From NCBI RefSeq assembly GCF_001579845.1, contig NZ_CP007440.1, forward strand, positions 2,360,001-2,424,000: a stretch of DNA of 64,000 nucleotides. Direction: 5' to 3'. Below, piece by piece: positions 1 through 64,000 of this stretch. The notes beneath the pieces were generated by a model. It was not told the DNA's origin, did no database searches, and saw only the letters and a list, made by a program, of their open reading frames with translations. This stretch comes from Rhodoplanes sp. Z2-YC6860 (GTDB lineage: Bacteria > Pseudomonadota > Alphaproteobacteria > Rhizobiales > Xanthobacteraceae). A program made the position numbers and the translations under genes. Every line of letters begins with the position of its first letter. Position 1 is the first letter of the stretch.

Positions 1-99
1 GTTGCTGCGCTGGAGATCAATCCGATGATCGTTCACAAAGCCGGCGAGGGCGTCTCTGGAGTCGATTTGGTGATCGAGTTGCAGCCGCGCGCGGTCTAA
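1..99 (+). CDS. C-terminal end of an NDP-forming acyl-CoA synthetase (partial)
   Basis: The window opens inside a reading frame that runs from base 1 to a TAA, giving the last 32 residues of a protein. The residues LEINPMIV near the start match the end of the ATP-grasp domain of NDP-forming acyl-CoA synthetases; the complete relative at 7195-9321 ends with LDLNPIVV at the same place. It converges on the enoyl-CoA hydratase gene 21 bases away. Only the tail is visible, so substrate and subunit arrangement cannot be judged. Another ATP-grasp ligase, such as a succinyl-CoA ligase beta-type protein, is the main alternative. Confidence 0.6.
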   Translation, partial: VAALEINPMIVHKAGEGVSGVDLVIELQPRAV

Positions 100-120
100 G
101 CGTGGGACCGACGACGGAGA

Positions 121-1008
121 TCAACCGTTCTTCCGCGCTTCTCGTCCTTTCTTCGAACGCGGCCCCATTGGCTCAGGTTGGAATGGCCCGTCGCGCATTT
201 GCAGATACGCTTTCAGACCTTCATTGCGCTGGGTTTCGAAAAGTTTTTCTCGATAGTCGTTGTGTGAACAGTGCGCCATTGCGCCGAGGGCGCCCTCCAG
301 CAGCAGGCCCGAATAGAGGCCAGACGCCTGGATGCCGAGCATCGTGATGGCCTTGTTGAGCCTCACCGAGGGCTCCGGCACCGTGGCGATGCGTTTGGCG
401 AGCGCCCGCGTTCGATCCATCAGTTCATCATGCGGCACCACCTCATTGACCATGCCGATGCGCAACGCCTCCTGGGCGTCGAAATGATCGCCGGTCAGGC
501 CCCAGCGGTTGGCGGATTTCCATCCGCACAGGGCAGCCAGCAAAAAGGTGGAGTTGGAGATGTGCCGGACCTCCGGTTGTGCGAACACCGCCTTGTCCGA
601 AGCAATCGTGATGTCGGCGGCGATCTGGTACCAGAAGCCGCCACCCATCGCCCATCCATTGACCGCGGCGATGATCGGCTTTCCGAGCCGCCACATATGG
701 GTCCACTGGGTGACGCGGCCGCCGTCGTTGCGTTGCCAGTACTCGATGAACTCCGCGATGGACTTGCCCTTGGGGTCCGATTTGCGGGTGCCCTTCTCGT
801 TTTTCTGGCCCTGGTCGTACCCCGCGCAGAAGGCCGCGCCGTTTCCGGTGAGGATGATGACGCGCACCGCCGGGTCCGCATCGGCCTCGTCGAACCTCCG
901 GTGCATCTCGGCCTGGACCTCAGGCGTCAGTGCATTCATGCGATCCGGGCGGTTGATTGTGATCGTGGCGATGCTGTCATCGACCGAGTAAAGTATGTCC
1001 TGTGTCAT
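121..1008 (-). CDS. Enoyl-CoA hydratase/isomerase family protein
   Basis: This 295-residue protein has the crotonase fold pattern. The two oxyanion-hole segments are visible as AAFCAGYD (around residue 58) and NGWAMGGGF (around residue 116), and the substrate-loop segment is AQPEVRHIS. Family members hydrate or isomerise enoyl-CoA thioesters in the cytoplasm. It is about 35 residues longer than a typical hydratase, with a basic C-terminal tail. It is the last gene of the leftward ABC importer operon, 44 bases after the second binding protein, so it may act on the CoA ester of the imported compound. Nothing in the sequence fixes the exact reaction. Confidence 0.9.
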   Translation of the reverse strand: MTQDILYSVDDSIATITINRPDRMNALTPEVQAEMHRRFDEADADPAVRVIILTGNGAAFCAGYDQGQKNEKGTRKSDPKGKSIAEFIEYWQRNDGGRVTQWTHMWRLGKPIIAAVNGWAMGGGFWYQIAADITIASDKAVFAQPEVRHISNSTFLLAALCGWKSANRWGLTGDHFDAQEALRIGMVNEVVPHDELMDRTRALAKRIATVPEPSVRLNKAITMLGIQASGLYSGLLLEGALGAMAHCSHNDYREKLFETQRNEGLKAYLQMRDGPFQPEPMGPRSKKGREARKNG

Positions 1009-1052
1009 TTGTTACCCTGTGAGTTTTCGCGACTGAATCTGCAGTGATCGAT

Positions 1053-2198
1053 TTAGGATTGCAGCCAACGCTCCATCCGGCGCTGCACCTGGACGTAGTT
1101 GTCGGCCCACCATTCCGCATTCATGAGATGGGCGACGCGCAGGTTGTCCGGATGGGTCGGCAATTGCGTCGCCACCTCTGGCGCCAACAGATCGAATGCC
1201 TTTGAATTGAGCGGCGCGTAGTAGAGCAGGCGTGCAAAAGCTGCCTGCGGTTCCGGACGTGCGACGAAATCGATGAATCTCATGGCGCCGGACGGATTGG
1301 GGGAGCCAACGGGCACGACCCAGCCCTGACGGTCGCTTTCAGTGATGGCCTCGTTCCAAACGATCGCGAATGGCGCGCCGTTGTTGATCGACTCGGTGGC
1401 TCGCCCGTTCATCATCGTGATGAGATCGACCTCTTCCTGCTCCATCAGTTGCTGGGCCTGTGCGTTGTCCGACCACCAGGCCTTCACATGCGGTTTGATG
1501 CGGTCAAGCGAGCGGAAGGCGCGGTCGATATCCAGCGGATAGAAGCCTTCTTCCTTGACGCCGTCAGCCTTCAGCGCGGCGTCGATGGTCCAGATCGGCG
1601 GAGCCCGGCGGACGGCGCGGCGGCCCGGAAATTTGTCCACGTTCCAGAAATCGGCCCAGGATCTCGGGTGATCGTCGCCCGGCCATTTCTTTTTGTTGTA
1701 GCAGATCACCATTGAGAGCGTGTAGCTGCCGACCACGTTCGGCGCACGAAGTTGCGAGGCTGAAAGCTGCGACCGGTCGACGATATTGAAATCGATCGGC
1801 ATCAGCATGTTGGAGCGGTTGGCGAGGAGGATCTCGGCGCCCTGGGCCGAGAACACGTCAATCTGCTGAGCCTTGGCTTCGTGCATCGCGCGCACCCGCG
1901 CGAAGCTGTAAGGTTCCTGGTACTGCATTGGAATTCCGGTCTTGGCCGTAAAGGGATCGCCGAAGGCGGTCTGCGCCGCGCGTTTCCAGGCGCCGCCGAA
2001 CACGAAGGCTGTGACCGGCGTTTCGGCCGCTCTGGCACCGCCGAGCGAGAGGCCGCCGAGAGCCGAGACAAGCGCGGAGCCTTGTGCCGCGGCAGCCAAT
2101 GCCTTGATGAAGTCGCGCCGCCCCATCCCGCGGGTTTGCTTAAGGACGCTCCGCAGGCGGAGACAGGCATCTTCGACATCACCGCGATCATAAGACAT
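1053..2198 (-). CDS. ABC transporter substrate-binding protein, polyamine type (second copy)
   Basis: The protein has 381 residues from the ATG at 2198; a longer frame upstream would run back over the preceding gene's stop. A twin-arginine-like signal (GRRDFIKALAAAAQG, about residues 26-40) precedes a hydrophobic stretch ending in ARA-AE. The mature part matches the PotD/Fe(III)-type periplasmic binding protein family. It is clearly a tandem duplicate of the protein at 2233-3363: the segments VTAFVFGGAWKRA, RAMHEAKAQQ, WADFWNV and FPGRRA align one to one. It would deliver ligand to the permease pair and ATPase encoded upstream. The ligand is unknown; polyamines or small organic acids are family-based guesses. 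Confidence 0.88.
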   Translation of the reverse strand: MSYDRGDVEDACLRLRSVLKQTRGMGRRDFIKALAAAAQGSALVSALGGLSLGGARAAETPVTAFVFGGAWKRAAQTAFGDPFTAKTGIPMQYQEPYSFARVRAMHEAKAQQIDVFSAQGAEILLANRSNMLMPIDFNIVDRSQLSASQLRAPNVVGSYTLSMVICYNKKKWPGDDHPRSWADFWNVDKFPGRRAVRRAPPIWTIDAALKADGVKEEGFYPLDIDRAFRSLDRIKPHVKAWWSDNAQAQQLMEQEEVDLITMMNGRATESINNGAPFAIVWNEAITESDRQGWVVPVGSPNPSGAMRFIDFVARPEPQAAFARLLYYAPLNSKAFDLLAPEVATQLPTHPDNLRVAHLMNAEWWADNYVQVQRRMERWLQS

Positions 2199-2232
2199 TC
2201 GCAATTCTTTCTGCTTTTGCGTCTGTGACAGG

Positions 2233-3363
2233 CTATGACTGCAGCCACCGTTCAAAGCGCCGCTGCGCGGGGATCAGATTGTCCGCCCACCAGTCGTAGT
2301 TGATGCGATGCACGTCCTGTTCATTCTGCGGATAGGATGACAGCCGCCTTGCCAAGGCAGGGTCGATGAGGTCGTAGGCCTTGGGATTCCGTGGCGCGTA
2401 ATAGAGAAGCCGCGCAAACGTCGCGAGCGTCTCAGGCCGCCCGACGAAGTCCAGAAACTTCATCGCGCCCGCCGCGTTGGGCGCACCGGTCAGCACGATC
2501 CAGCCCTGCCCGTCGCCGGTGTTGATCTGCTGATTCCACACCACCTGATAGGGCGCATTGCTCGTGGCGATCGTCTCGCTCGCCCGGCCATCCATTGCGG
2601 CCATCAGATCGATCTCCTGGCGCTCCATCAGAGCCTGGGCCTGCGAATTGTCCGCCCACCAGGTCTTGATGTGCGGCTTGATGCGATCGAGCATCTGAAA
2701 CGCGTGATCAAGGTCGACAGGGTAGAAGGATTCTTCCCTGGTGCCGGCCGCCCGCATGGCGACCTCAATGCTCCATAGGGCATCGCGGCGCATTGCTCTG
2801 CGTCCTGGAAACTTCTCGACATTCCAGAAGTCCGCCCATGTGTTTGGGCGCGTCGCGCCGGGCCAACTCGCTGTGCTGTAGCAAAGCACCATAGATAGCG
2901 AATAGCCGCCAATGGCGTTCGGACGCGTCAATTGCGCGGGGGCGAGCACGGCGCGGTCGATGACGTTCCAATCGAGCGGCACAGACATGCCCAGACGCGA
3001 TGCCATGATGACTTCTGTGCCCTGCACCGAAGCGCAGTCCATCTGCTGCGCCTTTGCCTCGTGCATGGCGCGCAGTTTGGCCCAGTTGTAGGGATCTTGA
3101 TAACGCACCGCGATGCCGTTCTTTTTCGTGAACGGATCGCCGGCCGCTTCGATAATCGCGCGTTTCCACGCGCCGCCAAATACAAAGGCGGTGACGGGCT
3201 TCTCGTCAGCGGCGAATGATGGGGACGAAACTCCGCTGAGCGCGGCCAGCGCAAGACTTCCTGCCGAAGTCCCGCGCAGAATGCGGAGCAGGTCCCGCCG
3301 GGTTCGTGTTGCCAGCAGGGCCTGTCTCAGAGTCGCGCAGATTTCGCCGGTGTCATGTTTCAT
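2233..3363 (-). CDS. ABC transporter substrate-binding protein, polyamine type (first copy)
   Basis: This is a 376-residue extracytoplasmic binding protein. The signal region RTRRDLLRILRG (about residues 20-31) is Tat-like and is followed by a hydrophobic stretch ending around SFA-A. It shares its whole length with the protein at 1053-2198, so one of the two arose by tandem duplication. It lies 33 bases after the permease gene in the same orientation and belongs to the same transcription unit. A start with AGGT about nine bases upstream fits. Two binding proteins for one membrane complex could widen the ligand range. Confidence 0.88.
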   Translation of the reverse strand: MKHDTGEICATLRQALLATRTRRDLLRILRGTSAGSLALAALSGVSSPSFAADEKPVTAFVFGGAWKRAIIEAAGDPFTKKNGIAVRYQDPYNWAKLRAMHEAKAQQMDCASVQGTEVIMASRLGMSVPLDWNVIDRAVLAPAQLTRPNAIGGYSLSMVLCYSTASWPGATRPNTWADFWNVEKFPGRRAMRRDALWSIEVAMRAAGTREESFYPVDLDHAFQMLDRIKPHIKTWWADNSQAQALMERQEIDLMAAMDGRASETIATSNAPYQVVWNQQINTGDGQGWIVLTGAPNAAGAMKFLDFVGRPETLATFARLLYYAPRNPKAYDLIDPALARRLSSYPQNEQDVHRINYDWWADNLIPAQRRFERWLQS

Positions 3364-3396
3364 CTTGAGTGACCTGTCGTTGCCTGCAGGCGCCCC

Positions 3397-4191
3397 CTAG
3401 CTTGTCCGGCGTTTCGTCAGCGACTGTGTGATGGTCACGCTCGCGAACGTCAGAACGGCCACGCCGATCAGGATCGTCGATGCTGCGGCGATCGTGGGGT
3501 CGGTGTTGGCCTGGACGTCGGACCACATCTTGACCGAGACAGGCTTTCCGACGCCACCCAAGACGAACACGGCGACCAGCAGTTCGTGGGCCGAGTGGAC
3601 GAAGGCGAAAATAGCGCCGATGACGATTCCCGGCATGATGATCGGAAGAGTGATGCGGACGACCGCCCAAAGCGGCGGAGCGCCGTGGATGACAGCGGCG
3701 CGCTCGAGGCTGCGGTCCGCGCTGCGAAGGCTGGCTCCGGTGTTGATGACGACGAACGGGAGTCCGCTGACGGTGTGAACGCAAGCGAGCCAGAAGACCG
3801 AATTGACCATGCCGAGCTTGACGAACAGCAGATATGTCGAAAGCGCGGTGACGATGGGCGGAGTCACGAGCGCGCACAGAATGAGCGCGCTCAGCAGCGC
3901 CTTTCCTGCGATCGCGTAGCGAACCAAAGCGAAAGCCGCGGGAACGCCGAGAAGCGTCGCGAGTGCCGCCGAGATCGATCCGACCTTGGCCGTCACCCAG
4001 AACGAACTCACCCATTCGGGATCGCGGATGATCGTTTCGTACCAGCGTGTCGAGAGGCCGGGCGGTGGGAACGATAGATAATTGCCGGCGCTCAACGAAA
4101 TGGCGATCACCACGATCACCGGTATGACAAGATAAAGCAGCGTCGCTGCCACGACCGATCCCAAAACGAACCTGCCGGGCGACGAATTCAT
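3397..4191 (-). CDS. ABC transporter permease, PotC-like
   Basis: The 264-residue integral membrane protein begins with a hydrophobic segment (about residues 9-33) and has roughly six membrane spans. The EAA-type loop that contacts the ATPase is seen as ERAAVIHGAPPLWAVVRITL. The start at 4191 is chosen because its ATG overlaps the stop of the upstream permease by four bases (ATGA), the usual sign of translational coupling; the open frame continues further upstream without membrane-protein character. With the PotB-like partner it forms the channel of the importer. Confidence 0.9.
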   Translation of the reverse strand: MNSSPGRFVLGSVVAATLLYLVIPVIVVIAISLSAGNYLSFPPPGLSTRWYETIIRDPEWVSSFWVTAKVGSISAALATLLGVPAAFALVRYAIAGKALLSALILCALVTPPIVTALSTYLLFVKLGMVNSVFWLACVHTVSGLPFVVINTGASLRSADRSLERAAVIHGAPPLWAVVRITLPIIMPGIVIGAIFAFVHSAHELLVAVFVLGGVGKPVSVKMWSDVQANTDPTIAAASTILIGVAVLTFASVTITQSLTKRRTS

Positions 4192-5093
4192 TTGTCCGAC
4201 CCTCCCCACAGGCGGTCGAGACTGAAGTACCTGTTGTAGATGGCCGCGATGGCTGTCGAGATGACCAGCAGCATGGTGCCCGCGGCGCTCGCGGTCTCCC
4301 AATCGAGGGTCTGTGTTGCCTCGACCATGATGGTCTGCGCAATCATGGTTTCCTTGGGACTGCCGAGCAGGGCCGGCGTCACGTAAAAGCCGAGCCCGAG
4401 AATGAAGACCAGCAAGGCCGCACCGTAGACGCCGGGCAGACTCAAAGGGAAGAACACTGTGCGGAATGCCTGCCATTCGTTTGCGCCGTGAATCTTCGCG
4501 GCCGTGGTCAACGTGCGGTCGATCCGCAGCATGGCTCCGAAGAGCGTCACGATGGCGAACGGCAAAAGGATTTGCACCATTCCCATCAGGACGCTGTATT
4601 TCGTATAGAGAAGCTGTATCGGATGGCTGATGAGACCGAGGCCTATCAGCGCTTTGTTGATGATGCCGTTATCGCCCAGCATCACCAGCCACGAAAAGCT
4701 GCGCACGATGATGTCGACCCAGTAGGGCACCAGCACGAACAGCAGCATGAGCCCGCGCAATTTGGGCCCGCTGACGGTGAGGGCATAAGCGACAGGATAG
4801 CCCAGAAGCAGCGCCAGCAGCGTGCTGGTGCATGTCATTTGCAACGTCGTGATCAGGACCTTGTGATACAGCGGCGCGGTGATGATGTCCTGATAGATTG
4901 CGATCGATCCCGCGTCGCCTGTAGCGCTCCGCCAGATCATGAAGCTCAGAGGCAGCAGGAAAAAAAACGAGATCCAGGCGAAGCATGGCAGGAGCAGCAT
5001 TGCGGCGATCGTGCCCGGCCGAGACAGAAACGGTATCGCTCGCGCATTGTCGGCGGCGAGGGCGAGATCGTTGCTGCGACCGATGGCCGTCAT
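4188..5093 (-). CDS. ABC transporter permease, PotB-like
   Basis: This 301-residue membrane protein has about six hydrophobic segments, starting near residue 30 (MLLLPCFAWISFFFLLPL), and an EAA-loop pattern TTAAKIHGANEWQAFRTVF around residue 200. It matches the inner-membrane permease of spermidine/putrescine-type importers. Its start overlaps the end of the ATPase gene by four bases and its end overlaps the next permease start by four bases, so the three genes are translationally coupled. Confidence 0.9.
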   Translation of the reverse strand: MTAIGRSNDLALAADNARAIPFLSRPGTIAAMLLLPCFAWISFFFLLPLSFMIWRSATGDAGSIAIYQDIITAPLYHKVLITTLQMTCTSTLLALLLGYPVAYALTVSGPKLRGLMLLFVLVPYWVDIIVRSFSWLVMLGDNGIINKALIGLGLISHPIQLLYTKYSVLMGMVQILLPFAIVTLFGAMLRIDRTLTTAAKIHGANEWQAFRTVFFPLSLPGVYGAALLVFILGLGFYVTPALLGSPKETMIAQTIMVEATQTLDWETASAAGTMLLVISTAIAAIYNRYFSLDRLWGGSDK

Positions 5094-6253
5094 GTCTCGG
5101 CGCCACCCATCACGTTGTCTGCGCCGTCGATGGGTAGCAATCTTCCTACGCTTGCAGGCCAGGACAACGTGACCATCTGGCCTCGTTCCAGATGCGCGCC
5201 CTCGGTGCGTGGAACAATGGCTTGCAGGGTTCCTCCGGCCGCTGGGACACTGATGCGATAGCCGTCGCCGTGATAGCTGATGTCGCTGATGGTCCCGCTC
5301 AAAGTCTGGTGGTCGCCGGCATGACCTCGGCCCTGCGCCACAGTGATATCGGCAGGACGGATCAGCAACGCAGCCCGCTCGCCAGCCCGTGGCACACCGT
5401 CGTGTTTTCTGATCCGCAGCGTATGACCGTCCGCGGTCGCCGTGGTGATCAGATCGCTGCTCTCGTCGCGGACGCGAACCTCCAGAAGATTGGAGTCGCC
5501 AAGAAAATCGGCAACGAACGCATTTGCCGGAGCGTCATAGAGCGCGCGGGGAGTTCCGACCTGAGCGACACGACTTTGATGCATGACCACGACAAGATCT
5601 GACATCGTCAGCGCTTCCGTCTGGTCATGGGTGACATAAACGATGGTCGTGCCGACTGTGCGATGGATATGCTTGATCTCGATTTGCATCTGCTCGCGGA
5701 GCTTCTTATCGAGCGCTCCAAGCGGCTCGTCCATCAAAAGCAGGCGCGGCGAGGATACAAGCGCGCGCGCCATGGCGACCCGCTGCTGCTGCCCACCGGA
5801 GAGCTGACGTGGGTAGCGGCCTTCGAGGTGCGACAAGCGCATCAGAGACAGCATCTCAGAAATGCGATCCCTGGCATCGCCGCCACGAAGCCGCGTGCGC
5901 ATCTTCAAGGGAAAGCCGACATTGTCCGCCACCGTCATGTGCGGAAAGAGCGCGTACGACTGGAACACCATCCCGATGTTGCGTCGATGCGAAGGGATGT
6001 TTGAAACCGGTTTGTCATCGAACAGAATGTCGCCTCCGTCCGGCAACAGGAACCCGGCGATCAAGTTCAGCGTGGTGGTCTTTCCGGAGCCGCTCGGACC
6101 GAGAAGGGAGACGAACGCGCCGGCCGGAATATCGAGCGAGATGTTGTCGACGGCGCGAAAGTTGCCGAAAGCTTTGATCAGGCCGCGAAGTTGGACCTGG
6201 GCGCCCGATGCTCCGGTGCCTCCGATCGCAACAGCAGGGGAGGAACCGGACAT
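5090..6253 (-). CDS. ABC transporter ATP-binding protein, PotA-like
   Basis: The 387-residue ATPase has all nucleotide-binding motifs: Walker A GPSGSGKTT at residues 52-60, Q-loop FQSY near 97-100, signature LSGGQ at 151-155, Walker B LLLMDEP at 171-177 and the switch His at 209. Residues after about 250 form the TOBE-type C-terminal domain usual in polyamine, iron and maltose importers. It energises uptake through the two permeases encoded downstream. It follows the GntR regulator by 64 bases on the same strand and heads the transport genes. Confidence 0.93.
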   Translation of the reverse strand: MSGSSPAVAIGGTGASGAQVQLRGLIKAFGNFRAVDNISLDIPAGAFVSLLGPSGSGKTTTLNLIAGFLLPDGGDILFDDKPVSNIPSHRRNIGMVFQSYALFPHMTVADNVGFPLKMRTRLRGGDARDRISEMLSLMRLSHLEGRYPRQLSGGQQQRVAMARALVSSPRLLLMDEPLGALDKKLREQMQIEIKHIHRTVGTTIVYVTHDQTEALTMSDLVVVMHQSRVAQVGTPRALYDAPANAFVADFLGDSNLLEVRVRDESSDLITTATADGHTLRIRKHDGVPRAGERAALLIRPADITVAQGRGHAGDHQTLSGTISDISYHGDGYRISVPAAGGTLQAIVPRTEGAHLERGQMVTLSWPASVGRLLPIDGADNVMGGAET

Positions 6254-6317
6254 GTGCTACAATCCAGCGAGAGTGGAATCGGGCTGGGCGCCCAATCCCA
6301 GCCTTTGATGTGTTGTC

Positions 6318-7091
6318 CTATCGTGCCGCGGAGGCCTTGGCATCTTTGCCTCGCTTGCGTTCACGGGATTTCCGATACGCACGAGCCTTGCGATAGCTGT
6401 GCGCCAGATATTGGGCCTGCTTCTGCAGGACTTCGACTGCACCTGCAGCATCGGACACTTCAAGCGCTTCGATCAATCGCTGGTGCTGCTCGCAGATGAC
6501 CTTGCGATCGCGGAACCGGAACACCACCAGGTTGGTGACCGGCTGCAACGCATCGCTGATTGCGCAAAGCATGAATTGCAGGATGGGGTTTTCCGTGGCC
6601 TCGAACAGGCCCCGGTGAAACCTCACGTCGGACGCGCAAAACTCCTCGTCGGTCAGCGTTGCATCGCGTTGAGTCTCGAGCTCGGTCCGCATCCTGGCGA
6701 GATAGTCCTTGTTGCGTCGCTTGGCCGCGAGCCTGCAGCATGTGCTTTCCAGTTCGCAGCGGGCTTCGAAAATATGTGCGTGATCAAACTCGCCGAGTCC
6801 CGCCAGCAGGCGGAGCGCATTGCTCAACGATAATGACGCCTCTTCGGGGCGCGGATGCTTGACGGTCGAGCCGCCGCGTGGCCCGCGCCGCGAATGGATG
6901 AGGTTCTCGGCAGCCAGCCGCTTCAGCGCCTCGCGGATCGTCGGCCGGGATACGCTGAACTTTCGCGCAAGCTCTTCTTCGGTCGGCAAGCGCTCGGCGA
7001 CCTTGATTTTCCCGCTGAGAATCTGCTCGCGCAGGCTTTCGGCGATCTGCTTCGCCAGCCCCGCCGTTACGATGCCAGGGAATTCTTGCAC
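6318..7091 (-). CDS. GntR/FadR-type transcriptional regulator with FCD domain
   Basis: The protein has 257 residues. An N-terminal winged helix (about residues 10-80) contains PTEEELARKFSVSRPTIREAL, typical of GntR proteins. The C-terminal half is an FCD ligand-binding domain in which the metal-site segment CASDVRFHRGLF keeps the Asp and His. The start is a GTG at 7091 with AGGTGG six bases upstream. It lies at the head of the leftward importer operon and is divergent from the acyl-CoA synthetase at 7195, so it probably controls both in response to an organic acid or its derivative. The last 25 residues are strongly basic. Confidence 0.9.
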   Translation of the reverse strand: MQEFPGIVTAGLAKQIAESLREQILSGKIKVAERLPTEEELARKFSVSRPTIREALKRLAAENLIHSRRGPRGGSTVKHPRPEEASLSLSNALRLLAGLGEFDHAHIFEARCELESTCCRLAAKRRNKDYLARMRTELETQRDATLTDEEFCASDVRFHRGLFEATENPILQFMLCAISDALQPVTNLVVFRFRDRKVICEQHQRLIEALEVSDAAGAVEVLQKQAQYLAHSYRKARAYRKSRERKRGKDAKASAAR

Positions 7092-7194
7092 GACGCGCCA
7101 CCTGTTCCCGCAGGACGATCATAGGCGCAGTGGGCGGTCGCGCAAGGCTAATGTTAATTTGCTTGACAATAAGCCGCACCGTGGGGAGCTTTCG
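7092..7194. promoter_or_regulatory. Divergent intergenic region between GntR regulator and acyl-CoA synthetase
   Basis: This 103-base gap must hold the promoters for both directions. A TTGACA hexamer lies at 7163-7168, but I see no convincing -10 hexamer at the right spacing on the plus strand. An AT-rich stretch ATTTGCTTGACAAT (7157-7170) has weakly inverted halves (ATTTGC and GACAAT) and is the best candidate for a GntR operator. GGGGAG at 7183-7188 is the ribosome-binding site for the gene starting at 7195. Confidence 0.35.
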
Positions 7195-9321
7195 ATGGTG
7201 GGTGCAATGCTTGGAGTTCGATCCGTGGCTGGTGCGTTGTCCGTTCTGCTCAATCCGAAATCGATCGCGGTGGTCGGTGCGTCTCCGAGCCGCGGCCGCG
7301 CGAGACTAGTGTTGCACAATCTTCGCAACGCCGGTTACAGCGGCGATGTCTACGCGATCAACCCGCGCTACGAGGACGTGCTCGGATACAAATGTTATCC
7401 ATCGATCGCGAGCCTGCCCGGTCCGGTGGATTGCGTGGTGGCACTCGTCGGCGCGGACGCTGCATGCGATGTGCTGGAACAGGCGCATGCGCTTGGCACG
7501 CGCAGCGCGGTGGTACCGTCGGCGGGGTTCGGCGAGGGCGGGCATGGCGAAGAGCGCGGCGGCCGGCTGCGCCGACTGGCCGCCGGCGGAATGTCCATCT
7601 GCGGCCCCAACTGCTTTGGCATGATCAGCGTCAGAAGCGGGGCCGCGATGTACAGCGGGCCGATCTCGTTTCCGCTTCAGCCGGGCCCTGTCGCCATCGT
7701 GTCCCAGAGCGGCGGGCTTGGCCACAACGCGTTCTCGCCGCTCATGAACCACAGGCGGCTCGGGTTCAGCTATGTGATTTCGTGCGGCAATGCGACCGCC
7801 ACGGGCGTCGAGGACTATGTCGATCACTTCGTCGACGACCCCGATGTCCAGGTGATTGCCTGCGTCATCGAGAGTCTTTCGAAACCGGAGCTTTTGTTCG
7901 AGGCGGCGCAGCGGGCAAGGCGCGCGCGAAAGTCGATTCTGTTCTACCAGCCGGGCCGCTCGGCAGCCGGCCAGGCCACGGTTCGTTCGCACACCGGCGC
8001 ATTGGTCGGCAACAGCGATATCCTCGCCGCACATTTGCGCCGCTGCGGGATCGTGCAGACCGAGAGTTACGACACCTTCATCGAGACCATCGAACTGTTC
8101 GGTTTGGTGCCGCGGGACGACAAACTCGGCGGCGACGTGATTGTGGTGTCCGGCAGCGGTGGCGGCGCCGCGGTTGCAGCCGACGCTCTGGATGGCGCCG
8201 GAGTGCCGCTGGCGCAGCTTTCTGCGGAGACTGTCGAGCGGGTCGGCGCGGCGCTTCCCGAGTTTGGCAGCGTCAACAATCCGCTCGATGGCACGGGTTC
8301 GATTTACGACGACCCGAAAATGCTGCCGAAGTTGATGGACGCGATCCTGGCCAATCCGGGAAACCCGGCGATCATGTGCGCCGTCAACGCCAGCGCGCGC
8401 ACCGAACAGATGCGCCTGTTTGCAGATATTTTCGCAGATGCCGCACGGACCTCGGGACGGACGGTCGTGGCCTATCAACCAAACCCGCTTGGCGGCGAGC
8501 TTGAATCCGGGATCGTCAACACGCTGGTCGAAGGCGGTGTGCCGCTGATGCTTGGCATATCGGAGGCGATGCGGGCGCTCCGCTGCCTGGTGGGCCGCCG
8601 TGAATTTTGGACGACGGACGTGCCCTTGACGCCAGCCGGCGCGCGGCGCGGCGCGGCTTCTACACTGCCTGCGGATTTCATGGATTTGAGAAAGGTTCTG
8701 TCCGCAGCCGGTGTTCCCGTTGTCGAAACTCGGTATGTAACATCCGAACGCGAGGCGATTGCGGCCGGCCGCGCCGTTGGGTTGCCTGTCGCCGTCAAGG
8801 CTGAGGCGCCCGGTTTGCTTCATAAGTCGGATATCGGCGCGGTTCGGCTTGGCTGCATGTCGGACGAAGCGGTCGCCGAGGCCTATAGGACGGTGACCGG
8901 CAACGCCGTTAAAGCGGGCTTTGCAAATCAAGGGGCGCTGATCCAGCCCATGATGTCAGGGATCGCTGAGGTTTATGCTGGCGTCATCTGCGATCCGCTA
9001 TTGGGACCGGCGGTTGTTTTCGGTCTGGGCGGAATTTTCATCGAGGTACTCAAGGACACGATCACCGAACTGGCCCCGCTCAGTCACGCTGATGCGACAC
9101 GGATGATCTCGTCCATCAGAGGTGCAGCACTCTTGCAGGGTTTACGGGGCCGTCCAGCTGCCGATACAGAAGCGCTTGCAAGGCTATTGGTTGGACTCGG
9201 CAAGTTCGCGGTCGAAAACACAGGGCGCTTCACCGCACTCGATCTCAATCCTATTGTAGTGAAAGCTGAAGGACAGGGCGCATTCGCTGTCGATATCGCG
9301 CTCGACGTAAAAGCGAGCTGA
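7195..9321 (+). CDS. Acetate-CoA ligase family protein (NDP-forming acyl-CoA synthetase, fused subunits)
   Basis: The 708-residue protein has the CoA-binding domain at the start (LLNPKSIAVVGASPSRG, residues 18-34), a succinyl-CoA-ligase-like middle with the segment SHTGALVG whose His266 is the expected phosphorylated residue, and a C-terminal ATP-grasp domain (VAVKAEAPGLLHKSDIGAV). Such enzymes interconvert acyl-CoA and acid with NDP phosphorylation in the cytoplasm. The ATG at 7195 is chosen because GGGGAG lies seven bases upstream; the frame stays open further back but lies across the regulator gene. A relative ends at base 99, so two such genes flank the importer. The acid substrate is unknown. 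Confidence 0.9.
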   Translation: MVGAMLGVRSVAGALSVLLNPKSIAVVGASPSRGRARLVLHNLRNAGYSGDVYAINPRYEDVLGYKCYPSIASLPGPVDCVVALVGADAACDVLEQAHALGTRSAVVPSAGFGEGGHGEERGGRLRRLAAGGMSICGPNCFGMISVRSGAAMYSGPISFPLQPGPVAIVSQSGGLGHNAFSPLMNHRRLGFSYVISCGNATATGVEDYVDHFVDDPDVQVIACVIESLSKPELLFEAAQRARRARKSILFYQPGRSAAGQATVRSHTGALVGNSDILAAHLRRCGIVQTESYDTFIETIELFGLVPRDDKLGGDVIVVSGSGGGAAVAADALDGAGVPLAQLSAETVERVGAALPEFGSVNNPLDGTGSIYDDPKMLPKLMDAILANPGNPAIMCAVNASARTEQMRLFADIFADAARTSGRTVVAYQPNPLGGELESGIVNTLVEGGVPLMLGISEAMRALRCLVGRREFWTTDVPLTPAGARRGAASTLPADFMDLRKVLSAAGVPVVETRYVTSEREAIAAGRAVGLPVAVKAEAPGLLHKSDIGAVRLGCMSDEAVAEAYRTVTGNAVKAGFANQGALIQPMMSGIAEVYAGVICDPLLGPAVVFGLGGIFIEVLKDTITELAPLSHADATRMISSIRGAALLQGLRGRPAADTEALARLLVGLGKFAVENTGRFTALDLNPIVVKAEGQGAFAVDIALDVKAS

Positions 9322-9673
9322 CTGACAACGCTAGCGGGGTGGTGTCGTTCTTAACCCGAACCTCGGTGGCGACCCAAAAGTGCAGCTTGAGAAAGCCCGT
9401 TAAATTACGTGCGTCGTTCTTTGAATGTGTTTCGGTAATGATGATTTCCAACCCACAGAAACTGCCGATCCAGGGAGCGCTCCCGGTGCCCGTACGACTG
9501 GCGGACCTGCGGCAATCGATCCGTCCGAGGTGAGGCGGGATGATACTCTGATCTGGGTAGTATTCCCCGCATCAGACGTTAAGCCAACAAGTTGCGAGAA
9601 TTAGAACTTCACTGGAACGCTAATCTCAGTCCGACTGTCGATGTGTGAAGTGAACCGACCGGGAGCTGTTGTG
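9322..9673. other. 352-base stretch without a recognised gene
   Basis: I see no gene of known family here. A short open frame at 9438-9533 (ATGATGATTTCC to TGA, 31 residues, containing LPVPVRLADLRQSI) has no clear ribosome-binding site. On the other strand a frame covering about 9340-9400 reads LKLHFWVATEVRVKNDTTP; I could not assign it. The stretch may hold the leader of the VOC gene that follows or remains of lost genes. Confidence 0.4.
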
Positions 9674-10321
9674 ATGAGTGGTACCGAAGCGCGAAACGTC
9701 GCTCTGAAGCTCGAATCTTTCGCTATTCCGGTCGCTGACGTCGACCGTGCCAAGAAATTCTATAGCGATCTCGGGTGGCGGCTTGACGCCGACTTCCCGT
9801 TCGACAACGGCTTCCGCGTGGTCCAGTTCACTCCGCCGGGTTCGCCTTGCTCGATCCAGTTCGGCACCAAGCTCACCTCGGCCGCGCCCGGCTCAGCGCA
9901 GGGTCTCTATCTGGTCGTCTCGGATATCGAAGCGGCGCGCGCCTCGCTCGCGGCGCGTGGTGTGAAGATCAGCGAGGTGTTTCATATCCACGTCCCGGGC
10001 GCCCAGTTCCTGCCCGATGGCAGCGGCGATCGTATCGCCGGCCCTGCGAAAGGCCACGCCAGCTACAAATCCTATGCGACCTTCAGCGATCCGGACGGCA
10101 ACCGCTGGCTGCTGCAAGAGGTCACGACGCGGCTTCCCGGCCGGATCGACAGCACCGAGGTGACGTTCACATCCGCGGCAGACCTCATTGGCGCACTCAA
10201 GCGCGCCGCGGCCGCATACGGTGAGCACGAAAAGCGGCCCCCTGGGCCGAACGATGATTGGCCGGAGTGGTACGCGGCTTACATCGTGGCCGAGCAGACC
10301 GGCAAGCCTTTGCCGGAATGA
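9674..10321 (+). CDS. VOC (glyoxalase/extradiol-like) family protein
   Basis: The 215-residue protein begins with a VOC module: ESFAIPVADVDRAKKFYSDLGW near the start and YATFSDPDGNRWLLQEV around residue 130, the standard beta-alpha-beta-beta-beta arrangement. The family binds a metal and handles varied small substrates. The region after about residue 145 is an extra tail ending in PPGPNDDWPEWYAAYIVAEQ, not part of the VOC fold. I chose the ATG at 9674 because GGGAG lies eight bases upstream; an earlier frame start at 9641 lacks such a site. It lies 30 bases before the thioredoxin-like gene, probably co-transcribed. Confidence 0.85.
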   Translation: MSGTEARNVALKLESFAIPVADVDRAKKFYSDLGWRLDADFPFDNGFRVVQFTPPGSPCSIQFGTKLTSAAPGSAQGLYLVVSDIEAARASLAARGVKISEVFHIHVPGAQFLPDGSGDRIAGPAKGHASYKSYATFSDPDGNRWLLQEVTTRLPGRIDSTEVTFTSAADLIGALKRAAAAYGEHEKRPPGPNDDWPEWYAAYIVAEQTGKPLPE

Positions 10322-10351
10322 GTGGCATCGCGACGCGACGGAGGTCGATCG

Positions 10352-11464
10352 ATGAAAACCAAACAGATCCTGGTGGCCGCGGTCCTCGTCATCGCGATTG
10401 GTGCGCCGTTTGCAGCCTTTTTCGGAGAAACACAGGGGGAATCCGTGTCATCTCCAGGGACGCAATTGCCATTCCTTCACGGCTACAATGCAGGGCCGAG
10501 CGGCAACACCGAGTTGGCTTCGCTCGAGCGCGCCAGCGAATGGCTGAATTCGGGGCCGCTCACTGCATCCGCATTGCGTGGCAAGGTCGTGCTGGTCGAT
10601 TTCTGGACCTACACCTGCATCAACTGGCGGCGCACCGCTCCGTATGTCCGCGCCTGGGCGGAAAAATACAAAGATCAGGGACTGGTGGTGGTCGGCGTGC
10701 ACTCGCCGGAGTTCGCCTTCGAGAAAAACGTCAGCAACATCCGCTGGGCCGTGAAGGATATGAAGATCGATTATCCGGTGGCGGTCGACAGCGAGCACGT
10801 CATCTGGCGCGCTTTCAGCAACCAATACTGGCCAGCGCTCTATTTCATCGATGCCAAAGGGCGTGTTCGTTATCAGTATTTCGGTGAGGGCTCCTACGCC
10901 CAGTCGGAGATGATGATCCAGGCGTTGCTGCGGGAAGCAGGGGCCAAGGACGTCGGCCGTGAGACGGTGTCGGTCGATCCAGGCGGTCTTGAAGTGGCGG
11001 CCGATTGGGGCAACCTGAGATCGCCAGAAAGCTACGTGAGGTATGACGGTATCGGCACCTTTGCGTCGCCCGGCGGCGCAGCGCTGGACCAGCCGCGCAT
11101 GTACTCGCTGCCCGCTCAGCTTCGACAGAACGAGTGGGCGCTGTCCGGCGACTGGACCATCCGACAGGACGCTTCAGCCTTGAACAAGCCAGGCGGCCGA
11201 ATCGCGTACCGCTTTCACGCGCGTGACCTGCACATGGTGATGGGACCGGCTTCTCCAGGAATGTCCGTTAAATTCCGCGTGCTCATCGACGGACAGCCGC
11301 CTGGCGCGGCCCATGGCACCGACGTCGACGAGCAAGGCAACGGCACTATCACCGAACAGCGGCTGTACCAGCTCATTCGCCAGCATGGCGCGGTCCAAGA
11401 GCGTGAATTCCAGATCGAGTTCTTCGCTCCGGGTGCAGAAGCTTTCGCATTCACTTTCGGCTGA
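10352..11464 (+). CDS. Membrane-anchored thioredoxin-like protein (DipZ C-terminal type) with one active-site Cys
   Basis: This 370-residue protein starts with one hydrophobic segment (residues 5-23) that is either a signal peptide or an anchor, so the rest lies in the periplasm. A thioredoxin/AhpC-type domain follows (about residues 60-200): LVDFWTYTCINWRRTAPYV, with Cys89 and Trp92 where a second Cys would stand. After residue 230 comes the extra beta-rich domain seen in DipZ-type proteins. GGAGG lies seven bases before the ATG at 10352. A monothiol site does not fit ordinary disulfide exchange; peroxide or glutathione-type chemistry is possible but unproven. Confidence 0.85.
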   Translation: MKTKQILVAAVLVIAIGAPFAAFFGETQGESVSSPGTQLPFLHGYNAGPSGNTELASLERASEWLNSGPLTASALRGKVVLVDFWTYTCINWRRTAPYVRAWAEKYKDQGLVVVGVHSPEFAFEKNVSNIRWAVKDMKIDYPVAVDSEHVIWRAFSNQYWPALYFIDAKGRVRYQYFGEGSYAQSEMMIQALLREAGAKDVGRETVSVDPGGLEVAADWGNLRSPESYVRYDGIGTFASPGGAALDQPRMYSLPAQLRQNEWALSGDWTIRQDASALNKPGGRIAYRFHARDLHMVMGPASPGMSVKFRVLIDGQPPGAAHGTDVDEQGNGTITEQRLYQLIRQHGAVQEREFQIEFFAPGAEAFAFTFG

Positions 11465-11471
11465 TTGCCGG

Positions 11472-12446
11472 CTAATTCGGAGCCATGCCAAGCGACTTCA
11501 CCAGAGGCCGGACGGTCTCGACTTCCGCCCTGATCAACTGACGCAACTCTTCCGGCGTCGCCGTCTTGGTCAGCACGCCGCTCTCCTGCAGCCGCGCCGC
11601 GAGCTGCGGCTCGCGCGACGCCGCGATGAATTCGCTGTTCAGGCGCTCCACGATCGCCGTCGGAGTGCCGGCCGGCGCCCACACCGCAAACCAGCCGCTC
11701 GCTTTCTTCTTGAGCTGATCGCTCTCGATCATGGTCGGCGTGTCGGGCGTGCCGCTCCAGCGGGTGGCGCCATCCTGCGCGAGAATCTTGGTTTTGTGCG
11801 CTTGAATGAACGGCTGTGCCACAATGTAGGAAATCATCGCCATGTCGATCCGCGATGAAACCAGATCCGTCATCAACGGATACGAGCCGCGATATTGCAC
11901 CATGGTGATCGGCAGCGCGTTGTCGAGCGACAGGATGACACTGTTGAAGTGCGCCGGCGAGCCGAACCCGGCAGAGCCGACATTGAGGCCGCTGGGCTTG
12001 CTCTTCCAGAGCTCCAGCAACTGCGGAATGGTGTTGGCGGGACTATCCGGCGGCACGGCGATGAAGTTCAACAGGTCAAACAGCGCCGCGACTGGTTGGA
12101 AGTCCTTCACCGCGTCGTAGGGAATGCGCTCCAGGAGCGGCTGCGCCGCGAGCGCCGTACCCGGATAGACCAACAGGGTGCGCCCGTCGGGGGCCGCATT
12201 CTTCACGCTCATCGCCCCGACCGCTCCTCCGCCAGCGGGACGGTTCTCGACCACCACGGTGAGCCCAAGTTTGCGGCCGAGCACCTCGGCATAAAGGCGC
12301 GATGTCACGTCGACGATGCCGCCAGCCGCGTTGCCCACGACCAGGGTGATCGTTCCGCTCGGCAGATCCTGCGCGGCCACCCGGCCCATGAGGCAAAGCA
12401 TCATCGCCAGCGCAATCAGGCTGCGCCTACCGAAGAGCACAAGCAT
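11472..12446 (-). CDS. Bug-family tripartite tricarboxylate transporter substrate-binding protein
   Basis: The 324-residue protein has a signal peptide ending at VAA-Q (residue 25) and a Bug-fold mature part. The ligand loop ITLVVGNAAGGIVDVTSR and the segment VVVENRPAGGGAVG are family hallmarks. Such proteins bind carboxylates in the periplasm and normally serve a TctA/TctB membrane pair, but none is encoded nearby. GGGAGG lies five bases before the ATG. It lies 47 bases downstream of a flavin monooxygenase gene on the same strand and converges on the thioredoxin-like gene. Confidence 0.92.
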   Translation of the reverse strand: MLVLFGRRSLIALAMMLCLMGRVAAQDLPSGTITLVVGNAAGGIVDVTSRLYAEVLGRKLGLTVVVENRPAGGGAVGAMSVKNAAPDGRTLLVYPGTALAAQPLLERIPYDAVKDFQPVAALFDLLNFIAVPPDSPANTIPQLLELWKSKPSGLNVGSAGFGSPAHFNSVILSLDNALPITMVQYRGSYPLMTDLVSSRIDMAMISYIVAQPFIQAHKTKILAQDGATRWSGTPDTPTMIESDQLKKKASGWFAVWAPAGTPTAIVERLNSEFIAASREPQLAARLQESGVLTKTATPEELRQLIRAEVETVRPLVKSLGMAPN

Positions 12447-12493
12447 CCGATCCTCCCCGAATAACGACGCGTTCTTCTTACTGGAAAGCGAGC

Positions 12494-13648
12494 TCAGTTC
12501 TTTTCACGCAACCCCATCCTGGCCAGCCGCGGCAGGACCTCATCGCAGAAGTACGGTACGTCGTTGAGGTAGTTCACGAACGACACCGCGAGTCCGCGGA
12601 AGCCGGCACGGCTATGGTTGGCAAACTCGGTTGCGATTTCATCCGGCGAACCGACGAAGGGATAGCCGCCGATTCCGCTCGACGCCTGAAGCATGCGCTT
12701 GGCTCTGAACTCGTCCGGCGCCGTGTTCTGCGGCGTGATGTTCTTGAGCGCCAGCATCTTCTCGATCGCGTTCCAATCCGCGCATTCGACATTGGCATAG
12801 TGGTGATATTCCTCGGCCTCGCGCCGCGAAGGCCTACAGATCACCTGGCCCTGGGTGTAGACCTCGATCTCGCGCCCATACTTGCGGCCGTTGGCCTTGA
12901 TGTCGCTGACGTATTTCACGATACGATTGAAGATCTGCTGCTCGTCCACCGCCTGCGAGGTGCCGGCGGCCGCCAGACGTGCGCCGCCGGTGGAGGTGAA
13001 AAAGGCGTCGCAGTTGCGCATCGCGAACGCCTGGCCGGCGCCCGATGAGCCGGCGTTGATGATCATCGGACGTGTTCCGCCGATCGGGCCGGGCTTTGCG
13101 CGGACGCCAGAGAGCTTGAAGTGACTGCCGTCGAAGTCGAAATCCTCGGTCGACCACGCGCGCTTGATCACGTCGAGCCATTCTTGCGCAAACTCGTAGC
13201 GGTCGTCGTGTTCGCGCTGCTGCATGCCGAACATCTGGAACTCGCCTTCGTTCCAGCCAGCCACGAGGTTAAGCCCGAAGCGGCCGTTACCGATGTGGTC
13301 GGCGGTGACCATCTCCTTGGCTGCGATCAGCGGATGGAACAGCGGGGCATGAACGGTGCCGAACACCGTGATCCGTTGCGTGGCGGCAAGCAGGCCGCAA
13401 GCCCAGGTCACGGTCTCGAGCGTGGTGCCATGAAAATCGCTGTCGCCGCCGTAGCCCTTCCATCGCCCGATGGGAAGGAGAAAATCGATGCCGCCCTCGT
13501 CGGCGATGCGCGCCATCTTGAGACAATCCGGCCATGTTGCCAGCCAGCGTTCCGGCACCAACGTGGCGGTGCGCGCCGAGGAGCAGTTCGCCCCAAACAG
13601 GCCGATTTTCAAAGCATTCTTGTTGTACATCTCGACGCGCTGGGACAT
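12494..13648 (-). CDS. LLM-class flavin-dependent monooxygenase, RutA-like
   Basis: The protein is a luciferase-like TIM-barrel FMN monooxygenase of 384 residues from the ATG at 13648. A GTG start 14 codons further upstream is possible. The segments GNGRFGLNLVAGWNEGEF and DRYEFAQEWLDVIKRAW match the group that holds pyrimidine monooxygenase RutA and dialkylsulfone monooxygenases. These use FMNH2 from a separate reductase and O2 to open C-N or C-S bonds. No flavin reductase gene is nearby. The neighbouring Bug and NMT1-like binding proteins suggest the substrate is imported. Confidence 0.87.
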   Translation of the reverse strand: MSQRVEMYNKNALKIGLFGANCSSARTATLVPERWLATWPDCLKMARIADEGGIDFLLPIGRWKGYGGDSDFHGTTLETVTWACGLLAATQRITVFGTVHAPLFHPLIAAKEMVTADHIGNGRFGLNLVAGWNEGEFQMFGMQQREHDDRYEFAQEWLDVIKRAWSTEDFDFDGSHFKLSGVRAKPGPIGGTRPMIINAGSSGAGQAFAMRNCDAFFTSTGGARLAAAGTSQAVDEQQIFNRIVKYVSDIKANGRKYGREIEVYTQGQVICRPSRREAEEYHHYANVECADWNAIEKMLALKNITPQNTAPDEFRAKRMLQASSGIGGYPFVGSPDEIATEFANHSRAGFRGLAVSFVNYLNDVPYFCDEVLPRLARMGLREKN

Positions 13649-13772
13649 CGATCCAGGCTCGGTCGGGGAGGCAATGGCGGCATCCTGCACGGCGTCAGAC
13701 TCGCTGCTTTTTGTTCTGCCCGATTTTGCGCGAAGGCTCGTTCCTTGTCGATGATGCGTGGGTGATCGGCTT

Positions 13773-14741
13773 TCAGCGCGGCAAATAGCTCAAATCGGTG
13801 AATGTCATCGACGCCGACTCGGGTTTGATTTCGCCCAGCTCGACAAGCGTTCGCGCGGTGGTTCGGACGATCTCTGCCGGAATTGCAAGCTTGCGGCTGA
13901 AGGGCTTCAACTCGCCGACGTAGTAGTCATAAGTCTCTTTGGCGATGTCCGACGCGACGTTGGTGTTTCGCACGAGAATGGCGATCGCCTCCTCGCGATT
14001 GGCCGGCTCGTACAGCCAGTCGACCGCGTCAGACAGCGCCTTGAGATAGGCCCGCGCGGTCTCAGGGTTGTCGCGCAGCCACTGCGGCCGCGCCAGGACC
14101 GTCAGGAAGCCGTAGTCCTTGCCATAGGCGCCGAGGTCAACGAGCTTGCGGTAGCCGTCTGCGGCGGCTCGGAAGTCGAATGGCTGTGTCAGCAGCGCCG
14201 CCTGTACGCTGCCTCCTGCAAGCGCCGCAAACCGGGCGGGCGTGGCGCCAGCATAGACCTGCTCGACATCGTGCGGCTGCATTCCCTGTTCTGTCAGCCA
14301 GCGGTTCCAGACGCTGGTGAGCAAGTCCTTGGCGAACGGCAGGATGATGCGTTTGCCCTTCATGTCGGCGGCCGACGTCACGTCTTTCGATGTCATGATG
14401 GAATAGGGATACTTGGTAACGGCGCCGCCGATCAGAACGGCGTTGCCGCCGTTGGCGATCGCGCGGATCGCCGTGTCGAAGGTCGAGGACGCGACATCGA
14501 ACGACCCGGCGACGAGCTGCTGCACGGTGTTGGCGACGTTGCCGACATAGATGGTCTCGGGCTCGACACCCTCGCGGCGGAAAAAACCTTTGTCGTTGGC
14601 AATGAAGTTCGCCCAGTTCGGCGCAGTCTTCGACACCTGACCGTCACTGACCTTCTTGACCGTCTGCGCTTGCAAGCTCGTGACCGGCAGGAGCGTGGCG
14701 GCGCAAATCGATAGCAGCAAAACGGGGCGTGCGAGTCCCAT
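13773..14741 (-). CDS. ABC transporter substrate-binding protein, NMT1/SsuA-like
   Basis: From the ATG at 14741 the protein has 322 residues: a signal peptide ending at LQA-Q (about residue 25), then an NMT1/TauA-type binding fold (NWANFIANDKGFFRREGVEPE, a typical beta1-helix1 region). The start is set by GGAAGGAG about seven bases upstream; a longer frame runs through the LysR gene in another phase and is not coding. Binding proteins of this class feed SsuB/SsuC-like ABC importers of sulfonates, pyrimidine precursors or aromatic acids. No permease or ATPase is adjacent. Confidence 0.88.
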   Translation of the reverse strand: MGLARPVLLLSICAATLLPVTSLQAQTVKKVSDGQVSKTAPNWANFIANDKGFFRREGVEPETIYVGNVANTVQQLVAGSFDVASSTFDTAIRAIANGGNAVLIGGAVTKYPYSIMTSKDVTSAADMKGKRIILPFAKDLLTSVWNRWLTEQGMQPHDVEQVYAGATPARFAALAGGSVQAALLTQPFDFRAAADGYRKLVDLGAYGKDYGFLTVLARPQWLRDNPETARAYLKALSDAVDWLYEPANREEAIAILVRNTNVASDIAKETYDYYVGELKPFSRKLAIPAEIVRTTARTLVELGEIKPESASMTFTDLSYLPR

Positions 14742-14947
14742 GGCGTCGCTCCTTCCCAAATCCGCCGTTCTTTGGCCGGCCGGACGCAGGCAATGGTAGC
14801 GCGCGACGGGGTGTGCACAAAAGGGCGCGCGGCGCGTGTCGTACGACCTACTCAAAATCGACGCCATGCGGAGGTTGCGCCCGGCGGGACGTCGGAAACG
14901 ATGGTAACGATGCGCAACGGATAGATCTCCGCCCGAGCGGCGCCGCT

Positions 14948-15865
14948 CTAGCTTGCAGCGGAGGTCGAGGCGAGGGCTCTGCGGAATTCCGCCAGGACGG
15001 CACTGACACCCGGTAGCATGGCCGTGTTGACCCGACGCAGCACCGCGAGTTCTCGACGCCATCGGGCGCCGCGCAGCGGTACTGCGCGAAGGGCCCCGTG
15101 CTTTCCTTCGTCGTGTATGGCCACCTGTGGAAGCAGGCTCACAAGGTTGCTGGAAGCGAGCACCGTCGTCAGCGTTTCGATCGAATTGGCGGTGAACGCC
15201 ACCGTTGGCAATTCGAGGTTGGCGGCAGCAAACAGCGCTTGAAAGTGCCGCCAGATCGTGCCGCCGCGTTCCTGCAAGGCCCAATCGTAGTCACGCAGAC
15301 TTTGCAAGGTCGGCGTTTTCATTTTCAGAACCGGGTGCGCGGCGCGAACGACGATGCGAATCTCGTCGGTCGCCAGTGGCGTTGCGCGTATATTCTCGTC
15401 GAGAAGGTTGGGGGTTACGGCGGCGATCGCGAAATCAATCTCACCGCGCACCAAGGCGCGTGTGAGCTGATGATTGGGGCCCTCGACCACATGCAGTTGA
15501 AGTCCGGGCGTCGTCTCGCGCACTCTTTTGATGACCATCGGCAACACCCCCGGGACGAGGCTTGGCAGAATCCCGACTCGCGCAAGGCCCTTCGATACGC
15601 CCCGCAATAAATCGATCTCTTCCAATGCGCGATGATATCCCGACTCCAATGCGGCGGCATGAGGCAGCAGCGAGCGTCCGAATGCCGTGAGCTCCATCCC
15701 GGTCGAATGCCGGACAAAGAGCTGGACCCCGAGCTGCTGCTCGAGTTTTCGCAGCGTCCGGCTCACGGCCGGCTGGGTGAGCGACAGCGTCGAGGCCGCG
15801 GCTCCCACGCTGCCGAGGCGTGCGACATTCAGAAACGCATTGAGCCCGCGATAATCGATGGTCAT
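14948..15865 (-). CDS. LysR-family transcriptional regulator
   Basis: The 305-residue protein has the LysR helix-turn-helix at residues 5-60 (FLNVARLGSVGAAASTLSLTQPAVSRTLRKLEQ read in two parts) and a C-terminal co-inducer domain from about residue 90. It is divergent from the amidohydrolase gene starting at 15952, with a palindrome right at its own start codon. The layout is the standard one for a LysR activator of a catabolic operon, so I infer that it controls the genes up to 24398 and itself. The inducer is unknown. Confidence 0.92.
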   Translation of the reverse strand: MTIDYRGLNAFLNVARLGSVGAAASTLSLTQPAVSRTLRKLEQQLGVQLFVRHSTGMELTAFGRSLLPHAAALESGYHRALEEIDLLRGVSKGLARVGILPSLVPGVLPMVIKRVRETTPGLQLHVVEGPNHQLTRALVRGEIDFAIAAVTPNLLDENIRATPLATDEIRIVVRAAHPVLKMKTPTLQSLRDYDWALQERGGTIWRHFQALFAAANLELPTVAFTANSIETLTTVLASSNLVSLLPQVAIHDEGKHGALRAVPLRGARWRRELAVLRRVNTAMLPGVSAVLAEFRRALASTSAAS

Positions 15866-15866
15866 G

Positions 15867-15879
15867 CATAATTGTTATG
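15867..15879. promoter_or_regulatory. Inverted repeat, candidate LysR operator
   Basis: CATAA-TTG-TTATG is a perfect inverted repeat with five-base arms, located two bases from the LysR start codon in the 86-base divergent gap. LysR proteins bind short AT-rich dyads in such gaps. The position would suit autorepression. No matching second site was seen closer to the amidohydrolase gene. Confidence 0.45.
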
Positions 15880-15951
15880 GCTTTGGAACCAAAAAGCAAT
15901 GGCGGAAACTCTGCGGCCGGCGGAAGCTGTCCGGGAGTTGAGGGATGTCCG

Positions 15952-17160
15952 ATGCCAACTGCTTACATCAACGGCCAAGTCATCGATGGGCGCGGCAAGG
16001 CCTATCAGGGTTACGTCATCGTTGATGGCGACAAGATTGCGGAGGTCGGGGCGGGGCATCCAGCGACGTTGAGCGCCAACGTGGAGCGGAAGGACCTGAC
16101 CGGACGTTCCATCCTTCCCGGCTTGATCGACTGTCACGTTCACTTGCGAAGCGATGGGCCTGCCGATCCTCGCGCTCAACAGGCCGGTGATACCGATGCG
16201 ATCGCGCTGTTGCGCTCGGCCCGCAACGCGCGCCGGACGCTCGAGTGCGGCGTGACCACGATCCGCGACTGCGGTTCACGCGGCGGCATCGACTTTGCGC
16301 TGCGCGCTGCCGCCCAGCAGGGTCTCTGTCAAACGCCGCGTTTGGTGCTCAGCGGCCTGATCATCTGCATGACCGGCGGGCACGGCTGGCAGCTCAGTAT
16401 CGAGGCCGACGGTCCCGACGCAGTGCGGCGCGCGGCACGCAGCCAGATCAAGGCCGGCGCCGACAACGTGAAGCTCATCGCCAGCGGCGGAATTCTGAGC
16501 CCCGGCAGCGAAATCGGCGCGCCGCAGCTGACCGTCGAGGAGATGCGGGCCGCGGCCGAGGAGGCCCACGCGGCGGGCAAGATCTGCTGCGCTCATGCGC
16601 ACGGTTCGACCGCCATCAAAAACGCGGTCAAGGCCGGTGTCGACTCGGTCGAGCACGGCTATCTGCTCGACGACGAGGGCATCGAGCTGATGCTTGAGCG
16701 CGGGACTTATCTCGTCGCGACGTCTGCGGCGGTCCGCAACGTGGTCAAGCATGGCACCGGAGCGGGCGTTCGGCCGGATGTGGTCCGCAAGGCGCAATCC
16801 GCCATCGATCAGCACATCGCGAGCTTCAAACGCGCTCACCAGGCCGGCGTCAAACTTGCCATGGGCACCGACACCGGCGTGCCATACACTCAGCACGGCA
16901 ACAACCTCGACGAGGTGGTCTATCTCGTGGAGATGGGGCTGTCGCCCATACAGGCGCTAACGGCTGCAACCTTCGATGCAGCCAAGCTCCTGAAGATGGA
17001 CGGCCAGATCGGCAGCCTCGAGGCCGGAAAGCTAGCCGACTTTGTGGTCGTCGATGGCGATCCACTCGCGGATATTGCCATGCTGCAGGACAAGAGCCGT
17101 ATTCTGACCGTCGCCGTCGGCGGCCAGATCATGGTCGAACGGCAAGCGGTCAAAAGGTAA
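15952..17160 (+). CDS. Metal-dependent amidohydrolase, imidazolonepropionase/Xaa-Pro dipeptidase-like
   Basis: The 402-residue protein has the amidohydrolase metal site: CHVH with His62 and His64, Lys174 in NVKLIASGG (a likely carbamylated bridge), His215/His217, His235 and Asp307 in GTDTG. The fold is a TIM barrel flanked by the small beta domain. Enzymes closest in pattern cleave N-acyl or dipeptide bonds such as Xaa-Pro. The ATG at 15952 has AGGG eight bases upstream and is preferred over a start 75 bases earlier. It is the first gene of the LysR-linked operon and has a paralogue at its far end (23148-24398). Confidence 0.9.
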   Translation: MPTAYINGQVIDGRGKAYQGYVIVDGDKIAEVGAGHPATLSANVERKDLTGRSILPGLIDCHVHLRSDGPADPRAQQAGDTDAIALLRSARNARRTLECGVTTIRDCGSRGGIDFALRAAAQQGLCQTPRLVLSGLIICMTGGHGWQLSIEADGPDAVRRAARSQIKAGADNVKLIASGGILSPGSEIGAPQLTVEEMRAAAEEAHAAGKICCAHAHGSTAIKNAVKAGVDSVEHGYLLDDEGIELMLERGTYLVATSAAVRNVVKHGTGAGVRPDVVRKAQSAIDQHIASFKRAHQAGVKLAMGTDTGVPYTQHGNNLDEVVYLVEMGLSPIQALTAATFDAAKLLKMDGQIGSLEAGKLADFVVVDGDPLADIAMLQDKSRILTVAVGGQIMVERQAVKR

Positions 17161-17170
17161 GCGCGCAGAT

Positions 17171-18082
17171 ATGGAACAGGCCGACAAGATCTGGATGGAT
17201 GGCAAGATCGTCGCATGGAACGACGCCCACGTTCATCTCATCAGCAACACGCTGCAATACGGCTTCGGGGTGTTCGAGGGCATCCGCTGCTACAAGACCG
17301 ACGCCGGCCCCGCCGTGTTCCGGCTCAAGGAGCATCTCGTCCGGCTGCACAACTCGGCGAAAATCCTTGGATTTGAGGTTCCCTACAGCATCGAGCAGTT
17401 GACCGACGCGACGCGGCAGATCATTCGCGAAAATCGCTTCGAGCAGTGCTACATCCGACCGATCGCCTACATCGGCTACGGCGGCATGGGCCTTGCTTAC
17501 AGCGATTGTACGATCAATGTCTCGATCGCGGTGTGGCACTGGGGCGAATATGTCGGCCACGGCACGCTGGAGAATGGCAGCAGGGTCAGGGTTTCGAGCT
17601 ACGTGCGCCAGCATATCAATACCAACATGTCCAAGGCCAAAGCGTGCGGCAATTACATGCTGTTCCAGATGGCGCGCACCGAAGCCAAGCGTGACGGCTA
17701 CGATGAGGCGATCCTGCTCGACGCCAACGGGCATGTCGCGGAAGGCTCGGTCGAGCACATTTTCCTGGTGCGTGACGGCGCCTTGGTCACGCCGCCGTTG
17801 ACCCATCTGCTCGACGGCATCACCCGCGATGCCGTCATTCGCCTGGCGCGGGCGCGCGACATCGAAGTGCGCGAGGAGCTGTTTTCCCGCGACTACATGC
17901 TGACATCTGACGAGGTGTTCTTCGCCGGCACCGGCGCCGAGGTGACGCCAGTCGTCGAGATCGACAACCGCAAAATCGGCGATGGCCGTCGCGGTCCGCT
18001 CACGACCGCAGTCCAGAAGGATTTCTTCGATGCGGTCTATGGCCGCACCAACCGCTGGGCCGAGTGGCGGACCGCGGTATGA
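17171..18082 (+). CDS. Branched-chain amino acid aminotransferase (IlvE family)
   Basis: This 303-residue PLP enzyme of fold type IV has the Schiff-base lysine Lys157 in KAKACGNYMLFQ and the substrate segments TLQYGFGVFEGIRCY near residue 28 and VAEGSVEHIF near 185. The family moves an amino group between branched-chain amino acids and 2-oxoglutarate in the cytoplasm. It follows the amidohydrolase by 10 bases. In this catabolic operon it more probably deaminates an amino acid released by the hydrolases than serves biosynthesis; D-amino-acid or 4-amino-4-deoxychorismate activities in the same fold are alternatives. Confidence 0.9.
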   Translation: MEQADKIWMDGKIVAWNDAHVHLISNTLQYGFGVFEGIRCYKTDAGPAVFRLKEHLVRLHNSAKILGFEVPYSIEQLTDATRQIIRENRFEQCYIRPIAYIGYGGMGLAYSDCTINVSIAVWHWGEYVGHGTLENGSRVRVSSYVRQHINTNMSKAKACGNYMLFQMARTEAKRDGYDEAILLDANGHVAEGSVEHIFLVRDGALVTPPLTHLLDGITRDAVIRLARARDIEVREELFSRDYMLTSDEVFFAGTGAEVTPVVEIDNRKIGDGRRGPLTTAVQKDFFDAVYGRTNRWAEWRTAV

Positions 18083-18103
18083 GGCACTGACCGGGAACAA
18101 GCC

Positions 18104-19261
18104 ATGGCACCCATGCCGCCTGACGAATATGCCAACAGGATCAAGCGCGCCCGCGATCTGATGCGCGAGCGTGGCATGGACGGTCTGATCGTCACGGACC
18201 CCACCCACTACTCCTATTACACGGGGCACAAGGTGGCGTCGTGGATGCGGTCGCGCCCGTCGATCCTCGTTCTGCCGTTGGAGGGAGCGCCGGCGCTCAT
18301 CACCTGGTCGGGACCGGAGATGTTCTCGCGGCTGTACCGTCAGCCGTTCCCCTCCTGGGTCGAGGATCGTCTGATCTATCCGGAGGTGCCGTTCACGCCG
18401 GAGCCTCGTGTCGATTGGGGCATCGCTGATCTTGTGAAGTCGCGCGGTCTTGCCGCGGGCCGTCTCGGGATCGAGCTCGGACGTGAAACCTGGCTCGGCA
18501 TCGCGGTTGTTGATTTCGAATTGCTCAAAGAGCAATTGCCGCAGGCGCGGTTTGTAGACTCGGGTCCCGTGATCTGGGGATGCCGGCTGATCAAATCCGA
18601 ATGGGAAATCGACTGCATGCGCCAGGCCTGTGAGATTGGCGGAGCCGCATGGCGTCGGGCGTTCGAGGATCTGAAGCCCGGCATCTCCGCCCTGAGCGTG
18701 CAGAAGAATGTGCTGCGCTACTACATTGAAGGCGGCGCCGATCTGACCTCGGAGCCGCCGCTCGTGCTGGGCGCGACCGGGCCGAACCGCACGTTCCAAA
18801 ATGGCGACGTGATGTACATCGACGGCGGCTGCAATGTCTCGGGCTACAAGATGGATTTCGCCCGCCGGGCGGTGTTCGGCCAGCCGTCAGCCCGTCAGCG
18901 GTCCGAGCACGACGGGATGTGGGGTATTCTCAACGAGATCATCGAACGCATGAAGCCGGGTGTCGCGGTGCGCGAACTGTTCGAGTATTCGCAGCGTCGC
19001 CTTGCCGAGCACCCCGAATGGCGAAATTACTCGGACCACCCGTCCAAGCGCATCGGTCACGGCATCGGCCTGGAAAACGAGCCGCCATCGATCTCAGGAA
19101 CCGACGACACTGTGCTTCAAGTGCGGATGGCGCTGACGCCGGAGCCGAAAATCGAAAGCGTCGATGGTCTGCTCAATCCCGAAGAGCATGTCGTGATCCG
19201 AGATTCGGGCTGCGAAATCCTGTCCGCCAAATCGGATTGGAAGCTCCATGTCGTTGCTTGA
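18104..19261 (+). CDS. M24-family metallopeptidase (Xaa-Pro peptidase-like)
   Basis: The 385-residue protein has the N-terminal creatinase-like domain (to about 160) and a pita-bread catalytic domain. All five metal ligands are present: Asp240 and Asp251 (DGGCNVSGYKMD), His319 (GHGIGLENEP), Glu347 (LTPEP) and Glu361 (NPEEHVVI). The family includes Xaa-Pro peptidases, creatinase and ectoine hydrolase, all of which split amide bonds next to a ring or substituted nitrogen. Its pairing with an ornithine-cyclodeaminase-like gene recalls ectoine-degradation loci, but the other ectoine genes are not seen here. Confidence 0.9.
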   Translation: MAPMPPDEYANRIKRARDLMRERGMDGLIVTDPTHYSYYTGHKVASWMRSRPSILVLPLEGAPALITWSGPEMFSRLYRQPFPSWVEDRLIYPEVPFTPEPRVDWGIADLVKSRGLAAGRLGIELGRETWLGIAVVDFELLKEQLPQARFVDSGPVIWGCRLIKSEWEIDCMRQACEIGGAAWRRAFEDLKPGISALSVQKNVLRYYIEGGADLTSEPPLVLGATGPNRTFQNGDVMYIDGGCNVSGYKMDFARRAVFGQPSARQRSEHDGMWGILNEIIERMKPGVAVRELFEYSQRRLAEHPEWRNYSDHPSKRIGHGIGLENEPPSISGTDDTVLQVRMALTPEPKIESVDGLLNPEEHVVIRDSGCEILSAKSDWKLHVVA

Positions 19262-19276
19262 TCAGGTTTTCGCCCC

Positions 19277-20251
19277 ATGAAGATCAGGTTGCTCAGCGAG
19301 AAGGACGTCCGGTCGGTCTCGCCGGCGTTGCCGGAAATTGTGGCGCTGGTTGAGCAGGCCTACAGGCTCGACGGCGAAGGCCGGGCGGAGGTGCCGACCA
19401 AGATTGGCGTCCATCCCGAGCGCGCCAATACGTTTCTTCATGCCATGCCGGCCTGGGTGGGAGGCGCGCGGGCGCTGGGCATGAAATGGGTGTCTTATTT
19501 CCCGGGGAATCTGGCCCATGGTCAGCCGGATTCGACGGGCATCATCATCCTGAATGATCCCGACATCGGACTGCCCTGCTGCATTATGGAGGGCATGTAC
19601 GTGACGTTTATCCGAACCGCGGCCTGTGGGGCGGTTGCGGCCAAGCACGTCCTGCAGCGGCCGCCACGCAGCCTGGGTCTGATCGGCTGCGGCGGGCTCG
19701 GGCTGTGGTCGCTGCGCGTCATGGCCGCGGTGTTTCCGACCATCGAGCAGGTGTTGGTGTCATCGCGCACCGCGGGGTCGCGCGAACGCTTCTGCGCCGA
19801 CATGTCGAAGGAAGGCAGATGGCGCATGACGCCGGTTGACGATCCGGTCGAGGCCCTTCGCAATGTCGATATCGTGGTGAGCTCGGTGCCTCCCGGGGAC
19901 GTGAGGCCGGTCGATGGCCGCGCGCTTGCGCCCGGATCGGTGTTCATTCCGCTTGATCTCGTGAATTCGTGGCAGGACAACGTGCTGACCGAAGTCGATC
20001 AGGTGGCGGCCGACAATCCGGCGCATTTTGTCGCGCAGGTTAAGGGCCGTCGCGCGGCGGCGGCGGCTGGGCTCAAACCACCCATGAGCATTCAGGACGC
20101 GGTCGCCGGCAAGACAAACCTCGCTTCATCTGGCGCGCGGACCATGATTGCGGTTTGCGGCATTGCCAGCACTGATGTGGTGGTCGGCTGGGAAATCTAC
20201 CGTCGAGCTTGTTCCGCCCATGTGGGGCTGGAATTCGACATGCAGGGGTAA
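19277..20251 (+). CDS. Ornithine cyclodeaminase/mu-crystallin family protein
   Basis: This 324-residue protein has the family substrate Lys in GMKWVSYFPGN (about residue 72), the segment FIRTAACGAVAAKHV, and a Rossmann NAD(P) site GLIGCGGLGLWS (about residues 135-146). The family holds ornithine cyclodeaminase, alanine dehydrogenase and ketimine reductases, all acting on amino or imino acids. It starts 15 bases after the peptidase gene and ends four bases before the TRAP binding protein, so it is in the same operon. The reaction here is probably reduction or cyclising deamination of an amino acid released by the hydrolases. Confidence 0.9.
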   Translation: MKIRLLSEKDVRSVSPALPEIVALVEQAYRLDGEGRAEVPTKIGVHPERANTFLHAMPAWVGGARALGMKWVSYFPGNLAHGQPDSTGIIILNDPDIGLPCCIMEGMYVTFIRTAACGAVAAKHVLQRPPRSLGLIGCGGLGLWSLRVMAAVFPTIEQVLVSSRTAGSRERFCADMSKEGRWRMTPVDDPVEALRNVDIVVSSVPPGDVRPVDGRALAPGSVFIPLDLVNSWQDNVLTEVDQVAADNPAHFVAQVKGRRAAAAAGLKPPMSIQDAVAGKTNLASSGARTMIAVCGIASTDVVVGWEIYRRACSAHVGLEFDMQG

Positions 20252-20255
20252 GGTC

Positions 20256-21263
20256 ATGAACCGGGATGCGATCATGCGTACGCGAAAGATCATCGTCGCC
20301 ACGGCTTTGGTGCTGGCCGGTTTGGCCCTGTCCTTGCCCCTATCCTGGCCCGCCAGGGCCGAGACGGTTCTCAAAGCCATCACCTACGCCCCACCTTCGA
20401 AATTCGAAGACAGCATGGTGATCTTTCGGAAATGGGTCGACAAGGTGAATGCCGCCGGCAAAGGCGAGCTTCGCATCGAGCTGCTCGGTGGTCCCGAGGT
20501 CTTCGCGGTGAGCGATCAGATCAATGCGCTCAGCAAGGGACTGGTCGACGTGGTGATGACCTTCTCGGTGCACACCCCGATCGTGCCCGAGATCGACACG
20601 TCGGGCCTTTCCGACATCACGCCGACGGAAGAGCGCAACAACGGCTATCTGGCCCTGCTCGACAAGGCGCACGAGAAGATCAATGTCAAAGTGATCGGCC
20701 GCACCGCGACCAATTCTGGCTTCTATATTTTCTCCAAGCAGCCGATCAACAAGCTGGCTGATTTCAATGGGGTGAAAATCCGCTCGCACTCCGGTTACGA
20801 CCCGCTGTTCAAGAAGGTCGGGGCCATTCCGATCGGGATGAATATCTCGGAAATCTACGGCGCACTGGAGCGTGGCGTGGTGCAGGCCGCGCCGTATCCC
20901 ATTTTCGTCTATGACATGGGGCTGGCGGAGGTCGCGAAATACGCGCTGGCGGATGCGTTCTGGCGGTCGCACACCACGTTCACCTACGTCAACCTCCGCA
21001 AGTTCAACTCTCTCTCTCCGAAACTGCAGAAGATCCTGGTCGACGCGCAGATCGACAACGAAAAGGATCTGGCGGCGGTCAATGCCGATCTCATCGCCAC
21101 GGAGCGCGCCAAGCTCGAGAAAGCGGGGATGACGTTCACCCATCTTTCGCCGGACGAGGCGAAGAAGTGGCACGACATGGCCAATGAATCCCGTTTCGAC
21201 GCCCTGGCCAGCAAGATCGGCCAGGAGCAGATGGCCAAGATCAAGTCGCTGATCGCTCGCTAG
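20256..21263 (+). CDS. TRAP transporter substrate-binding protein, DctP family
   Basis: From the ATG at 20256 the protein has 335 residues, with a signal peptide ending at ARA-E (about residue 35). An ATG 18 bases later is the alternative. The mature protein matches DctP: KLADFNGVKIRSHSGYDPLFKKVGA includes the Arg that clamps the ligand carboxylate in this family, and QAAPYPIFVYDMG follows. AGGGGTAAGG precedes the start. It brings a carboxylate-bearing solute to the DctQM membrane subunits encoded next. Confidence 0.92.
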   Translation: MNRDAIMRTRKIIVATALVLAGLALSLPLSWPARAETVLKAITYAPPSKFEDSMVIFRKWVDKVNAAGKGELRIELLGGPEVFAVSDQINALSKGLVDVVMTFSVHTPIVPEIDTSGLSDITPTEERNNGYLALLDKAHEKINVKVIGRTATNSGFYIFSKQPINKLADFNGVKIRSHSGYDPLFKKVGAIPIGMNISEIYGALERGVVQAAPYPIFVYDMGLAEVAKYALADAFWRSHTTFTYVNLRKFNSLSPKLQKILVDAQIDNEKDLAAVNADLIATERAKLEKAGMTFTHLSPDEAKKWHDMANESRFDALASKIGQEQMAKIKSLIAR

Positions 21264-21301
21264 ATGACGCCCGCGCCGATATCGCTGAAAGGGACGGATA
21301 C

Positions 21302-21823
21302 ATGAGGCTTGCGGAAACGGCAGGCCGCGTCTTCGACCGGGTTCTGGACGTCTGCGCCTGGATCGGCTGCGGCATGCTGGCGTTTCAGGTCGTCAGCGTG
21401 TCGTTCGAGATCGTCTGCCGTTACTTCTTCAACACGTCATTCAGCGTCATCACGCCACTCAACGAGTGGAGTCTCGTTTATCTCACGATGCTCGGTGCCG
21501 CGTGGCTGCAGCGCGAGGGCGGGCATACCAGCGACGACTCGATCGTGACCCTGCTGCCGCCGTGGGTCCACCGGCTGACGCGCTGGGTCGGGTGGGTGCT
21601 GGCCATCGTGACCTGCGTTTTGCTGGCCTGGTACGGCGCGCTCGCGACCTGGGACAATTATTCGAAGCAGGCCTACGACTTTTTCAAGCTGCCCAATTTC
21701 CCGATTTATCTCGTCTACATCGTCATTCCGATCGGCAGTCTGCTCTGGCTCATTCAATTGCTGCGCAAACAGAGCCGTCCGTCATCGGCGGATGAGGGTG
21801 AAGACACGGGCGGGGACATCTGA
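21302..21823 (+). CDS. TRAP transporter small permease, DctQ family
   Basis: The 173-residue membrane protein has four hydrophobic segments (about 17-40, 55-70, 92-115 and 137-156), the DctQ topology. The motif AAWLQREGGHTSDD is the conserved loop with charged residues found in small TRAP subunits. It stabilises the large subunit. It lies 38 bases after the binding protein gene and nine bases before the large permease gene. Confidence 0.9.
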   Translation: MRLAETAGRVFDRVLDVCAWIGCGMLAFQVVSVSFEIVCRYFFNTSFSVITPLNEWSLVYLTMLGAAWLQREGGHTSDDSIVTLLPPWVHRLTRWVGWVLAIVTCVLLAWYGALATWDNYSKQAYDFFKLPNFPIYLVYIVIPIGSLLWLIQLLRKQSRPSSADEGEDTGGDI

Positions 21824-21832
21824 GAGCCGGTC

Positions 21833-23143
21833 ATGGAATGGTACACCGCGTTCTCCCTGCTGATGGCCAGCTTCTTCGTGTTGGTGCTGCTCGGCGTTCC
21901 CGTCGTCTTCGCGTTTTTTGGCACCAACGTCGTCTTCCTCGCCTATTTCATGGGGCCGCCGGGCTTTGAGCTGCTGATCGACAGCGTCTATGGCAGCCTG
22001 TCGGTTTTCGTGCTGCTGCCGATCACCATGTTCATCCTTCAGGGCGAAATCCTCTTCCGGACCGGTCTGGTCACCAAGATGATCGACGCTCTCGACTGTT
22101 GGCTCGGTGCGGTGCCGGGCCGGCTGGCGCTGCTGGCGGTGGGCTCCGGCACCATACTGGCTTCGCTATCGGGCGCGAGCATCGGCACCACGGCGATGCT
22201 GACGCGGACGCTTGCGCCGGCCATGCAGGAGCGTGGCTACAGTACGAAGATGAGTGTCGGGCCGCTCCTGGGCAGCGGCGGTCTCGCGGTGATGATGCCG
22301 CATAGCGCGCTGGGCGTCATTCTCGCGGTGATCGCCGGCGTTTCGGTCGGAAAGCTCCTGATCGCGATCATCATCCCGGGCTTCCTGCTGGCGCTTGGCT
22401 ACGTGGTCTACATCGTGTGGGTTTGTGCATTCGATCCCGCCGAGGCGCCGAAATACACCGCCAAGTTCATTCCGCTCGGCGAGCGGCTGGTGCTCACAGT
22501 CAAATACGTCATCCCGCTGACGGTCCTCATCGTCGCGATGATTGCCGTCATTTTTCTCGGTGTTGCGACGCCGACTGAGGCCGCGTCCCTCGGCACCTTT
22601 GCGTCATTCGCGCTGGCCGCGATCTATGGACGGCTGACCTGGACAGCGACGCGCGACGCGATGTTCTCGACCTTGAAGATTTCGGTGATGGTGCTGGCGA
22701 TTCTTGCCGCATCACAGGCGTTCACCCAGCTGCTGGCTTACACCGGCTCGGCGCAGAAGCTTGTGCAGGTTGCGGGCGCGCTGCCGGTTCCGCCGATCTG
22801 GGTCATCATCCTGATGCACTTCGTCACCCTGCTGCTGGGCGGTCCGATCGGCGGCATTCCCCTGATCATGATGACCATTCCGATCTTTCTCCCGGTGGTG
22901 AAGGCACTGGGCTATGACCCGATCTGGTTCTGCACCGCCATGCTGCTCAACGTCGAGCTTGCGCAGATCACGCCGCCCTTCGGCATCTTGCTTTATGTGG
23001 TCCGGGGCATCATGACGAAGACGTCGATGGGCGAGATCACGCGAGCGGCCATCCCGATCATCGTGATCCAATTGATCGTGATGGCGCTTCTGATCGGAAT
23101 TCCGCCACTGTCGCTGTGGCTGCCCGGATTCATGAATCGGTAG
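21833..23143 (+). CDS. TRAP transporter large permease, DctM family
   Basis: This 436-residue protein has around 12 membrane segments and DctM hallmarks: MFILQGEILFRTGL, GSGTILASLSGASIGTTAML and the C-terminal TPPFGILLYVVRG. It is the ion-coupled (usually sodium) transport subunit. Full length for the family. It ends four bases before the second amidohydrolase, so uptake and hydrolysis are directly linked in the operon. Confidence 0.93.
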   Translation: MEWYTAFSLLMASFFVLVLLGVPVVFAFFGTNVVFLAYFMGPPGFELLIDSVYGSLSVFVLLPITMFILQGEILFRTGLVTKMIDALDCWLGAVPGRLALLAVGSGTILASLSGASIGTTAMLTRTLAPAMQERGYSTKMSVGPLLGSGGLAVMMPHSALGVILAVIAGVSVGKLLIAIIIPGFLLALGYVVYIVWVCAFDPAEAPKYTAKFIPLGERLVLTVKYVIPLTVLIVAMIAVIFLGVATPTEAASLGTFASFALAAIYGRLTWTATRDAMFSTLKISVMVLAILAASQAFTQLLAYTGSAQKLVQVAGALPVPPIWVIILMHFVTLLLGGPIGGIPLIMMTIPIFLPVVKALGYDPIWFCTAMLLNVELAQITPPFGILLYVVRGIMTKTSMGEITRAAIPIIVIQLIVMALLIGIPPLSLWLPGFMNR

Positions 23144-23147
23144 CGGG

Positions 23148-24398
23148 ATGCCAACGACGCCTGACCGAACCGTCTATCACAACGGCCGTCTCATCGACGG
23201 TCACCGTCACATTGCCAACGGATATCTGGTGACCGAGGGCGCGACGATTGTCGCGGTCGGGGCCGGTGATCCCAGGCGGGGCGCAGCATCGGCCGGCGCT
23301 CAGAACGTCGATCTGGCCGGCCGGACCCTGCTGCCGGGTTTCATCGATTGCCACGTCCACCTGACGATGAGTGCCGAAGCGGCTCCGCGAGCCATCGTCT
23401 CGCCAGCCGATCAGATGGTGGCGGTCTTGCAGGCTTCGACGAACGCGCTCAGGACGCTACACGGCGGTGTGACGACCGTGCGCGATTGCGGTGCGCCGCA
23501 TGGCATCGATTTCGCCTTACGGCGGGCCGCGGAGGAGGGGCTTTGCGTCACGCCGCGCCTCGTGCTCAGCGGCCGGGCTCTATGTATGACGGGCGGGCAC
23601 GGCTGGCATCTGATCGGCCGTGAGGCAGACGGCGCCGACGGATTGCGCCGCGCGGCCCGCGAGCAACTGAAGGCTGGGGCCGACAACGTGAAGCTGATCG
23701 CAAGCGGCGGTATCCTCACCCCAGGCACCAACATTGGCAATCCGCAGTTCACGACCGACGAGATGAAGGCCGCCGTCGACGAGGCCCATTGTGCCGGCAA
23801 GACCGCCAACGCGCACGCGCACGGCGCGGAGGGCATCAAACGCGCAACGCTCGCCGGCGTGGATTCTGTCGAGCACTGCTATTTCATCGATCCGGAAGGC
23901 ATCGAGATGATGCTTGAGCGCAGCACGGTTCTGGTCGCGACATCTGCGGCGGTTCGCAATGTGGTGTCCTACGGTGTTGCAGCAGGAATTCCTTCGCACA
24001 TCGCCGAAAAAGCGCAATCAGCGATCAGCGCCCACGTATCGGGTTTCAAAGCGGCGCATGCTGCAGGCATACGCTTGGCGATGGGCACGGATTCCGGCGT
24101 GCCGTTTACCCGCCACGGCAACAATCTCGACGAGCTCAAATACCTCGTCGAGATGGGACTGTCGCCGCAGGAAGCGATCAGGGTGGCGACGTCCGACAGC
24201 GCAAAGCTTCTCAAGCTCGATGGGACCGTTGGTTCTCTTGATGAGGGCAAAAACGCTGATCTCGTGGTGGTCGAGGGAAACCCGCTGGACGACATCGCAG
24301 TCTTATGCCAGCGCGATAAAATCCGGCGTGTGATCCTGAATGGTCGAACGGTGCTGGACCGCGATATCAGCGCGTTTCTGGTGGGAGCAGGACACTAG
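23148..24398 (+). CDS. Metal-dependent amidohydrolase, paralogue of the one at 15952-17160
   Basis: The 416-residue enzyme keeps the same metal ligands as its paralogue: His69/His71 in CHVHL, Lys182, His223/His225, His243 and Asp315 in GTDSG. Whole stretches are the same in both, for example ADNVKLIASGGIL and LVATSAAVRNVV, whereas the loop just after CHVHL differs strongly and could change substrate choice. It closes the operon, starting four bases after DctM. The two copies probably split related amides. The gene is followed by a weak terminator-like hairpin. Confidence 0.9.
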   Translation: MPTTPDRTVYHNGRLIDGHRHIANGYLVTEGATIVAVGAGDPRRGAASAGAQNVDLAGRTLLPGFIDCHVHLTMSAEAAPRAIVSPADQMVAVLQASTNALRTLHGGVTTVRDCGAPHGIDFALRRAAEEGLCVTPRLVLSGRALCMTGGHGWHLIGREADGADGLRRAAREQLKAGADNVKLIASGGILTPGTNIGNPQFTTDEMKAAVDEAHCAGKTANAHAHGAEGIKRATLAGVDSVEHCYFIDPEGIEMMLERSTVLVATSAAVRNVVSYGVAAGIPSHIAEKAQSAISAHVSGFKAAHAAGIRLAMGTDSGVPFTRHGNNLDELKYLVEMGLSPQEAIRVATSDSAKLLKLDGTVGSLDEGKNADLVVVEGNPLDDIAVLCQRDKIRRVILNGRTVLDRDISAFLVGAGH

Positions 24399-24436
24399 CG
24401 GGAGTGCCAGGGGAGTCTTGACCGGCTTCTTGACAT

Positions 24437-24453
24437 GGCCATCAGGCCTTTTT
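24437..24453 (+). terminator. Weak hairpin followed by T-run
   Basis: GGCC-ATCA-GGCC followed by TTTTT lies 39 bases after the amidohydrolase stop, between convergent genes. The four-base stem is short for a factor-independent terminator, and it overlaps the last codons of the methyltransferase gene on the other strand. It is a plausible but weak stop signal for the TRAP operon. Confidence 0.35.
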
Positions 24454-26364
24454 CTGCACCCAGAACTCGTACATCCCAGCGAAGGAGGTGGGATTGCGCT
24501 GTTCGAAGTCGTGCCAGCGATCCAAATCGAGCCCAGCCGGATCGCCGGGGAAGCGGTGCCTGAAGCGAGACATCATAAGATCATCGGTTTGCATGCCGAG
24601 AAACCGAAGTCCGTTCGCGTCGAGGAAGGCTTTGATCGCCGGAAGCGTCAAGCAATGTTCCATGCGATGGAAAAGCAGGTCGCGACATTCACTGGTGCTG
24701 AAGAATGACGGATAACTGGTAACCGAACGTTGCTCCGACCCTTCTTTGGCCGACATCAGCTCTTGGCGGAACGCTCTGATCTCGTCTGGGCTGTCGCCCA
24801 AACCGCGCTTCGTTATCACTCGACGAACCGCCGAAATATCTTGTCGTGCAGTCTCGCTGTAGAAGCCCAGGTGCATGACTCCTGACGGTCGCAACATTGA
24901 CAGCAGCCGCTGCCAGCCTTCCCACGGGTCTCCAAGATGATGCAGCACGCCGGTGCTTTCGATCAGATCGAAGCTGAGACCGGTCGTCGGCAACGCCATG
25001 ATGTCGGCTTGGGCGTATTCGATCGCGGTCAAACCCGCAGAGCGCGATTGACGTTGGGCAAATCCGAGACTGGCCAAACTGAGATCGACTGCAAGGATGC
25101 GCGCTCCGGCAAAGCGCTGCGCTGTCTCGACCGACTGCTGCCCGGTGCCGCAGCCGGCGATCAGGATATCGACATCGGCGCCGCGGCCGAGTTCTCGGAA
25201 CGGCGCCGATGGAAAGCGGCCTCGGACGAAGGCATCGAGCGTCGTCGAGGCGCCGGGCCGGGCAGGCTTGATCCAGCGCGGATAAGGGCTTTCCTCGTAG
25301 TGCGCGCGCACATGCAGGGATGTCGCATCGTCGATTGGCGTAAGCTGCTTCGTCGCATTCCGCAGCTTTGCCTCTTCATGGGGCTCGGCAACCTGACGCC
25401 GGAGCATGGTACGCACGACGTCCGGCCAGCCGAACTCGAGCAGACGTGCAGCGCCAGGGATCGCGTGAAGTGATCCATAGCAGCCGGCTGCCAAAAGCCA
25501 CGATGCCGGCGGTGCTGTTCCGGCATCGATGGCCTTGGACAAACGATCTTGAAGCTGCGCCGCGGCCCGTGCTTCTGCCTCGGACGCAGCAAACACGTAA
25601 TCGTTGAAGAAGCACTGGCAGGCCAGCGCTGCAGCGAACGCTATGACGTCATCGTTATCGAACGCTGCGCCGGCTTCGGCCTTCAGCAACAACAAGCCAC
25701 GAACGCGCGTCAACAAGCGTTCCAACTCGATGTCGCAGATCGGGCACGACTCCAGCAGAAATCGAAGCACGCGGTCTGAAGCAACCGCAGTCATTCCGAT
25801 CGTTCCGAAGAGCTCCTGCTCGGTCAGCGGCCGTGGCCAGGCTTTTGACGAACGATCGGCGGCTGCACGAATAGCGGGATTGAGCCTCAGAAAGCCGACG
25901 CTGGCCCGTGCAAGATCGATGGGCCGTGCCCAGGGTTCCGCCAGCGCGTTGGGCAACTGACTGCGCAGTCGGCCGATTTGCGGGTCCGACGTCAGCGCTT
26001 CTTCATAGGCCCGAGCCGCGGCCTCCCGGCGGCCCTGCTGCCTGAGCAGCGCAACCATCGATATGCGTGCCGCCGTATCGTCGGGCTTCAAGGCCACGGC
26101 GCGGCGAAGATGCACCGCCGCCAAATCAAGTTCGTCACGCCCCATCAGGATGCAGCCGAGGCCACGCTGAGCTGTCGCTGACTTAGGGTTGAGCCCAACG
26201 GCCTTGCCGAACATTGCCTCGGCTTTGGCAAACTCTCCGGCTCTCTGAAGTTCGACCGCCATCGCGAGGGCGCTGCGAGCCTCCGCCAGTCGCGCATTCG
26301 TTCGGTCGGTATCAAAGGTCGGCTGGCCGAAGCTGCGGGCAATCCGCCGGCTTTTCCGGTTCAT
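24442..26364 (-). CDS. TPR-repeat protein with C-terminal SAM-dependent methyltransferase domain
   Basis: From the ATG at 26364 the protein has 640 residues. Residues about 20-120 form tetratricopeptide repeats (KAEAMFGKAVGLNPKSA, LRRAVALKPDDTAA). After a middle region of unknown fold, a class I methyltransferase begins near residue 395 with motif I ILIAGCGTG and later LIESTGVLHHL. The start is placed at MNRKSRR because repeat proteins of this kind often begin so; the frame extends 28 codons more. Such proteins probably methylate a protein or surface substrate held by the repeats; the target is unknown. It stands alone. Confidence 0.8.
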   Translation of the reverse strand: MNRKSRRIARSFGQPTFDTDRTNARLAEARSALAMAVELQRAGEFAKAEAMFGKAVGLNPKSATAQRGLGCILMGRDELDLAAVHLRRAVALKPDDTAARISMVALLRQQGRREAAARAYEEALTSDPQIGRLRSQLPNALAEPWARPIDLARASVGFLRLNPAIRAAADRSSKAWPRPLTEQELFGTIGMTAVASDRVLRFLLESCPICDIELERLLTRVRGLLLLKAEAGAAFDNDDVIAFAAALACQCFFNDYVFAASEAEARAAAQLQDRLSKAIDAGTAPPASWLLAAGCYGSLHAIPGAARLLEFGWPDVVRTMLRRQVAEPHEEAKLRNATKQLTPIDDATSLHVRAHYEESPYPRWIKPARPGASTTLDAFVRGRFPSAPFRELGRGADVDILIAGCGTGQQSVETAQRFAGARILAVDLSLASLGFAQRQSRSAGLTAIEYAQADIMALPTTGLSFDLIESTGVLHHLGDPWEGWQRLLSMLRPSGVMHLGFYSETARQDISAVRRVITKRGLGDSPDEIRAFRQELMSAKEGSEQRSVTSYPSFFSTSECRDLLFHRMEHCLTLPAIKAFLDANGLRFLGMQTDDLMMSRFRHRFPGDPAGLDLDRWHDFEQRNPTSFAGMYEFWVQKKA

Positions 26365-26912
26365 CGTGGCAGCTCTGGTCAGAGAGTTTATTTTCGCGTC
26401 GACGAGAATCCAGGCCTGGCGCAATGAGGCGCCGTCGGCCTTCATCAAAAGGTACAGATTAGGCGGACATGAACACGGCTTCGCCGCAGATGAAGTGCTG
26501 CGATAGATCGAAGCTTATCGTCGCCGGTATCGACTGGTTCAGGCAAAAAGTCGCAGACCAGTCATTTGCACGTCAGGGAAATCCCTTGTTCTTGTCAGGA
26601 TAAATCGCCGTTGGTCGGTTTTCCGGCTTGGAATAGTGCTCTCTGAATCGACGAACTACAGAAGCCTGCGAAACGTGAACCGCGTCATCTCGAGCGTCGA
26701 GTGGAGATCGATGGGCCCGCCATGCGCCCGCGCAATCTCCAATGCGATATAGCAACCAGGACAAGCCCTCGTCGATCAGAGCGCAGCCGTCTCACGCGTG
26801 AATGGCGCGAGAGACGTTGCAGCGCGGCCCCTTGGAATCGCGGAGCGAGCGTTGGCCTCGGATGGTTCTAGGAGGTGCCCGCGGGTTTGTTGAGCGCGAA
26901 CAGATTGGCTCC
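26365..26912. other. Long stretch with only decayed coding sequence
   Basis: Apart from the histidine-kinase remnant given separately, I find no intact gene here. Reading frames are short on both strands. GC content falls in the middle (about 26510-26640). The stretch begins the degenerate zone that continues to about 28200. Confidence 0.5.
26656..26754 (-). pseudogene. Remnant of a sensor histidine kinase C-terminus
   Basis: On the minus strand a 32-residue frame ending in TAG reads CYIALEIARAHGGPIDLHST and then LEMTRFTFRRLL. This matches the end of a HATPase domain, where kinases normally have GLGLYIAREIARAHGG...GTRFTVRLP. The upstream GLGL part is out of frame or lost, and no phospho-acceptor domain is present. 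It is too short to be functional and is most easily explained as what is left of a deleted two-component gene. Chance similarity is possible but the match covers two motifs in the right order. Confidence 0.6.
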
Positions 26913-27164
26913 TCATGCCTGGTCGGGGCGTTGTGCGGTTGTCCGAAGACCTGAAGCCGCGAGTTTCTCACGCGCCAATCGCGCCGCTCGCAGCTTTTCT
27001 GTTCTCGATCTTACCGCCAACTCGGCATCCCGATATTCCTGCATGGCTCGCGGGGCGTCTTCTCGCTGTGCCTGTTTGGTGCGCGCCAGACGCTCGACGC
27101 GCGCCTTTGCTTGTTCCGCTGTGGGTTCGACGACGGGCAAACTGCCACTTCGACGTTGTTGCAT
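26913..27164 (-). CDS. Small charged hypothetical protein (83 residues)
   Basis: The frame from the ATG at 27164 has AGGAGG about 11 bases upstream, the strongest ribosome-binding signal of this region. The product is very rich in Arg, Glu, Ala and Gln (EQAKARVERLARTKQAQRE, SRTEKLRAARLAREKLA) and should form long amphipathic helices, perhaps a coiled coil. No signal peptide or membrane segment is present. I do not recognise the function. A longer frame starting at 27281 is less likely because its first 39 codons look non-coding. Confidence 0.6.
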   Translation of the reverse strand: MQQRRSGSLPVVEPTAEQAKARVERLARTKQAQREDAPRAMQEYRDAELAVRSRTEKLRAARLAREKLAASGLRTTAQRPDQA

Positions 27165-27589
27165 AACCACCGAGACCTCCTGGGTTTTGCGGACTATCGC
27201 GCAGGTTCTTGTCACGCCACGCGTGCATCTCAGCCAGGAGCAGGGGCGCACTTCCCTCGCGCTTGGGGAGCGACTTACCACCGGCCAACTGTAGATAATG
27301 TCAAAAGACGCAATAGGTTCCCATCAGGATAAAAAAGCGCGCGAGTGTGGGAAGCCAATAAGCATCTCGCCTTATTCACCAGAGGGCGTCCATTGAGCCT
27401 CCCGCATTGTAGGCGAGCATCGGTTCGTCACGTCGTCATTGACGTGTTCTGAGAATTTCTGGTGAGGCGTAAGGTGGTGCCAATGCTCGCCCTATGCTCC
27501 GTGGCGCGCAGCGTGCCGTGGATTTCACGTCATGTGCGTTATCGAATCCGCACCGACCGACACTGTCGATAGATGCGGGGGGAAGCGTC
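27165..27589. other. 425-base stretch without an intact gene
   Basis: No recognised gene. The sequence is a patchwork of short frames on both strands and contains a GC-poor patch (about 27295-27370). It may hold the promoter of the small gene at 26913-27164 next to its start. Confidence 0.4.
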
Positions 27590-27889
27590 ATGGAAGTGCG
27601 CGACCTGACGCGCCGAGCCGCGGCTCCTTCTGCTCGATGAGCCGCTGGGCAATCTCGATGCGTTGCTTCGCGAGCAGATGCGAAACAAGCTTCGGCAGAT
27701 GGAGCGGGCGTCAACCGCTTCCGTGGCTCGCTTGTGCAGGCCGTGTTTCTTGGCGAAGCCACCGAGTATGTCGTGAAGGTCGGAGACATCGATATGCTGG
27801 TGCGCAATATCGCCGACAAGCAGCTGGAGCCGGGCCCAGTCGAGGTGTTTTTTCCACCCGACGAGATGCTGGCTGTGATTGCGGCGTGA
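27590..27889 (+). pseudogene. Internally deleted ABC transporter ATP-binding protein (PotA/FbpC type)
   Basis: Three pieces of one ATPase stand in the right order but in different frames. ATGGAAGTGCGCGAC (27590) reads MEVRDLTRR, like the N-terminus of an ABC ATPase. From 27615 the frame reads EPRLLLLDEPLGNLDALLREQ, the Walker B region and beyond. From 27707, one frame back, it reads VNRFRGSLVQAVFLGEATEY and on to a stop at 27889, the C-terminal TOBE domain. Walker A, the signature and the segment after Walker B are missing, so the gene has lost two internal parts and is dead. No partner permease is left. Confidence 0.8.
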
Positions 27890-28198
27890 GCTCAAAAGGC
27901 GCGCACAAAGATTGCCTTTATCGGCCGTCGCCGCGGCCTCTGGCGAGCTAACCGGCTACCGGCTGGAATACCGTCGCGGTTGCGGAGCTAGGATTTCGTT
28001 AGTGCTGCTGCGAGCCTTGTTCGCGATTTTCGCGCGGTCAGGCCCTGTATCGGGGCATTCATCATTGATTCATTGCGATGCTTAAACTGCGATTCAAATT
28101 TGGCTCCCATGATCACGTCATCAGGCCGGAACAACTGGCCAAGGCAAAGCGCGACGCTCGGTAGGGACGGGTCCGCGCAAGGACAGGGGAAGTCAGTT
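27890..28198. other. 309-base stretch without a gene
   Basis: No gene is recognised. A short frame just after the ABC ATPase remnant reads KIAFIGRRRGLWRANR and then breaks; it could be the start of a lost permease but is too short to call. AGGGGAAG near the end belongs to the following gene's ribosome-binding site. Confidence 0.35.
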
Positions 28199-28510
28199 AT
28201 GGCTCGTTTCGAGATACCGGAATTTTCACTGGCGGGTTCGGGGCAGGCGCACGCCACCGTCGACACCATGTTCGAACTCGGCATGATGTATGCGAGCGGT
28301 CGCGACGTGCCGGTCGATCTCATCACCGCGCACAAGTGGTTCAACATCGCCGCCACCAAGGGGCACGCGGAAGCCATCCAGTTGCGCCGCGAGATCGCAG
28401 CCGAGATGTCGGACGCCCAGATCGGACAGGCTCAGCGCGCCGCGCGCGACTGGCTGAAGGCCAATCCCGCGCCGGCGGCTCCGGTGATGATGTTCCGCGC
28501 CGCAGCGTGA
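28199..28510 (+). CDS. Small Sel1-like repeat protein
   Basis: The 103-residue protein starts at an ATG preceded by AGGGGAAG. The segment TMFELGMMYASGRDVPVDLITAHKWFNIAATKGH is one Sel1-type helical repeat (given here as two overlapping signature parts: LGMMYASGRDVPVD and AHKWFNIAA). The rest is helical and ends in a Pro/Ala-rich tail. Small proteins of this pattern are widespread in Bradyrhizobium-like bacteria; their partner is not known to me. No signal peptide, so it is cytoplasmic. It has no operon partner. Confidence 0.8.
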   Translation: MARFEIPEFSLAGSGQAHATVDTMFELGMMYASGRDVPVDLITAHKWFNIAATKGHAEAIQLRREIAAEMSDAQIGQAQRAARDWLKANPAPAAPVMMFRAAA

Positions 28511-28654
28511 GGTGTCCGATGCGCTCCGATGCGAAGACAAAGCCCGTTCGCGTTCTGCAATGGCTGCTGAGCTATTGGTCCTGCTAAGTCAGTAAGGCGA
28601 TCGTTTTCACCGAAGGTCGCGGCGGCTGGTTCGTCCGCCATCAGCCCCGCGAGG

Positions 28655-29107
28655 TCACTTGTCGCCGATCACCGCGATGCCTTGAATCTCAAGCTTCGCA
28701 CGGGGATCTGCCAGCGCCGTTACGGTGATCAACGCACTGCCGGGGAAGTTGTCGCCGAACACCTCCTTCCTGATTTCCGTCAGGCGCGTTCCATATCTCA
28801 CGTCGGTGATGAACACGGTCATTTGGACCATGTCGCTCAGCTTGCCACCCGCTTTGGAGAGCGTCGCTTCAAGCAGCTTGAAAACGCGGCGGGCCTGTCC
28901 GTCGAAATCATCGCCAAGTGATTTGCCGTTCTCGTCGGCTCCTGCGGTCTGCCCCGCAAGCCATACGATCTTGCCGCCGTCAGTGATCACGGCAGGGGAA
29001 TAGGCGCGGATCTGCGGCCGTTCACCCTTGATGTACTCTCGTGCGCTTGCCTCGAGAGTGCCGGCTGTCAGCATAAGTCCCAGACAAAGAAAATGCATCG
29101 CTCGCAT
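28655..29107 (-). CDS. RidA/YjgF-family protein with a signal peptide
   Basis: This 150-residue protein has an N-terminal hydrophobic segment (MRAMHFLCLGLMLTAGTLEA) that looks like a signal peptide, then a RidA domain: AVITDGGKIVWLAGQTA, QARRVFKLLEATLSKAGG and the C-terminal ALADPRAKLEIQGIAV. The Arg of the RidA active site is kept in DPRAKLEI. RidA proteins hydrolyse reactive imines in the cytoplasm; export to the periplasm is uncommon. GGAGG lies five bases before the ATG at 29107, which is why I prefer it to a start five codons upstream. Confidence 0.85.
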   Translation of the reverse strand: MRAMHFLCLGLMLTAGTLEASAREYIKGERPQIRAYSPAVITDGGKIVWLAGQTAGADENGKSLGDDFDGQARRVFKLLEATLSKAGGKLSDMVQMTVFITDVRYGTRLTEIRKEVFGDNFPGSALITVTALADPRAKLEIQGIAVIGDK

Positions 29108-29557
29108 GAAAGCCTCCAGCATGCTGCTCGCTCATTGTTCGATCGCGCGTGAACCGCAGCTGGTCCGCGTGGCGAGCGAGACCAAGGTATAGTGATCTCC
29201 GATATCTTTATGTCAACGTAAGTTCCCATCGGGATCGGCAACCGCGATGCCGGTCAATGCCAGAAAAGCAGCATCGTTAAGCCGCATCGGCAGCGCGGGT
29301 TGTGCCGCTGTGCCAGGCCAATTGACAGTGTACTGTCGAATTGTCTAATGGAGGGGCGATCTTGAACGGCATGCCGCTCCAACGACGTGCTTGCCGGGCT
29401 CGGCCGAAGCGGCAGCCGAGATCACCGGCCTCAAACGGCGAGGTGTCGTGCAATGAGGGAAGGGCTGGGCTTGTACGCCTCTCCACCATGCCGCCGTAAC
29501 GTGCATGCGACCGGCCGCCGGCGCGTGAAGCTTCGGAATTCCGTCGCAGCAGCGGCT
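29108..29557. other. 450-base stretch with an orphan promoter
   Basis: No gene is recognised on either strand. A strong-looking promoter with an operator-like palindrome lies at 29322-29349 (separate entry) and points at a region that only holds short frames, the longest from a TTG with GGAGGGG upstream and ending at 29499. The AT-rich patch around 29195-29225 may be the RidA promoter. Confidence 0.45.
29322..29349 (+). promoter_or_regulatory. Sigma-70-like promoter with overlapping palindrome
   Basis: TTGACA (29322-29327) and TCTAAT (29344-29349) are separated by 16 bases, close to the consensus. The inverted repeat GACAGT-GT-ACTGTC (29324-29337) overlaps the -35 box and part of the spacer, a position suited to a repressor. 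No intact gene follows within 200 bases on the plus strand. A MarR regulator is encoded just beyond, on the other strand. Confidence 0.5.
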
Positions 29558-30076
29558 TTACTTCGCAGCACGCAATGGAGCGCGGCTGAGGTCGTTGTTG
29601 AGCTGAACCAGCTTCGCCAGGGACTGCATGAAGGCGCGCTGTTCCTTTCCGAGCGGCGCAAGGATGCGTTCCTGCACGCGGGCGATGTTCTCGCGCGTCT
29701 CGTCCAACAGCCGTGCGCCCTCAGGCCTGATGAAGAGCTGTTTCGTCCGCTGGTCGTTCTTCGGTGTGGCTCTGGAAATCAGGCGGCGGCCTTCGAGACC
29801 CTTCAGCATCGTGCCGACCGTCGAACGATCGATCGCGACGAATTTGACCAGCGTGCGCTGATCCATGCCGGGACGGTCCCGTATGGCGATCAACGCCGCG
29901 TATTGGACGGGCGTGACGTCCCAGCCCTCGAACTCTTCGTGGAAAACCGCGACCGCGATCTGCTGGGCGCGCCGGATCAGATGTCCTGGCGCCGCGTAGA
30001 CGTCTTCGAGGGTCATCGCAGGGAGTGGAGAGCGCGACGACCGGGTGCTCGTTGCCGCGCTGGCGATCTTTTTCAT
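29558..30076 (-). CDS. MarR-family transcriptional regulator
   Basis: The 172-residue protein has the MarR winged helix (about residues 65-125): LIAIRDRPGMDQRTLVKFV, IDRSTVGTMLKGLEGRRLI and the wing RATPKNDQRTKQLFI. It is divergent from the FAH-family gene at 30171. MarR proteins of catabolic loci usually repress the neighbouring operon until a phenolic acid or its CoA ester binds, and I infer the same for the genes up to 37451. Confidence 0.92.
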   Translation of the reverse strand: MKKIASAATSTRSSRSPLPAMTLEDVYAAPGHLIRRAQQIAVAVFHEEFEGWDVTPVQYAALIAIRDRPGMDQRTLVKFVAIDRSTVGTMLKGLEGRRLISRATPKNDQRTKQLFIRPEGARLLDETRENIARVQERILAPLGKEQRAFMQSLAKLVQLNNDLSRAPLRAAK

Positions 30077-30106
30077 GGGTCGAGATTAAGCGGCCTTGCT
30101 GAGAGG

Positions 30107-30128
30107 CCACCGAAACTACTGACGGTGG
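30107..30128. promoter_or_regulatory. Inverted repeat in MarR/FAH divergent gap
   Basis: CCACCG (30107-30112) and CGGTGG (30123-30128) form a dyad with ten bases between, in the 94-base gap between the divergent MarR and hydrolase genes. MarR proteins bind dyads of about this size. The arms are GC-rich, so chance is a real alternative. Confidence 0.35.
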
Positions 30129-30170
30129 GCCCGAATGTCCACGTACTCAACCGCCTGGAAAGGGCCGGAT

Positions 30171-31022
30171 ATGCGCATCTGCAGATTCAATGACGATCGG
30201 CTCGGAATCATCCGGGAGGGGCGTATCCACGACGTGACGCCCGTCGCGAAGGAGCTGGGCACGTTTTCTTATCCGTTGCCGCGCTTCGACCCGATGATCG
30301 CCCGGTTGTCGGAGCTGCTGCCTCTGTTCGATCGGTTCGCCCGTACCTCGCCTCCGGTCGACGTGTCCGAAGTGAAGCTTCTTTCCCCGATCGCAAATCC
30401 TGGGAAGGTGATCGCCGCTCCCGTCAACTATCAGAAGCACCTCGAAGAGGCGGCCGCCGACACAAAGACTTTTCCCCAGCATCACGTGCGCCGGATCCAC
30501 GAAACGGGTCTCTTCCTCAAGGCGACGAGCTCTGTGGTGGGGCCCGGCGAGGGCGTCCAGGTGCGTTTTCCGGACCGCAGGACCGATCACGAGATCGAGC
30601 TTGCAGTGGTGATCGGCAAGTCCTGCAATGAAGTGGCCGCCAGCGCCGCGCTCGACGTCGTGGCGGGCTATCTCATCGGTCTCGATATGACCGTCCGCGG
30701 GCCGGAAGAAAGAAGCCTGCGGAAATCGGTCGACAGCTACACCGTCCTCGGGCCCTGGTTCGTCACCGCCGACGAAATCGGCGATCCGTCCGGGCTGCCA
30801 TTCGAACTCCTGGTCAATGGCGAAGTGCGGCAGTCGGCCAACACCCGCGACCTTGTCATCGACACGCCGGGTCTCATCGAGTTCGCGTCGAAGTTCTACA
30901 CGCTCGAACCGGGCGACGTGCTTTTGACCGGCACGCCCGAAGGCGTCGCGCCCGTGAAACCGGGAGACCGCATCCGCGCGACGATCGACAAGATCGGAAC
31001 GATGGATGTGCTGGTGCGGTGA
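30171..31022 (+). CDS. Fumarylacetoacetate hydrolase family protein
   Basis: From the ATG at 30171 the enzyme has 283 residues. The FAH-fold metal ligands are visible in DHEIELAVVIGK (two Glu) and LIGLDMT (Asp), and the C-terminal signature is LLTGTPEGVAPVKPGD. The family hydrolyses or decarboxylates beta-diketo acids at the end of aromatic ring degradation (fumarylpyruvate, acylpyruvate, 2-hydroxyhepta-dienedioate). GGAAAGG precedes the start. Being next to an aromatic FAD hydroxylase it probably acts on a ring-cleavage product, but no ring-cleaving dioxygenase gene is in this operon. Confidence 0.9.
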   Translation: MRICRFNDDRLGIIREGRIHDVTPVAKELGTFSYPLPRFDPMIARLSELLPLFDRFARTSPPVDVSEVKLLSPIANPGKVIAAPVNYQKHLEEAAADTKTFPQHHVRRIHETGLFLKATSSVVGPGEGVQVRFPDRRTDHEIELAVVIGKSCNEVAASAALDVVAGYLIGLDMTVRGPEERSLRKSVDSYTVLGPWFVTADEIGDPSGLPFELLVNGEVRQSANTRDLVIDTPGLIEFASKFYTLEPGDVLLTGTPEGVAPVKPGDRIRATIDKIGTMDVLVR

Positions 31023-31060
31023 ACCGTTGGTCCAAGGCCGCAAGTTCGATGGAGGCGAGC

Positions 31061-32275
31061 ATGAGGGTCGTGATTGTCGGAGCCGGGATCGGCGGACTCG
31101 CCGCGGCTCTTGCGCTTGCACAGTCCGGTCAGCAGTCGCTCGTACTCGAGGCTGCGCCGCAACTGGGTGAGATCGGAGCCGGCATCCAGCTCGGGCCGAA
31201 CGCTTTCCACGTGCTCGATCAGCTCGGCATGGGCGAAACGCTTCTCAAAGGCGCCGTGTATGTCGACTCGTTCCGGCTGATGGATTCGGCGACCGGACGG
31301 CAGATCAACCGCTTCTCCTTCGGCACTGAGTTCAGACAGAGATTCGGAAACCCCTATGTCGTGGTGCATCGCGCCGATCTGCACCGGTCGCTGTTGGATG
31401 CATGCACGTCCAGCGGATTGGTCGAGATCAGAACCGGCGTCACGATCGAACGCTTCGAACAGGATGCGCGGGCGGTTCGTGCCGTCGCCGCAGGCGGCCG
31501 CAGCTTCGAAGGCGATGCCTTGATTGGTGCTGACGGTCTGCATTCGGCCGTGCGGGCGCAGATCGTTCGTGATGGAGCGCCGCGCGTCTCAGGGCATACG
31601 ACGTATCGCTCCGTGGTTGATGTCGAAGCGATGCCGGAAGAGTTTCGATGGAATTCGATGGCGGTCTGGGTCGGGCCGAAGAGCCATATCGTTCACTATC
31701 CGCTGAAAGGCGCGAAGCTGTTCAACCTGGTTGCGACGGCGCACGACGAGGCCGACCGCGCACTCGCAGGCGCGGCCGTCACCGACGAAGAGGTCGCCGA
31801 GAAGTTTGCCCATCTCGTGCCGGACGTCTGGCGGATCATTTCCTGCGGCCAGGCCTGGAAAAAGTGGGTGCTGTGCGATCGCGAGCCGGTCGAGAATTGG
31901 AACGATGGCCGGGTAACGCTGTTGGGCGATGCGGCCCATCCGACGCTGCAGTACTTCGCTCAGGGCGCCTGCATGGCGATGGAAGACGGCATGTGTCTGG
32001 CGAACGCGCTTGGAGCGTTCGGCCCGGATGTGGTGGAGGCGCTCGATGCCTATCGCCGGGAGCGTCTGGTGCGGACCGCCCGCATTCAACTGGGATCGCG
32101 TCTCATCGGCGATCACATCTTCCATCCCTCCGGAGTGCATGCGTTGACGAGAAACGCGACGCTCGAGTCGATCGGAGATGCGGCGTTCATGAACGCCTTT
32201 GCGTGGCTTTACGATGCCGGAAATACCCACACCTCGGTCAAGCGCCCCACGGCCGTGCCGCAGCCCGCCGTCTAG
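31061..32275 (+). CDS. FAD-dependent aromatic monooxygenase (3-hydroxybenzoate 6-hydroxylase/salicylate hydroxylase-like)
   Basis: The 404-residue flavoprotein has the dinucleotide fold at the start (VVIVGAGIGGLAAALALA), the second motif around DGLHSAVRAQIV, and GDAAHPTLQYFAQGACMAMED near residue 290 that contacts FAD. This last motif and the early segment GEIGAGIQLGPNAFHVLD are typical of 3-hydroxybenzoate 6-hydroxylase and salicylate hydroxylase. It would hydroxylate an aromatic acid with NAD(P)H and O2 in the cytoplasm. GGAGG precedes the ATG at 31061. It starts 38 bases after the hydrolase gene. Confidence 0.9.
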   Translation: MRVVIVGAGIGGLAAALALAQSGQQSLVLEAAPQLGEIGAGIQLGPNAFHVLDQLGMGETLLKGAVYVDSFRLMDSATGRQINRFSFGTEFRQRFGNPYVVVHRADLHRSLLDACTSSGLVEIRTGVTIERFEQDARAVRAVAAGGRSFEGDALIGADGLHSAVRAQIVRDGAPRVSGHTTYRSVVDVEAMPEEFRWNSMAVWVGPKSHIVHYPLKGAKLFNLVATAHDEADRALAGAAVTDEEVAEKFAHLVPDVWRIISCGQAWKKWVLCDREPVENWNDGRVTLLGDAAHPTLQYFAQGACMAMEDGMCLANALGAFGPDVVEALDAYRRERLVRTARIQLGSRLIGDHIFHPSGVHALTRNATLESIGDAAFMNAFAWLYDAGNTHTSVKRPTAVPQPAV

Positions 32276-32323
32276 TGGACGGGTATCGGATCTCGCGGTG
32301 TCACGACATACGGAGACTTGAAT

Positions 32324-33349
32324 ATGCACGATGTCCTTTCGAAGCGAATGGCGGTGCGAGTGCCGTTCGGTTGGATGCTTCCGATCCTGGCGATGGCCGT
32401 CATGCTTCTGCTTCCGGCGGCCGGTGCACGCGGGGAGGATGCTGCGGCGTATCCATCGAAGCCCGTTCACGTCATTGTGCCGTCCGCGGCAGGCGGCACC
32501 ACTGACATCGTCGCTCGCGTGATCGCACAGGCGCTCACGCGCTCGCTCGGCACAACCTTCATCGTCGAACAGAAGGTCGGCGGGAATACCAACATCGGTT
32601 CGGCCTTTGTCTCGAAGGCGGCTCCCGACGGTTATACGCTTCTGGTGAACACCGACACGCTCACCTCGAACGCCAGCATGTACAAGAATTCCGGCTACGA
32701 CGTCGTCAACGGCTTCGCTCCGGTGTCGATGCTGACCACGGCATCGGGAGCTTTGGCGGTCAGAAAGGATCTGGCGGTCGCCAACCTAGGAGACTTCGTG
32801 GCGCTTGCTCGGAAGCAGGGAAAAGCCCTGTCCATGGCGTCGACCGGCAACGGGACCGTGAGCCATCTGACGAGCCTCATGTTCCGGCAGCGGATCGGGC
32901 TCGCCGCGTGGACGGAGGTCCCGTACCAGGGGTCGGCCAAGGTCGTCTCGGATTTGATCGGCGGACACGTCGATGCGGCGGTCGCGATGATTGCGCCCTT
33001 TGTCCAGCCGGCGCAGTCGGGAGACCTCAGGCTCCTTGCGGTGACCACGAAGGCGCGTTCTCCTGCTGCGCCCGACGTGCCGACAGTTGCCGAATCCACG
33101 ACACTCAAAGACTTCGATGTCTCGAACTGGACCGCAATGCTGGCACCGCCCGGCACGCCAGAACCGATCGTCGCCAAACTCGCTGCGGCCGTCGAGGTCG
33201 CGCTCAGGGATCCCGATGTCCAGAAAGCCTTTTCCGCATTGGGAATCGCGCCGGCCGGTGGCGGCCCGGAGGCGCTTGCCAAATCCATTCGGGACAATGT
33301 CGTGCAATGGCACGCCGTCGTTGATCGGGCGGGTTTGAGTCCGATCTGA
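32324..33349 (+). CDS. Bug-family tripartite tricarboxylate transporter substrate-binding protein
   Basis: The 341-residue protein has a signal peptide (cleavage after ARG-E, about residue 38) and Bug landmarks VHVIVPSAAGGTTDIVAR and VEQKVGGNTNIGSAFVSKAA. The ATG at 32324 is preceded by CGGAGA with seven bases spacing. It is the third gene of the MarR-linked operon, suggesting capture of the operon's aromatic acid in the periplasm. No TctA/TctB genes are in the window. Confidence 0.92.
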   Translation: MHDVLSKRMAVRVPFGWMLPILAMAVMLLLPAAGARGEDAAAYPSKPVHVIVPSAAGGTTDIVARVIAQALTRSLGTTFIVEQKVGGNTNIGSAFVSKAAPDGYTLLVNTDTLTSNASMYKNSGYDVVNGFAPVSMLTTASGALAVRKDLAVANLGDFVALARKQGKALSMASTGNGTVSHLTSLMFRQRIGLAAWTEVPYQGSAKVVSDLIGGHVDAAVAMIAPFVQPAQSGDLRLLAVTTKARSPAAPDVPTVAESTTLKDFDVSNWTAMLAPPGTPEPIVAKLAAAVEVALRDPDVQKAFSALGIAPAGGGPEALAKSIRDNVVQWHAVVDRAGLSPI

Positions 33350-33377
33350 TCGAACCTGCATAAGAAGGAAGTCGCCT

Positions 33378-34364
33378 TTGAAAAACTTGTCGGACCTGCG
33401 CTTCATCGATGTGCATCATCACATCGTGCTTCCCGAATATCAGGAGGCACTGGTGCGATCCGGAGCGGTCGATCCGTCCCGGCCGTTGCGGAAGAATCCC
33501 GACGCGCCGGCCGTGCTGCGTTCGATGGCGGAGCTCGGGATCGATGCCGCGATCCTCAACCCGCTTTCCGTGGCGGGCGTTCATCATGGCGACGATGCGA
33601 AGGCGCGCTATCTGACCGAAAAGACCAACGAGGCGCTGGCCAGGTTCGTGTCTCATGCGCCCGAGAAGCTCGGCTTCTTTGCGACGCTTCCGCTGCCTGA
33701 CGTCGACGGTGCATTGCGGCAGTTGGAGTATGCCCTCGATACCCTCCACGCCGATGGCGTCATCCTGCTCTCCAGCCAGAATGGGTTTTATGTCGGCGAT
33801 CCTGCGTTCACGCCGCTTTATGAGGAGTTGCACCGGCGATCCGTCGTCGCCTTCGTGCATCCGGCGAGCCCGGCCTATGTCCCGACTCTGCGGCTCAAGA
33901 TGTGGGCTGCCTACATCGAGTACCCGTTCGAGACGACCCGTGTGGCCGCGAACCTCATCTACAACGGCGTCATGGCGCGCTATCCCAATATCAAATGGAT
34001 CTTGGCGCATGCGGGCGGCGCTCTGCCCTACCTCTCGGTCCGGCTGAGGCTGATGGAGGAGTCCGACCGCGAAGTGCCGCCGTTCATCGAGCGCGTTCCC
34101 GAAGGTGTCGCGCCCTATCTCAAGGCTTTGTATTTCGATGTGGCGATCGCCGGCGGCGCTGCGCCCATGGCTGCGTTGACCGAAATGGCCGACCCTTCGC
34201 ATATCTTCTATGGAAGCGACTGGCCTTACCTGGAGCGCGAATTCGTCACGGACCAGATCGCAAGCCTGGTGAATTTGCCGCAGTTCGCGGGCGAGCGCCT
34301 GGAGCCTATGGAATGGCGCAATGCTGCTCAGCTGTTCAGTCGGTTCGCGGCAAAGCTCCGATAA
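33378..34364 (+). CDS. Amidohydrolase family 2 protein (ACMSD/aromatic decarboxylase-like), TTG start
   Basis: The 328-residue TIM-barrel protein starts with a metal motif FIDVHHHIVLP and ends with YGSDWPYLE, the pattern of the ACMSD group: aminocarboxymuconate semialdehyde, 6-methylsalicylate and gamma-resorcylate decarboxylases. The start must be the TTG at 33378, which has AGAAGGAAG upstream, because the next Met lies beyond the metal motif. The rare start may hold expression down. In this operon non-oxidative decarboxylation of a hydroxybenzoate-like acid is a reasonable guess. Confidence 0.88.
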   Translation: MKNLSDLRFIDVHHHIVLPEYQEALVRSGAVDPSRPLRKNPDAPAVLRSMAELGIDAAILNPLSVAGVHHGDDAKARYLTEKTNEALARFVSHAPEKLGFFATLPLPDVDGALRQLEYALDTLHADGVILLSSQNGFYVGDPAFTPLYEELHRRSVVAFVHPASPAYVPTLRLKMWAAYIEYPFETTRVAANLIYNGVMARYPNIKWILAHAGGALPYLSVRLRLMEESDREVPPFIERVPEGVAPYLKALYFDVAIAGGAAPMAALTEMADPSHIFYGSDWPYLEREFVTDQIASLVNLPQFAGERLEPMEWRNAAQLFSRFAAKLR

Positions 34365-34448
34365 GGCACATCATCGGCTTCTCGTTCTGATACGAACGTG
34401 CCGGGCCGCGGCATGCAACAAAAGCGGCTCGGCTCGGACGGAGAAGCC

Positions 34449-35342
34449 ATGACAAGCCCATATCTGCCGCCGGAAGGCGTTCGAACCGAGCTGATCGAAT
34501 TCGAAAGCTGCGGCAGGCGGGTGCAGGGGGCCGTATTCGCGCCGGTCTCGGCCGCTCGCCCGCGCGATACCGCTCTGATCATGGTCCACGGTGTGGAGCA
34601 GTTCTGGTATGTGGGACCGACGATGTTCCTCGCCACCTCGCTTGCCGGGTGTGGCTATACGACCCTCGGATACAACGGCGCGCATTCAGGCCAGAGCTTT
34701 CGCTGGTCGAGTTTTGAGGCGGCTGTCCAGGAGGTTCGCGACGCGGTCGCCTTCTTCAAGCAACGGGGCTTCCGCCGTGTCGTCCTGATGGGACACAGCC
34801 TTGGCACGCCGATCGTCGAGCACTACGCGGGTGACGGTCCCGACGCTTCGCTTTCGGCTATCGCCGTCTACGGACCGCACATCAGCATCCCGGCCGTGAC
34901 CCGCGACACGCTGCTCGGGCCGGACCTCTATCAGAAGTTCCGAGACGAATGCCGGAAGCTGGTTGACGAGCAAAAAGGCCAGGAAATCAGATTGCTGCCT
35001 TATAGAAAGACAGCTCCGATCATCACTTCGGCGGAGACGTTTCTGAGTTACAGAGACGTGGACACGAGCAAGGCTGCGGTCGAACCCATGATCCGTCAAA
35101 TCAAAGTGCCCATGCTCGTTTGCTACGATCCTGCGGACAACATTCACGGTCTGGGCGCGGTGACCATGCGGGAAAAGATTGTCGGCGATATCAAAGCGGC
35201 TGCGATCTCGTCGAAACGAGTCGAGGTGGCGGTCGTTCCGTCAAAGGCCGGAAATTCGCCCGTTCAGGCCCATGGATTCATCGGCAATGAAGATGTCGTC
35301 ACCGAACTCACGGCGGCCTGGCTCGATCGAATGGACGCGTGA
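34449..35342 (+). CDS. Alpha/beta hydrolase
   Basis: The 297-residue protein has the nucleophile elbow GHSLG with Ser117 and an oxyanion segment MVHGVEQFWYVG near residue 45. A late Asp (CYDPADNIHG) and His (QAHGF) can complete the triad. No signal peptide, so it acts in the cytoplasm on an ester, thioester or C-C bond. GGAGAAG precedes the ATG at 34449. Its stop overlaps the start of the next gene (TGATG), so the two are translated together. Confidence 0.85.
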   Translation: MTSPYLPPEGVRTELIEFESCGRRVQGAVFAPVSAARPRDTALIMVHGVEQFWYVGPTMFLATSLAGCGYTTLGYNGAHSGQSFRWSSFEAAVQEVRDAVAFFKQRGFRRVVLMGHSLGTPIVEHYAGDGPDASLSAIAVYGPHISIPAVTRDTLLGPDLYQKFRDECRKLVDEQKGQEIRLLPYRKTAPIITSAETFLSYRDVDTSKAAVEPMIRQIKVPMLVCYDPADNIHGLGAVTMREKIVGDIKAAAISSKRVEVAVVPSKAGNSPVQAHGFIGNEDVVTELTAAWLDRMDA

Positions 35343-36376
35343 TGAGCATTACTCGCGCTCGGAGAAAGACTTTGAAGCAAAGCAACACGCAGGCGCCTGT
35401 TCGTCGTCGGCTGTTAGCCGCATGGCTTGCCGCCATCGTCGTTTCAGTGCTGTTGGCGCCACGGCCATTGCTCGCGCAGGATTGGCCGAAATCATCCATC
35501 AGCTTGATCGTGCCTTATAACGCAGGCGGCAACACCGACACGATGGCGCGCCTTCTGGCCGGAAGCCTGACGCAAAGCCTGGGGCAGACCGTTCTGGTGG
35601 AAAACAAGGGCGGTGCGGGCGGCGCGTTGGCCGCGGAATTCGTCGCGAGGGCTCCGAAGGACGGCCACACGTTGTTCTTCGCCACAACGGCTCAGACGTC
35701 GGTCACGCCATTCGTCCAGACCGTGCGCTACGATCCGCAGAAAGACTTCGCACCGATCAGCATCTACGGAACCGGTCCTAACATCCTGGCCGTCAGCTCA
35801 AAGCTGAAAGTCGCGACTGTTGAGGATTTCATCAAATACGCCAAGGCCAATCCGGGCGCGGTGAAGTACGGCTCGGGCGGCAATGGAACGATAGGTCATC
35901 TCGCCGGAGCGCTTTTCGGCAAGCGCGCAGGCATCGAAATCATGCATGTTCCGTACAGAGGCGGCTCGCAGATGATGACCGACCTCATGGCCGGGCATAT
36001 CGACATGTATTTCGGCAATGCCTCTGAAATTCTGCCGATGGCTTCGAGCGACACGATCAAGATATTGGCGGTGTCCACGGACAAACGCCTTCCGAACCTT
36101 CCGGATCTCCCGACCATCGGCGAAACGCTTCCGGGCCTCGTCGTCGAAGCATGGAACGGTTTGCTGGCTCCTGCAGGAGTATCCGCTTCGGTGCAGGGCA
36201 TTCTCGAGCGCGAAGCGATCAAGGCGGTTCGCGATCCGGCCGTGATCGAGAAATTGCAAAAGCTCGGGATTGTTCCGGGTGGATCGACGGCGGCGGAGTT
36301 TGGTGCGGTCCTGCAAAAGGAGAGAGCCGTCTATCGTGACGCTGTCATCGCTGCGGGAATTGCATCCGGCGGATGA
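35342..36376 (+). CDS. Bug-family tripartite tricarboxylate transporter substrate-binding protein
   Basis: The protein has 344 residues from the ATG at 35342, which shares a base with the hydrolase stop. A TTG at 35372 with GGAG ahead of it is an alternative start that would give a more usual signal peptide; cleavage is expected at LLA-Q. The Bug motifs ISLIVPYNAGGNTDTMAR and VENKGGAGGALAAEFVAR are clear. It is the second such binding protein in this operon and differs much from the one at 32324. Confidence 0.92.
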   Translation: MSITRARRKTLKQSNTQAPVRRRLLAAWLAAIVVSVLLAPRPLLAQDWPKSSISLIVPYNAGGNTDTMARLLAGSLTQSLGQTVLVENKGGAGGALAAEFVARAPKDGHTLFFATTAQTSVTPFVQTVRYDPQKDFAPISIYGTGPNILAVSSKLKVATVEDFIKYAKANPGAVKYGSGGNGTIGHLAGALFGKRAGIEIMHVPYRGGSQMMTDLMAGHIDMYFGNASEILPMASSDTIKILAVSTDKRLPNLPDLPTIGETLPGLVVEAWNGLLAPAGVSASVQGILEREAIKAVRDPAVIEKLQKLGIVPGGSTAAEFGAVLQKERAVYRDAVIAAGIASGG

Positions 36377-36527
36377 TCGGGACGCCGAAGATGTCGCGGA
36401 CCTTGCTCCGCTTCCACTGACACGAGTTCTGCTCGACGGAAATCCGGCTCTGGCTTGCCGGTGCGCATGTAATTTGGTTCAAGAGTTGCGGAGTTCAAAA
36501 GCCGCAAGCGGTCGGAAGGGTAAAACG

Positions 36528-37451
36528 ATGTATCGGATGATGGTGGCGGACTTCGATTCTCCATCGTATTTCGTGGCGACCGCTGCGGTGAAACTCGGTT
36601 TTTTCAAAGAGCAAGGTTTGGACGTCGAGTTCGTTGCCGAGTATGGCGCCAAGCATGGCCCCGAGCGGCTTCGCGAGGGGTACATCCATTTCTTCGGCGG
36701 TCCCGCGTTTGCCGCAACGCGTGCCTTTCCGGCGTGGAAGGGTGTGAAGCTTGTCGCGGCGCTGGCGCAGCATTCCTATTGGTTCATGGGAATCCGCAAG
36801 GACATCGACATCCGCCGCGGCGACATCAAGGCGCTCAAAGGTCTGCGGATTTCAACGTCGTTCGCATTTCCATGCACCGCGCTGCGGCACATGTTGACCC
36901 AGGCGGGACTGGATTTAAGCCGCGAAGAGGTTCGCATTGTCGAAAGCCTGCCCTCGAAGTCCGAGTCGCACAGTCTCGATGGGGTCAGAGCGCTGCGGGA
37001 GAATCTCGCCGACTGCTTCTGGGGCAATGGCATGCGGCTCGCTCTCGCCGAGAAGGCGGGCATCGCCAAATTGCATCTCGATCTGCGCCGCGGCGACGGC
37101 CCGCCGGATGCGCGGCATTACAATTTTGCTGCGCTGACGATGACCGACGCTCTGATCGAGAAAGAGCCCGAGGTTGCGGCCGCTGCGGTGCGTGCGATCG
37201 TCGCCACGCAAAAAGCGCTCAAGGCCGATCCAAAGCTCGCCAAGAAGGTGGGCGATGAACTGTTCCCCGGCGACGAGGCCGAGATGATCCCGATCCTGGT
37301 CGGCCGGGACGCACCGTTTTACGATGCGACGATTACGCCTATCGCAGTCGATGGCTTGAATAAGTTTGCGATGGCCAACGGCCTCTTGGATCGGCCGTTA
37401 GCTTATGAGCAAATTGCGGCTCGTCAATTTGAGCACATTTGGAGATCGTGA
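36528..37451 (+). CDS. NMT1-like ABC substrate-binding family protein without a signal peptide
   Basis: The 307-residue protein starts at an ATG with GGAAGGG about eight bases upstream. The domain begins at once: MVADFDSPSYFVATAAVKLGFFKEQGLDVEF is the first beta-alpha unit of the NMT1/THI5 fold (given as a landmark: PSYFVATAAVKLGFF). There is no hydrophobic N-terminal segment, so the protein should stay in the cytoplasm and may be a THI5-like or decarboxylase-like enzyme instead of a binding protein. Upstream in-frame codons exist but do not encode a signal peptide. It is the last gene of the operon. Confidence 0.75.
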   Translation: MYRMMVADFDSPSYFVATAAVKLGFFKEQGLDVEFVAEYGAKHGPERLREGYIHFFGGPAFAATRAFPAWKGVKLVAALAQHSYWFMGIRKDIDIRRGDIKALKGLRISTSFAFPCTALRHMLTQAGLDLSREEVRIVESLPSKSESHSLDGVRALRENLADCFWGNGMRLALAEKAGIAKLHLDLRRGDGPPDARHYNFAALTMTDALIEKEPEVAAAAVRAIVATQKALKADPKLAKKVGDELFPGDEAEMIPILVGRDAPFYDATITPIAVDGLNKFAMANGLLDRPLAYEQIAARQFEHIWRS

Positions 37452-37454
37452 GGT

Positions 37455-37484
37455 CCGCGCCGACTGGGTCTTAGGTCGACGCGG
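37455..37484. terminator. Hairpin between convergent operons
   Basis: CCGCGCCGAC and GTCGACGCGG form a ten-base stem with one mismatch around a ten-base loop, directly after the stop at 37451 and before the end of the deacetylase gene on the other strand. There is no T-run, so it may slow transcription in both directions without being a classical terminator. Confidence 0.4.
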
Positions 37485-37502
37485 CGATCACCTTCTGATG
37501 AA

Positions 37503-38405
37503 CTAAGGACGTGCAAGCTTGTCGCTTGGCAGCGAGAAGCAATGCTCCGCGATCGCGTCGGCGCGCGTGAACCAGACCGCGTTCTGGGATTGGGCCACGC
37601 AGTGCTTCAGCGCCCGCCGCAACGCCCGAAGACGGAACGGCTGTCCGCAAATGAACGGATGCAGCGCCACCGACATGACCAAGGGCTTCGACGCCGACCG
37701 TTCGAGCAACTCGTCGAACTGGTCGACGATCATTTTCTCGAACTCTTCGCCGGTCTGATCGCGAAGCACGTTCGTTCCCATGTCGTTGAGCTCCATGGGA
37801 TAGGGCACCGACAGAATCGGACCCGACCGTGTTTTCATCCAGATCGGCTGATCGTCGACCGGCCAGCCGAGCGTGTGGGTGTAGCCCGCTTCGACCAGCA
37901 GATCCGGCGTGACGCGCGACTCCGCGGCGGCCGGACCCATCCAGCCTGTCGGACGCTTGCCGAAATGCTTGGTGATGAGATCGGTCGACTCGGCGATCAT
38001 TCTGGCTTCGTCGTGCTCCCACAACGCGTTGCCGAGTTCCGAGTTGGTGCGGCCGTGGGCGCATATCGTGTCGCCGCGCTCCTTGATCCGCTCGATCACC
38101 TCCGGAGCGTGCTCGCAGACCAGGCTGTTGAGCAGAACTGTCGTCGGGATTTTCAGTTCGTCGAGCATGTCGAAAACGTGCCAGATGCCGACGCGAAGGC
38201 CGTAGTCCCGCCAAGCAAAATTGCGCTGGGTTTGCGCGCCTCCCGAGCCCGTGAACGGGTCGTTGCCGATGCCGGCCATGAACGCGAAATGCTCGACGTT
38301 CAGACCGATATAGAACGCAAGCTTCTTGCCGTTCGGCCATTCGTAGACCGGGCGCTTGTTGATCGGCGAAAACGGATAGCGACCGTGCGTCGGCAGCTTC
38401 AGCAT
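37503..38405 (-). CDS. Polysaccharide deacetylase family protein, PuuE/allantoinase-like
   Basis: The 300-residue protein follows the NodB-homology pattern of PuuE-type enzymes: KLAFYIGLNVEHFAF near residue 28, the segment DTICAHGRTN around residue 112 and RPTGWMGPAAAES near 150. This subgroup hydrolyses cyclic amides or ureides rather than polysaccharides. It has no signal peptide, which fits a cytoplasmic amide hydrolase. It is the last gene of the leftward ABC importer operon, so it may act on the imported compound. Confidence 0.85.
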   Translation of the reverse strand: MLKLPTHGRYPFSPINKRPVYEWPNGKKLAFYIGLNVEHFAFMAGIGNDPFTGSGGAQTQRNFAWRDYGLRVGIWHVFDMLDELKIPTTVLLNSLVCEHAPEVIERIKERGDTICAHGRTNSELGNALWEHDEARMIAESTDLITKHFGKRPTGWMGPAAAESRVTPDLLVEAGYTHTLGWPVDDQPIWMKTRSGPILSVPYPMELNDMGTNVLRDQTGEEFEKMIVDQFDELLERSASKPLVMSVALHPFICGQPFRLRALRRALKHCVAQSQNAVWFTRADAIAEHCFSLPSDKLARP

Positions 38406-38416
38406 GGAATGTGCCT

Positions 38417-38533
38417 CTATCGAGTGTGAGATTTAGCGCTGGGCGAGAGCAGGGAGACCTCGTTGGATTCGACGTCGCGCCGCTTGACGCTGTCCAGGCT
38501 CACGACGTTGCGGGCTGCTGCGGGCTTTTCCAT
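38417..38533 (-). CDS. Very small ORF (38 residues) inside the ABC importer operon
   Basis: An ATG at 38533 with GGAGAAG six to seven bases upstream opens a 38-residue frame starting MEKPAAARNVVSLDSVKRRD. It starts 22 bases after the ATPase stop and ends 11 bases before the deacetylase start, so it fills the gap like a true operon gene. The product is hydrophilic with no signal or membrane segment. It could be a small protein, the remaining N-terminus of a lost cupin-like gene, or a leader that couples translation. I do not recognise it. Confidence 0.45.
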   Translation of the reverse strand: MEKPAAARNVVSLDSVKRRDVESNEVSLLSPSAKSHTR

Positions 38534-38555
38534 GCTCTTCTCCGAATGTCCGTTC

Positions 38556-39341
38556 TTATGATGCCTTCACGGGCGCTAGGCTCGCTTGCTCCAGAAGCCT
38601 CGCGATTTCACGCCTGTGCTCGTTGAATTCCGGTGAGGTCGGATCGCGCGGACGCGGCAGCGGAATGCTGACATCGGCCATGATCTGGCCGGGCCGCGTG
38701 GACATGACAAGGACGCGATCGCCCAGCAGGACGGCTTCCTCGACGCTGTGGGTGATGAACATCACGGTCAGCGACATCTCTGCCGATAGCTTGCTGAGTT
38801 CGCGCTGCAACGCGAGACGCGTCTGCGCTTCCAGAGCGGCGAACGGCTCGTCCATGAGCAGGATTTTCGGGTCGTTGATGAGGACCCGGGCCAGTGCCGC
38901 GCGCTGCCGCATGCCGGCGGAAAGCTCGTGAGGATATCGGTTGGCGGCGCTTTCCAGGCCCACGGTGCGCAAAATGCGATTTACGCTTTCATCGATATCG
39001 GACTGGCGGACGCCGCGTTCACGCGGTCCGAATTCGACATTCTTTCGAAGGTCGAGCCATGGGAAGAGAGCAAATTCCTGAAAGACCACGGCGCGATCCG
39101 GGCCGGGGCCTTGGATCGGGCGGCCATCGATCATGATCGAGCCGGACGTCTTGGTCTCGAAGCCGGCAAGAATATAAAGCAGTGAGGTTTTGCCGCAGCC
39201 GCTCGGACCCACAACGGTGATGAACTCGCCGCGGTGGATCTGCAAGGTGATGTCTTTGCAGGCGACGACCGTCTCGCCGCGACTGATGTCGTGATAGGCC
39301 TTGGTGAGCTCATGGCATGCGATGACGGGTGTGCTGCTCAT
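38556..39341 (-). CDS. ABC transporter ATP-binding protein, SsuB/TauB-like
   Basis: The 261-residue ATPase has Walker A GPSGCGKT at residues 45-52, Walker B ILLMDEP at 160-166 and the switch His in FITHSVEEA. The signature reads LSAGM (140-144) where LSGGM is usual. Its start at 39341 overlaps the permease stop by four bases (ATGA). It powers the importer formed with the permease at 39338 and the binding protein at 40221. Confidence 0.92.
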   Translation of the reverse strand: MSSTPVIACHELTKAYHDISRGETVVACKDITLQIHRGEFITVVGPSGCGKTSLLYILAGFETKTSGSIMIDGRPIQGPGPDRAVVFQEFALFPWLDLRKNVEFGPRERGVRQSDIDESVNRILRTVGLESAANRYPHELSAGMRQRAALARVLINDPKILLMDEPFAALEAQTRLALQRELSKLSAEMSLTVMFITHSVEEAVLLGDRVLVMSTRPGQIMADVSIPLPRPRDPTSPEFNEHRREIARLLEQASLAPVKAS

Positions 39342-40213
39342 TGGCCGACCAACCCTCTTTGCCAACGAAGCGTCATCCGCGACAGCTTCACGAGCAACCA
39401 GTCGGACATCAATCCCAGAACGCCCACGCTGACGATGGCGTCGACGATCAGATCAAGCCGGTTGACCTGATACGCCGACCATAAGGCGTAGCCAAGTCCG
39501 CCTTGCACGGCGAGCATTTCCGAGACGATCACCAGAACCCATGAAAGCCCCAGCCCTATTCGCAGTCCGGCAAAAGTGGATGGTAGGGTCGCGGGCAGAA
39601 CAACCCTTCGCAGCAGCCGGCGTGGCGGCGTGCCCAGCATCAAGGCGGCGCGGGTGAGGGTTCGCGGCGTCTGGCGTGCGCCCGCCGCAACGCTCATTGC
39701 GATCGGAAAGAACGCCCCGAATGCGATGAGGAAGACGGCCGCCGACTCGTGAATGCCAAAGAAGAACACCGTGAAGGGCACCCACGCCGTCGTCGGAATG
39801 GCGCGAAGGAAATTGATCAATCCATCGAAGAGATCGTTGACGAGCGCATACCACCCGAGCAGCAGTCCAAACGTCACGCCGGTGGCGGATGCAATCGCAA
39901 AGCCGGCGGCCACGCGGCGCAGGCTCAGCAGGACATAGAATGTCCATGTCCCTGAATGCCACGCGAGCGGCGTGACCGGTCCGAAAATCCAGATGTACCA
40001 ACTCTCGACGACGGCGGCCGGCGTCGGGATCGAGCCTGGCGGTGTCCAGCCGAGATCGCCGGCAATCTGCCAGAACAAGACCAGCAGCGCTGGCACGACC
40101 AAGCCGAGAGCCCATCGGCCCGGCTTCATTCGCGACAGCAAGTTCAAAGCGAGCGGTGCATCGCGCTTCGCGAAATCGTGACCCGATGCCTGAGCGCGGC
40201 CGTTCGTTGTCAT
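39338..40213 (-). CDS. ABC transporter permease, SsuC/TauC-like
   Basis: The 291-residue membrane protein has about six hydrophobic segments, starting near residue 33 (WALGLVVPALLVLFW), and the EAA loop RAALMLGTPPRRLLRRVVLP near 190. It belongs to the permease family of nitrate, sulfonate and taurine importers. It starts seven bases after the binding protein stop and overlaps the ATPase start by four bases. Confidence 0.92.
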   Translation of the reverse strand: MTTNGRAQASGHDFAKRDAPLALNLLSRMKPGRWALGLVVPALLVLFWQIAGDLGWTPPGSIPTPAAVVESWYIWIFGPVTPLAWHSGTWTFYVLLSLRRVAAGFAIASATGVTFGLLLGWYALVNDLFDGLINFLRAIPTTAWVPFTVFFFGIHESAAVFLIAFGAFFPIAMSVAAGARQTPRTLTRAALMLGTPPRRLLRRVVLPATLPSTFAGLRIGLGLSWVLVIVSEMLAVQGGLGYALWSAYQVNRLDLIVDAIVSVGVLGLMSDWLLVKLSRMTLRWQRGLVGQ

Positions 40214-40220
40214 TGCAACT

Positions 40221-41243
40221 TCAACGGCGCACCAGCTTGGCTGCTTCCGGCGGCGGCCCCGTCAGCTCTTCGCGGCTCTTGCCGCTCGCCGCCATCAGCG
40301 GGCCGAAGTCGATCAGGGCTTCGACCTTGCCCGAGGTGTCGGACTTCGTGAATCCATATTCGGTGCCGAGCTTGGCCGCTCCGACGATCGCCTTGACGTC
40401 GATCTTCTCGCTGAAGATCTGGTTCTTGAGCGACAACGCGGCCACGTCCGCCGACACCGCGGTGAGGCTCGTCACCAGACGGGTAAAGACCGCGGGATCG
40501 CGGATTTCGTCCATGCTGGCGAGATAGGCCTTCATCAGATTGGTCGAGAGTGTTTTGTCGGCCAGAAGCTCCGTGGTCGCGAGCAGGCCGGAGTTGGCGC
40601 AGCCCAGCGACGATGAGCCAATGTCCAATTTCTCCGGATAGTGGCCGATGCCGGCGACGACGAGCTGGTCGCACTGCGGCGTGAACAAGACGACACCGTC
40701 GACGTCGCCGCGACGCAAGGCTTCTTGCGCCGTGGCGCCAACCGATACGTTGGTCACTTTGATTTTGCTCAAGTCCGCACCGCCTTCCTTGGCGGCGATG
40801 AAGAACATCACCCGCGCCCAGGTGCCGGGCACGACACCGATGGTCTTGCCTTCGAGATCCGACCACTTGGCCGGATTGACGCCGGTCTTCATGACCAGGT
40901 TTTGCCCGCCATACTGGTCCGCAGCGATGTATCGCAGATTGGTGATGCCCTGATCCGCGACGGTCGCCATCGTATCGATGCCGCAGGTGGCGGAGTTGGT
41001 CTGGCCTGTTTGTGCCGCGCGCGCCTGTTCGGCATAGGTGAAGAGCACGGCCATCTCGACCTTGAAGCCGAAGCGCTCGGAGATGTTGCTGAGATTCCAG
41101 ACCGGCGCAGCCGCGTTGCGCGAAGCCGCAATCTTGATGACAGGCATTCCCTGGCTGTGGCCGACGCTCGCCATGGCGGCGCCGCCAACAGCCACGAGGC
41201 CGGTCGCCAGGAAGTGACGGCGATGGATCGAACGCAAGCGCAT
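40221..41243 (-). CDS. ABC transporter substrate-binding protein, NMT1/SsuA-like
   Basis: From the ATG at 41243 the protein has 340 residues. The N-terminus MRLRSIHRRHFLATGLVAVG is Tat-like (RRHFLA), with cleavage near HSQ-G. The mature protein has the NMT1 fold (WNLSNISERFGFKVEMAVL, then WSDLEGKTIGVVPGT). GGAGG lies seven bases before this ATG, which settles the start against a much longer open frame. It is the first gene of the operon with permease, ATPase, the small ORF and the deacetylase. Confidence 0.9.
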   Translation of the reverse strand: MRLRSIHRRHFLATGLVAVGGAAMASVGHSQGMPVIKIAASRNAAAPVWNLSNISERFGFKVEMAVLFTYAEQARAAQTGQTNSATCGIDTMATVADQGITNLRYIAADQYGGQNLVMKTGVNPAKWSDLEGKTIGVVPGTWARVMFFIAAKEGGADLSKIKVTNVSVGATAQEALRRGDVDGVVLFTPQCDQLVVAGIGHYPEKLDIGSSSLGCANSGLLATTELLADKTLSTNLMKAYLASMDEIRDPAVFTRLVTSLTAVSADVAALSLKNQIFSEKIDVKAIVGAAKLGTEYGFTKSDTSGKVEALIDFGPLMAASGKSREELTGPPPEAAKLVRR

Positions 41244-41633
41244 CTCAGGACCTCCGTTGACTGATGTCATTCTGACAGCATCCCGCCAGTATGCAGCGTG
41301 ACGAAATCTCGCGCTTGCCGATAATTGGCGCAGGAGTTTGCGGCGCTGCATTGCATTGCAGCAGGCTGCCGGCCGCGCATCGCAATCCACCTCATTCGCG
41401 GCGTCCAAGCGGGCGCCCGATCGTGCGCATTCTACTTTAGCCGCGGCGAGCTTGCTGGCGACCCCCAAAAATCGCGGCGCTGATCGGCAAATCCGTGTTT
41501 GCCCGCTGCATCGGGGCACGGCCATCGATCAATCACAAGAGAGGGACCTCAGCGGCATGACCGAGCAACGCGCTCGCTGACGGCCGCTATGTTTGTCCTG
41601 CTGTTTGTGTGGCAGCCACGCCTGCTCTCGGTA
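41244..41633. other. 390-base stretch between two leftward operons
   Basis: No gene recognised. It must hold the promoter of the importer operon starting at 41243. A short dyad TGTCA-TTC-TGACA (41265-41277) lies 22 bases upstream of that start and is a possible operator, but its arms are only five bases. The rest shows only short frames. Confidence 0.4.
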
Positions 41634-42596
41634 TCAGCGTGGCTCGATCCCGGCGTTTTTGATCACCTTGCCCCAGCGTTCGATCTCGCCTCTCACCAGC
41701 TTGCGCATCTCATCCGGGGTGCTGGATCGCACCGCGGCGCCGAGCGTGCGGAGCTTGGCCGCGACTTCAGGATTGGCAAGCGCCTTGACGGCTTCGTCGT
41801 GCAATCGCGCCTGAATGGGCGCAGGCGTGTTCTGGACGGTGACGAGACCGATCCAGGTTTCCACCTCGAAGCCGGGCACGGTCTCGGCCACCGTTGGGAT
41901 GCCCGGCGTGCCGGGCCAAGGCGACTTGCTGGTCACGCCGATGCCGCGCAGCTTGCCGCCGGTGATCTGCGGCATGCTGACAGTCTGCGTATCGATCAGA
42001 ACGTCGACGCGGCCGGCCAGCACATCGGTGGTCGGTGCGGTTCCGCCTCGGTACGGCACGTGGGTGAGCTTGATGCCGGCCTGGCTCGCCAGAAGCTCGC
42101 CCGTCAGATGCGGCACGCTCCCTACGCCGACAGAGGTGTAGGTGATCTCGCCGGGCTTCTGCTTTGCCGCGGCGATCAGTTCGGCCAGGTTCCTGTAGGG
42201 ACTGTCTCCAGCCACGGCGAGGACGTAGGGAAAGAACGCGATGGTGGTGAGCATCGCGAAATCGTTGTTCGGATCGTATTTGAGCGTCTTGAACAGGCTC
42301 GCCGTCGTGGCGTGTGCGGCGGTCAGCATCAGCATCGTCGTGCCGTCGGGCGCGGCGCGCGTCATGGTCTCGGAGGCCAGCATGCCGCTGGCGCCAGGCT
42401 TCGCTTCGACCAGGATCGGCTGACCAAGTCCCTTGCTCATGGCTTCGCCGAGGATCCGGGCCATGGTGTCCGCGTTGCCGCCGGCGCCGAAGCCATGCAG
42501 CAGCGTGATCGGACGGTTTGGGTAGTCCTGCGCATGCAGCGGCGACGCCAATGTCACGGCGGCCATGCAGCACATCAGTTTAAGTGCCCACTTCAT
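41634..42596 (-). CDS. Bug-family tripartite tricarboxylate transporter substrate-binding protein
   Basis: The 320-residue protein has a signal peptide ending at LHA-Q (about residue 22) and the Bug motifs ITLLHGFGAGGNADTMAR, VEAKPGASGMLASETMTRAA and HVPYRGGTAPTTDVLAG. GGGAGGAAG lies upstream of the ATG. It is divergent from the MarR gene at 42717 with 120 bases between, so it is probably under that regulator. No Tct membrane genes accompany it. Confidence 0.92.
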   Translation of the reverse strand: MKWALKLMCCMAAVTLASPLHAQDYPNRPITLLHGFGAGGNADTMARILGEAMSKGLGQPILVEAKPGASGMLASETMTRAAPDGTTMLMLTAAHATTASLFKTLKYDPNNDFAMLTTIAFFPYVLAVAGDSPYRNLAELIAAAKQKPGEITYTSVGVGSVPHLTGELLASQAGIKLTHVPYRGGTAPTTDVLAGRVDVLIDTQTVSMPQITGGKLRGIGVTSKSPWPGTPGIPTVAETVPGFEVETWIGLVTVQNTPAPIQARLHDEAVKALANPEVAAKLRTLGAAVRSSTPDEMRKLVRGEIERWGKVIKNAGIEPR

Positions 42597-42716
42597 TTTC
42601 TTTTCTTCCTCCCTTTGATCTTTTTTGACGGCAACTCATGCGGCTCGACAAGCCAGCAGCCCCGTGCAACACCTCGCGGGCCTTGATCTGGACCTGTGGG
42701 ATAACGACGCGCTCCT

Positions 42717-43196
42717 ATGACTTGGCGACACGACAACACCGGCCGTCTGCTGTTCGACTCGACACGGCGTTTCCAGGAGCGCGTGCTGGCTCTGGTCAAC
42801 GACAAGGGTTATTCCGACATCCGTATCGCCCATCTCGCCGTCACGCGTCACATCGATCTTGCCGGCACCAGGATTGCCGATGTGGCTGCCCGTGCGGGCG
42901 TCACCAAGCAATCGATGAGCGAGATGATCGAACAGCTTCGCAAGATGGGTTTTGTGCGGCTGGATGCCGACGCGAGCGACAAGCGGGCGAAAATCGTCAC
43001 GTTCACCGAGTCCGGGCGGATGCTGCTCGACACCATTCGCAGGGCCGTCGCCAGCACCGAGCGCGAACTGGCATCGCGCATCGGCGCCCGCCACGTTGCG
43101 GCTTTGCGAACGGCGCTGGGTGCCTACTGTCGCGTCGCAGACGTGCCGGCTCCCAAGCAAACGGCGAAGCCTCGCGCCCGGTCGCGTCAGTCCTAG
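42717..43196 (+). CDS. MarR-family transcriptional regulator
   Basis: The 159-residue protein has a winged helix at about residues 35-105: GTRIADVAARAGVTKQSMSEMIEQL is the helix-turn-helix and DASDKRAKIVTFTESG the wing. A basic tail ends in KPRARSRQS. It is divergent from a Bug gene and convergent with the acyl-CoA-dehydrogenase-like gene. The dyad at 44492-44506 in front of two nearby genes is a candidate site for it. Confidence 0.9.
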   Translation: MTWRHDNTGRLLFDSTRRFQERVLALVNDKGYSDIRIAHLAVTRHIDLAGTRIADVAARAGVTKQSMSEMIEQLRKMGFVRLDADASDKRAKIVTFTESGRMLLDTIRRAVASTERELASRIGARHVAALRTALGAYCRVADVPAPKQTAKPRARSRQS

Positions 43197-43226
43197 TCCC
43201 GGTTGATCCACGCGCACCGGCCGACC

Positions 43227-44417
43227 TTAAGTCGTGAACAGCACGGTGTCGGGCTCGAGCCCCAGCATCACCTGTCCGACACTCTCGAAATGGGCCTGCC
43301 GCCCCTGAAGTTGCTGACTTAGGGTGTGAATGTCGCGGAACCGCCGTTCGAACGGGTTCTTTTCGAACACGGCGGTTGATCCGAGCATGTGGTAGACCGT
43401 GTCCGCGACGGACATGGCCTGGTGGATCACCCAGGTCGAGCAGAGCCGGATCTCGATCTTCTGCGCGCGGGTCACCTCGGGGTGCTCCGAAACCGCCTGC
43501 CAAAGCTCACGCGCAACGCCGTGGAGATAATGGCGCGCGCCGCGCAGCGTGGCCTCCGAACGGCCGATCTGCGCCTGGATCACGTTATTATCGCGCATGG
43601 CACGCTTGGAGGCCGTCGGAGTCTTGTCGCTCGCCACCTTGATCGCGTCATCCAGCATCTGTTGCGCGATACCGAGCGCCACCGCGGCAAAGCCGAACGA
43701 GTAGAGATTGCTGGTGCTGAATTTGAAGAGAAGCCCGTTCTCCCGCCGGTCGCACTCCTCGTCGCGAGCGAATGATAGGCGATCCGGAACGAACACGTCC
43801 TTGACGCCGTAAGTGTCGCTGGCGGTGCCTTTTAGGCCCATCACGTGCCAGACGTCGGTCATCTGCACGTCCTGGCTCGGAAACAGCATCATGCGGAAGA
43901 CCGGCGCTCCGCTGTCGTTGCGAAGCGGCTTGCCGTCGCGTCCGACCACATAAGCTTGGCCGCCGATCCAACTCGCCTGCCGCCCGCCGCTGGCAAAATT
44001 CCAAGTCCCCGTGACGCGATATCCGCCGTCCACGACGCGCGCCTCCGATGGCGCCGGCGGTCCCCACGCCACGATGCCTTCCGGCGGTCCGAACAACTCG
44101 AGCGCCGTATCGCGGTCGAGATAGGCGGCCGCCATGGCGCAGGATGCACACTGCGCGACACACCACGCGGTGCTGGCATCAAGCCGGGCGAGCTCCTCGA
44201 CCAGCGTCGAAAAGGCATCGAGCGAAAGCTCCGCGCCGCCCAGGAAGCGAGGCTGAAGCATCCGGTAGAAGCCGCCGTCGATCAGCGCCTGGACCAGTTG
44301 AGGCGGCAGCCGGCGGTTCTGCTCGATATCGTTTCCCGCAACCGACACCGCGGAAGCGATATCCTTGATGCGTGCGAGGTAGTCGCGGAGCGAAGGGGAT
44401 GACGACATGTCGTTCAT
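43227..44417 (-). CDS. Acyl-CoA dehydrogenase-fold flavin monooxygenase (HsaA/DszC-like)
   Basis: The protein has 396 residues from the ATG at 44417; an ATG at 44483 would add 22 residues with no better ribosome-binding site. The fold is that of acyl-CoA dehydrogenases: LARLDASTAWCVAQCASCA, VTGTWNFASGGRQASWIGG and a helical C-terminal domain with GSTAVFEKNPFERRFRDIHTL at the end. Members with this pattern are two-component FMNH2-dependent hydroxylases of phenols, indoles and thiophenes. No reductase gene is adjacent. It is divergent from the VOC gene and shares its operator region. Confidence 0.87.
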   Translation of the reverse strand: MNDMSSSPSLRDYLARIKDIASAVSVAGNDIEQNRRLPPQLVQALIDGGFYRMLQPRFLGGAELSLDAFSTLVEELARLDASTAWCVAQCASCAMAAAYLDRDTALELFGPPEGIVAWGPPAPSEARVVDGGYRVTGTWNFASGGRQASWIGGQAYVVGRDGKPLRNDSGAPVFRMMLFPSQDVQMTDVWHVMGLKGTASDTYGVKDVFVPDRLSFARDEECDRRENGLLFKFSTSNLYSFGFAAVALGIAQQMLDDAIKVASDKTPTASKRAMRDNNVIQAQIGRSEATLRGARHYLHGVARELWQAVSEHPEVTRAQKIEIRLCSTWVIHQAMSVADTVYHMLGSTAVFEKNPFERRFRDIHTLSQQLQGRQAHFESVGQVMLGLEPDTVLFTT

Positions 44418-44491
44418 GGGCTTGTGCTGCCGATCGGGCAATGAATCCGCGGCGAACTTACCACCGGGCATCTGTCGTGTCATCCCAAATG

Positions 44492-44506
44492 GTCAGGGTA
44501 CCTGAC
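44492..44506. promoter_or_regulatory. Perfect inverted repeat, candidate MarR operator
   Basis: GTCAGG-GTA-CCTGAC is a perfect dyad with six-base arms in the gap between the divergent monooxygenase and VOC genes. It ends six bases upstream of the -35 box of the VOC promoter. A repressor bound here could block both directions. The MarR gene at 42717 is the nearest regulator. Confidence 0.5.
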
Positions 44507-44512
44507 TTTATG

Positions 44513-44540
44513 GTGACACGCGGTCTCCATCGGCTATAAT
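44513..44540 (+). promoter_or_regulatory. Sigma-70-like promoter of the VOC gene
   Basis: GTGACA (44513-44518) and TATAAT (44535-44540) are 16 bases apart, near the consensus. Transcription would start at about 44547, some 20 bases before the ATG at 44567. The dyad at 44492-44506 lies directly upstream. Confidence 0.6.
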
Positions 44541-44566
44541 GCTGCAAAAGACGGATGGAGACGGTC

Positions 44567-44968
44567 ATGTCGGCAATCAAGCCTCGCGGTGTGGTGCATT
44601 TCGGAATCCCGGTCAGCGACCTCGAAGCCAGCAAGAAATTCTACACCGAGATTCTTGGGCTGACCTTCGTCAGATATTCGCCAGCCTACCAGATCATGTT
44701 CCTGATGGCCGGCAAGGATTACGTGCTCCTCTGCAAGACCGATCCGCCGATCAAGCCCAACGTCGAGGGCAAGCGGACGGTGCACCACGCCTTTGCGATC
44801 GAAGGCAGCACCTACGAGGACTGCAAGACGTTCCTGCGGGAGAAGGGCGTCGAGATTTTCGACGAGGAGGCACGGTCGACCGGCACGTTCCCCGGCCGGC
44901 AGTTCTACATTCGCGATCCCGACACCAACGTCATCGAATTCAGCGAGTGGGCCGGCAAGGACTTCTGA
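44567..44968 (+). CDS. Single-module VOC family protein (glyoxalase/dioxygenase-like)
   Basis: The 133-residue protein is one complete VOC unit. Likely metal ligands are the His in GVVHFGIPV, a His in VHHAFAIE, and the Glu in NVIEFSEW. Such small proteins work as dimers on thioester, diol or catechol-like substrates. GGAG lies six bases before the ATG at 44567, which is better than the ATG four codons earlier. It stands between the flavin monooxygenase and the molybdenum hydroxylase and may handle a hydroxylated ring product. Confidence 0.87.
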   Translation: MSAIKPRGVVHFGIPVSDLEASKKFYTEILGLTFVRYSPAYQIMFLMAGKDYVLLCKTDPPIKPNVEGKRTVHHAFAIEGSTYEDCKTFLREKGVEIFDEEARSTGTFPGRQFYIRDPDTNVIEFSEWAGKDF

Positions 44969-45051
44969 CGGCAACACAACTGTATTCGACGTTGGCGCAT
45001 CATTGGACGGCTGAAAACAGGTTGTTGGGGGGCTTTGAGGCATATTGTCTA

Positions 45052-45071
45052 TTAATTCACCCGTGAGTTAA
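45052..45071. promoter_or_regulatory. 20-base inverted repeat upstream of the molybdenum hydroxylase operon
   Basis: TTAATTCAC-CC-GTGAGTTAA has nine-base arms with one mismatch and lies 64 bases before the iron-sulfur subunit gene in an AT-rich patch. Its left part belongs to TCTATTAATT (45048-45057), the same ten bases found at 49031-49040 before the Bug gene at 49112. A dimeric regulator such as the GntR protein at 47900-48658 is a good candidate to bind here. Confidence 0.55.
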
Positions 45072-45134
45072 CATGGCGCGAGCTGCCGCGCCGCCCAGAG
45101 CGGAACGAACGGCAGCCGTCAGGGAGAAATCGCC

Positions 45135-45623
45135 ATGAAGCTCACCGTGAACGGACAAGACCACCAGGTGGACGCCGACCCCGACACGCCCCTGCTGTAT
45201 GTCCTTGCCGACGATCTGAAGCTGAAAGGTCCGCGTTTCGGATGCGGGCTGGCGCAGTGCGGTTCCTGCTCGGTCCTGTTCAACGGCCGCGAGATCAGGT
45301 CATGCGTGACGCCCATATCCGCGGTGACCGATGGCGTCATCACGACGCTTGAAGGCTTGCCCCGATACTACGCGCAGCAGAAAAGACTCGCGGAAACGCC
45401 TGAGCTGCATCCGATCCAGAAGGCGTTCATCGACGAGCAGGCGCCGCACTGCGGGTACTGTTACAACGGCATGGCGATCAAAGCCGCCGAGCTTCTCTCG
45501 CAGAATTCATCTCCGTCCGACCACGACATCCGGCAAGCAATGGACGGCCACCTCTGCCGCTGCGGAACCTATCCGCGCATCGTGAAGGCGATCCACCGCG
45601 CGGCCGCGGAGGTGGCGAAATGA
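45135..45623 (+). CDS. (2Fe-2S)-binding subunit of a molybdenum hydroxylase, IorA-like
   Basis: The 162-residue protein carries two iron-sulfur sites: the ferredoxin-type cysteines in FGCGLAQCGSCSVLFNG (plus a later Cys in RSCVTP) and the molybdenum-proximal ones in HCGYCYNGM and HLCRCGTYPRI. It passes electrons from the molybdenum subunit. Length and motif order match isoquinoline 1-oxidoreductase alpha and related N-heterocycle dehydrogenases. GGAG precedes the ATG. Its stop overlaps the next start by four bases. Confidence 0.93.
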   Translation: MKLTVNGQDHQVDADPDTPLLYVLADDLKLKGPRFGCGLAQCGSCSVLFNGREIRSCVTPISAVTDGVITTLEGLPRYYAQQKRLAETPELHPIQKAFIDEQAPHCGYCYNGMAIKAAELLSQNSSPSDHDIRQAMDGHLCRCGTYPRIVKAIHRAAAEVAK

Positions 45624-47821
45624 GCGCACATCATTTCGCGAGTCTCCCGCGCCGCGATCTCCTCAAGGGCGCGCTGGTCATCGGCTTCAGTCTCGCGCTG
45701 CCGGCATCTACGAGACGGCTCTCGGCTGCGCCCGTGCTGCACGATCCGAAGCTCGCAAACTCCTGGATCGCAATCGGCAAAGACAATTCGGCGACGGTCT
45801 ATCTCGGCAAGGTCGAGCTCGGTCAGGGCAACGGCACGAGCATGCTGCAGCTCGTGGCCGAGGAACTGGACATCGACCTCCAGCACGTTTCGGCAGCGCC
45901 TGTCGACACCGCGCATTCGATGAACCAGGGCGCAACTGTCTCCAGCTCTTCGATCCAGCAGGCTGGGCCGCAACTGCGGTCGGCGGCGGCAGAGATTCGC
46001 GCGGAGATGCTGCGCCGCGCCTCCGAGAAGCTCCGCGTGCCGGCCGACGAGCTCTCCGTCAGCAACGGCGTGATCTCCGGCGGCGGCCGGTCGGTTGCGT
46101 ATGGCGAGCTGATCGGTCCCGAGGGCGAGCAGATCGCGCTGACCGGGAAGGCTCCGCAAAAGAGTCCGGCGTCATACAAGGTGGTTGGATCGCGCGTGCC
46201 GCGCCGCGACCTGCCCGCCAAGGTGAAAGGCACATACGAATACATGCAGCACGCGGCGATGCCGGGGATGCTGCACGGCCGGGTGGTGAGGCCGAAGGGG
46301 CAGGGCGGTTACGGGCAGCCGCCGAAAATCCGCTCGGTCGACGAGCAAAGCGTCAAGCATATCGCCGGCGTACAGATCGTGCGTGAACGCGATTTCGTCG
46401 GCGTGGTCGCGCCGCGTCAATGGGATGCGGTGCGCGCGGCCGAGCAGCTGAAGGTGGATTGGGAGCTGCCGGCGTCGCTGCCCGGCGATGCCAAACTGCA
46501 CGACAAGCTTCGCTCGGCGAAGACCGTCGACACCGTGATGCTGAAAGAGGGCGACGTGGAGCAGGGGCGGGGCGAGCACCTCGTCTCCGGCAAGTTCTAC
46601 GGGCCGTATCAGGCGCACGGTTCCTTCAGCCCGAGCTGCGCGCTGGCCGATGTGAAGACGTCGGGCGTGCTGGTTCAGTGCTCGAGCCAGGATGTGTTCG
46701 CGCTCCGCGATCGCGTCGCGCTGGTGGTCGGCGCGCCCAAGGAGGCGGTCCAGGTCCAGTACATCGAAAGCTCGGGATGCTTCGGGCACAACTGCCAGGA
46801 CGACGTCGCGCTTGCTGCGGTTCTGATGTCGAAGCACGCGGGCAAGCCGGTGCGCGTGCAGTTCATGCGATGGGACGAGCTCGGCTGGGACAACTACGGC
46901 CCAGCTCACGTGGGAGAGGGCCGGATCGGAGCCGACAAGGACGGCCGCTTGAGCTCCTACGAGTATCAGGGCTGGCACCACGGCTGGATGATCGAGGAAA
47001 CGAGCGAGTATCTCGCCACTGGCAAGCCGGTCAACGAACTGGCCAAAGGCCCCGGTTCGCTCTCTGTCAACAAGTTCGACACCGGCGGGATGTACGACAT
47101 CCCCAACAGGCTTCTGCTCAACCACGCGGTGCCAGGGCTCGACGGCTATCTGAAAGGGGCGAATCTCCGGTCGCCCATGGATCTGTCGTATTCGTTCGCG
47201 TCGGAGCAACTGATCGATCGGCTGGCGAAACTCTGCAGGCTCGATCCGGTCGAGTTTCGCCGGCGCAACATCAAGGACGAGCGCTGGCGCGGGGTGTTCG
47301 AGGCTGTCGTCCTGGCCGCGAAATGGCAGCCCAGGCGATCGGCCGAGAATGGCGGCGACGCCGTCGTGCGTGGCCGCGGCGTGGGCTTGGGGACGCACCG
47401 CGCTGCTTACGCGAGTGCGGTTGCCGATATCGAGGTCAATCGCCGGACCGGCGTCATCGTCGCCAAGCATCTCCATGTGGCATTCGACTGCGGCATCGCC
47501 GTCAATCCCGCCATCGTGGAGAGCCAGGTCGTCGGCATGTCGATCCAGGCGACCAGTCGGGTTCTCAAGGAGGCGGTCTCCTTCTCGGAAACCGGCGTCA
47601 CGAGCCTCGACTGGGAGAGCTATCCGGTGCTTCGCTTTGCCGAGCATCCGGAGGTCACGCCGATCGTCATGAAGCGCAGCGATCCGTCGATCGGGGCGGG
47701 CGAAGAGGCCATTCCCGCAGTCGGCGCCGCGATCGCGAATGCTTTCTACGATGCCACGGGTGTGCAGTTGGCCGAATATCCCATGACGCCGAAACGCGTC
47801 TTGGCAGCACTCAAGTCATGA
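45620..47821 (+). CDS. Molybdopterin-binding subunit of a molybdenum hydroxylase, IorB-like
   Basis: The 733-residue protein begins with a twin-arginine signal (LPRRDLLKGALVIGFSLALP, residues 9-28), so the folded complex is exported with its cofactor. The xanthine-oxidase-type molybdenum domain follows; the catalytic Glu lies in SIGAGEEAIPAVGAAIANAF near the C-terminus. The family hydroxylates N-heterocycles or aldehydes using water. As in isoquinoline oxidoreductase there is no FAD subunit; a periplasmic cytochrome usually takes the electrons, but no cytochrome gene is found here. Confidence 0.93.
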   Translation: MSAHHFASLPRRDLLKGALVIGFSLALPASTRRLSAAPVLHDPKLANSWIAIGKDNSATVYLGKVELGQGNGTSMLQLVAEELDIDLQHVSAAPVDTAHSMNQGATVSSSSIQQAGPQLRSAAAEIRAEMLRRASEKLRVPADELSVSNGVISGGGRSVAYGELIGPEGEQIALTGKAPQKSPASYKVVGSRVPRRDLPAKVKGTYEYMQHAAMPGMLHGRVVRPKGQGGYGQPPKIRSVDEQSVKHIAGVQIVRERDFVGVVAPRQWDAVRAAEQLKVDWELPASLPGDAKLHDKLRSAKTVDTVMLKEGDVEQGRGEHLVSGKFYGPYQAHGSFSPSCALADVKTSGVLVQCSSQDVFALRDRVALVVGAPKEAVQVQYIESSGCFGHNCQDDVALAAVLMSKHAGKPVRVQFMRWDELGWDNYGPAHVGEGRIGADKDGRLSSYEYQGWHHGWMIEETSEYLATGKPVNELAKGPGSLSVNKFDTGGMYDIPNRLLLNHAVPGLDGYLKGANLRSPMDLSYSFASEQLIDRLAKLCRLDPVEFRRRNIKDERWRGVFEAVVLAAKWQPRRSAENGGDAVVRGRGVGLGTHRAAYASAVADIEVNRRTGVIVAKHLHVAFDCGIAVNPAIVESQVVGMSIQATSRVLKEAVSFSETGVTSLDWESYPVLRFAEHPEVTPIVMKRSDPSIGAGEEAIPAVGAAIANAFYDATGVQLAEYPMTPKRVLAALKS

Positions 47822-47874
47822 ACCTCGCGCTCAGCGCGCAGTTGGTTGGCAGAACAGCGCCCGTCTCCAAACTT

Positions 47875-47903
47875 GTGACGGCGTTCAACCGGAACGCCGT
47901 CAC
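47875..47903. terminator. Strong hairpin between convergent genes, overlapping a stop codon
   Basis: GTGACGGCGTTC and GAACGCCGTCAC form a perfect 12-base stem around a five-base loop. It follows the IorB-like gene by 53 bases and contains the TGA of the GntR gene on the other strand (47900-47902). No T-run follows in either direction, so it may act as a bidirectional RNA end or transcript stabiliser. Confidence 0.65.
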
Positions 47904-48658
47904 AATTCCGCGCTGACGCCGAGGTCGAGAAGGGTCTGCTTTGTCAATGCACGCGCGGCCCCGCGTGCTTCCGATACGTTGCCGGCGCAGATTGCGTCGA
48001 TCAGCTTGTTGATCAGAAGCCGCCCCTTCCGGCCATGACTTCGGATGAGCGATGCGTTGACGTAGATCAGCGTCTGCAGCATCGTCTTGTTCCAGAGTTC
48101 TTTCAGGGTCTCGTTTCCTGCCGTTGAGAGAAGCCAGGCCGACAGCGCGCCATTGAACGAAATGTGGCCGCCGTCCTTTTCGATCTCTTCGAACCCTGTG
48201 GTCAGCTCTTTCTTCAAAACACCCGCGCTGGCGCGTGAATCAGCAGAGATGTTGCGCGCTGCAAGATCGGATGCGCACTCCAGCAAGGCCAATCTCACCT
48301 GAAACAATTCGACCAGCTGCTTCTCATCGAGCGTTTTGACGCGAATGCCCGCCCAGTGCACACGTTCCGCCAGGCCGTCGGCCACGACAGCCTGCAGCGC
48401 CTCGCGGATCGGTCCATTGGAGAATCCGAATTCGCTGCGAAGCTGAATTTCCCGGATCCGTTCGCCTGGGCGGTACACACCCTTCAGAATCCGTTCGCGC
48501 AGCAGACCCGACAGCCAGACTGTTCTCGAAAAACGGTCGGCGCCGCTTTGTCGAGGATTCTGCTTTTCCAGATTTTCCGGTGGTGGCTTGGACGCTTTCT
48601 GGCTGGTTCGAGCTTCGCTGCTCGCAGTGGAAAGAGTTTTTGCCCTCGGTCGTGCCAT
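47900..48658 (-). CDS. GntR-family transcriptional regulator with FCD-like domain
   Basis: From the ATG at 48658 the protein has 252 residues. A winged helix (about 55-115) contains LRERILKGVYRPGERI and FGFSNGPIREALQAVV. The C-terminal FCD-type domain has ISFNGALSAWLLSTAGN where FCD proteins usually have a metal-binding His in F-H-x-x-L; here Asn takes its place. A longer frame to 48778 is possible, but MARPRAK is a more natural start. It sits between the molybdenum hydroxylase operon and the Bug operon and probably controls one or both. Confidence 0.85.
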   Translation of the reverse strand: MARPRAKTLSTASSEARTSQKASKPPPENLEKQNPRQSGADRFSRTVWLSGLLRERILKGVYRPGERIREIQLRSEFGFSNGPIREALQAVVADGLAERVHWAGIRVKTLDEKQLVELFQVRLALLECASDLAARNISADSRASAGVLKKELTTGFEEIEKDGGHISFNGALSAWLLSTAGNETLKELWNKTMLQTLIYVNASLIRSHGRKGRLLINKLIDAICAGNVSEARGAARALTKQTLLDLGVSAEL

Positions 48659-49111
48659 ATGCTCAATCAGCCAAAGCCGCGGCCGCACATCGGTGACTGC
48701 CGACTCGTGTGTGATGTGGATTTGTATACCGTGGCCTTCTCTCCGAGACGAGTGCAGATTTTGGCGCTCGAAAGCCATTCCTGATTTGAACGAATCTCCG
48801 GGGCCGCGGTCTCAATCCGAATTGGCTTGCCTTGCTTCGTTCCAGCGTCGCGGCGCTCGCAGCGCGACGATCATGGCGGGATGACAGCGCGTCATCGCGG
48901 CTTGTGATGTCGCGCTTCACGCATGCCATCGCAGCAATGCGAACGTCTTGCCAAGCAGGGCAGCGTTTCATCGTCACGTTCCCCTGTGTCCCGTCGCCGC
49001 ACGCGCCGCACCGCCATTGATCTTTGCAAATCTATTAATTATTAATAATCAAGATCGCGACGCCAAGCAAGCCCGCACCTGCCTGGGTAGAAGGGCATCC
49101 GGAGGAAGGCC
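48659..49111. other. 453-base intergenic region with AT-rich control segment
   Basis: No gene is recognised. The right-hand end carries a GC-poor patch (49023-49054) that is striking in this DNA and holds the palindrome described separately. A possible weak promoter for the Bug gene is TTGATC (49017-49022) with TATTAA (49040-49045) 17 bases on. The left part should contain the GntR promoter. Confidence 0.45.
49038..49049. promoter_or_regulatory. AT-rich palindrome before the Bug gene
   Basis: ATTATTAATAAT is a perfect 12-base palindrome overlapping TCTATTAATT (49031-49040), the ten-base string also seen upstream of the molybdenum hydroxylase genes (45048-45057). It overlaps the possible -10 region of the gene at 49112. 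The divergent GntR gene is the nearest regulator. Confidence 0.45.
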
Positions 49112-50083
49112 ATGGTATCCGTTCGATCCGCTGTCGTTGCCGCCCTCGTCCTCGCGTCGGGAATCTGCGGAGCAGAGGCGCAGGACACATGGCCTGACCG
49201 GCCGGTGCGCTTCATCGTGACATCGGCCGCGGGTGGCGGAATCGACCTGATGGCAAGGATCCTGGCGGAAGGCCTGAGCCGCCAGCTTCCCAAACCGGTC
49301 ATCGTCGAGAACAACGGTGCGGCGGGCGGCCTCGTGGCCACAAAAGCCGTCGCGAACGCCGGTTCGGACGGATACACGTTCCTCTTTCAAGGGCCGGGCT
49401 ATGCGGCGCTGCCCTTCATCCATCGCAACCCCGGTTTCGACGTCCGCAAGGACTTCGCACCGGTTTCGCTTGTCGCCAAGTTTCCCCTTGTTCTGATCAC
49501 CCGTCCTTCGCTGAACGTGAAGACGTTGCGTGAATTCATCGCTCTGGTGAAATCCAGCCCCGGAAAATTCACCTTCGGATCAAGCGGCATCGGCGGTGCA
49601 TCGCATATTCCCCTGGAAGCCATCAAAGACCAGGCGGGTCTCGATATGACCCACATTCCGTTCAGAGGCAGCGGCCAGACGACGACTGCGCTTCTGGGCG
49701 GGCAGATCGACCTGACGATCGACGGGTTGGCGCCGCAGATCGGCAACATCCAATCGGGCAGCGTCGTTCCGCTCGGCGTGTCGACTGAAGGCCGCGCGCC
49801 TCAGATGCCGGAAATTCCGGCGATCGATGAGGTGCTGCCCGGCTTCAAATATCCGATGTGGGTTGCGGTCTTCGCATCCGCCGAGACGCCCGCGCCGATC
49901 GTCGAGAAGATGTCAAAAGCGATTGCCGATGCGCTCAAGGAGCCCGCGATACGGAAGCGCTATGACGACCTTCTGGTCGAAGTCGTCGGCTCGACGCCCG
50001 CAGCGCTCGGCACGTTCGCGGATGAGCAGCTCAAGTTCAACAAAGCGATCATTGAAAAGGCGAAGATTCAAGCCGGCGACTAG
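49112..50083 (+). CDS. Bug-family tripartite tricarboxylate transporter substrate-binding protein
   Basis: The 323-residue protein has a signal peptide with cleavage at AEA-Q (about residue 24) and Bug motifs VRFIVTSAAGGGIDLMAR and VENNGAAGGLVATKAVANAG. GGAGGAAGG lies directly before the ATG. It opens a run of four genes (NTF2-like, cupin, amidohydrolase follow), so its ligand is likely the substrate of that amidohydrolase. No membrane subunits are near. Confidence 0.92.
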   Translation: MVSVRSAVVAALVLASGICGAEAQDTWPDRPVRFIVTSAAGGGIDLMARILAEGLSRQLPKPVIVENNGAAGGLVATKAVANAGSDGYTFLFQGPGYAALPFIHRNPGFDVRKDFAPVSLVAKFPLVLITRPSLNVKTLREFIALVKSSPGKFTFGSSGIGGASHIPLEAIKDQAGLDMTHIPFRGSGQTTTALLGGQIDLTIDGLAPQIGNIQSGSVVPLGVSTEGRAPQMPEIPAIDEVLPGFKYPMWVAVFASAETPAPIVEKMSKAIADALKEPAIRKRYDDLLVEVVGSTPAALGTFADEQLKFNKAIIEKAKIQAGD

Positions 50084-50116
50084 GGGCGTCGCATCGGACA
50101 GAAAGAGGGCATTGCG

Positions 50117-50545
50117 ATGTTGCAGGAGCTCACGGACCTTGAAATCGACTATTGGTACGAGGTCGACCACAACTATGGCCGCAAAGCCAGCGAGCTCTAC
50201 GTGAGCGATGGCGTGTTCGCGATCGGTCCCAAGGCCATGAAAGGCCGCGAGGCCGTCGCGGAGTTCTATCGCTGGCGGGAAAGTCGCGGCGACCGAACCG
50301 CACGGCATGTCGTGACCAATTTCCGGATGTTGTCCCACGCCGGCGACAAGGCGAGCTTCTGCTGTGTGATGTGCCTCTACGCCGCCGATGGCCGGCCGGT
50401 CCGGCCTTCGCTGCCGGCGATCATGATCGCGGATATCGTCAGCGATTGCGTTCGTAATGACGAGGGCGTCTGGCGATATGCCTCGCATCGGTTGATCCCG
50501 ATTTTCGAAGGCGGCGTGCCGGCTACGGTGCCGCCGGACGCCTAG
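50117..50545 (+). CDS. NTF2-like/SnoaL-type protein
   Basis: The 142-residue protein has the cone-shaped NTF2-like pattern: LTDLEIDYWYEVDHNYGRKASELYVSDGVF (start), MKGREAVAEFYRWRESRGDRTARHVV (middle) and WRYASHRLIPIF (end), given as short landmarks. Ring-hydroxylating dioxygenase beta subunits, dehydratases and isomerases share it. A catalytic role on an aromatic or polyketide-like substrate is possible, but the key residues cannot be assigned. It is 33 bases after the Bug gene. Confidence 0.75.
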   Translation: MLQELTDLEIDYWYEVDHNYGRKASELYVSDGVFAIGPKAMKGREAVAEFYRWRESRGDRTARHVVTNFRMLSHAGDKASFCCVMCLYAADGRPVRPSLPAIMIADIVSDCVRNDEGVWRYASHRLIPIFEGGVPATVPPDA

Positions 50546-50594
50546 GCATTGATCGCTCACCGTTGTTCAAGGACTGAAAAAATGGAGCTGGGCC

Positions 50595-50930
50595 ATGAAT
50601 CTGCATCAGATTGATTGGAGTAAGATCGAGTGGAAGAAGGTCCGCCAAGGCGTGGAGCAGAAGGCCTTCTCCGGAAGTGCCGCAACCATTGCCATGCATC
50701 GGCTTGCCCCGGGGCATGAGCCCAAGCCGCACAGCCATCCGCACGAACAGATCGCCTACATCGCCGAGGGCCGCATGCGGTTTCACATCGGAGACGAGGT
50801 CGTCGATCTCGGGCCGGGCGGCTTGGTTGTCATTCCGTCAGGCGTCACCCACTGGGGCGAGGTTCTGGGGGACGAGCCGGTCATCAACATCGACATCTTC
50901 ACGCCGAAGCGGCCCGAGTACGCCCCGTAA
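50595..50930 (+). CDS. Cupin-domain protein
   Basis: The 111-residue protein is a single cupin barrel. The two conserved motifs are AIMHRLAPGHEPKPHSHPHE (three His for a metal, near residue 50) and GDEVVDLGPGGLVVIPSGVTH (near 75-90). It is small enough to be a stand-alone metal-binding enzyme or sensor. It is 49 bases after the NTF2-like gene. A dioxygenase or isomerase role is possible. Confidence 0.85.
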   Translation: MNLHQIDWSKIEWKKVRQGVEQKAFSGSAATIAMHRLAPGHEPKPHSHPHEQIAYIAEGRMRFHIGDEVVDLGPGGLVVIPSGVTHWGEVLGDEPVINIDIFTPKRPEYAP

Positions 50931-50994
50931 GGGCCGCACCGCACCCGGGATCATTGCCGCGCCGAAAGTTTTCGCAAGCCACGGAGTCGTATCT

Positions 50995-51891
50995 ATGTCT
51001 TCAAGTGAGTTCGCCGCCGACTGCCATCTTCATTCGCACTGGCCGCAACGATATCCGTACTTGCATCCCACCGGCAGCCGAATTGATGAGAGCAATCTTG
51101 CGGCGAGTCCTCCGGGTCTCTTTGCGACGTTGGGAAAGAACGGAATCACCCACTGTCTCCTCATTCAGCCCGGCGCTTACGCGTTCGACAATCGCGCGAT
51201 GCTGGACGTCATTGCCGCAGCGAAGGGAACGGTGAAAGCCCTTGCAGCGCTTCCGTTGGATGCCCCCGATGAGGATTTCGTCGATCTCAAGAGCCGAGGC
51301 GTCGTCGGCGTTCGCCTGAGCCTCATCACGTTCGATCCCCATCTCTTCGAAAGCGACAAGATGGGCGCCTTTCTCCGGCGCTGTCACAAGCATGATTTCT
51401 GGGTTGAGGTGTTCGCTGCCGCCGGCGCTTGGCCTGCGATCATCCCGCAGCTCCTGCGATCGGAGGTGAAGGTCATCGCCGAGCACGTCGGTTGGCCGAT
51501 GCTGGCCGAAGGTCTCGGCGCGCCTGGTTTTCAGGCCCTTCTGCAATTCGGACGCACGACCAACGCGGTCATCAAGCTGTCCGGCGGATTCCGGATTTCC
51601 TGGAAGAGACAGCCTTACGAGGATGTAAAGCCCTTCGCGACCGAGCTGCTTGGCGCTTTTGGAGCGGAGCGGTGCATCTGGGGTTCGGATTGGCCCTTCT
51701 TGAATCCCGACGTCGGTCCGGCGAAGCGCCCGACGAAGATCGCCCCGGTCGAATATCGTCAGGAGGCCGACGTGTTGAGCAGCTGGGTGCCCAGCAAGGA
51801 AGCTCGGCAGCAGATTCTTTGGGACAATCCGTCCCGGTTCTTCGGCTTCACCAAGTCTGCGAAGCTCGGAGAGCTGTCGATCAACTTCTAG
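50995..51891 (+). CDS. Amidohydrolase family 2 protein (lactonase/decarboxylase-like)
   Basis: From the ATG at 50995 the protein has 298 residues: DCHLHSHWPQ near the start and IWGSDWPFLNPD near residue 222 are the metal and catalytic motifs of family 2 amidohydrolases, which include 2-pyrone-4,6-dicarboxylate lactonase and aromatic decarboxylases. GGAG lies about nine bases before the ATG; a longer frame across the cupin gene is not coding. It ends the operon and converges on the ABC importer. Confidence 0.88.
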   Translation: MSSSEFAADCHLHSHWPQRYPYLHPTGSRIDESNLAASPPGLFATLGKNGITHCLLIQPGAYAFDNRAMLDVIAAAKGTVKALAALPLDAPDEDFVDLKSRGVVGVRLSLITFDPHLFESDKMGAFLRRCHKHDFWVEVFAAAGAWPAIIPQLLRSEVKVIAEHVGWPMLAEGLGAPGFQALLQFGRTTNAVIKLSGGFRISWKRQPYEDVKPFATELLGAFGAERCIWGSDWPFLNPDVGPAKRPTKIAPVEYRQEADVLSSWVPSKEARQQILWDNPSRFFGFTKSAKLGELSINF

Positions 51892-51911
51892 GTTGGCGCG
51901 GCGTCTGCCGG

Positions 51912-52994
51912 TCAATTCATCGCCTTGGCCTGCGCCACGATCGCGGCGTGATCGAAGTCGTTGCAAGCCGTGATGAATTGTTCGGTGAAAGACGCCTCGG
52001 GACGTTCCGCGCCCTTCAGCGTGCCGAGCTTGACGAAGGCCTCGTGGGTGTTCTTCCAGTTCTCCACGATGAACTTGCCGAGCGGCGCGTCCTTGGGCTG
52101 ATCCTGCAGCGCCTTTTCGAGGAAGCGGTTCATGATGTGCACGCTGTTCTTGAGCGCCGTGGCGTCGTCGAGACTGGTGGGCTTGGAGGTCGGGAATTCC
52201 TCCCAGAAAATCTTGATGGCTGCCGCAGGGTTGGTGGCCGTAAACAGCAGCCCTTTGGTCATGGCGCGGCAATAGCCCGCGACCTCCTTCGGGTTGGCCT
52301 TGGCGAACGACGCCGTGGTGGCCAGCGTGGTGCCGACCTGGCCGTCCTCGAGCGGGATCTTGACCGTGCGCAGATCGAGACCCGTGTTCTCCGCGGCGCC
52401 GAGCATCGCGTCCCACATCACCAGCGCGTCGATCTTGCCGCTTTTGAGCGCCGCGATTGCCGAGGGGCCGGCGCCGGTCGCGATCGCCGTGTATTGCTCC
52501 GGCGTGATGCCGATCGCGCTCAGGTTTTGCTTCAGACCGAGCCCGCCGCCGGCACCGAACGACGGCGCCCCGACGTTCTTGCCCTTGAGGTCTTCGAGCT
52601 TGTTGATCGGCGAGTCCTTGAGAACGACCAGAAAAGTCCCGGCGTTGCGTTTGAGGTTGAAGAACGAGATGAGGTCGCCGTTCTGCTCGCGCACGGTCAT
52701 GACCGCAGCGGCGGCCGTGGTGCCGACCTGGGCGTTCGACGACTGCAGAACCTGCGCCGAGATCATGCCGGTCTGGGAGTTCTGGATGTCGACGTCGAGG
52801 CCTTCCGCCTTGAAGAAGCCGAGCCGCTTCGGCACCGCGTAAAGAAAGATCTCTTCGCCGATGCCGATGTTGGGGTGCATCTGCACCAGCGTCATCTTCT
52901 TCAACGACTGCGCGTCCGCATGACGGACAACCGCGGAGCAGACGCCGGCGGCAACAGCCAGTGCAAGCATGGTACGGGAAATTCGCTGACCCAC
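51912..52994 (-). CDS. ABC transporter substrate-binding protein, NMT1-like (GTG start)
   Basis: I place the start at the GTG at 52994, which has GGAGG seven bases upstream, giving a 360-residue protein with a signal peptide ending at ADA-Q (about residue 30). An ATG at 53030 that overlaps the permease stop (ATGA) is the alternative but has no ribosome-binding site and would add 12 charged residues. The NMT1 fold is clear (LFYAVPKRLGFFKAEGLDVDIQ in part: PKRLGFFKAEGLDV). It serves the permease and ATPase encoded just upstream. Confidence 0.88.
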   Translation of the reverse strand: MGQRISRTMLALAVAAGVCSAVVRHADAQSLKKMTLVQMHPNIGIGEEIFLYAVPKRLGFFKAEGLDVDIQNSQTGMISAQVLQSSNAQVGTTAAAAVMTVREQNGDLISFFNLKRNAGTFLVVLKDSPINKLEDLKGKNVGAPSFGAGGGLGLKQNLSAIGITPEQYTAIATGAGPSAIAALKSGKIDALVMWDAMLGAAENTGLDLRTVKIPLEDGQVGTTLATTASFAKANPKEVAGYCRAMTKGLLFTATNPAAAIKIFWEEFPTSKPTSLDDATALKNSVHIMNRFLEKALQDQPKDAPLGKFIVENWKNTHEAFVKLGTLKGAERPEASFTEQFITACNDFDHAAIVAQAKAMN

Positions 52995-53026
52995 GGTGAC
53001 GCCTCCGTCATTCCTGTGATGTTCGA

Positions 53027-53872
53027 TCATGGGCGTGCCGTCGCGTTCGATCGTTGCGCCCAGAAGCAATAGCGGCGCTCGACCAGCGTGACGAGATAGC
53101 TCATCAGGAAGCCGATGATGGCCAGCAACAGGATGACCGCGAACATCGGCGAGATTTCCATCGCCTGATTGTATTGCATCAGCAGCATGCCGAGGCCCGC
53201 ACTCGCGCCGACAAACTCGCCGACCACGGCCCCGAGAATGGACAGCACCGACGCGACGCCGAGCCCCGCGAACAGATAGGGCAGGCAGCTCGGGATGATG
53301 ATCTTGGTGAGCAGGTGCAGCTCGCTGGCATTGCAGGAGCGCGCGAGCTCGATGCGCTCCGGCTCGACCGACTGGTAGCCGGCCATCATGTTCACGAGCA
53401 CCGGAAAGAACGTGATGATCGCCGTGATGAACACCTTGCCCTGGAGGCCGAAGCCGAACCAGACCACCATCAAGGGTGCGATCGCCACCTTGGGCAGCGA
53501 CTGGAAACCGACGATGTAGGGATACCAGCTCTTGCCGAGGATCGGCCAATGCGACAGCACCAGCCCGAGGAACGCGCCGGCGGCCGAGCCGATGAGGAAG
53601 CCGAGCACCGCCTCCCAGACCGTGATGCCGGCGTGATACCAGTAGCTCGCCTTGTCCCACGGTGAGCGGCTCAAGCCCCCGATCAGCGCGTACAGAACCT
53701 GCTCGGGTGGCGGCAGGATATAGGCGGGAAGCCCCAGCACATCGGTCGAGAGCCACCACGCCGCGACCAGCACCACGAAGATCAAAGGCGAGACGGTGAA
53801 CTGCGGATAGCGCCGCAGGATGCTCGGCGGCTGCTCGGCTCGCTCCGCGGAGGTCGATGCGTCGGCTGTCAT
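53027..53872 (-). CDS. ABC transporter permease, SsuC/ThiX-like
   Basis: The 281-residue membrane protein has about six hydrophobic segments, the first near residue 30 (LIFVVLVAAWWLS), and an EAA loop ELARSCNASELHLLTKIIIP around residue 178. The ATG at 53872 shares one base with the ATPase stop (TGATG), so the genes are coupled; a longer frame upstream would read through the ATPase gene. It forms the channel of the second NMT1-type importer of the window. Confidence 0.92.
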   Translation of the reverse strand: MTADASTSAERAEQPPSILRRYPQFTVSPLIFVVLVAAWWLSTDVLGLPAYILPPPEQVLYALIGGLSRSPWDKASYWYHAGITVWEAVLGFLIGSAAGAFLGLVLSHWPILGKSWYPYIVGFQSLPKVAIAPLMVVWFGFGLQGKVFITAIITFFPVLVNMMAGYQSVEPERIELARSCNASELHLLTKIIIPSCLPYLFAGLGVASVLSILGAVVGEFVGASAGLGMLLMQYNQAMEISPMFAVILLLAIIGFLMSYLVTLVERRYCFWAQRSNATARP

Positions 53873-54690
53873 CAGAACATCCCTCCCTGCGCGTCGAGCA
53901 GCGAGCGAAGCCTCGCGGCATAGCGTCCGAACCGGTCGGTATTGATCACCGACAGGTCGCGCGGCCGCGGCAGGTCGATGGTGATGACGTCGGCGATGGT
54001 GCCGGGACGCGCCGTCATCGCGATGACGCGGTCCGAGAGGAAGATCGCCTCGGCGATCGAGTGGGTGATGAAGATCACCGTCTTGCCGCTCTGGCCCCAG
54101 ATCCGCATCAGTTCGATGTTCATCTGCTCGCGCGTCATGGCGTCCAGCGCCCCGAACGGCTCGTCCATCAATAACAGTTTGGGATCCTGCACCAGCGCCC
54201 GGATGATCGCAGCGCGCTGCTGCATGCCGCCCGACAGCTCGAACGGATAGCGCTGCGCAAAATCGCTTAAGCCCACCATCGCCAGCAGGTCGATGGCATT
54301 CTTCCGGTAGCTCGCGACCGGCAGTTTGCGAAACTCGATTGGCAGCAGGACGTTGTCGAGCACGGTTCGCCACGGCAGCAACACCGGCGATTGAAACACC
54401 ACCGCGGCCTGCGGGGTGGGGCCGCGCAGCGGCTTGCCGTTCAGCTCAACCGAGCCGGAGCTGTAGGGCAAAAGACCGGCGAGGACCTTGAGCAGCGTCG
54501 ACTTTCCGCAACCGCTCTGGCCGACGACGGAAACGAATTCGCCCTCGTGGATTTCGAAGTCGAGATTCTTGAGTGCGGTGATCTGTCCTGCGCTCGTTGC
54601 GTAAGTTTTGGACAGGCCGCGCGCGAGAATCAGCGCCGAGGCCCTGTCGGCGCGAATGTCGGATGAAGCGGCGGCGCGCACCGGCTGCAT
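53872..54690 (-). CDS. ABC transporter ATP-binding protein, SsuB/TauB-like
   Basis: The protein has 272 residues from the ATG at 54690; the frame extends upstream only to a TTG. Motifs are Walker A GQSGCGKST (57-65), signature LSGGM (152-156), Walker B LLLMDEP (172-178) and the switch His in FITHSIAEA. It is the first gene of the leftward operon with permease and binding protein and is divergent from the gene at 54864. Confidence 0.92.
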   Translation of the reverse strand: MQPVRAAASSDIRADRASALILARGLSKTYATSAGQITALKNLDFEIHEGEFVSVVGQSGCGKSTLLKVLAGLLPYSSGSVELNGKPLRGPTPQAAVVFQSPVLLPWRTVLDNVLLPIEFRKLPVASYRKNAIDLLAMVGLSDFAQRYPFELSGGMQQRAAIIRALVQDPKLLLMDEPFGALDAMTREQMNIELMRIWGQSGKTVIFITHSIAEAIFLSDRVIAMTARPGTIADVITIDLPRPRDLSVINTDRFGRYAARLRSLLDAQGGMF

Positions 54691-54732
54691 GAGGCCCTGC
54701 GACGTGGGCTGCGGGACAATTCCGATCGGTAT

Positions 54733-54760
54733 ATTGCAAGGGCCATGCCGTGGATGCAAT
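54733..54760. promoter_or_regulatory. Wide inverted repeat in divergent gap
   Basis: ATTGCA (54733-54738) and TGCAAT (54755-54760) are inverted with 16 bases between, in the 173-base gap between the ABC importer operon and the divergent gene at 54864. It could be a regulator site for both; no regulator gene is adjacent. Chance cannot be ruled out. Confidence 0.35.
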
Positions 54761-54863
54761 GCGCGGCTTGGCCTCGTGCGCTTGACCCGCGCCGCCAGAG
54801 CGCCTCACATGATGGAGCCTCCAAGCTCCGCCTGGCGCAGCGATACAAATAGAGAGCGAGACG

Positions 54864-55823
54864 ATGGCGAGCCGCCTGCAATTGACCCTGGCCTGCGACG
54901 ACTTCGATCACATCCGCGCGCTGATGGACGGCACGGTGAAGCCGCAGGGCATCGATCTCGTGTTCATCACCGAGCTCACCAATCCCGAGCGGCATGGCGC
55001 GATGGTGCGCGACCTTGCCTTCGATGTCTGCGAGCTCAACCTGCCGACCTATCTGGTCGCGCGCGACAGCGGCGTGCCGATCACGGCGATCCCGATCTTT
55101 CTGTTCCGGCGCTTCCGACACGGGCATGTGTTCGTCAACCCGCAGGCGGGAATCAAAACGCCGAAGGACCTGATCGGAAAACGCATCGGCTCGACCACGC
55201 TGCAGCCGGCCAGCAACGTCTGGATCAACGGCATCCTGCAGGAGTTCCACGGCGTGCCGTTCCGCGAGCAGACCTGGGTGCTGGAGCGCGAGGAGGACGC
55301 CGCCTGCACCTATCCGCCGTGGCTGAAGGTCGAGCGCGTGCCGAAGGGCAAGACCGCGGTCGGCATGCTGCTGAACGGCGAACTGCCGGCGATGATGACG
55401 CCGCAGACGCCCAAGCCGATCCTGGACGGCGATCCGCGCATGGTGCGCCTGTTCCCGGACTATCCGGCGCAGGAGCGTGCCTATTTCGAGAAAACCGGCA
55501 TCTTCCCGATCATGCACGTCACCGCGATCAAGAACGAGATCGTCGAGAAATATCCCTGGGTGCCGATGATGCTGTGCCGCGCCTTCGAGGAGGCCAAGCA
55601 ACTCGCCTACAAGCGCATGGCCAACGTGCGTGTGGTGCCGTTGCCGTGGTTCGCGGCGCATTGGGAGGAGGAGCGCAAGCTGTTCGGGCCCGATCCGTGG
55701 GCCTACGGCCTCGGCGAGACCAATCGCAAGATCGTCGAGACCGCGGTGCGCTACACCCACGAGCAGGGGCTGACGTCCCGGCCGCTCTCCATCGAGGAGA
55801 TGTTCGTGCCGGATTGCATGTAG
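54864..55823 (+). CDS. 4,5-dihydroxyphthalate decarboxylase-like / NMT1-fold protein
   Basis: The 319-residue protein matches the family that joins 4,5-dihydroxyphthalate decarboxylase with ABC binding proteins: LACDDFDHIRALMDG at the start, then DVCELNLPTYLVARDSGVP, and WNP-like C-terminal parts. There is no signal peptide, so it is cytoplasmic and more likely an enzyme than a binding protein. It is divergent from an importer of the NMT1 class, which could bring in its substrate. The decarboxylase role is a family inference only. Confidence 0.8.
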   Translation: MASRLQLTLACDDFDHIRALMDGTVKPQGIDLVFITELTNPERHGAMVRDLAFDVCELNLPTYLVARDSGVPITAIPIFLFRRFRHGHVFVNPQAGIKTPKDLIGKRIGSTTLQPASNVWINGILQEFHGVPFREQTWVLEREEDAACTYPPWLKVERVPKGKTAVGMLLNGELPAMMTPQTPKPILDGDPRMVRLFPDYPAQERAYFEKTGIFPIMHVTAIKNEIVEKYPWVPMMLCRAFEEAKQLAYKRMANVRVVPLPWFAAHWEEERKLFGPDPWAYGLGETNRKIVETAVRYTHEQGLTSRPLSIEEMFVPDCM

Positions 55824-55862
55824 GCGTGGTCGCCGCACCCATCCGGCTCGGTCGCGAGCGCT

Positions 55863-56651
55863 CTACGTCTTCGGCACGAACGTAAACGCCATCGTCTGTG
55901 GCGTGGTGCGGAAATAGACCGCCTGCAACTCGGCTTCGTCCTTGAATTTGTTCTGTGTCAGCCGCCGATGCACGATGTTGGTGGTCAGCGACGGCTCGTC
56001 GAACGGGTAGGGGTCGAGCGCGATCCTGTTGTCGCCGAGAGGCGTGAGCGACATCGCGACGCCCGGTTTGTCGGCGTAGCCAACCGGCACCGGATCGATG
56101 ACGTCAGGGGTCAGCTTCTCGTTCTGGCAGATATAGAGCGAGATCATGTCCCAGACCTGAAGCAGGTTGTAGTTGGTCGAAAGCTCCTTGGCATCGAACT
56201 TCGCGGCGACAGGCTTCTGCTTGTCCTCGTTGCGGGCGATGAACGCCTTGATGTGCGGCGGCAACTCGCCGCGCTGGATCGCCGGCGGATTGGTGATGAC
56301 GCCGTAGCGGCCCTGCCAGAGGCCGGTGCGATGCTTGGCGATCATCAATCCGGCGTAGGGGTCGATCTCGCCGAGCCATTCGGGCGCCCATTCGAAAGCC
56401 TTGAGCTGCTCCGGTGAGTTCGGCACCTGGCGATAGCTCGGCGTCTTGCCCTCCGCATCGAGCATCGGAATGGTTTCGTAGCGGATCCAGCCGCGGTCAT
56501 GGAACATCGCGGCGCGCATCAGCGAGTGGTAAGGCCGCGGTTTCTCGAATGTGTCGTTGCCCCAATGCGCCGCGAACAGCCCCGACGCGAGCGCGTGGTC
56601 GCTCTGCGTGATCATGACGATCGTGCCATCGGCTTCGTATCGGACAATCAT
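55863..56651 (-). CDS. DUF3891 family protein
   Basis: This 262-residue protein matches DUF3891 by its start (MIVRYEADGTIVMITQSDH), the His-rich segment AAMFHDRGWIRYE near residue 48 and the C-terminal RLTQNKFKDEAEL. The pattern of His and Asp early in the chain (SDHALASGLFAAHWGN, FHDRGW) resembles HD-type metal sites, but that is my reading. No signal peptide. It is convergent with the decarboxylase-like gene. Function unknown. Confidence 0.8.
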   Translation of the reverse strand: MIVRYEADGTIVMITQSDHALASGLFAAHWGNDTFEKPRPYHSLMRAAMFHDRGWIRYETIPMLDAEGKTPSYRQVPNSPEQLKAFEWAPEWLGEIDPYAGLMIAKHRTGLWQGRYGVITNPPAIQRGELPPHIKAFIARNEDKQKPVAAKFDAKELSTNYNLLQVWDMISLYICQNEKLTPDVIDPVPVGYADKPGVAMSLTPLGDNRIALDPYPFDEPSLTTNIVHRRLTQNKFKDEAELQAVYFRTTPQTMAFTFVPKT

Positions 56652-56795
56652 GGCTTGCTCTCTTGCATGGCTCAGCGCGGCTAAGAATGCGCGGGAGGGA
56701 CAGGCGTGGCAAGCGGTGGGACCGATCGGGCTTGCCTGAGTCGCCGCTTCGACATACCGCTATCGCAAGGGGGGAGTTTCACCGAGTGAAAATGA

Positions 56796-56948
56796 ATGGA
56801 CGGGTTCGCCCTGACGATGGTTCTCGCCCTGGCGGCGTTGAGCTGCGTTCCGCCAGACTGGACAAAGAACGAGGGCGCCGCCTGGGGACAGGTGATCGTC
56901 ATGGCGTCCGGGCTGGTTGTTCTCGGCATCTACATGATTTTGCGTTAG
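56796..56948 (+). CDS. Very small predicted membrane protein (50 residues)
   Basis: An ATG at 56796 directly follows an in-frame TGA and opens a 50-residue frame to a TAG at 56946-56948. The product has two hydrophobic segments, FALTMVLALAALSCV (residues 4-18) and VIVMASGLVVLGIYMIL (about 33-49), with a short polar loop PPDWTKNEGAAWGQ. This spacing gives a hairpin membrane protein. Only a weak GAG precedes the start. It stands 41 bases before the molybdenum-hydroxylase-type gene on the same strand. I do not recognise it. Confidence 0.6.
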   Translation: MDGFALTMVLALAALSCVPPDWTKNEGAAWGQVIVMASGLVVLGIYMILR

Positions 56949-56989
56949 CAAAGCCGGTCGCCAAAGCTTAGAGAATTCGCAGCCCGAGC

Positions 56990-59284
56990 ATGAGAAAACA
57001 CAACACGCTGATTGGCAGTCCGGTTGAGCGGACCGAGGACCTGCGATTCCTGCGAGGCCGCGGCCAGTATGTTGGCGATCTCGATCGGCCGGGCCAATGG
57101 CATGCTGCGATCGTGCGAAGTTCGGTTGCGCATGGGCGTCTGCGAGCGATCGATACGGAGGAGGCAAAGGCGCTGCGCGGCGTTCGAGCCGTTATCACGG
57201 CCCGCGACCTAGTCCGCGACCTGGGCGGGCCTGTTCCAAAAATTCCGTTCCGGCGCCCCAGTCCGGAAATCGCGCCTTTTGCCCAGCCAGCTATTGCCTC
57301 CGACGTCGTTCGTTACGTCGGCGAGCCCGTTGCGATGGTGCTGGCGGACAGTGCGGAAATTGCGGAAGACGCGGCCCAGACGATATCGGTCGAGATCGAG
57401 CCGTTGGACGTCGTCGCCGATCGTTCCGGATCGCTGCGCGACGGTGCAACCCTGTTCGAAGGCAGAAAGGACAACTGCGCGACCCTATACATTGCCGATA
57501 TCGGCGATCCCGACACTGCGTTTCGAACGGCCGCTTACACGCGCAGGGAGCAGTTCAAGATTCACCGCATCACCGCGATGATGATGGAGCCTCGTGGGCT
57601 GTTGGCCGAATGGGATGAGGCGGCAGGTCATCTGACGGTGTCGGGTGCGGCCAAGCTTCCGTTCCACAGCCGGCGTGCCATGGCGCGCATGATGGAGCTT
57701 CCGGAAACCGCGATCGATTACATTGAATTCGACGTCGGTGGCGGCTTTGGCGCGCGCGGCGAGTTCTATCCCGAAGATTTTCTGGTCGCATTCGCGGCGC
57801 GAAAATTCGGCCACCCGGTCAAATGGATCGAGGATCGGCGCGAACACTTCATGGCGACCGGACACTCCCGTGAGGCCGATTGCGATCTTGAAATCGCAAT
57901 GGACAAGGACGGCGTGATCCTCGGACTGCGCGGCAACATCTGGGTCGATGTCGGCGCCTACGTTCGTCCCAACGGGATGACGCCGGTCCGCAACGTCACG
58001 CAATTCACCACCGGGCCCTATCGCGTCCCTCATCAACGCATCACCACGGCCGCGATGCTCACCAACAAAACGCCTTCCGGAACGTTTCGCGGTCCCGGGC
58101 GCTTTGAAGGCTCGTTCTTCATGGAACGGCTGCTCGACATGGCGGCGCAGGATCTGGGGATCGACCGGCTGGACATCCGGCGCAAGAATCTGATTGTGCG
58201 GGACGAGATGCCGTATGCGCTTGCTCCAGTCCGGCCTTTGGATGGTTTCGGCGACACGGCGTGTGACTCCGGCGATTACGCCATGACATTCGACCGATGT
58301 GTCGCGGAGGCCGAGTGGCAGCAGAAGGTCAGGTTTAACGGACAATTGATCGATGGGCGATACCATGGTCTCGGGATCGCCTGTTTCATTGAAGGCGGCG
58401 GGTCGGGCCCGAGCGAAACGGCACGCATCACCATCCAAGAGGACGGATCTTTCGCGGTCTATGTCGGCTCATCCGCGCTCGGCCAAGGTGTCGAGACGAT
58501 CATGGCCCAGATCGCGGCCGACGCGCTCGAAGTGCCGTTTGATCGAGTCACGATTTATCACGGCTCGACCACCTATCTGGAAAACGGCTTCGGCTCTTAC
58601 GGATCGCGCGCCACGGTCATGGGCGGCGGAGCAATCGTAAAAGCCGCAGAGGGGTTGCTGGCTCAGATCAAAGAGACCGCCGCCGCAAGATTTGGCGAGG
58701 CTCGCGAGCAAATCGTCATCGCCGAAGATGTCGTGACCGCGCCCGGCGGCGGCAGAGCCAGCCTGGCCGATTTTGCCGGCCTCTCGTCGGATGCGAAGTT
58801 CGACAACTCCAAGAACACGTACACGTACGGGACCGCGATCGCGCATGTTGCGGTTGATCCCGGCACCGGCGGTGTCGAGGTTCTGGATTATTGCGTGGTC
58901 GATGACGTCGGGCGCGTCATCAATCCGGAGACGTTGCATGGACAGGTGATCGGCGCGGCCGTGCAAGGTCTCGGCAGCACCTTCACCGAAGAGGTTTCCT
59001 ACGACAGCAACGGTCAGATCCTCGTGGGCTCGCTCGCAGACTACATGGTGCCTTTGGCGACCGACTATCCGGTCGTGCGCGCCGTGTCTCTCGAAGCGCA
59101 TCCTTCGCCGAACAATCCCCTCGGCGCCAAGGGCGCAGGCGAGGGCGGAATCATCCCGGTGGGAGGCGCGCTGGCGAATGCTGTTGCCGCCGCACTGTCT
59201 TCCTTCGGCGTTCAGCCGCGGCAGCTTCCATTGACGCCGCCGCGGATCTGGGAGCTGATCGCAGACGCGAGAAACGGAAAATAG
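56990..59284 (+). CDS. Xanthine-dehydrogenase-type molybdopterin-binding large subunit
   Basis: The 764-residue protein has the full large-subunit pattern: IGSPVERTEDLRFLRGRGQY at the start, FDVGGGFGARGEFYPEDF around residue 250, TFRGPGRFEGSFFMERLLD near 365 and the catalytic Glu in GAKGAGEGG near 715. The loop TFRGPGR differs from the form I carbon monoxide dehydrogenase loop, so it is not a true CoxL. No signal peptide, so it is cytoplasmic. The usual iron-sulfur and FAD subunits are not encoded nearby. The amidase gene follows after 182 bases. Confidence 0.9.
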   Translation: MRKHNTLIGSPVERTEDLRFLRGRGQYVGDLDRPGQWHAAIVRSSVAHGRLRAIDTEEAKALRGVRAVITARDLVRDLGGPVPKIPFRRPSPEIAPFAQPAIASDVVRYVGEPVAMVLADSAEIAEDAAQTISVEIEPLDVVADRSGSLRDGATLFEGRKDNCATLYIADIGDPDTAFRTAAYTRREQFKIHRITAMMMEPRGLLAEWDEAAGHLTVSGAAKLPFHSRRAMARMMELPETAIDYIEFDVGGGFGARGEFYPEDFLVAFAARKFGHPVKWIEDRREHFMATGHSREADCDLEIAMDKDGVILGLRGNIWVDVGAYVRPNGMTPVRNVTQFTTGPYRVPHQRITTAAMLTNKTPSGTFRGPGRFEGSFFMERLLDMAAQDLGIDRLDIRRKNLIVRDEMPYALAPVRPLDGFGDTACDSGDYAMTFDRCVAEAEWQQKVRFNGQLIDGRYHGLGIACFIEGGGSGPSETARITIQEDGSFAVYVGSSALGQGVETIMAQIAADALEVPFDRVTIYHGSTTYLENGFGSYGSRATVMGGGAIVKAAEGLLAQIKETAAARFGEAREQIVIAEDVVTAPGGGRASLADFAGLSSDAKFDNSKNTYTYGTAIAHVAVDPGTGGVEVLDYCVVDDVGRVINPETLHGQVIGAAVQGLGSTFTEEVSYDSNGQILVGSLADYMVPLATDYPVVRAVSLEAHPSPNNPLGAKGAGEGGIIPVGGALANAVAAALSSFGVQPRQLPLTPPRIWELIADARNGK

Positions 59285-59466
59285 CTTTTACGCAACTGCT
59301 TTTTTCAGTCTGACTTATCCCGCTTGAGTCGAGGCGTTGCGATTGCAACCCTGCTCTGCGCCGCAATCCACTGTGTCGCGCCAGCGGATTGCTACAGTAA
59401 ACTCACATAGTTTCGCTCGACCAGTCTGAAAACGTCCCGGTCACGTTCCGTCGACGGAGAACAGAA

Positions 59467-60768
59467 ATGCCCGACTTGCGGACCAAGGGGCCTGGCGGCT
59501 TGAACCTCCTGACAGCGGTCGAGCTGTCGGAGAAGATCGCCGCCGGACAAACGACATCGGTCGCGATCGTTCAGGACTGCCTCAACCGTATCAAGGCGCG
59601 CGATCCCGACATCCGTGGCTGGGCGTATGTCGATCCCGATCTGGCGCTCAGCCAGGCTCGCGCCTGCGACGCGCAGCCGCGCCGTAGCCCGCTTCACGGC
59701 ATCCCGATCGGTATCAAGGACATTTTCGATACTTACGACATGCCGACGGCATATGGGTCTGCGATCTACAAGGGCTTTCAGCCGACGATGGATACGGCGC
59801 TGGTGGGGCTCATGCGCCGCGCCGGCATGGTGATCCTCGGAAAATGCCGGACCACCGAGTTCGCGAGCCCTGTTCCGGTTGGCGTTCGCAATCCCCACGA
59901 CTTCGCCCGAAGCCCCGGTGTGTCGTCGAGCGGGTCGGCTGCGGCCGTTGCCGACTTCATGGTGCCGCTGGCGCTTGGCTCGCAGACCGGCGGCTCGACG
60001 ATCCTGCCGGCGGCTTTCTGCGGCGTGGTCGGTTACAAGTCGAGCCTGACGGGGCTTGATCGCGGCGGCGTGCGCCATTTGCGTCCGACGCTCGATACGA
60101 TGGGCCTGTTCGCCCGCGGCATTGCCGATATCGCGGCCCTTCGCTCCGTGCTCACGGGGACGAACGCCGCGGCGCCCGTCAAAAGCCTCAAGGATGTCCG
60201 GATCGGCGTGTGCCGGACTCCAAGCTGGGATCAGGCTCAGCCGGAAACAGTGAGCGCTTTGGACACCGCTGCGCGCAAGCTCGCCGCGGCCGGCGCAAAG
60301 CTGCATGACGCCGGGATGTCCTCGGCCTTCGATGGCCTCGCTCAATCGTTCAACGTCATATCGGGAGTCGAAGGGCTCCGGGCCATGGCGACTGAGGCGC
60401 GCGATCATCTCGCGACGATGAATCACTGGATCAGAGATTCGCTCACCGCCGCGTCGAAGCACGACCAGGAAACGTACGACAAGGCGCAGCTTCACGCGGT
60501 GCAATGCCAGCGCGCCACTGCCGGGATGTTCGAGCACTGCGACATATTGATCACCCCGAGCACGGCGGGCGAAGCCATCGCGGATGTTGTCTCGGTTTCC
60601 AACTCCGCGTTCAATCGAACCTGGACGCTGATGGGCGTGCCGTGCGTCACCATTCCGGCCTTTGAAGGCCTGAATGGCATGCCGGTCGGCTTGCAGTTGG
60701 TCGGCCCGGTCGGCAGCGACGACCATGTGCTCGCATTGTCGCAGGCCGTTGCTGATGCACTCAAATGA
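59467..60768 (+). CDS. Amidase (amidase signature family)
   Basis: The 433-residue enzyme has the Ser-Ser-Lys elements: Lys84 in HGIPIGIKDIFDT, the Ser-rich loop SSSGS at 153-157 and the nucleophile Ser177 in GSQTGGST. The family cleaves amides to acid and ammonia in the cytoplasm. It is slightly shorter than GatA and has no gatB/C neighbours, so a catabolic role is likely. It is followed by a peptide-type ABC importer on the same strand. Confidence 0.92.
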   Translation: MPDLRTKGPGGLNLLTAVELSEKIAAGQTTSVAIVQDCLNRIKARDPDIRGWAYVDPDLALSQARACDAQPRRSPLHGIPIGIKDIFDTYDMPTAYGSAIYKGFQPTMDTALVGLMRRAGMVILGKCRTTEFASPVPVGVRNPHDFARSPGVSSSGSAAAVADFMVPLALGSQTGGSTILPAAFCGVVGYKSSLTGLDRGGVRHLRPTLDTMGLFARGIADIAALRSVLTGTNAAAPVKSLKDVRIGVCRTPSWDQAQPETVSALDTAARKLAAAGAKLHDAGMSSAFDGLAQSFNVISGVEGLRAMATEARDHLATMNHWIRDSLTAASKHDQETYDKAQLHAVQCQRATAGMFEHCDILITPSTAGEAIADVVSVSNSAFNRTWTLMGVPCVTIPAFEGLNGMPVGLQLVGPVGSDDHVLALSQAVADALK

Positions 60769-60882
60769 CGTGAAATCGACGAGCGCGTTGCGTTTCCGAA
60801 AATGCTCGATTCTTGCCAAGCCTAGGACTGCGTACTAGCCTGATTGATCAATAACGATCGGACGTGCACGACGGAGGGCGCC

Positions 60883-62610
60883 ATGAAGATGGTTGGGACC
60901 TGCGATTCGAGGCGCAAAAAGAACAAGACCCGAGCGGCCGCCGACGGTCTCGCATCCGATACAGCGCGCGACGAACAATTCATCTGGCCGGAAACGGAAC
61001 GCCGCACGTTCATGAAGGCGCTGCTGCTCGGCGCCGGCTCATTCTGCATTCCGTTGGGCGGCGCGCAGGCCCAGGCCGGGCAGAAGGTTCTGCGCATCGC
61101 GATGACGTTGTCGGACATTCCGTACATTTGCGGGCAGGCGACTGGCGGCGCCGAAGGCATCCGCTTCGTCGGGTTTACGCTCTACGACGCGCTGGTCCGC
61201 TGGGACTACGAGCAGAACGAGCGCCCGACCAAGATCATCCCCAACCTTGCGGAGAGCTGGTCGGTCGATCCCGAGACTCACAAGATCTGGACCTTCAAAA
61301 TCCGGCAAGGCGTCAAGTTTCACGACGGCAGCGCCTTCAACGCGCATGCGGTGGCGTGGAATTTCGAAAAGATCATGAAGCCGGACGCGCCGCATTACGA
61401 CAAGCGTCAGGCGACGCAAACCGGAAACTATCTTGCGACCATCGAAAAGGTGGAGGCCGCGGACGATTTCACCGTCAAGATCCACACCAAGGTCATGGAC
61501 GGGACGCTCGCGTATTCGATGTCCAACATCTGCTTTTCAAGTCCGGCGCAATGGGAAGCTGTCGGCCGGGATTGGGACAAGTTCGCACTCAAGCCCTCGG
61601 GCACCGGCCCGTGGAAGTTCGACAAGCAAACGCCGCGCGAGCGCGTCGAGTTCTTGCGCAATGCCGAATACTGGGATCAGAAGCGGGTGCCGAAGTGCGA
61701 CCGCATGGTGCTGCGTCCGATTGCGGACTCCACGACGCGGGTTGCAGCGCTTTTGTCCAATCAGGTGGACTGGATCGAGGCGCCGCCGTCGGACGCCATC
61801 CCGCAGATCAAGGCCGCGGGGATGCAGGTGGTCACCGGCGTCTATCCGCATATCTGGCCATACATGCTCAGCCATCAGCCCGACTCTCCGTTTCGGGATT
61901 TGCGGCTGCGCAAGGCGGCAAACCTCGCGATCGACCGCGATGCCGTCGTCAAGCTCGTCAACGGTACGGCCCTTCCTGCGAAAGGCGTCGTCGTTCCGAA
62001 CCATCCCTGGTTTGGCAAGCCGACGTTCGACATCAAGTACGATCCTGACGCCGCGCGAAAGCTGATGGCGGACGCGGGCTTTGGTCCGCGCAACAAGGCC
62101 AAGGTCAAATTTCTGATGTCGACGGCCGGGTCCGGCCAGATGCAGCCGTTGTCGATGAATGAACTGATCCAGGAGCAGCTCCAGGAGGTCGGCTTCGAGG
62201 TCAAGCTTGAGACACTGGACTGGGAAGCATTGCGGTCACGCCGGCTGGCCGGCGCCGAGGCACCCGAAAACCGTGGCGTGTCCGGCATCAATTACAGCTG
62301 GACCATCCAGGAGCCGATCTTTGCGTTGATCGGGCAGACCTGGCACGGCGCTCAACGCGTGGGCGGCTACAACTGGGGCGGTTTCGCCGATCCGCACGCC
62401 GACGAGCTCGCCAAAAAGCCGCTCGCCGAATTCGACATCACGGCGCAGGACAAGTTGCTTGCCGATCTCCACGCCTATCTGGTCGATCAGGCGATGTGGA
62501 TCTTCGTGGTGCACGATCTCAATCCGCGGGGCCTTGCGCAAAAGGTGACCGGATTCAAATCGGCGCAAAACTGGTTCCAGGATTTCTCTCCCGTCGACAT
62601 CAAGTCCTAG
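60883..62610 (+). CDS. Dipeptide-type ABC substrate-binding protein (DppA-like)
   Basis: The 575-residue protein starts at the ATG at 60883, directly preceded by GGAGGG. A Tat-like signal (ERRTFMKALLLGAGSF, about residues 40-55) comes after an unusually long charged N-terminal region of about 38 residues. The mature part is an SBP_5 fold: ESWSVDPETHKIWTFKIRQG, VKFHDGSAF and FRDLRLRKAANLAIDR. Such proteins bind peptides, nickel or small amides for Dpp/Opp-like importers. It heads the operon with the two permease genes that follow. Confidence 0.92.
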   Translation: MKMVGTCDSRRKKNKTRAAADGLASDTARDEQFIWPETERRTFMKALLLGAGSFCIPLGGAQAQAGQKVLRIAMTLSDIPYICGQATGGAEGIRFVGFTLYDALVRWDYEQNERPTKIIPNLAESWSVDPETHKIWTFKIRQGVKFHDGSAFNAHAVAWNFEKIMKPDAPHYDKRQATQTGNYLATIEKVEAADDFTVKIHTKVMDGTLAYSMSNICFSSPAQWEAVGRDWDKFALKPSGTGPWKFDKQTPRERVEFLRNAEYWDQKRVPKCDRMVLRPIADSTTRVAALLSNQVDWIEAPPSDAIPQIKAAGMQVVTGVYPHIWPYMLSHQPDSPFRDLRLRKAANLAIDRDAVVKLVNGTALPAKGVVVPNHPWFGKPTFDIKYDPDAARKLMADAGFGPRNKAKVKFLMSTAGSGQMQPLSMNELIQEQLQEVGFEVKLETLDWEALRSRRLAGAEAPENRGVSGINYSWTIQEPIFALIGQTWHGAQRVGGYNWGGFADPHADELAKKPLAEFDITAQDKLLADLHAYLVDQAMWIFVVHDLNPRGLAQKVTGFKSAQNWFQDFSPVDIKS

Positions 62611-62616
62611 CGGATC

Positions 62617-63567
62617 ATGTTTCGCTACGTCCTCCGGCGCATTGCGGCCATCGTGCCGATCCTGTTCGGCGTTTCGGTTGTCTGCTTCTCGTTCATCCAC
62701 CTGGCGCCCGGTGACGCGATAACGGCCCTGGCCGGCGACAATGCATCGCCCGCCGTGCTGGAGAAGATACGGCAGGCCTACGGCTACGATCAGCCGTTGC
62801 CGATCCAGTATCTGCGATGGCTGGGACTGGTCCTGAGCGGGAATCTCGGGACCTCTATCATGACCGGGCGGTCGGTGTTGTCCGAGATCGTGCCGGCTGC
62901 CGGGCACACCGCAATCCTGGCGGCCGTCGCGATATTCATGAGCCTGCTGGCAGGCATATCGATGGGAACAATAGCCGCCTACACGCGCCGTGTGTGGCTG
63001 GACCGGCTGGTCACCGCGGTTGCGGTGCTGGGCGTATCGGTGCCGCACTACTGGGTCGGAATCGCCATGGTCGCGATCTTCTCGGCGACGCTCGGACTGC
63101 TGCCCGCCATGGGGATGGGGCCGGCCACGTCGATCGCAGAGTTTGGCTGGAACGATGCCAAGTTCATCATCCTGCCGGCCATCACATTGGCCCTCATTCC
63201 GACCGCGATCATCAGCCGGACCGTGCGGGCGACTCTCATCGAGATTCAAAAGAGCGAGTTCGTGCAAACGCTGCACAGCGTCGGCCTGGGACGCCGCCGC
63301 ATTGCGTTGCATGTGATCAGAAATTCCGCCCCGGCCATTCTGGCCGTCATCGGCCTGCAGATCGCGCAGCTCCTGGGCGGCTCGATCCTGATCGAGACGG
63401 TGTTTTCGTGGCCCGGGACCGGCTACCTTCTGAACACCGCCATCGCCACGCGCGATATGCCCCTGCTGCAAGGCACGATCCTGGTGCTGGCGATTTTTTT
63501 CGTGCTCATGAATTTTCTTGTCGATCTGGTGCAGCCGTTGGCCGACCCACGCATCGTGCGGGATTGA
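62617..63567 (+). CDS. Dipeptide-type ABC transporter permease (DppB-like)
   Basis: The 316-residue membrane protein has six hydrophobic segments and the family start MFRYVLRRIAAIVPILFGVS. The loop EFVQTLHSVGLGRRRIALHV is the EAA-type contact site. It begins six bases after the binding protein stop and ends three bases before the next permease, so translation is probably coupled. Confidence 0.93.
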   Translation: MFRYVLRRIAAIVPILFGVSVVCFSFIHLAPGDAITALAGDNASPAVLEKIRQAYGYDQPLPIQYLRWLGLVLSGNLGTSIMTGRSVLSEIVPAAGHTAILAAVAIFMSLLAGISMGTIAAYTRRVWLDRLVTAVAVLGVSVPHYWVGIAMVAIFSATLGLLPAMGMGPATSIAEFGWNDAKFIILPAITLALIPTAIISRTVRATLIEIQKSEFVQTLHSVGLGRRRIALHVIRNSAPAILAVIGLQIAQLLGGSILIETVFSWPGTGYLLNTAIATRDMPLLQGTILVLAIFFVLMNFLVDLVQPLADPRIVRD

Positions 63568-63570
63568 GCC

Positions 63571-64000
63571 ATGTCGGTTCGATCCACCATCGTCGCGGCT
63601 TCTCCTCTCGCACCGGTCGATAAGAAGCACCGCCGCGGCTACTGGGTCGCGGTCCGAAGGCGGCTCGCGCGCGATCCGGTCGCGGTGACATGCGCCTGCA
63701 TCCTGATCCTGATCGTTCTGGCTGCGATCTTCGCTCCGCTGATCGCGCCGGCCGACCCGACCAAGACCAGCGTGATCCGCAGGCTGCTGCCGATCGGCTC
63801 GAAGGGCTATCTGCTCGGCACGGATGAGCTCGGCCGCGACATGCTCAGCCGGCTGATCTACGGCGGGCGCGTGTCGCTGCTGATGGGGCTGCTGCCGGTG
63901 GTCGTCGCGACGCTCGTCGGCGGCTTTCTGGGCATCGTCGCCGGCTTCTTCGGCGGCCGCACCAACATGATCATGATGCGGGTCGTCGACGTGTTTTTTG
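63571..64000 (+). CDS. Dipeptide-type ABC transporter permease (DppC-like), cut by window end
   Basis: The first 143 residues of the second permease are seen: a hydrophobic segment near 38-60 (CACILILIVLAAIFAPLIAP), the DppC-type motif LLGTDELGRDMLSRLIYGG and a second hydrophobic stretch. It lies three bases after DppB-like. The frame is open to the last base; the ATPase genes should follow outside the window. Confidence 0.9.
   Translation, partial: MSVRSTIVAASPLAPVDKKHRRGYWVAVRRRLARDPVAVTCACILILIVLAAIFAPLIAPADPTKTSVIRRLLPIGSKGYLLGTDELGRDMLSRLIYGGRVSLLMGLLPVVVATLVGGFLGIVAGFFGGRTNMIMMRVVDVFF

Follow-up and report, generated by a model that had tools for sequence, protein, structure and literature searches.

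A conserved LysR-linked operon proposed to serve the catabolism of amide-linked hydrophobic amino acids in Rhodoplanes sp. Z2-YC6860

The ectoine and 5-hydroxyectoine operon of Ruegeria pomeroyi (UehABC, EutABCDE, Ssd and Atf) is among the described systems closest to the locus analysed here: it groups a TRAP importer, a ring hydrolase and a deacetylase with Ssd and Atf, which act later in the pathway (PMC8739950). The locus of Rhodoplanes sp. Z2-YC6860 likewise contains a TRAP transporter, an M24-fold hydrolase and a deacylase in a regulated unit, as well as an OCD-family protein (EutC, by model name, in R. pomeroyi). Both also include an aminotransferase (Atf in R. pomeroyi). By contrast, where R. 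pomeroyi has EutE, the MocR/GabR-type regulator EnuR and Atf, this locus has two M38 enzymes, a LysR regulator and a branched-chain amino acid aminotransferase (BCAT), and none of its nine genes is EutA- or EutB-like.

The individual enzymes also have described relatives. The two M38 amidohydrolases, referred to as AmhA and AmhB, belong to the same superfamily as 2QS8 (Sgx9355), Cc2672 and the ochratoxin amidohydrolases, with which they align over nearly their full length and share the metal ligands; unlike these relatives, they are paired in a single operon. The M24 protein has the pita-bread fold and five metal ligands of prolidase and aminopeptidase P (M24B), and the OCD protein has the family fold of archaeal alanine dehydrogenase (1omo) and of SbnB, with two Lys and one Arg aligned to 1omo.

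Layout and conservation of the locus

Within the 64,000-nucleotide stretch analysed (henceforth the window), one LysR gene on the minus strand faces eight close-packed genes on the plus strand (Table 1). All genes named in the original prediction were found where it had placed them, and its gap range of 4 to 38 bases agrees with the measured intergenic distances along the plus-strand run (10, 21, 15, 4, 38, 9 and 4 bases, taking the DctP start at 20256). The AmhA start is best assigned to the ATG at 15952, since alignments of its relatives begin at the equivalent position; the alternative ATG at 15877 in the ORF list falls inside a conserved CAT-N11-ATG box.

Table 1. Features of the LysR-linked locus, in window positions
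Feature	Position	Strand	Basis or remark
LysR-type regulator, divergent	14948-15865	-	Pfam LysR_substrate + HTH_1
CAT-N11-ATG box, CATGCNNAANNNNTATG, probable LysR operator	15863-15879	.	kept in LysR/amhA gaps
AmhA, M38 amidohydrolase	15952-17160	+	Pfam Amidohydro_1; metal site HxH, Lys, His, His, Asp
IlvE type I, branched-chain amino acid aminotransferase	17171-18082	+	TIGR01122
M24-fold metal hydrolase, putative undescribed subfamily	18104-19261	+	Pfam Peptidase_M24
OCD/mu-crystallin family NAD(P)-type dehydrogenase	19277-20251	+	Pfam OCD_Mu_crystall
DctP, TRAP substrate-binding protein	20256 (or 20274)-21263	+	Pfam DctP
DctQ, TRAP small permease	21302-21823	+	Pfam DctQ
DctM, TRAP large permease	21833-23143	+	Pfam DctM
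AmhB, M38 amidohydrolase	23148-24398	+	Pfam Amidohydro_1

Five further genomes (loci L005, L007, L008, L009 and L011; six counting the window) have all nine genes in this order, each with a LysR homologue in the same place. This recurrence rules out a chance cluster. Within the stretches compared, flanking ORFs of 90 aa or more gave no match shared among the six genomes at >90 bits. The original prediction had linked the LysR gene to the operon, which the conserved unit supports, and had named a lack of conservation of the gene set in related genomes as refuting; this check did not refute it. A genomic island marked by a tRNA or odd GC content was also ruled out, as no tRNA was found within the window and GC is 0.60-0.64 throughout (0.62-0.63 in the operon).

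Other genomes carry the set in altered form: it is split over two loci in two Alcaligenaceae genomes and takes a short form without AmhA in two relatives. Of the AmhA/AmhB pair, genomes G1025 and G1061 showed AmhB only, with one match each (E <= 1e-90). Culturable carriers include Nitratireductor arenosus CAU 1489 and Pusillimonas caeni KCTC 42353. Of twelve loci collected, five distant ones (L014-L018, 24-25% identity) were dropped. The genes for the IlvE/BCAT, M24 and OCD proteins share one locus in 11 genomes, in 10 of which that locus also holds an M38 gene of the AmhA/AmhB kind. Because no AmhA/AmhB relative was found at E <= 1e-25 in the metagenome-assembled genome with locus L012, the M38 step is not universal. 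The plasmid collection yielded no close relative at the E limits set, the best identities being 31.2% for the M24 protein, 40.4% for AmhA and 30.9% for the OCD protein. In the open-licence PMC literature we recognised no paper that treats this gene combination; PMC4103551 names individual proteome spots. The nine-gene unit is a real, rare and uncharacterised cassette, probably catabolic.

The gap shared by LysR and amhA contains the T-N11-A box of LysR-regulated divergent operons. Its extended form, CAT-N11-ATG, occurs once in the window against 0.03 matches expected, overlaps the assigned LysR start codon and is present in all six LysR/amhA gaps, although the pattern was derived from these same gaps and this count is not an independent test. 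The box is probably the LysR operator. Scans for promoters (2 observed vs 2.1 in shuffles) and terminators (3 vs 6.9) gave no excess over shuffled sequence.

Amidohydrolases, aminotransferase and importer

AmhA and AmhB are 59% identical, and in the M38 tree a branch with 100/100 support sets the eight AmhA rows apart from all others. The three outgroup rows were too distant (one end branch measured 9.01, and they did not fall on one side of a branch), so the root was not trusted and only the AmhA/AmhB split was used. The two enzymes are old, separate paralogues, which the original prediction had not noticed. Residues H62, H64, K174, H215, H235 and D307 are invariant in 18 of 18 AmhA/AmhB sequences, giving the HxH, Lys, His, His, Asp pattern expected of the M38 metal site.

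The best PDB match of both enzymes is 2QS8. Its lead over 3mtw (Cc2672, Arg/Lys-specific) is narrow for AmhA (232.6 vs 225.6 bits) and clearer for AmhB (222.1 vs 197.4 bits), so transfer of specificity from 2QS8 is weak. In PMC11342369, 2QS8 is listed as an Xaa-hydrophobic dipeptidase, in a group that accepts C-terminal Ile, Leu, Phe, Tyr, Val, Met and Trp. The nearest NCBIfam model, M38 Xaa-Pro dipeptidase (NF051886, cut-off 500 bits), was reached by neither AmhA (345.3) nor AmhB (321.1).

The aminotransferase passes the IlvE type I model TIGR01122 (395.3 bits, cut-off 245.55), and its counterparts score above BCAT cut-offs in all four loci scanned (the window, L010, L061 and L012). Since the L012 enzyme belongs to the alternative BCAT type (ilvE_II, 337.6 bits, cut-off 250.05), the BCAT function was probably recruited into the locus on two or more occasions. 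Across the six genomes with the nine-gene order, the second-best hit to the window IlvE shows only 36-41% identity; the operon therefore has a dedicated copy, and a housekeeping role was ruled out. An aminotransferase tree, with L012 left out, did not reject a single clade of the eight type I operon rows (p-AU 0.284), a test that says little because two of its 11 comparison rows (L030 and L031) themselves lie in second betaproteobacterial loci.

The importer has DctP, DctQ and DctM adjacent and above their Pfam cut-offs. DctP is closest, at a distance (E 7e-29), to the solved chain 4mnc/4mni of Polaromonas Bpro_4736. The ligand of that chain, presumably benzoylformate, was not found in the literature searched, PMC5812351 included, and no argument here depends on it.

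Taken together, these genes point to a catabolic operon under LysR control. Its substrate would be a carboxylated compound with an N-acyl or peptidyl amide bond to an L-amino acid that is hydrophobic and probably branched-chain, a reading to which we give a probability of about one half. A hydrophobic amino acid with an N-acyl or peptidyl group is the likely substrate because AmhA and AmhB both match 2QS8 best in the PDB and the aminotransferase is of BCAT type. The route of import, amide cleavage and deamination put forward in the original prediction is plausible and fits the gene content.

The M24 and OCD proteins and competing readings

The metal ligands D240, D251, H319, E347 and E361 of the M24 protein are kept in 10 of 10 sequences. 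In prolidase, the His of PHG and the His of LExHE are catalytic, and an Arg position follows. In alignments to 1wy2 and 1pv9 both His are absent from the M24 protein, replaced by a gap and by N325 (S in L072), and these positions together with the following Arg position are replaced or deleted in 10 of 10 sequences. This loss went unnoticed in the original prediction. The protein would be a metal hydrolase of an undescribed subfamily, and the peptidase label from Pfam is not favoured. Its structural model, poor over residues 312-331, has EutD/DoeA (6twj) as nearest fold (Foldseek rank 1, E 4.1e-23, 21% identity).

This fold upholds part of the ectoine resemblance noted in the original prediction; the model tests do not. 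With the EutD/DoeA model (TIGR02993, cut-off 613) the M24 protein reaches 73 bits, and with EutC (TIGR02992, cut-off 471.65) the OCD protein reaches 64.1. A genome-wide search for EutD gave no match above the cut-off; on these scores and this EutD search, membership in ectoine degradation was rejected. A diverged route that works like ectoine degradation while distinct from it could still combine these genes: the M24 protein would open the ring of a cyclic amidine or lactam, deacylation would fall to an amidohydrolase in place of EutE, and the aminotransferase and dehydrogenase would finish. The EutD-like fold and the same kinds of genes in the R. pomeroyi operon speak for it. However, the EutD and EutC scores lie far under their cut-offs, prolidase 1wy2 comes close behind EutD as a fold match (E 2.7e-21), and 4mnc is a far better match to DctP than are 2vpn and 3fxb, the ectoine proteins TeaA and UehA. 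We consider such a route rather unlikely.

The M24 fold and M38 matches that include Xaa-Pro and Arg/Lys dipeptidases would also suit the scavenging of imidodipeptides or dipeptides, with AmhA, AmhB and the M24 protein as overlapping peptidases and IlvE and OCD disposing of the amino acids. Loss of the prolidase residues argues against this, as do a TRAP importer, a type usual for organic acids, in place of a peptide transporter, and the rarity of the unit when dipeptide use is common; we regard it as improbable.

For the OCD protein, the closest models are archaeal alanine dehydrogenase (TIGR02371, 137.2 bits, cut-off 409.15) and SbnB (TIGR03944, 128.3 bits, cut-off 326.9). Both outscore EutC, though below cut-off themselves, which makes the earlier label of a cyclodeaminase-like enzyme doubtful; the protein resembles alanine dehydrogenase and SbnB more than a cyclodeaminase in sequence. 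Where 1omo has the Arg of its LRAMPA motif, 8 of 12 sequences have His and the other 4 have Asp. An OCD enzyme acting on an opine-like secondary amine link, in an operon that degrades an N-carboxyalkyl amino acid also bearing an amide, is very unlikely: the SbnB model spans residues 4-319 of the protein (alanine dehydrogenase 5-205) and is the top model for the OCD of the second betaproteobacterial copy in L061, but the window protein lies under the SbnB cut-off and scores slightly higher with alanine dehydrogenase.

Proposed route and its meaning

If the operon degrades an amide-linked hydrophobic amino acid, the TRAP system would import the anionic substrate, and AmhA and AmhB, as metal-dependent carboxypeptidase- or aminoacylase-like enzymes of differing preferences, would set the amino acid free. 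IlvE would then transfer the amino group to a 2-oxo acid, and the OCD dehydrogenase may either free the nitrogen, in the manner of alanine dehydrogenase, or oxidise an N-substituted intermediate. As a guess, the M24-fold hydrolase might open or trim an unusual acyl half; the operon holds no following gene for the keto acid or the acyl half.

In two betaproteobacteria the set would be extended by a GGT-like Ntn acylase, whose gene lies in both of their AmhA loci. These genes score 338.4 and 347.3 bits, below the gamma-glutamyltransferase cut-off (TIGR00066, 357.85), and the closest structure to the L010 protein is one deposited as a cephalosporin acylase. In the L010 protein, Ser aligns with the Arg at position R114 of E. 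coli GGT.

A bolder proposal, possible though with the odds against it, is an undescribed pathway in which the metal-dependent M24 protein, lacking the histidines of prolidases, and the OCD protein, with its altered substrate site, catalyse reactions new to their families. Together they would dismantle the acyl portion of a naturally occurring conjugate of an N-acylated branched-chain amino acid. This would widen the known catalytic range of the M24 and OCD families, for which the plain Pfam reading, a peptidase and a cyclodeaminase, is not favoured by the present evidence. The main reading, if true, would add a pathway for a class of amide-linked nutrients, and each of its four kinds of enzyme lends itself to a separate specificity test. 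With its binding protein, operator-like box and enzyme core all conserved, the operon offers a direct way to substrate discovery.

Gene set, layout and a candidate LysR box

The gene set of the original prediction was confirmed by the open reading frame (ORF) list and by Pfam and NCBIfam scans. In the window, which spans 2,360,001-2,424,000 of a genome of 8.19 Mb on a single contig, a LysR regulator on the minus strand is followed by eight plus-strand genes, encoding an M38 amidohydrolase (AmhA), a branched-chain aminotransferase (BCAT; IlvE), an M24-fold metal hydrolase, an OCD/mu-crystallin family protein (OCD), DctP, DctQ, DctM and a second M38 amidohydrolase (AmhB), with gaps of 10, 21, 15, 4, 38, 9 and 4 bases. 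We placed the AmhA start at 15952 because the alignment of relatives begins there and the alternative ATG at 15877 falls inside a conserved box. Of the neighbours reading away from the operon (see table), just one has a counterpart near another operon copy, a distant NMT1-type protein (25.6%) close to that of L010.

The aligned LysR/amhA gaps suggest a box, CATGCNNAANNNNTATG, of the form CAT-N11-ATG; a T-N11-A form is typical of LysR sites. The box occurs in 6/6 gaps, a figure that describes rather than independently tests a pattern derived from those same gaps. It occurs once in the window (0.03 expected), and every other occurrence in the 594 kb scanned is in an overlapping copy of one of these regions. 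Its placement varies: in the window and L007 it overlaps the start codon assigned to LysR, and in the remaining four genomes it sits in the middle of the gap.

Features with coordinates in the window and in related loci (L-numbers).
Feature	Location	Strand	Content or remark
Other genes in the window	window 1053-6253	-	Tandem pair of SBP_bac_8 binding-protein genes adjoining one ABC permease/ATPase set
Neighbouring genes	window 11472-14735	-	Bug/TctC-like protein (by eye), luciferase-like monooxygenase, NMT1/SsuA-type binding protein
Long ORF past AmhB	window 24442-26448	opposite	
Second locus	L061:10494-14762	-	IlvE2, OCD2, AmhB, different DctP (DctP2)
Second locus	L062:115-4463	+	IlvE2, OCD2, AmhB, DctP2
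GGT-like Ntn hydrolase	L010:7094-8689		Inside the Alcaligenaceae operon
GGT-like Ntn hydrolase	L013:4779-6371		Inside the Alcaligenaceae operon
Reverse-transcriptase-like/transposase-like ORFs (by eye)	L072:6743-8113		Downstream of DctP2, at the expected DctQ/DctM site
Reverse-transcriptase-like/transposase-like ORFs (by eye)	L073:13041-15592		Downstream of DctP2, at the expected DctQ/DctM site
M24 gene	L073:7687-8836		Frameshifted near 7908 (sequencing error or decay); open frame in near-identical L072

Distribution and variant loci

The gene order put forward in the original prediction is conserved, and six genomes counting the window share it over the full set of nine genes: L007 (Xanthobacteraceae MAG), L008 (Aquibium), L009 (Paracoccus) and L011 (Nitratireductor arenosus) carry it, as does G098, complete and at 38-74% identity to the window. 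G098 and the window's own genome were the only matches to OCD among 297 order-level relatives (E <= 1e-60). Searches with M24 at the same threshold returned the window's own genome alone at class (1/385) and phylum (1/398) level, and at E <= 1e-70 matched 1/8 genomes in the family of G098 and 2/121 near relatives; the second of these sequences is identical to L007, which thus belongs to the window's genus. Across a collection of 84,980 species, a two-row M24 profile matched 85 stretches, 12 of which encode relatives (a lower bound, as the scan relied on two seven-residue patterns); 7 of the 12 show >= 60% identity over the best segment and the other 5 show 24-25%. When flanking ORFs were compared all against all, none was common to the six nine-gene genomes. 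Only two flank matches exceeded 90 bits: an ABC ATPase (window and L010 flanks) and a GGT-like ORF beside L009 matching the GGT-like gene of L010. The gene set is therefore real and conserved as a rare, patchily distributed unit with sharp ends, and its patchy spread means that it has probably passed between lineages.

Variant loci retain parts of the set. The first loci of Pusillimonas caeni (L010) and an Alcaligenaceae MAG (L013) encode a MarR-like regulator, IlvE, a GGT-like hydrolase, AmhA, M24, OCD and DctPQM; AmhB is absent from them and present in the second locus of both genomes (L061 and L062, respectively). The L061 locus is preceded by a divergent LysR of a different kind; leuC-leuD-leuB-like genes (by eye) come directly after that of L062. 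Searching the Alcaligenaceae with AmhB (E <= 1e-90) matched 4/250 genomes, and the two new ones (L072 and L073) have LysR, IlvE, M24, OCD, AmhB and DctP2, with a single M38 match apiece. DctQ and DctM had no match within the stretches analysed for these two, which may have lost the permease genes or carry them elsewhere. Finally, the 7-kb contig L012 carries a partial OCD gene, BCAT and M24, and its genome (a MAG) has no AmhA/AmhB relative at E <= 1e-25. BCAT, M24 and OCD thus share one locus in 11 genomes, 10 of which have an M38 gene of the AmhA/AmhB kind. Of the 11, 8 have both AmhA and AmhB, another 2 have only AmhB, and the last (L012) gave neither.

Predicted functions of the enzymes and transporter

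The IlvE proteins of the window, L010 and L061 score above the type I cut-off, and the L012 aminotransferase above the type II cut-off instead; for the remaining loci, the assignment was made from their identity to the window protein. The next match to that protein within the six nine-gene genomes is only 36-41% identical. Together these observations favour a BCAT step dedicated to the unit and probably recruited on two or more occasions.

AmhA and AmhB are 59% identical, and H62, H64, K174, H215, H235 and D307, which we take to be metal ligands, are invariant in 18/18 sequences. The best solved match for AmhA, AmhB and a four-row profile is 2QS8. A paper on ochratoxinase gives 2QS8 as a Xaa-hydrophobic dipeptidase and describes Sgx9355e (its suffix written differently in text and table) as cleaving dipeptides with C-terminal Ile, Leu, Phe, Tyr, Val, Met, Trp and also Thr (PMC11342369), and a review groups related M38 enzymes with aminoacylases and N-acyl-proline hydrolases (PMC11511702). 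Alone, the 2QS8 match would be weak, since Cc2672, specific for Arg/Lys, comes close to it for AmhA (225.6 vs 232.6 bits), though less so for AmhB (197.4 vs 222.1 bits); its agreement with a branched-chain aminotransferase argues for hydrophobic specificity. In the M38 tree, AmhA and AmhB fall on opposite sides of a 100/100 branch. Their long joint retention suggests that they differ in role, and AmhB alone is evidently able to serve with M24.

The M24 protein looks like an active metal enzyme, but not a convincing peptidase. The metal ligands D240, D251, H319, E347 and E361 are kept in 10/10 sequences; compared with prolidases 1wy2 and 1pv9, however, the PHG histidine lies opposite a gap, N325 takes the place of the second histidine (L072 has Ser there), and S329 that of the Arg after it; in prolidase these are catalytic or substrate residues. 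Its AlphaFold model (mean pLDDT 79; residues 312-331, part of the site, below 50) ranks EutD/DoeA nearest, prolidases next, and creatinases and the DMSP lyase DddP lower.

OCD scores best against the models for archaeal alanine dehydrogenase and SbnB, without reaching the cut-off of either, and less well against that for EutC. K42, K70 and R113 align to Lys, Lys and Arg of 1omo, whereas the Arg of LRAMPA in 1omo is His in 8/12 and Asp in 4/12 OCD sequences (L012 lacks that part). The pyrroline-2-carboxylate reductase 6t3e has Leu at this position and Arg at that of K42, so the site is not fixed within the family.

The structure nearest to the window's DctP is 4mnc/4mni (E 7e-29), in agreement with the fold ranking of a mediocre model (mean pLDDT 70); DctP2 of L061 is much closer (E 6.6e-92). 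Both GGT-like proteins score below the gamma-glutamyltransferase cut-off. For the L010 protein the closest structure is 2nlz, entered in the PDB as a cephalosporin acylase, and Ser occupies the position of R114 of E. coli GGT.

A proposed route for hydrophobic amino acid amides

Import of an N-substituted amino acid, cleavage of its amide and deamination of the product, as initially proposed, remains the best general reading, now narrowed to a hydrophobic, likely branched-chain, amino acid released from an amide. Counting against this reading, without shifting our estimate of its likelihood, are the L012 genome, with no AmhA/AmhB relative at E <= 1e-25, and the AmhB-only relatives. Under the amide-release reading, the transaminase and an alanine-dehydrogenase-like OCD enzyme would together release ammonium, and the acyl half of the substrate may be acted on by M24 and OCD.
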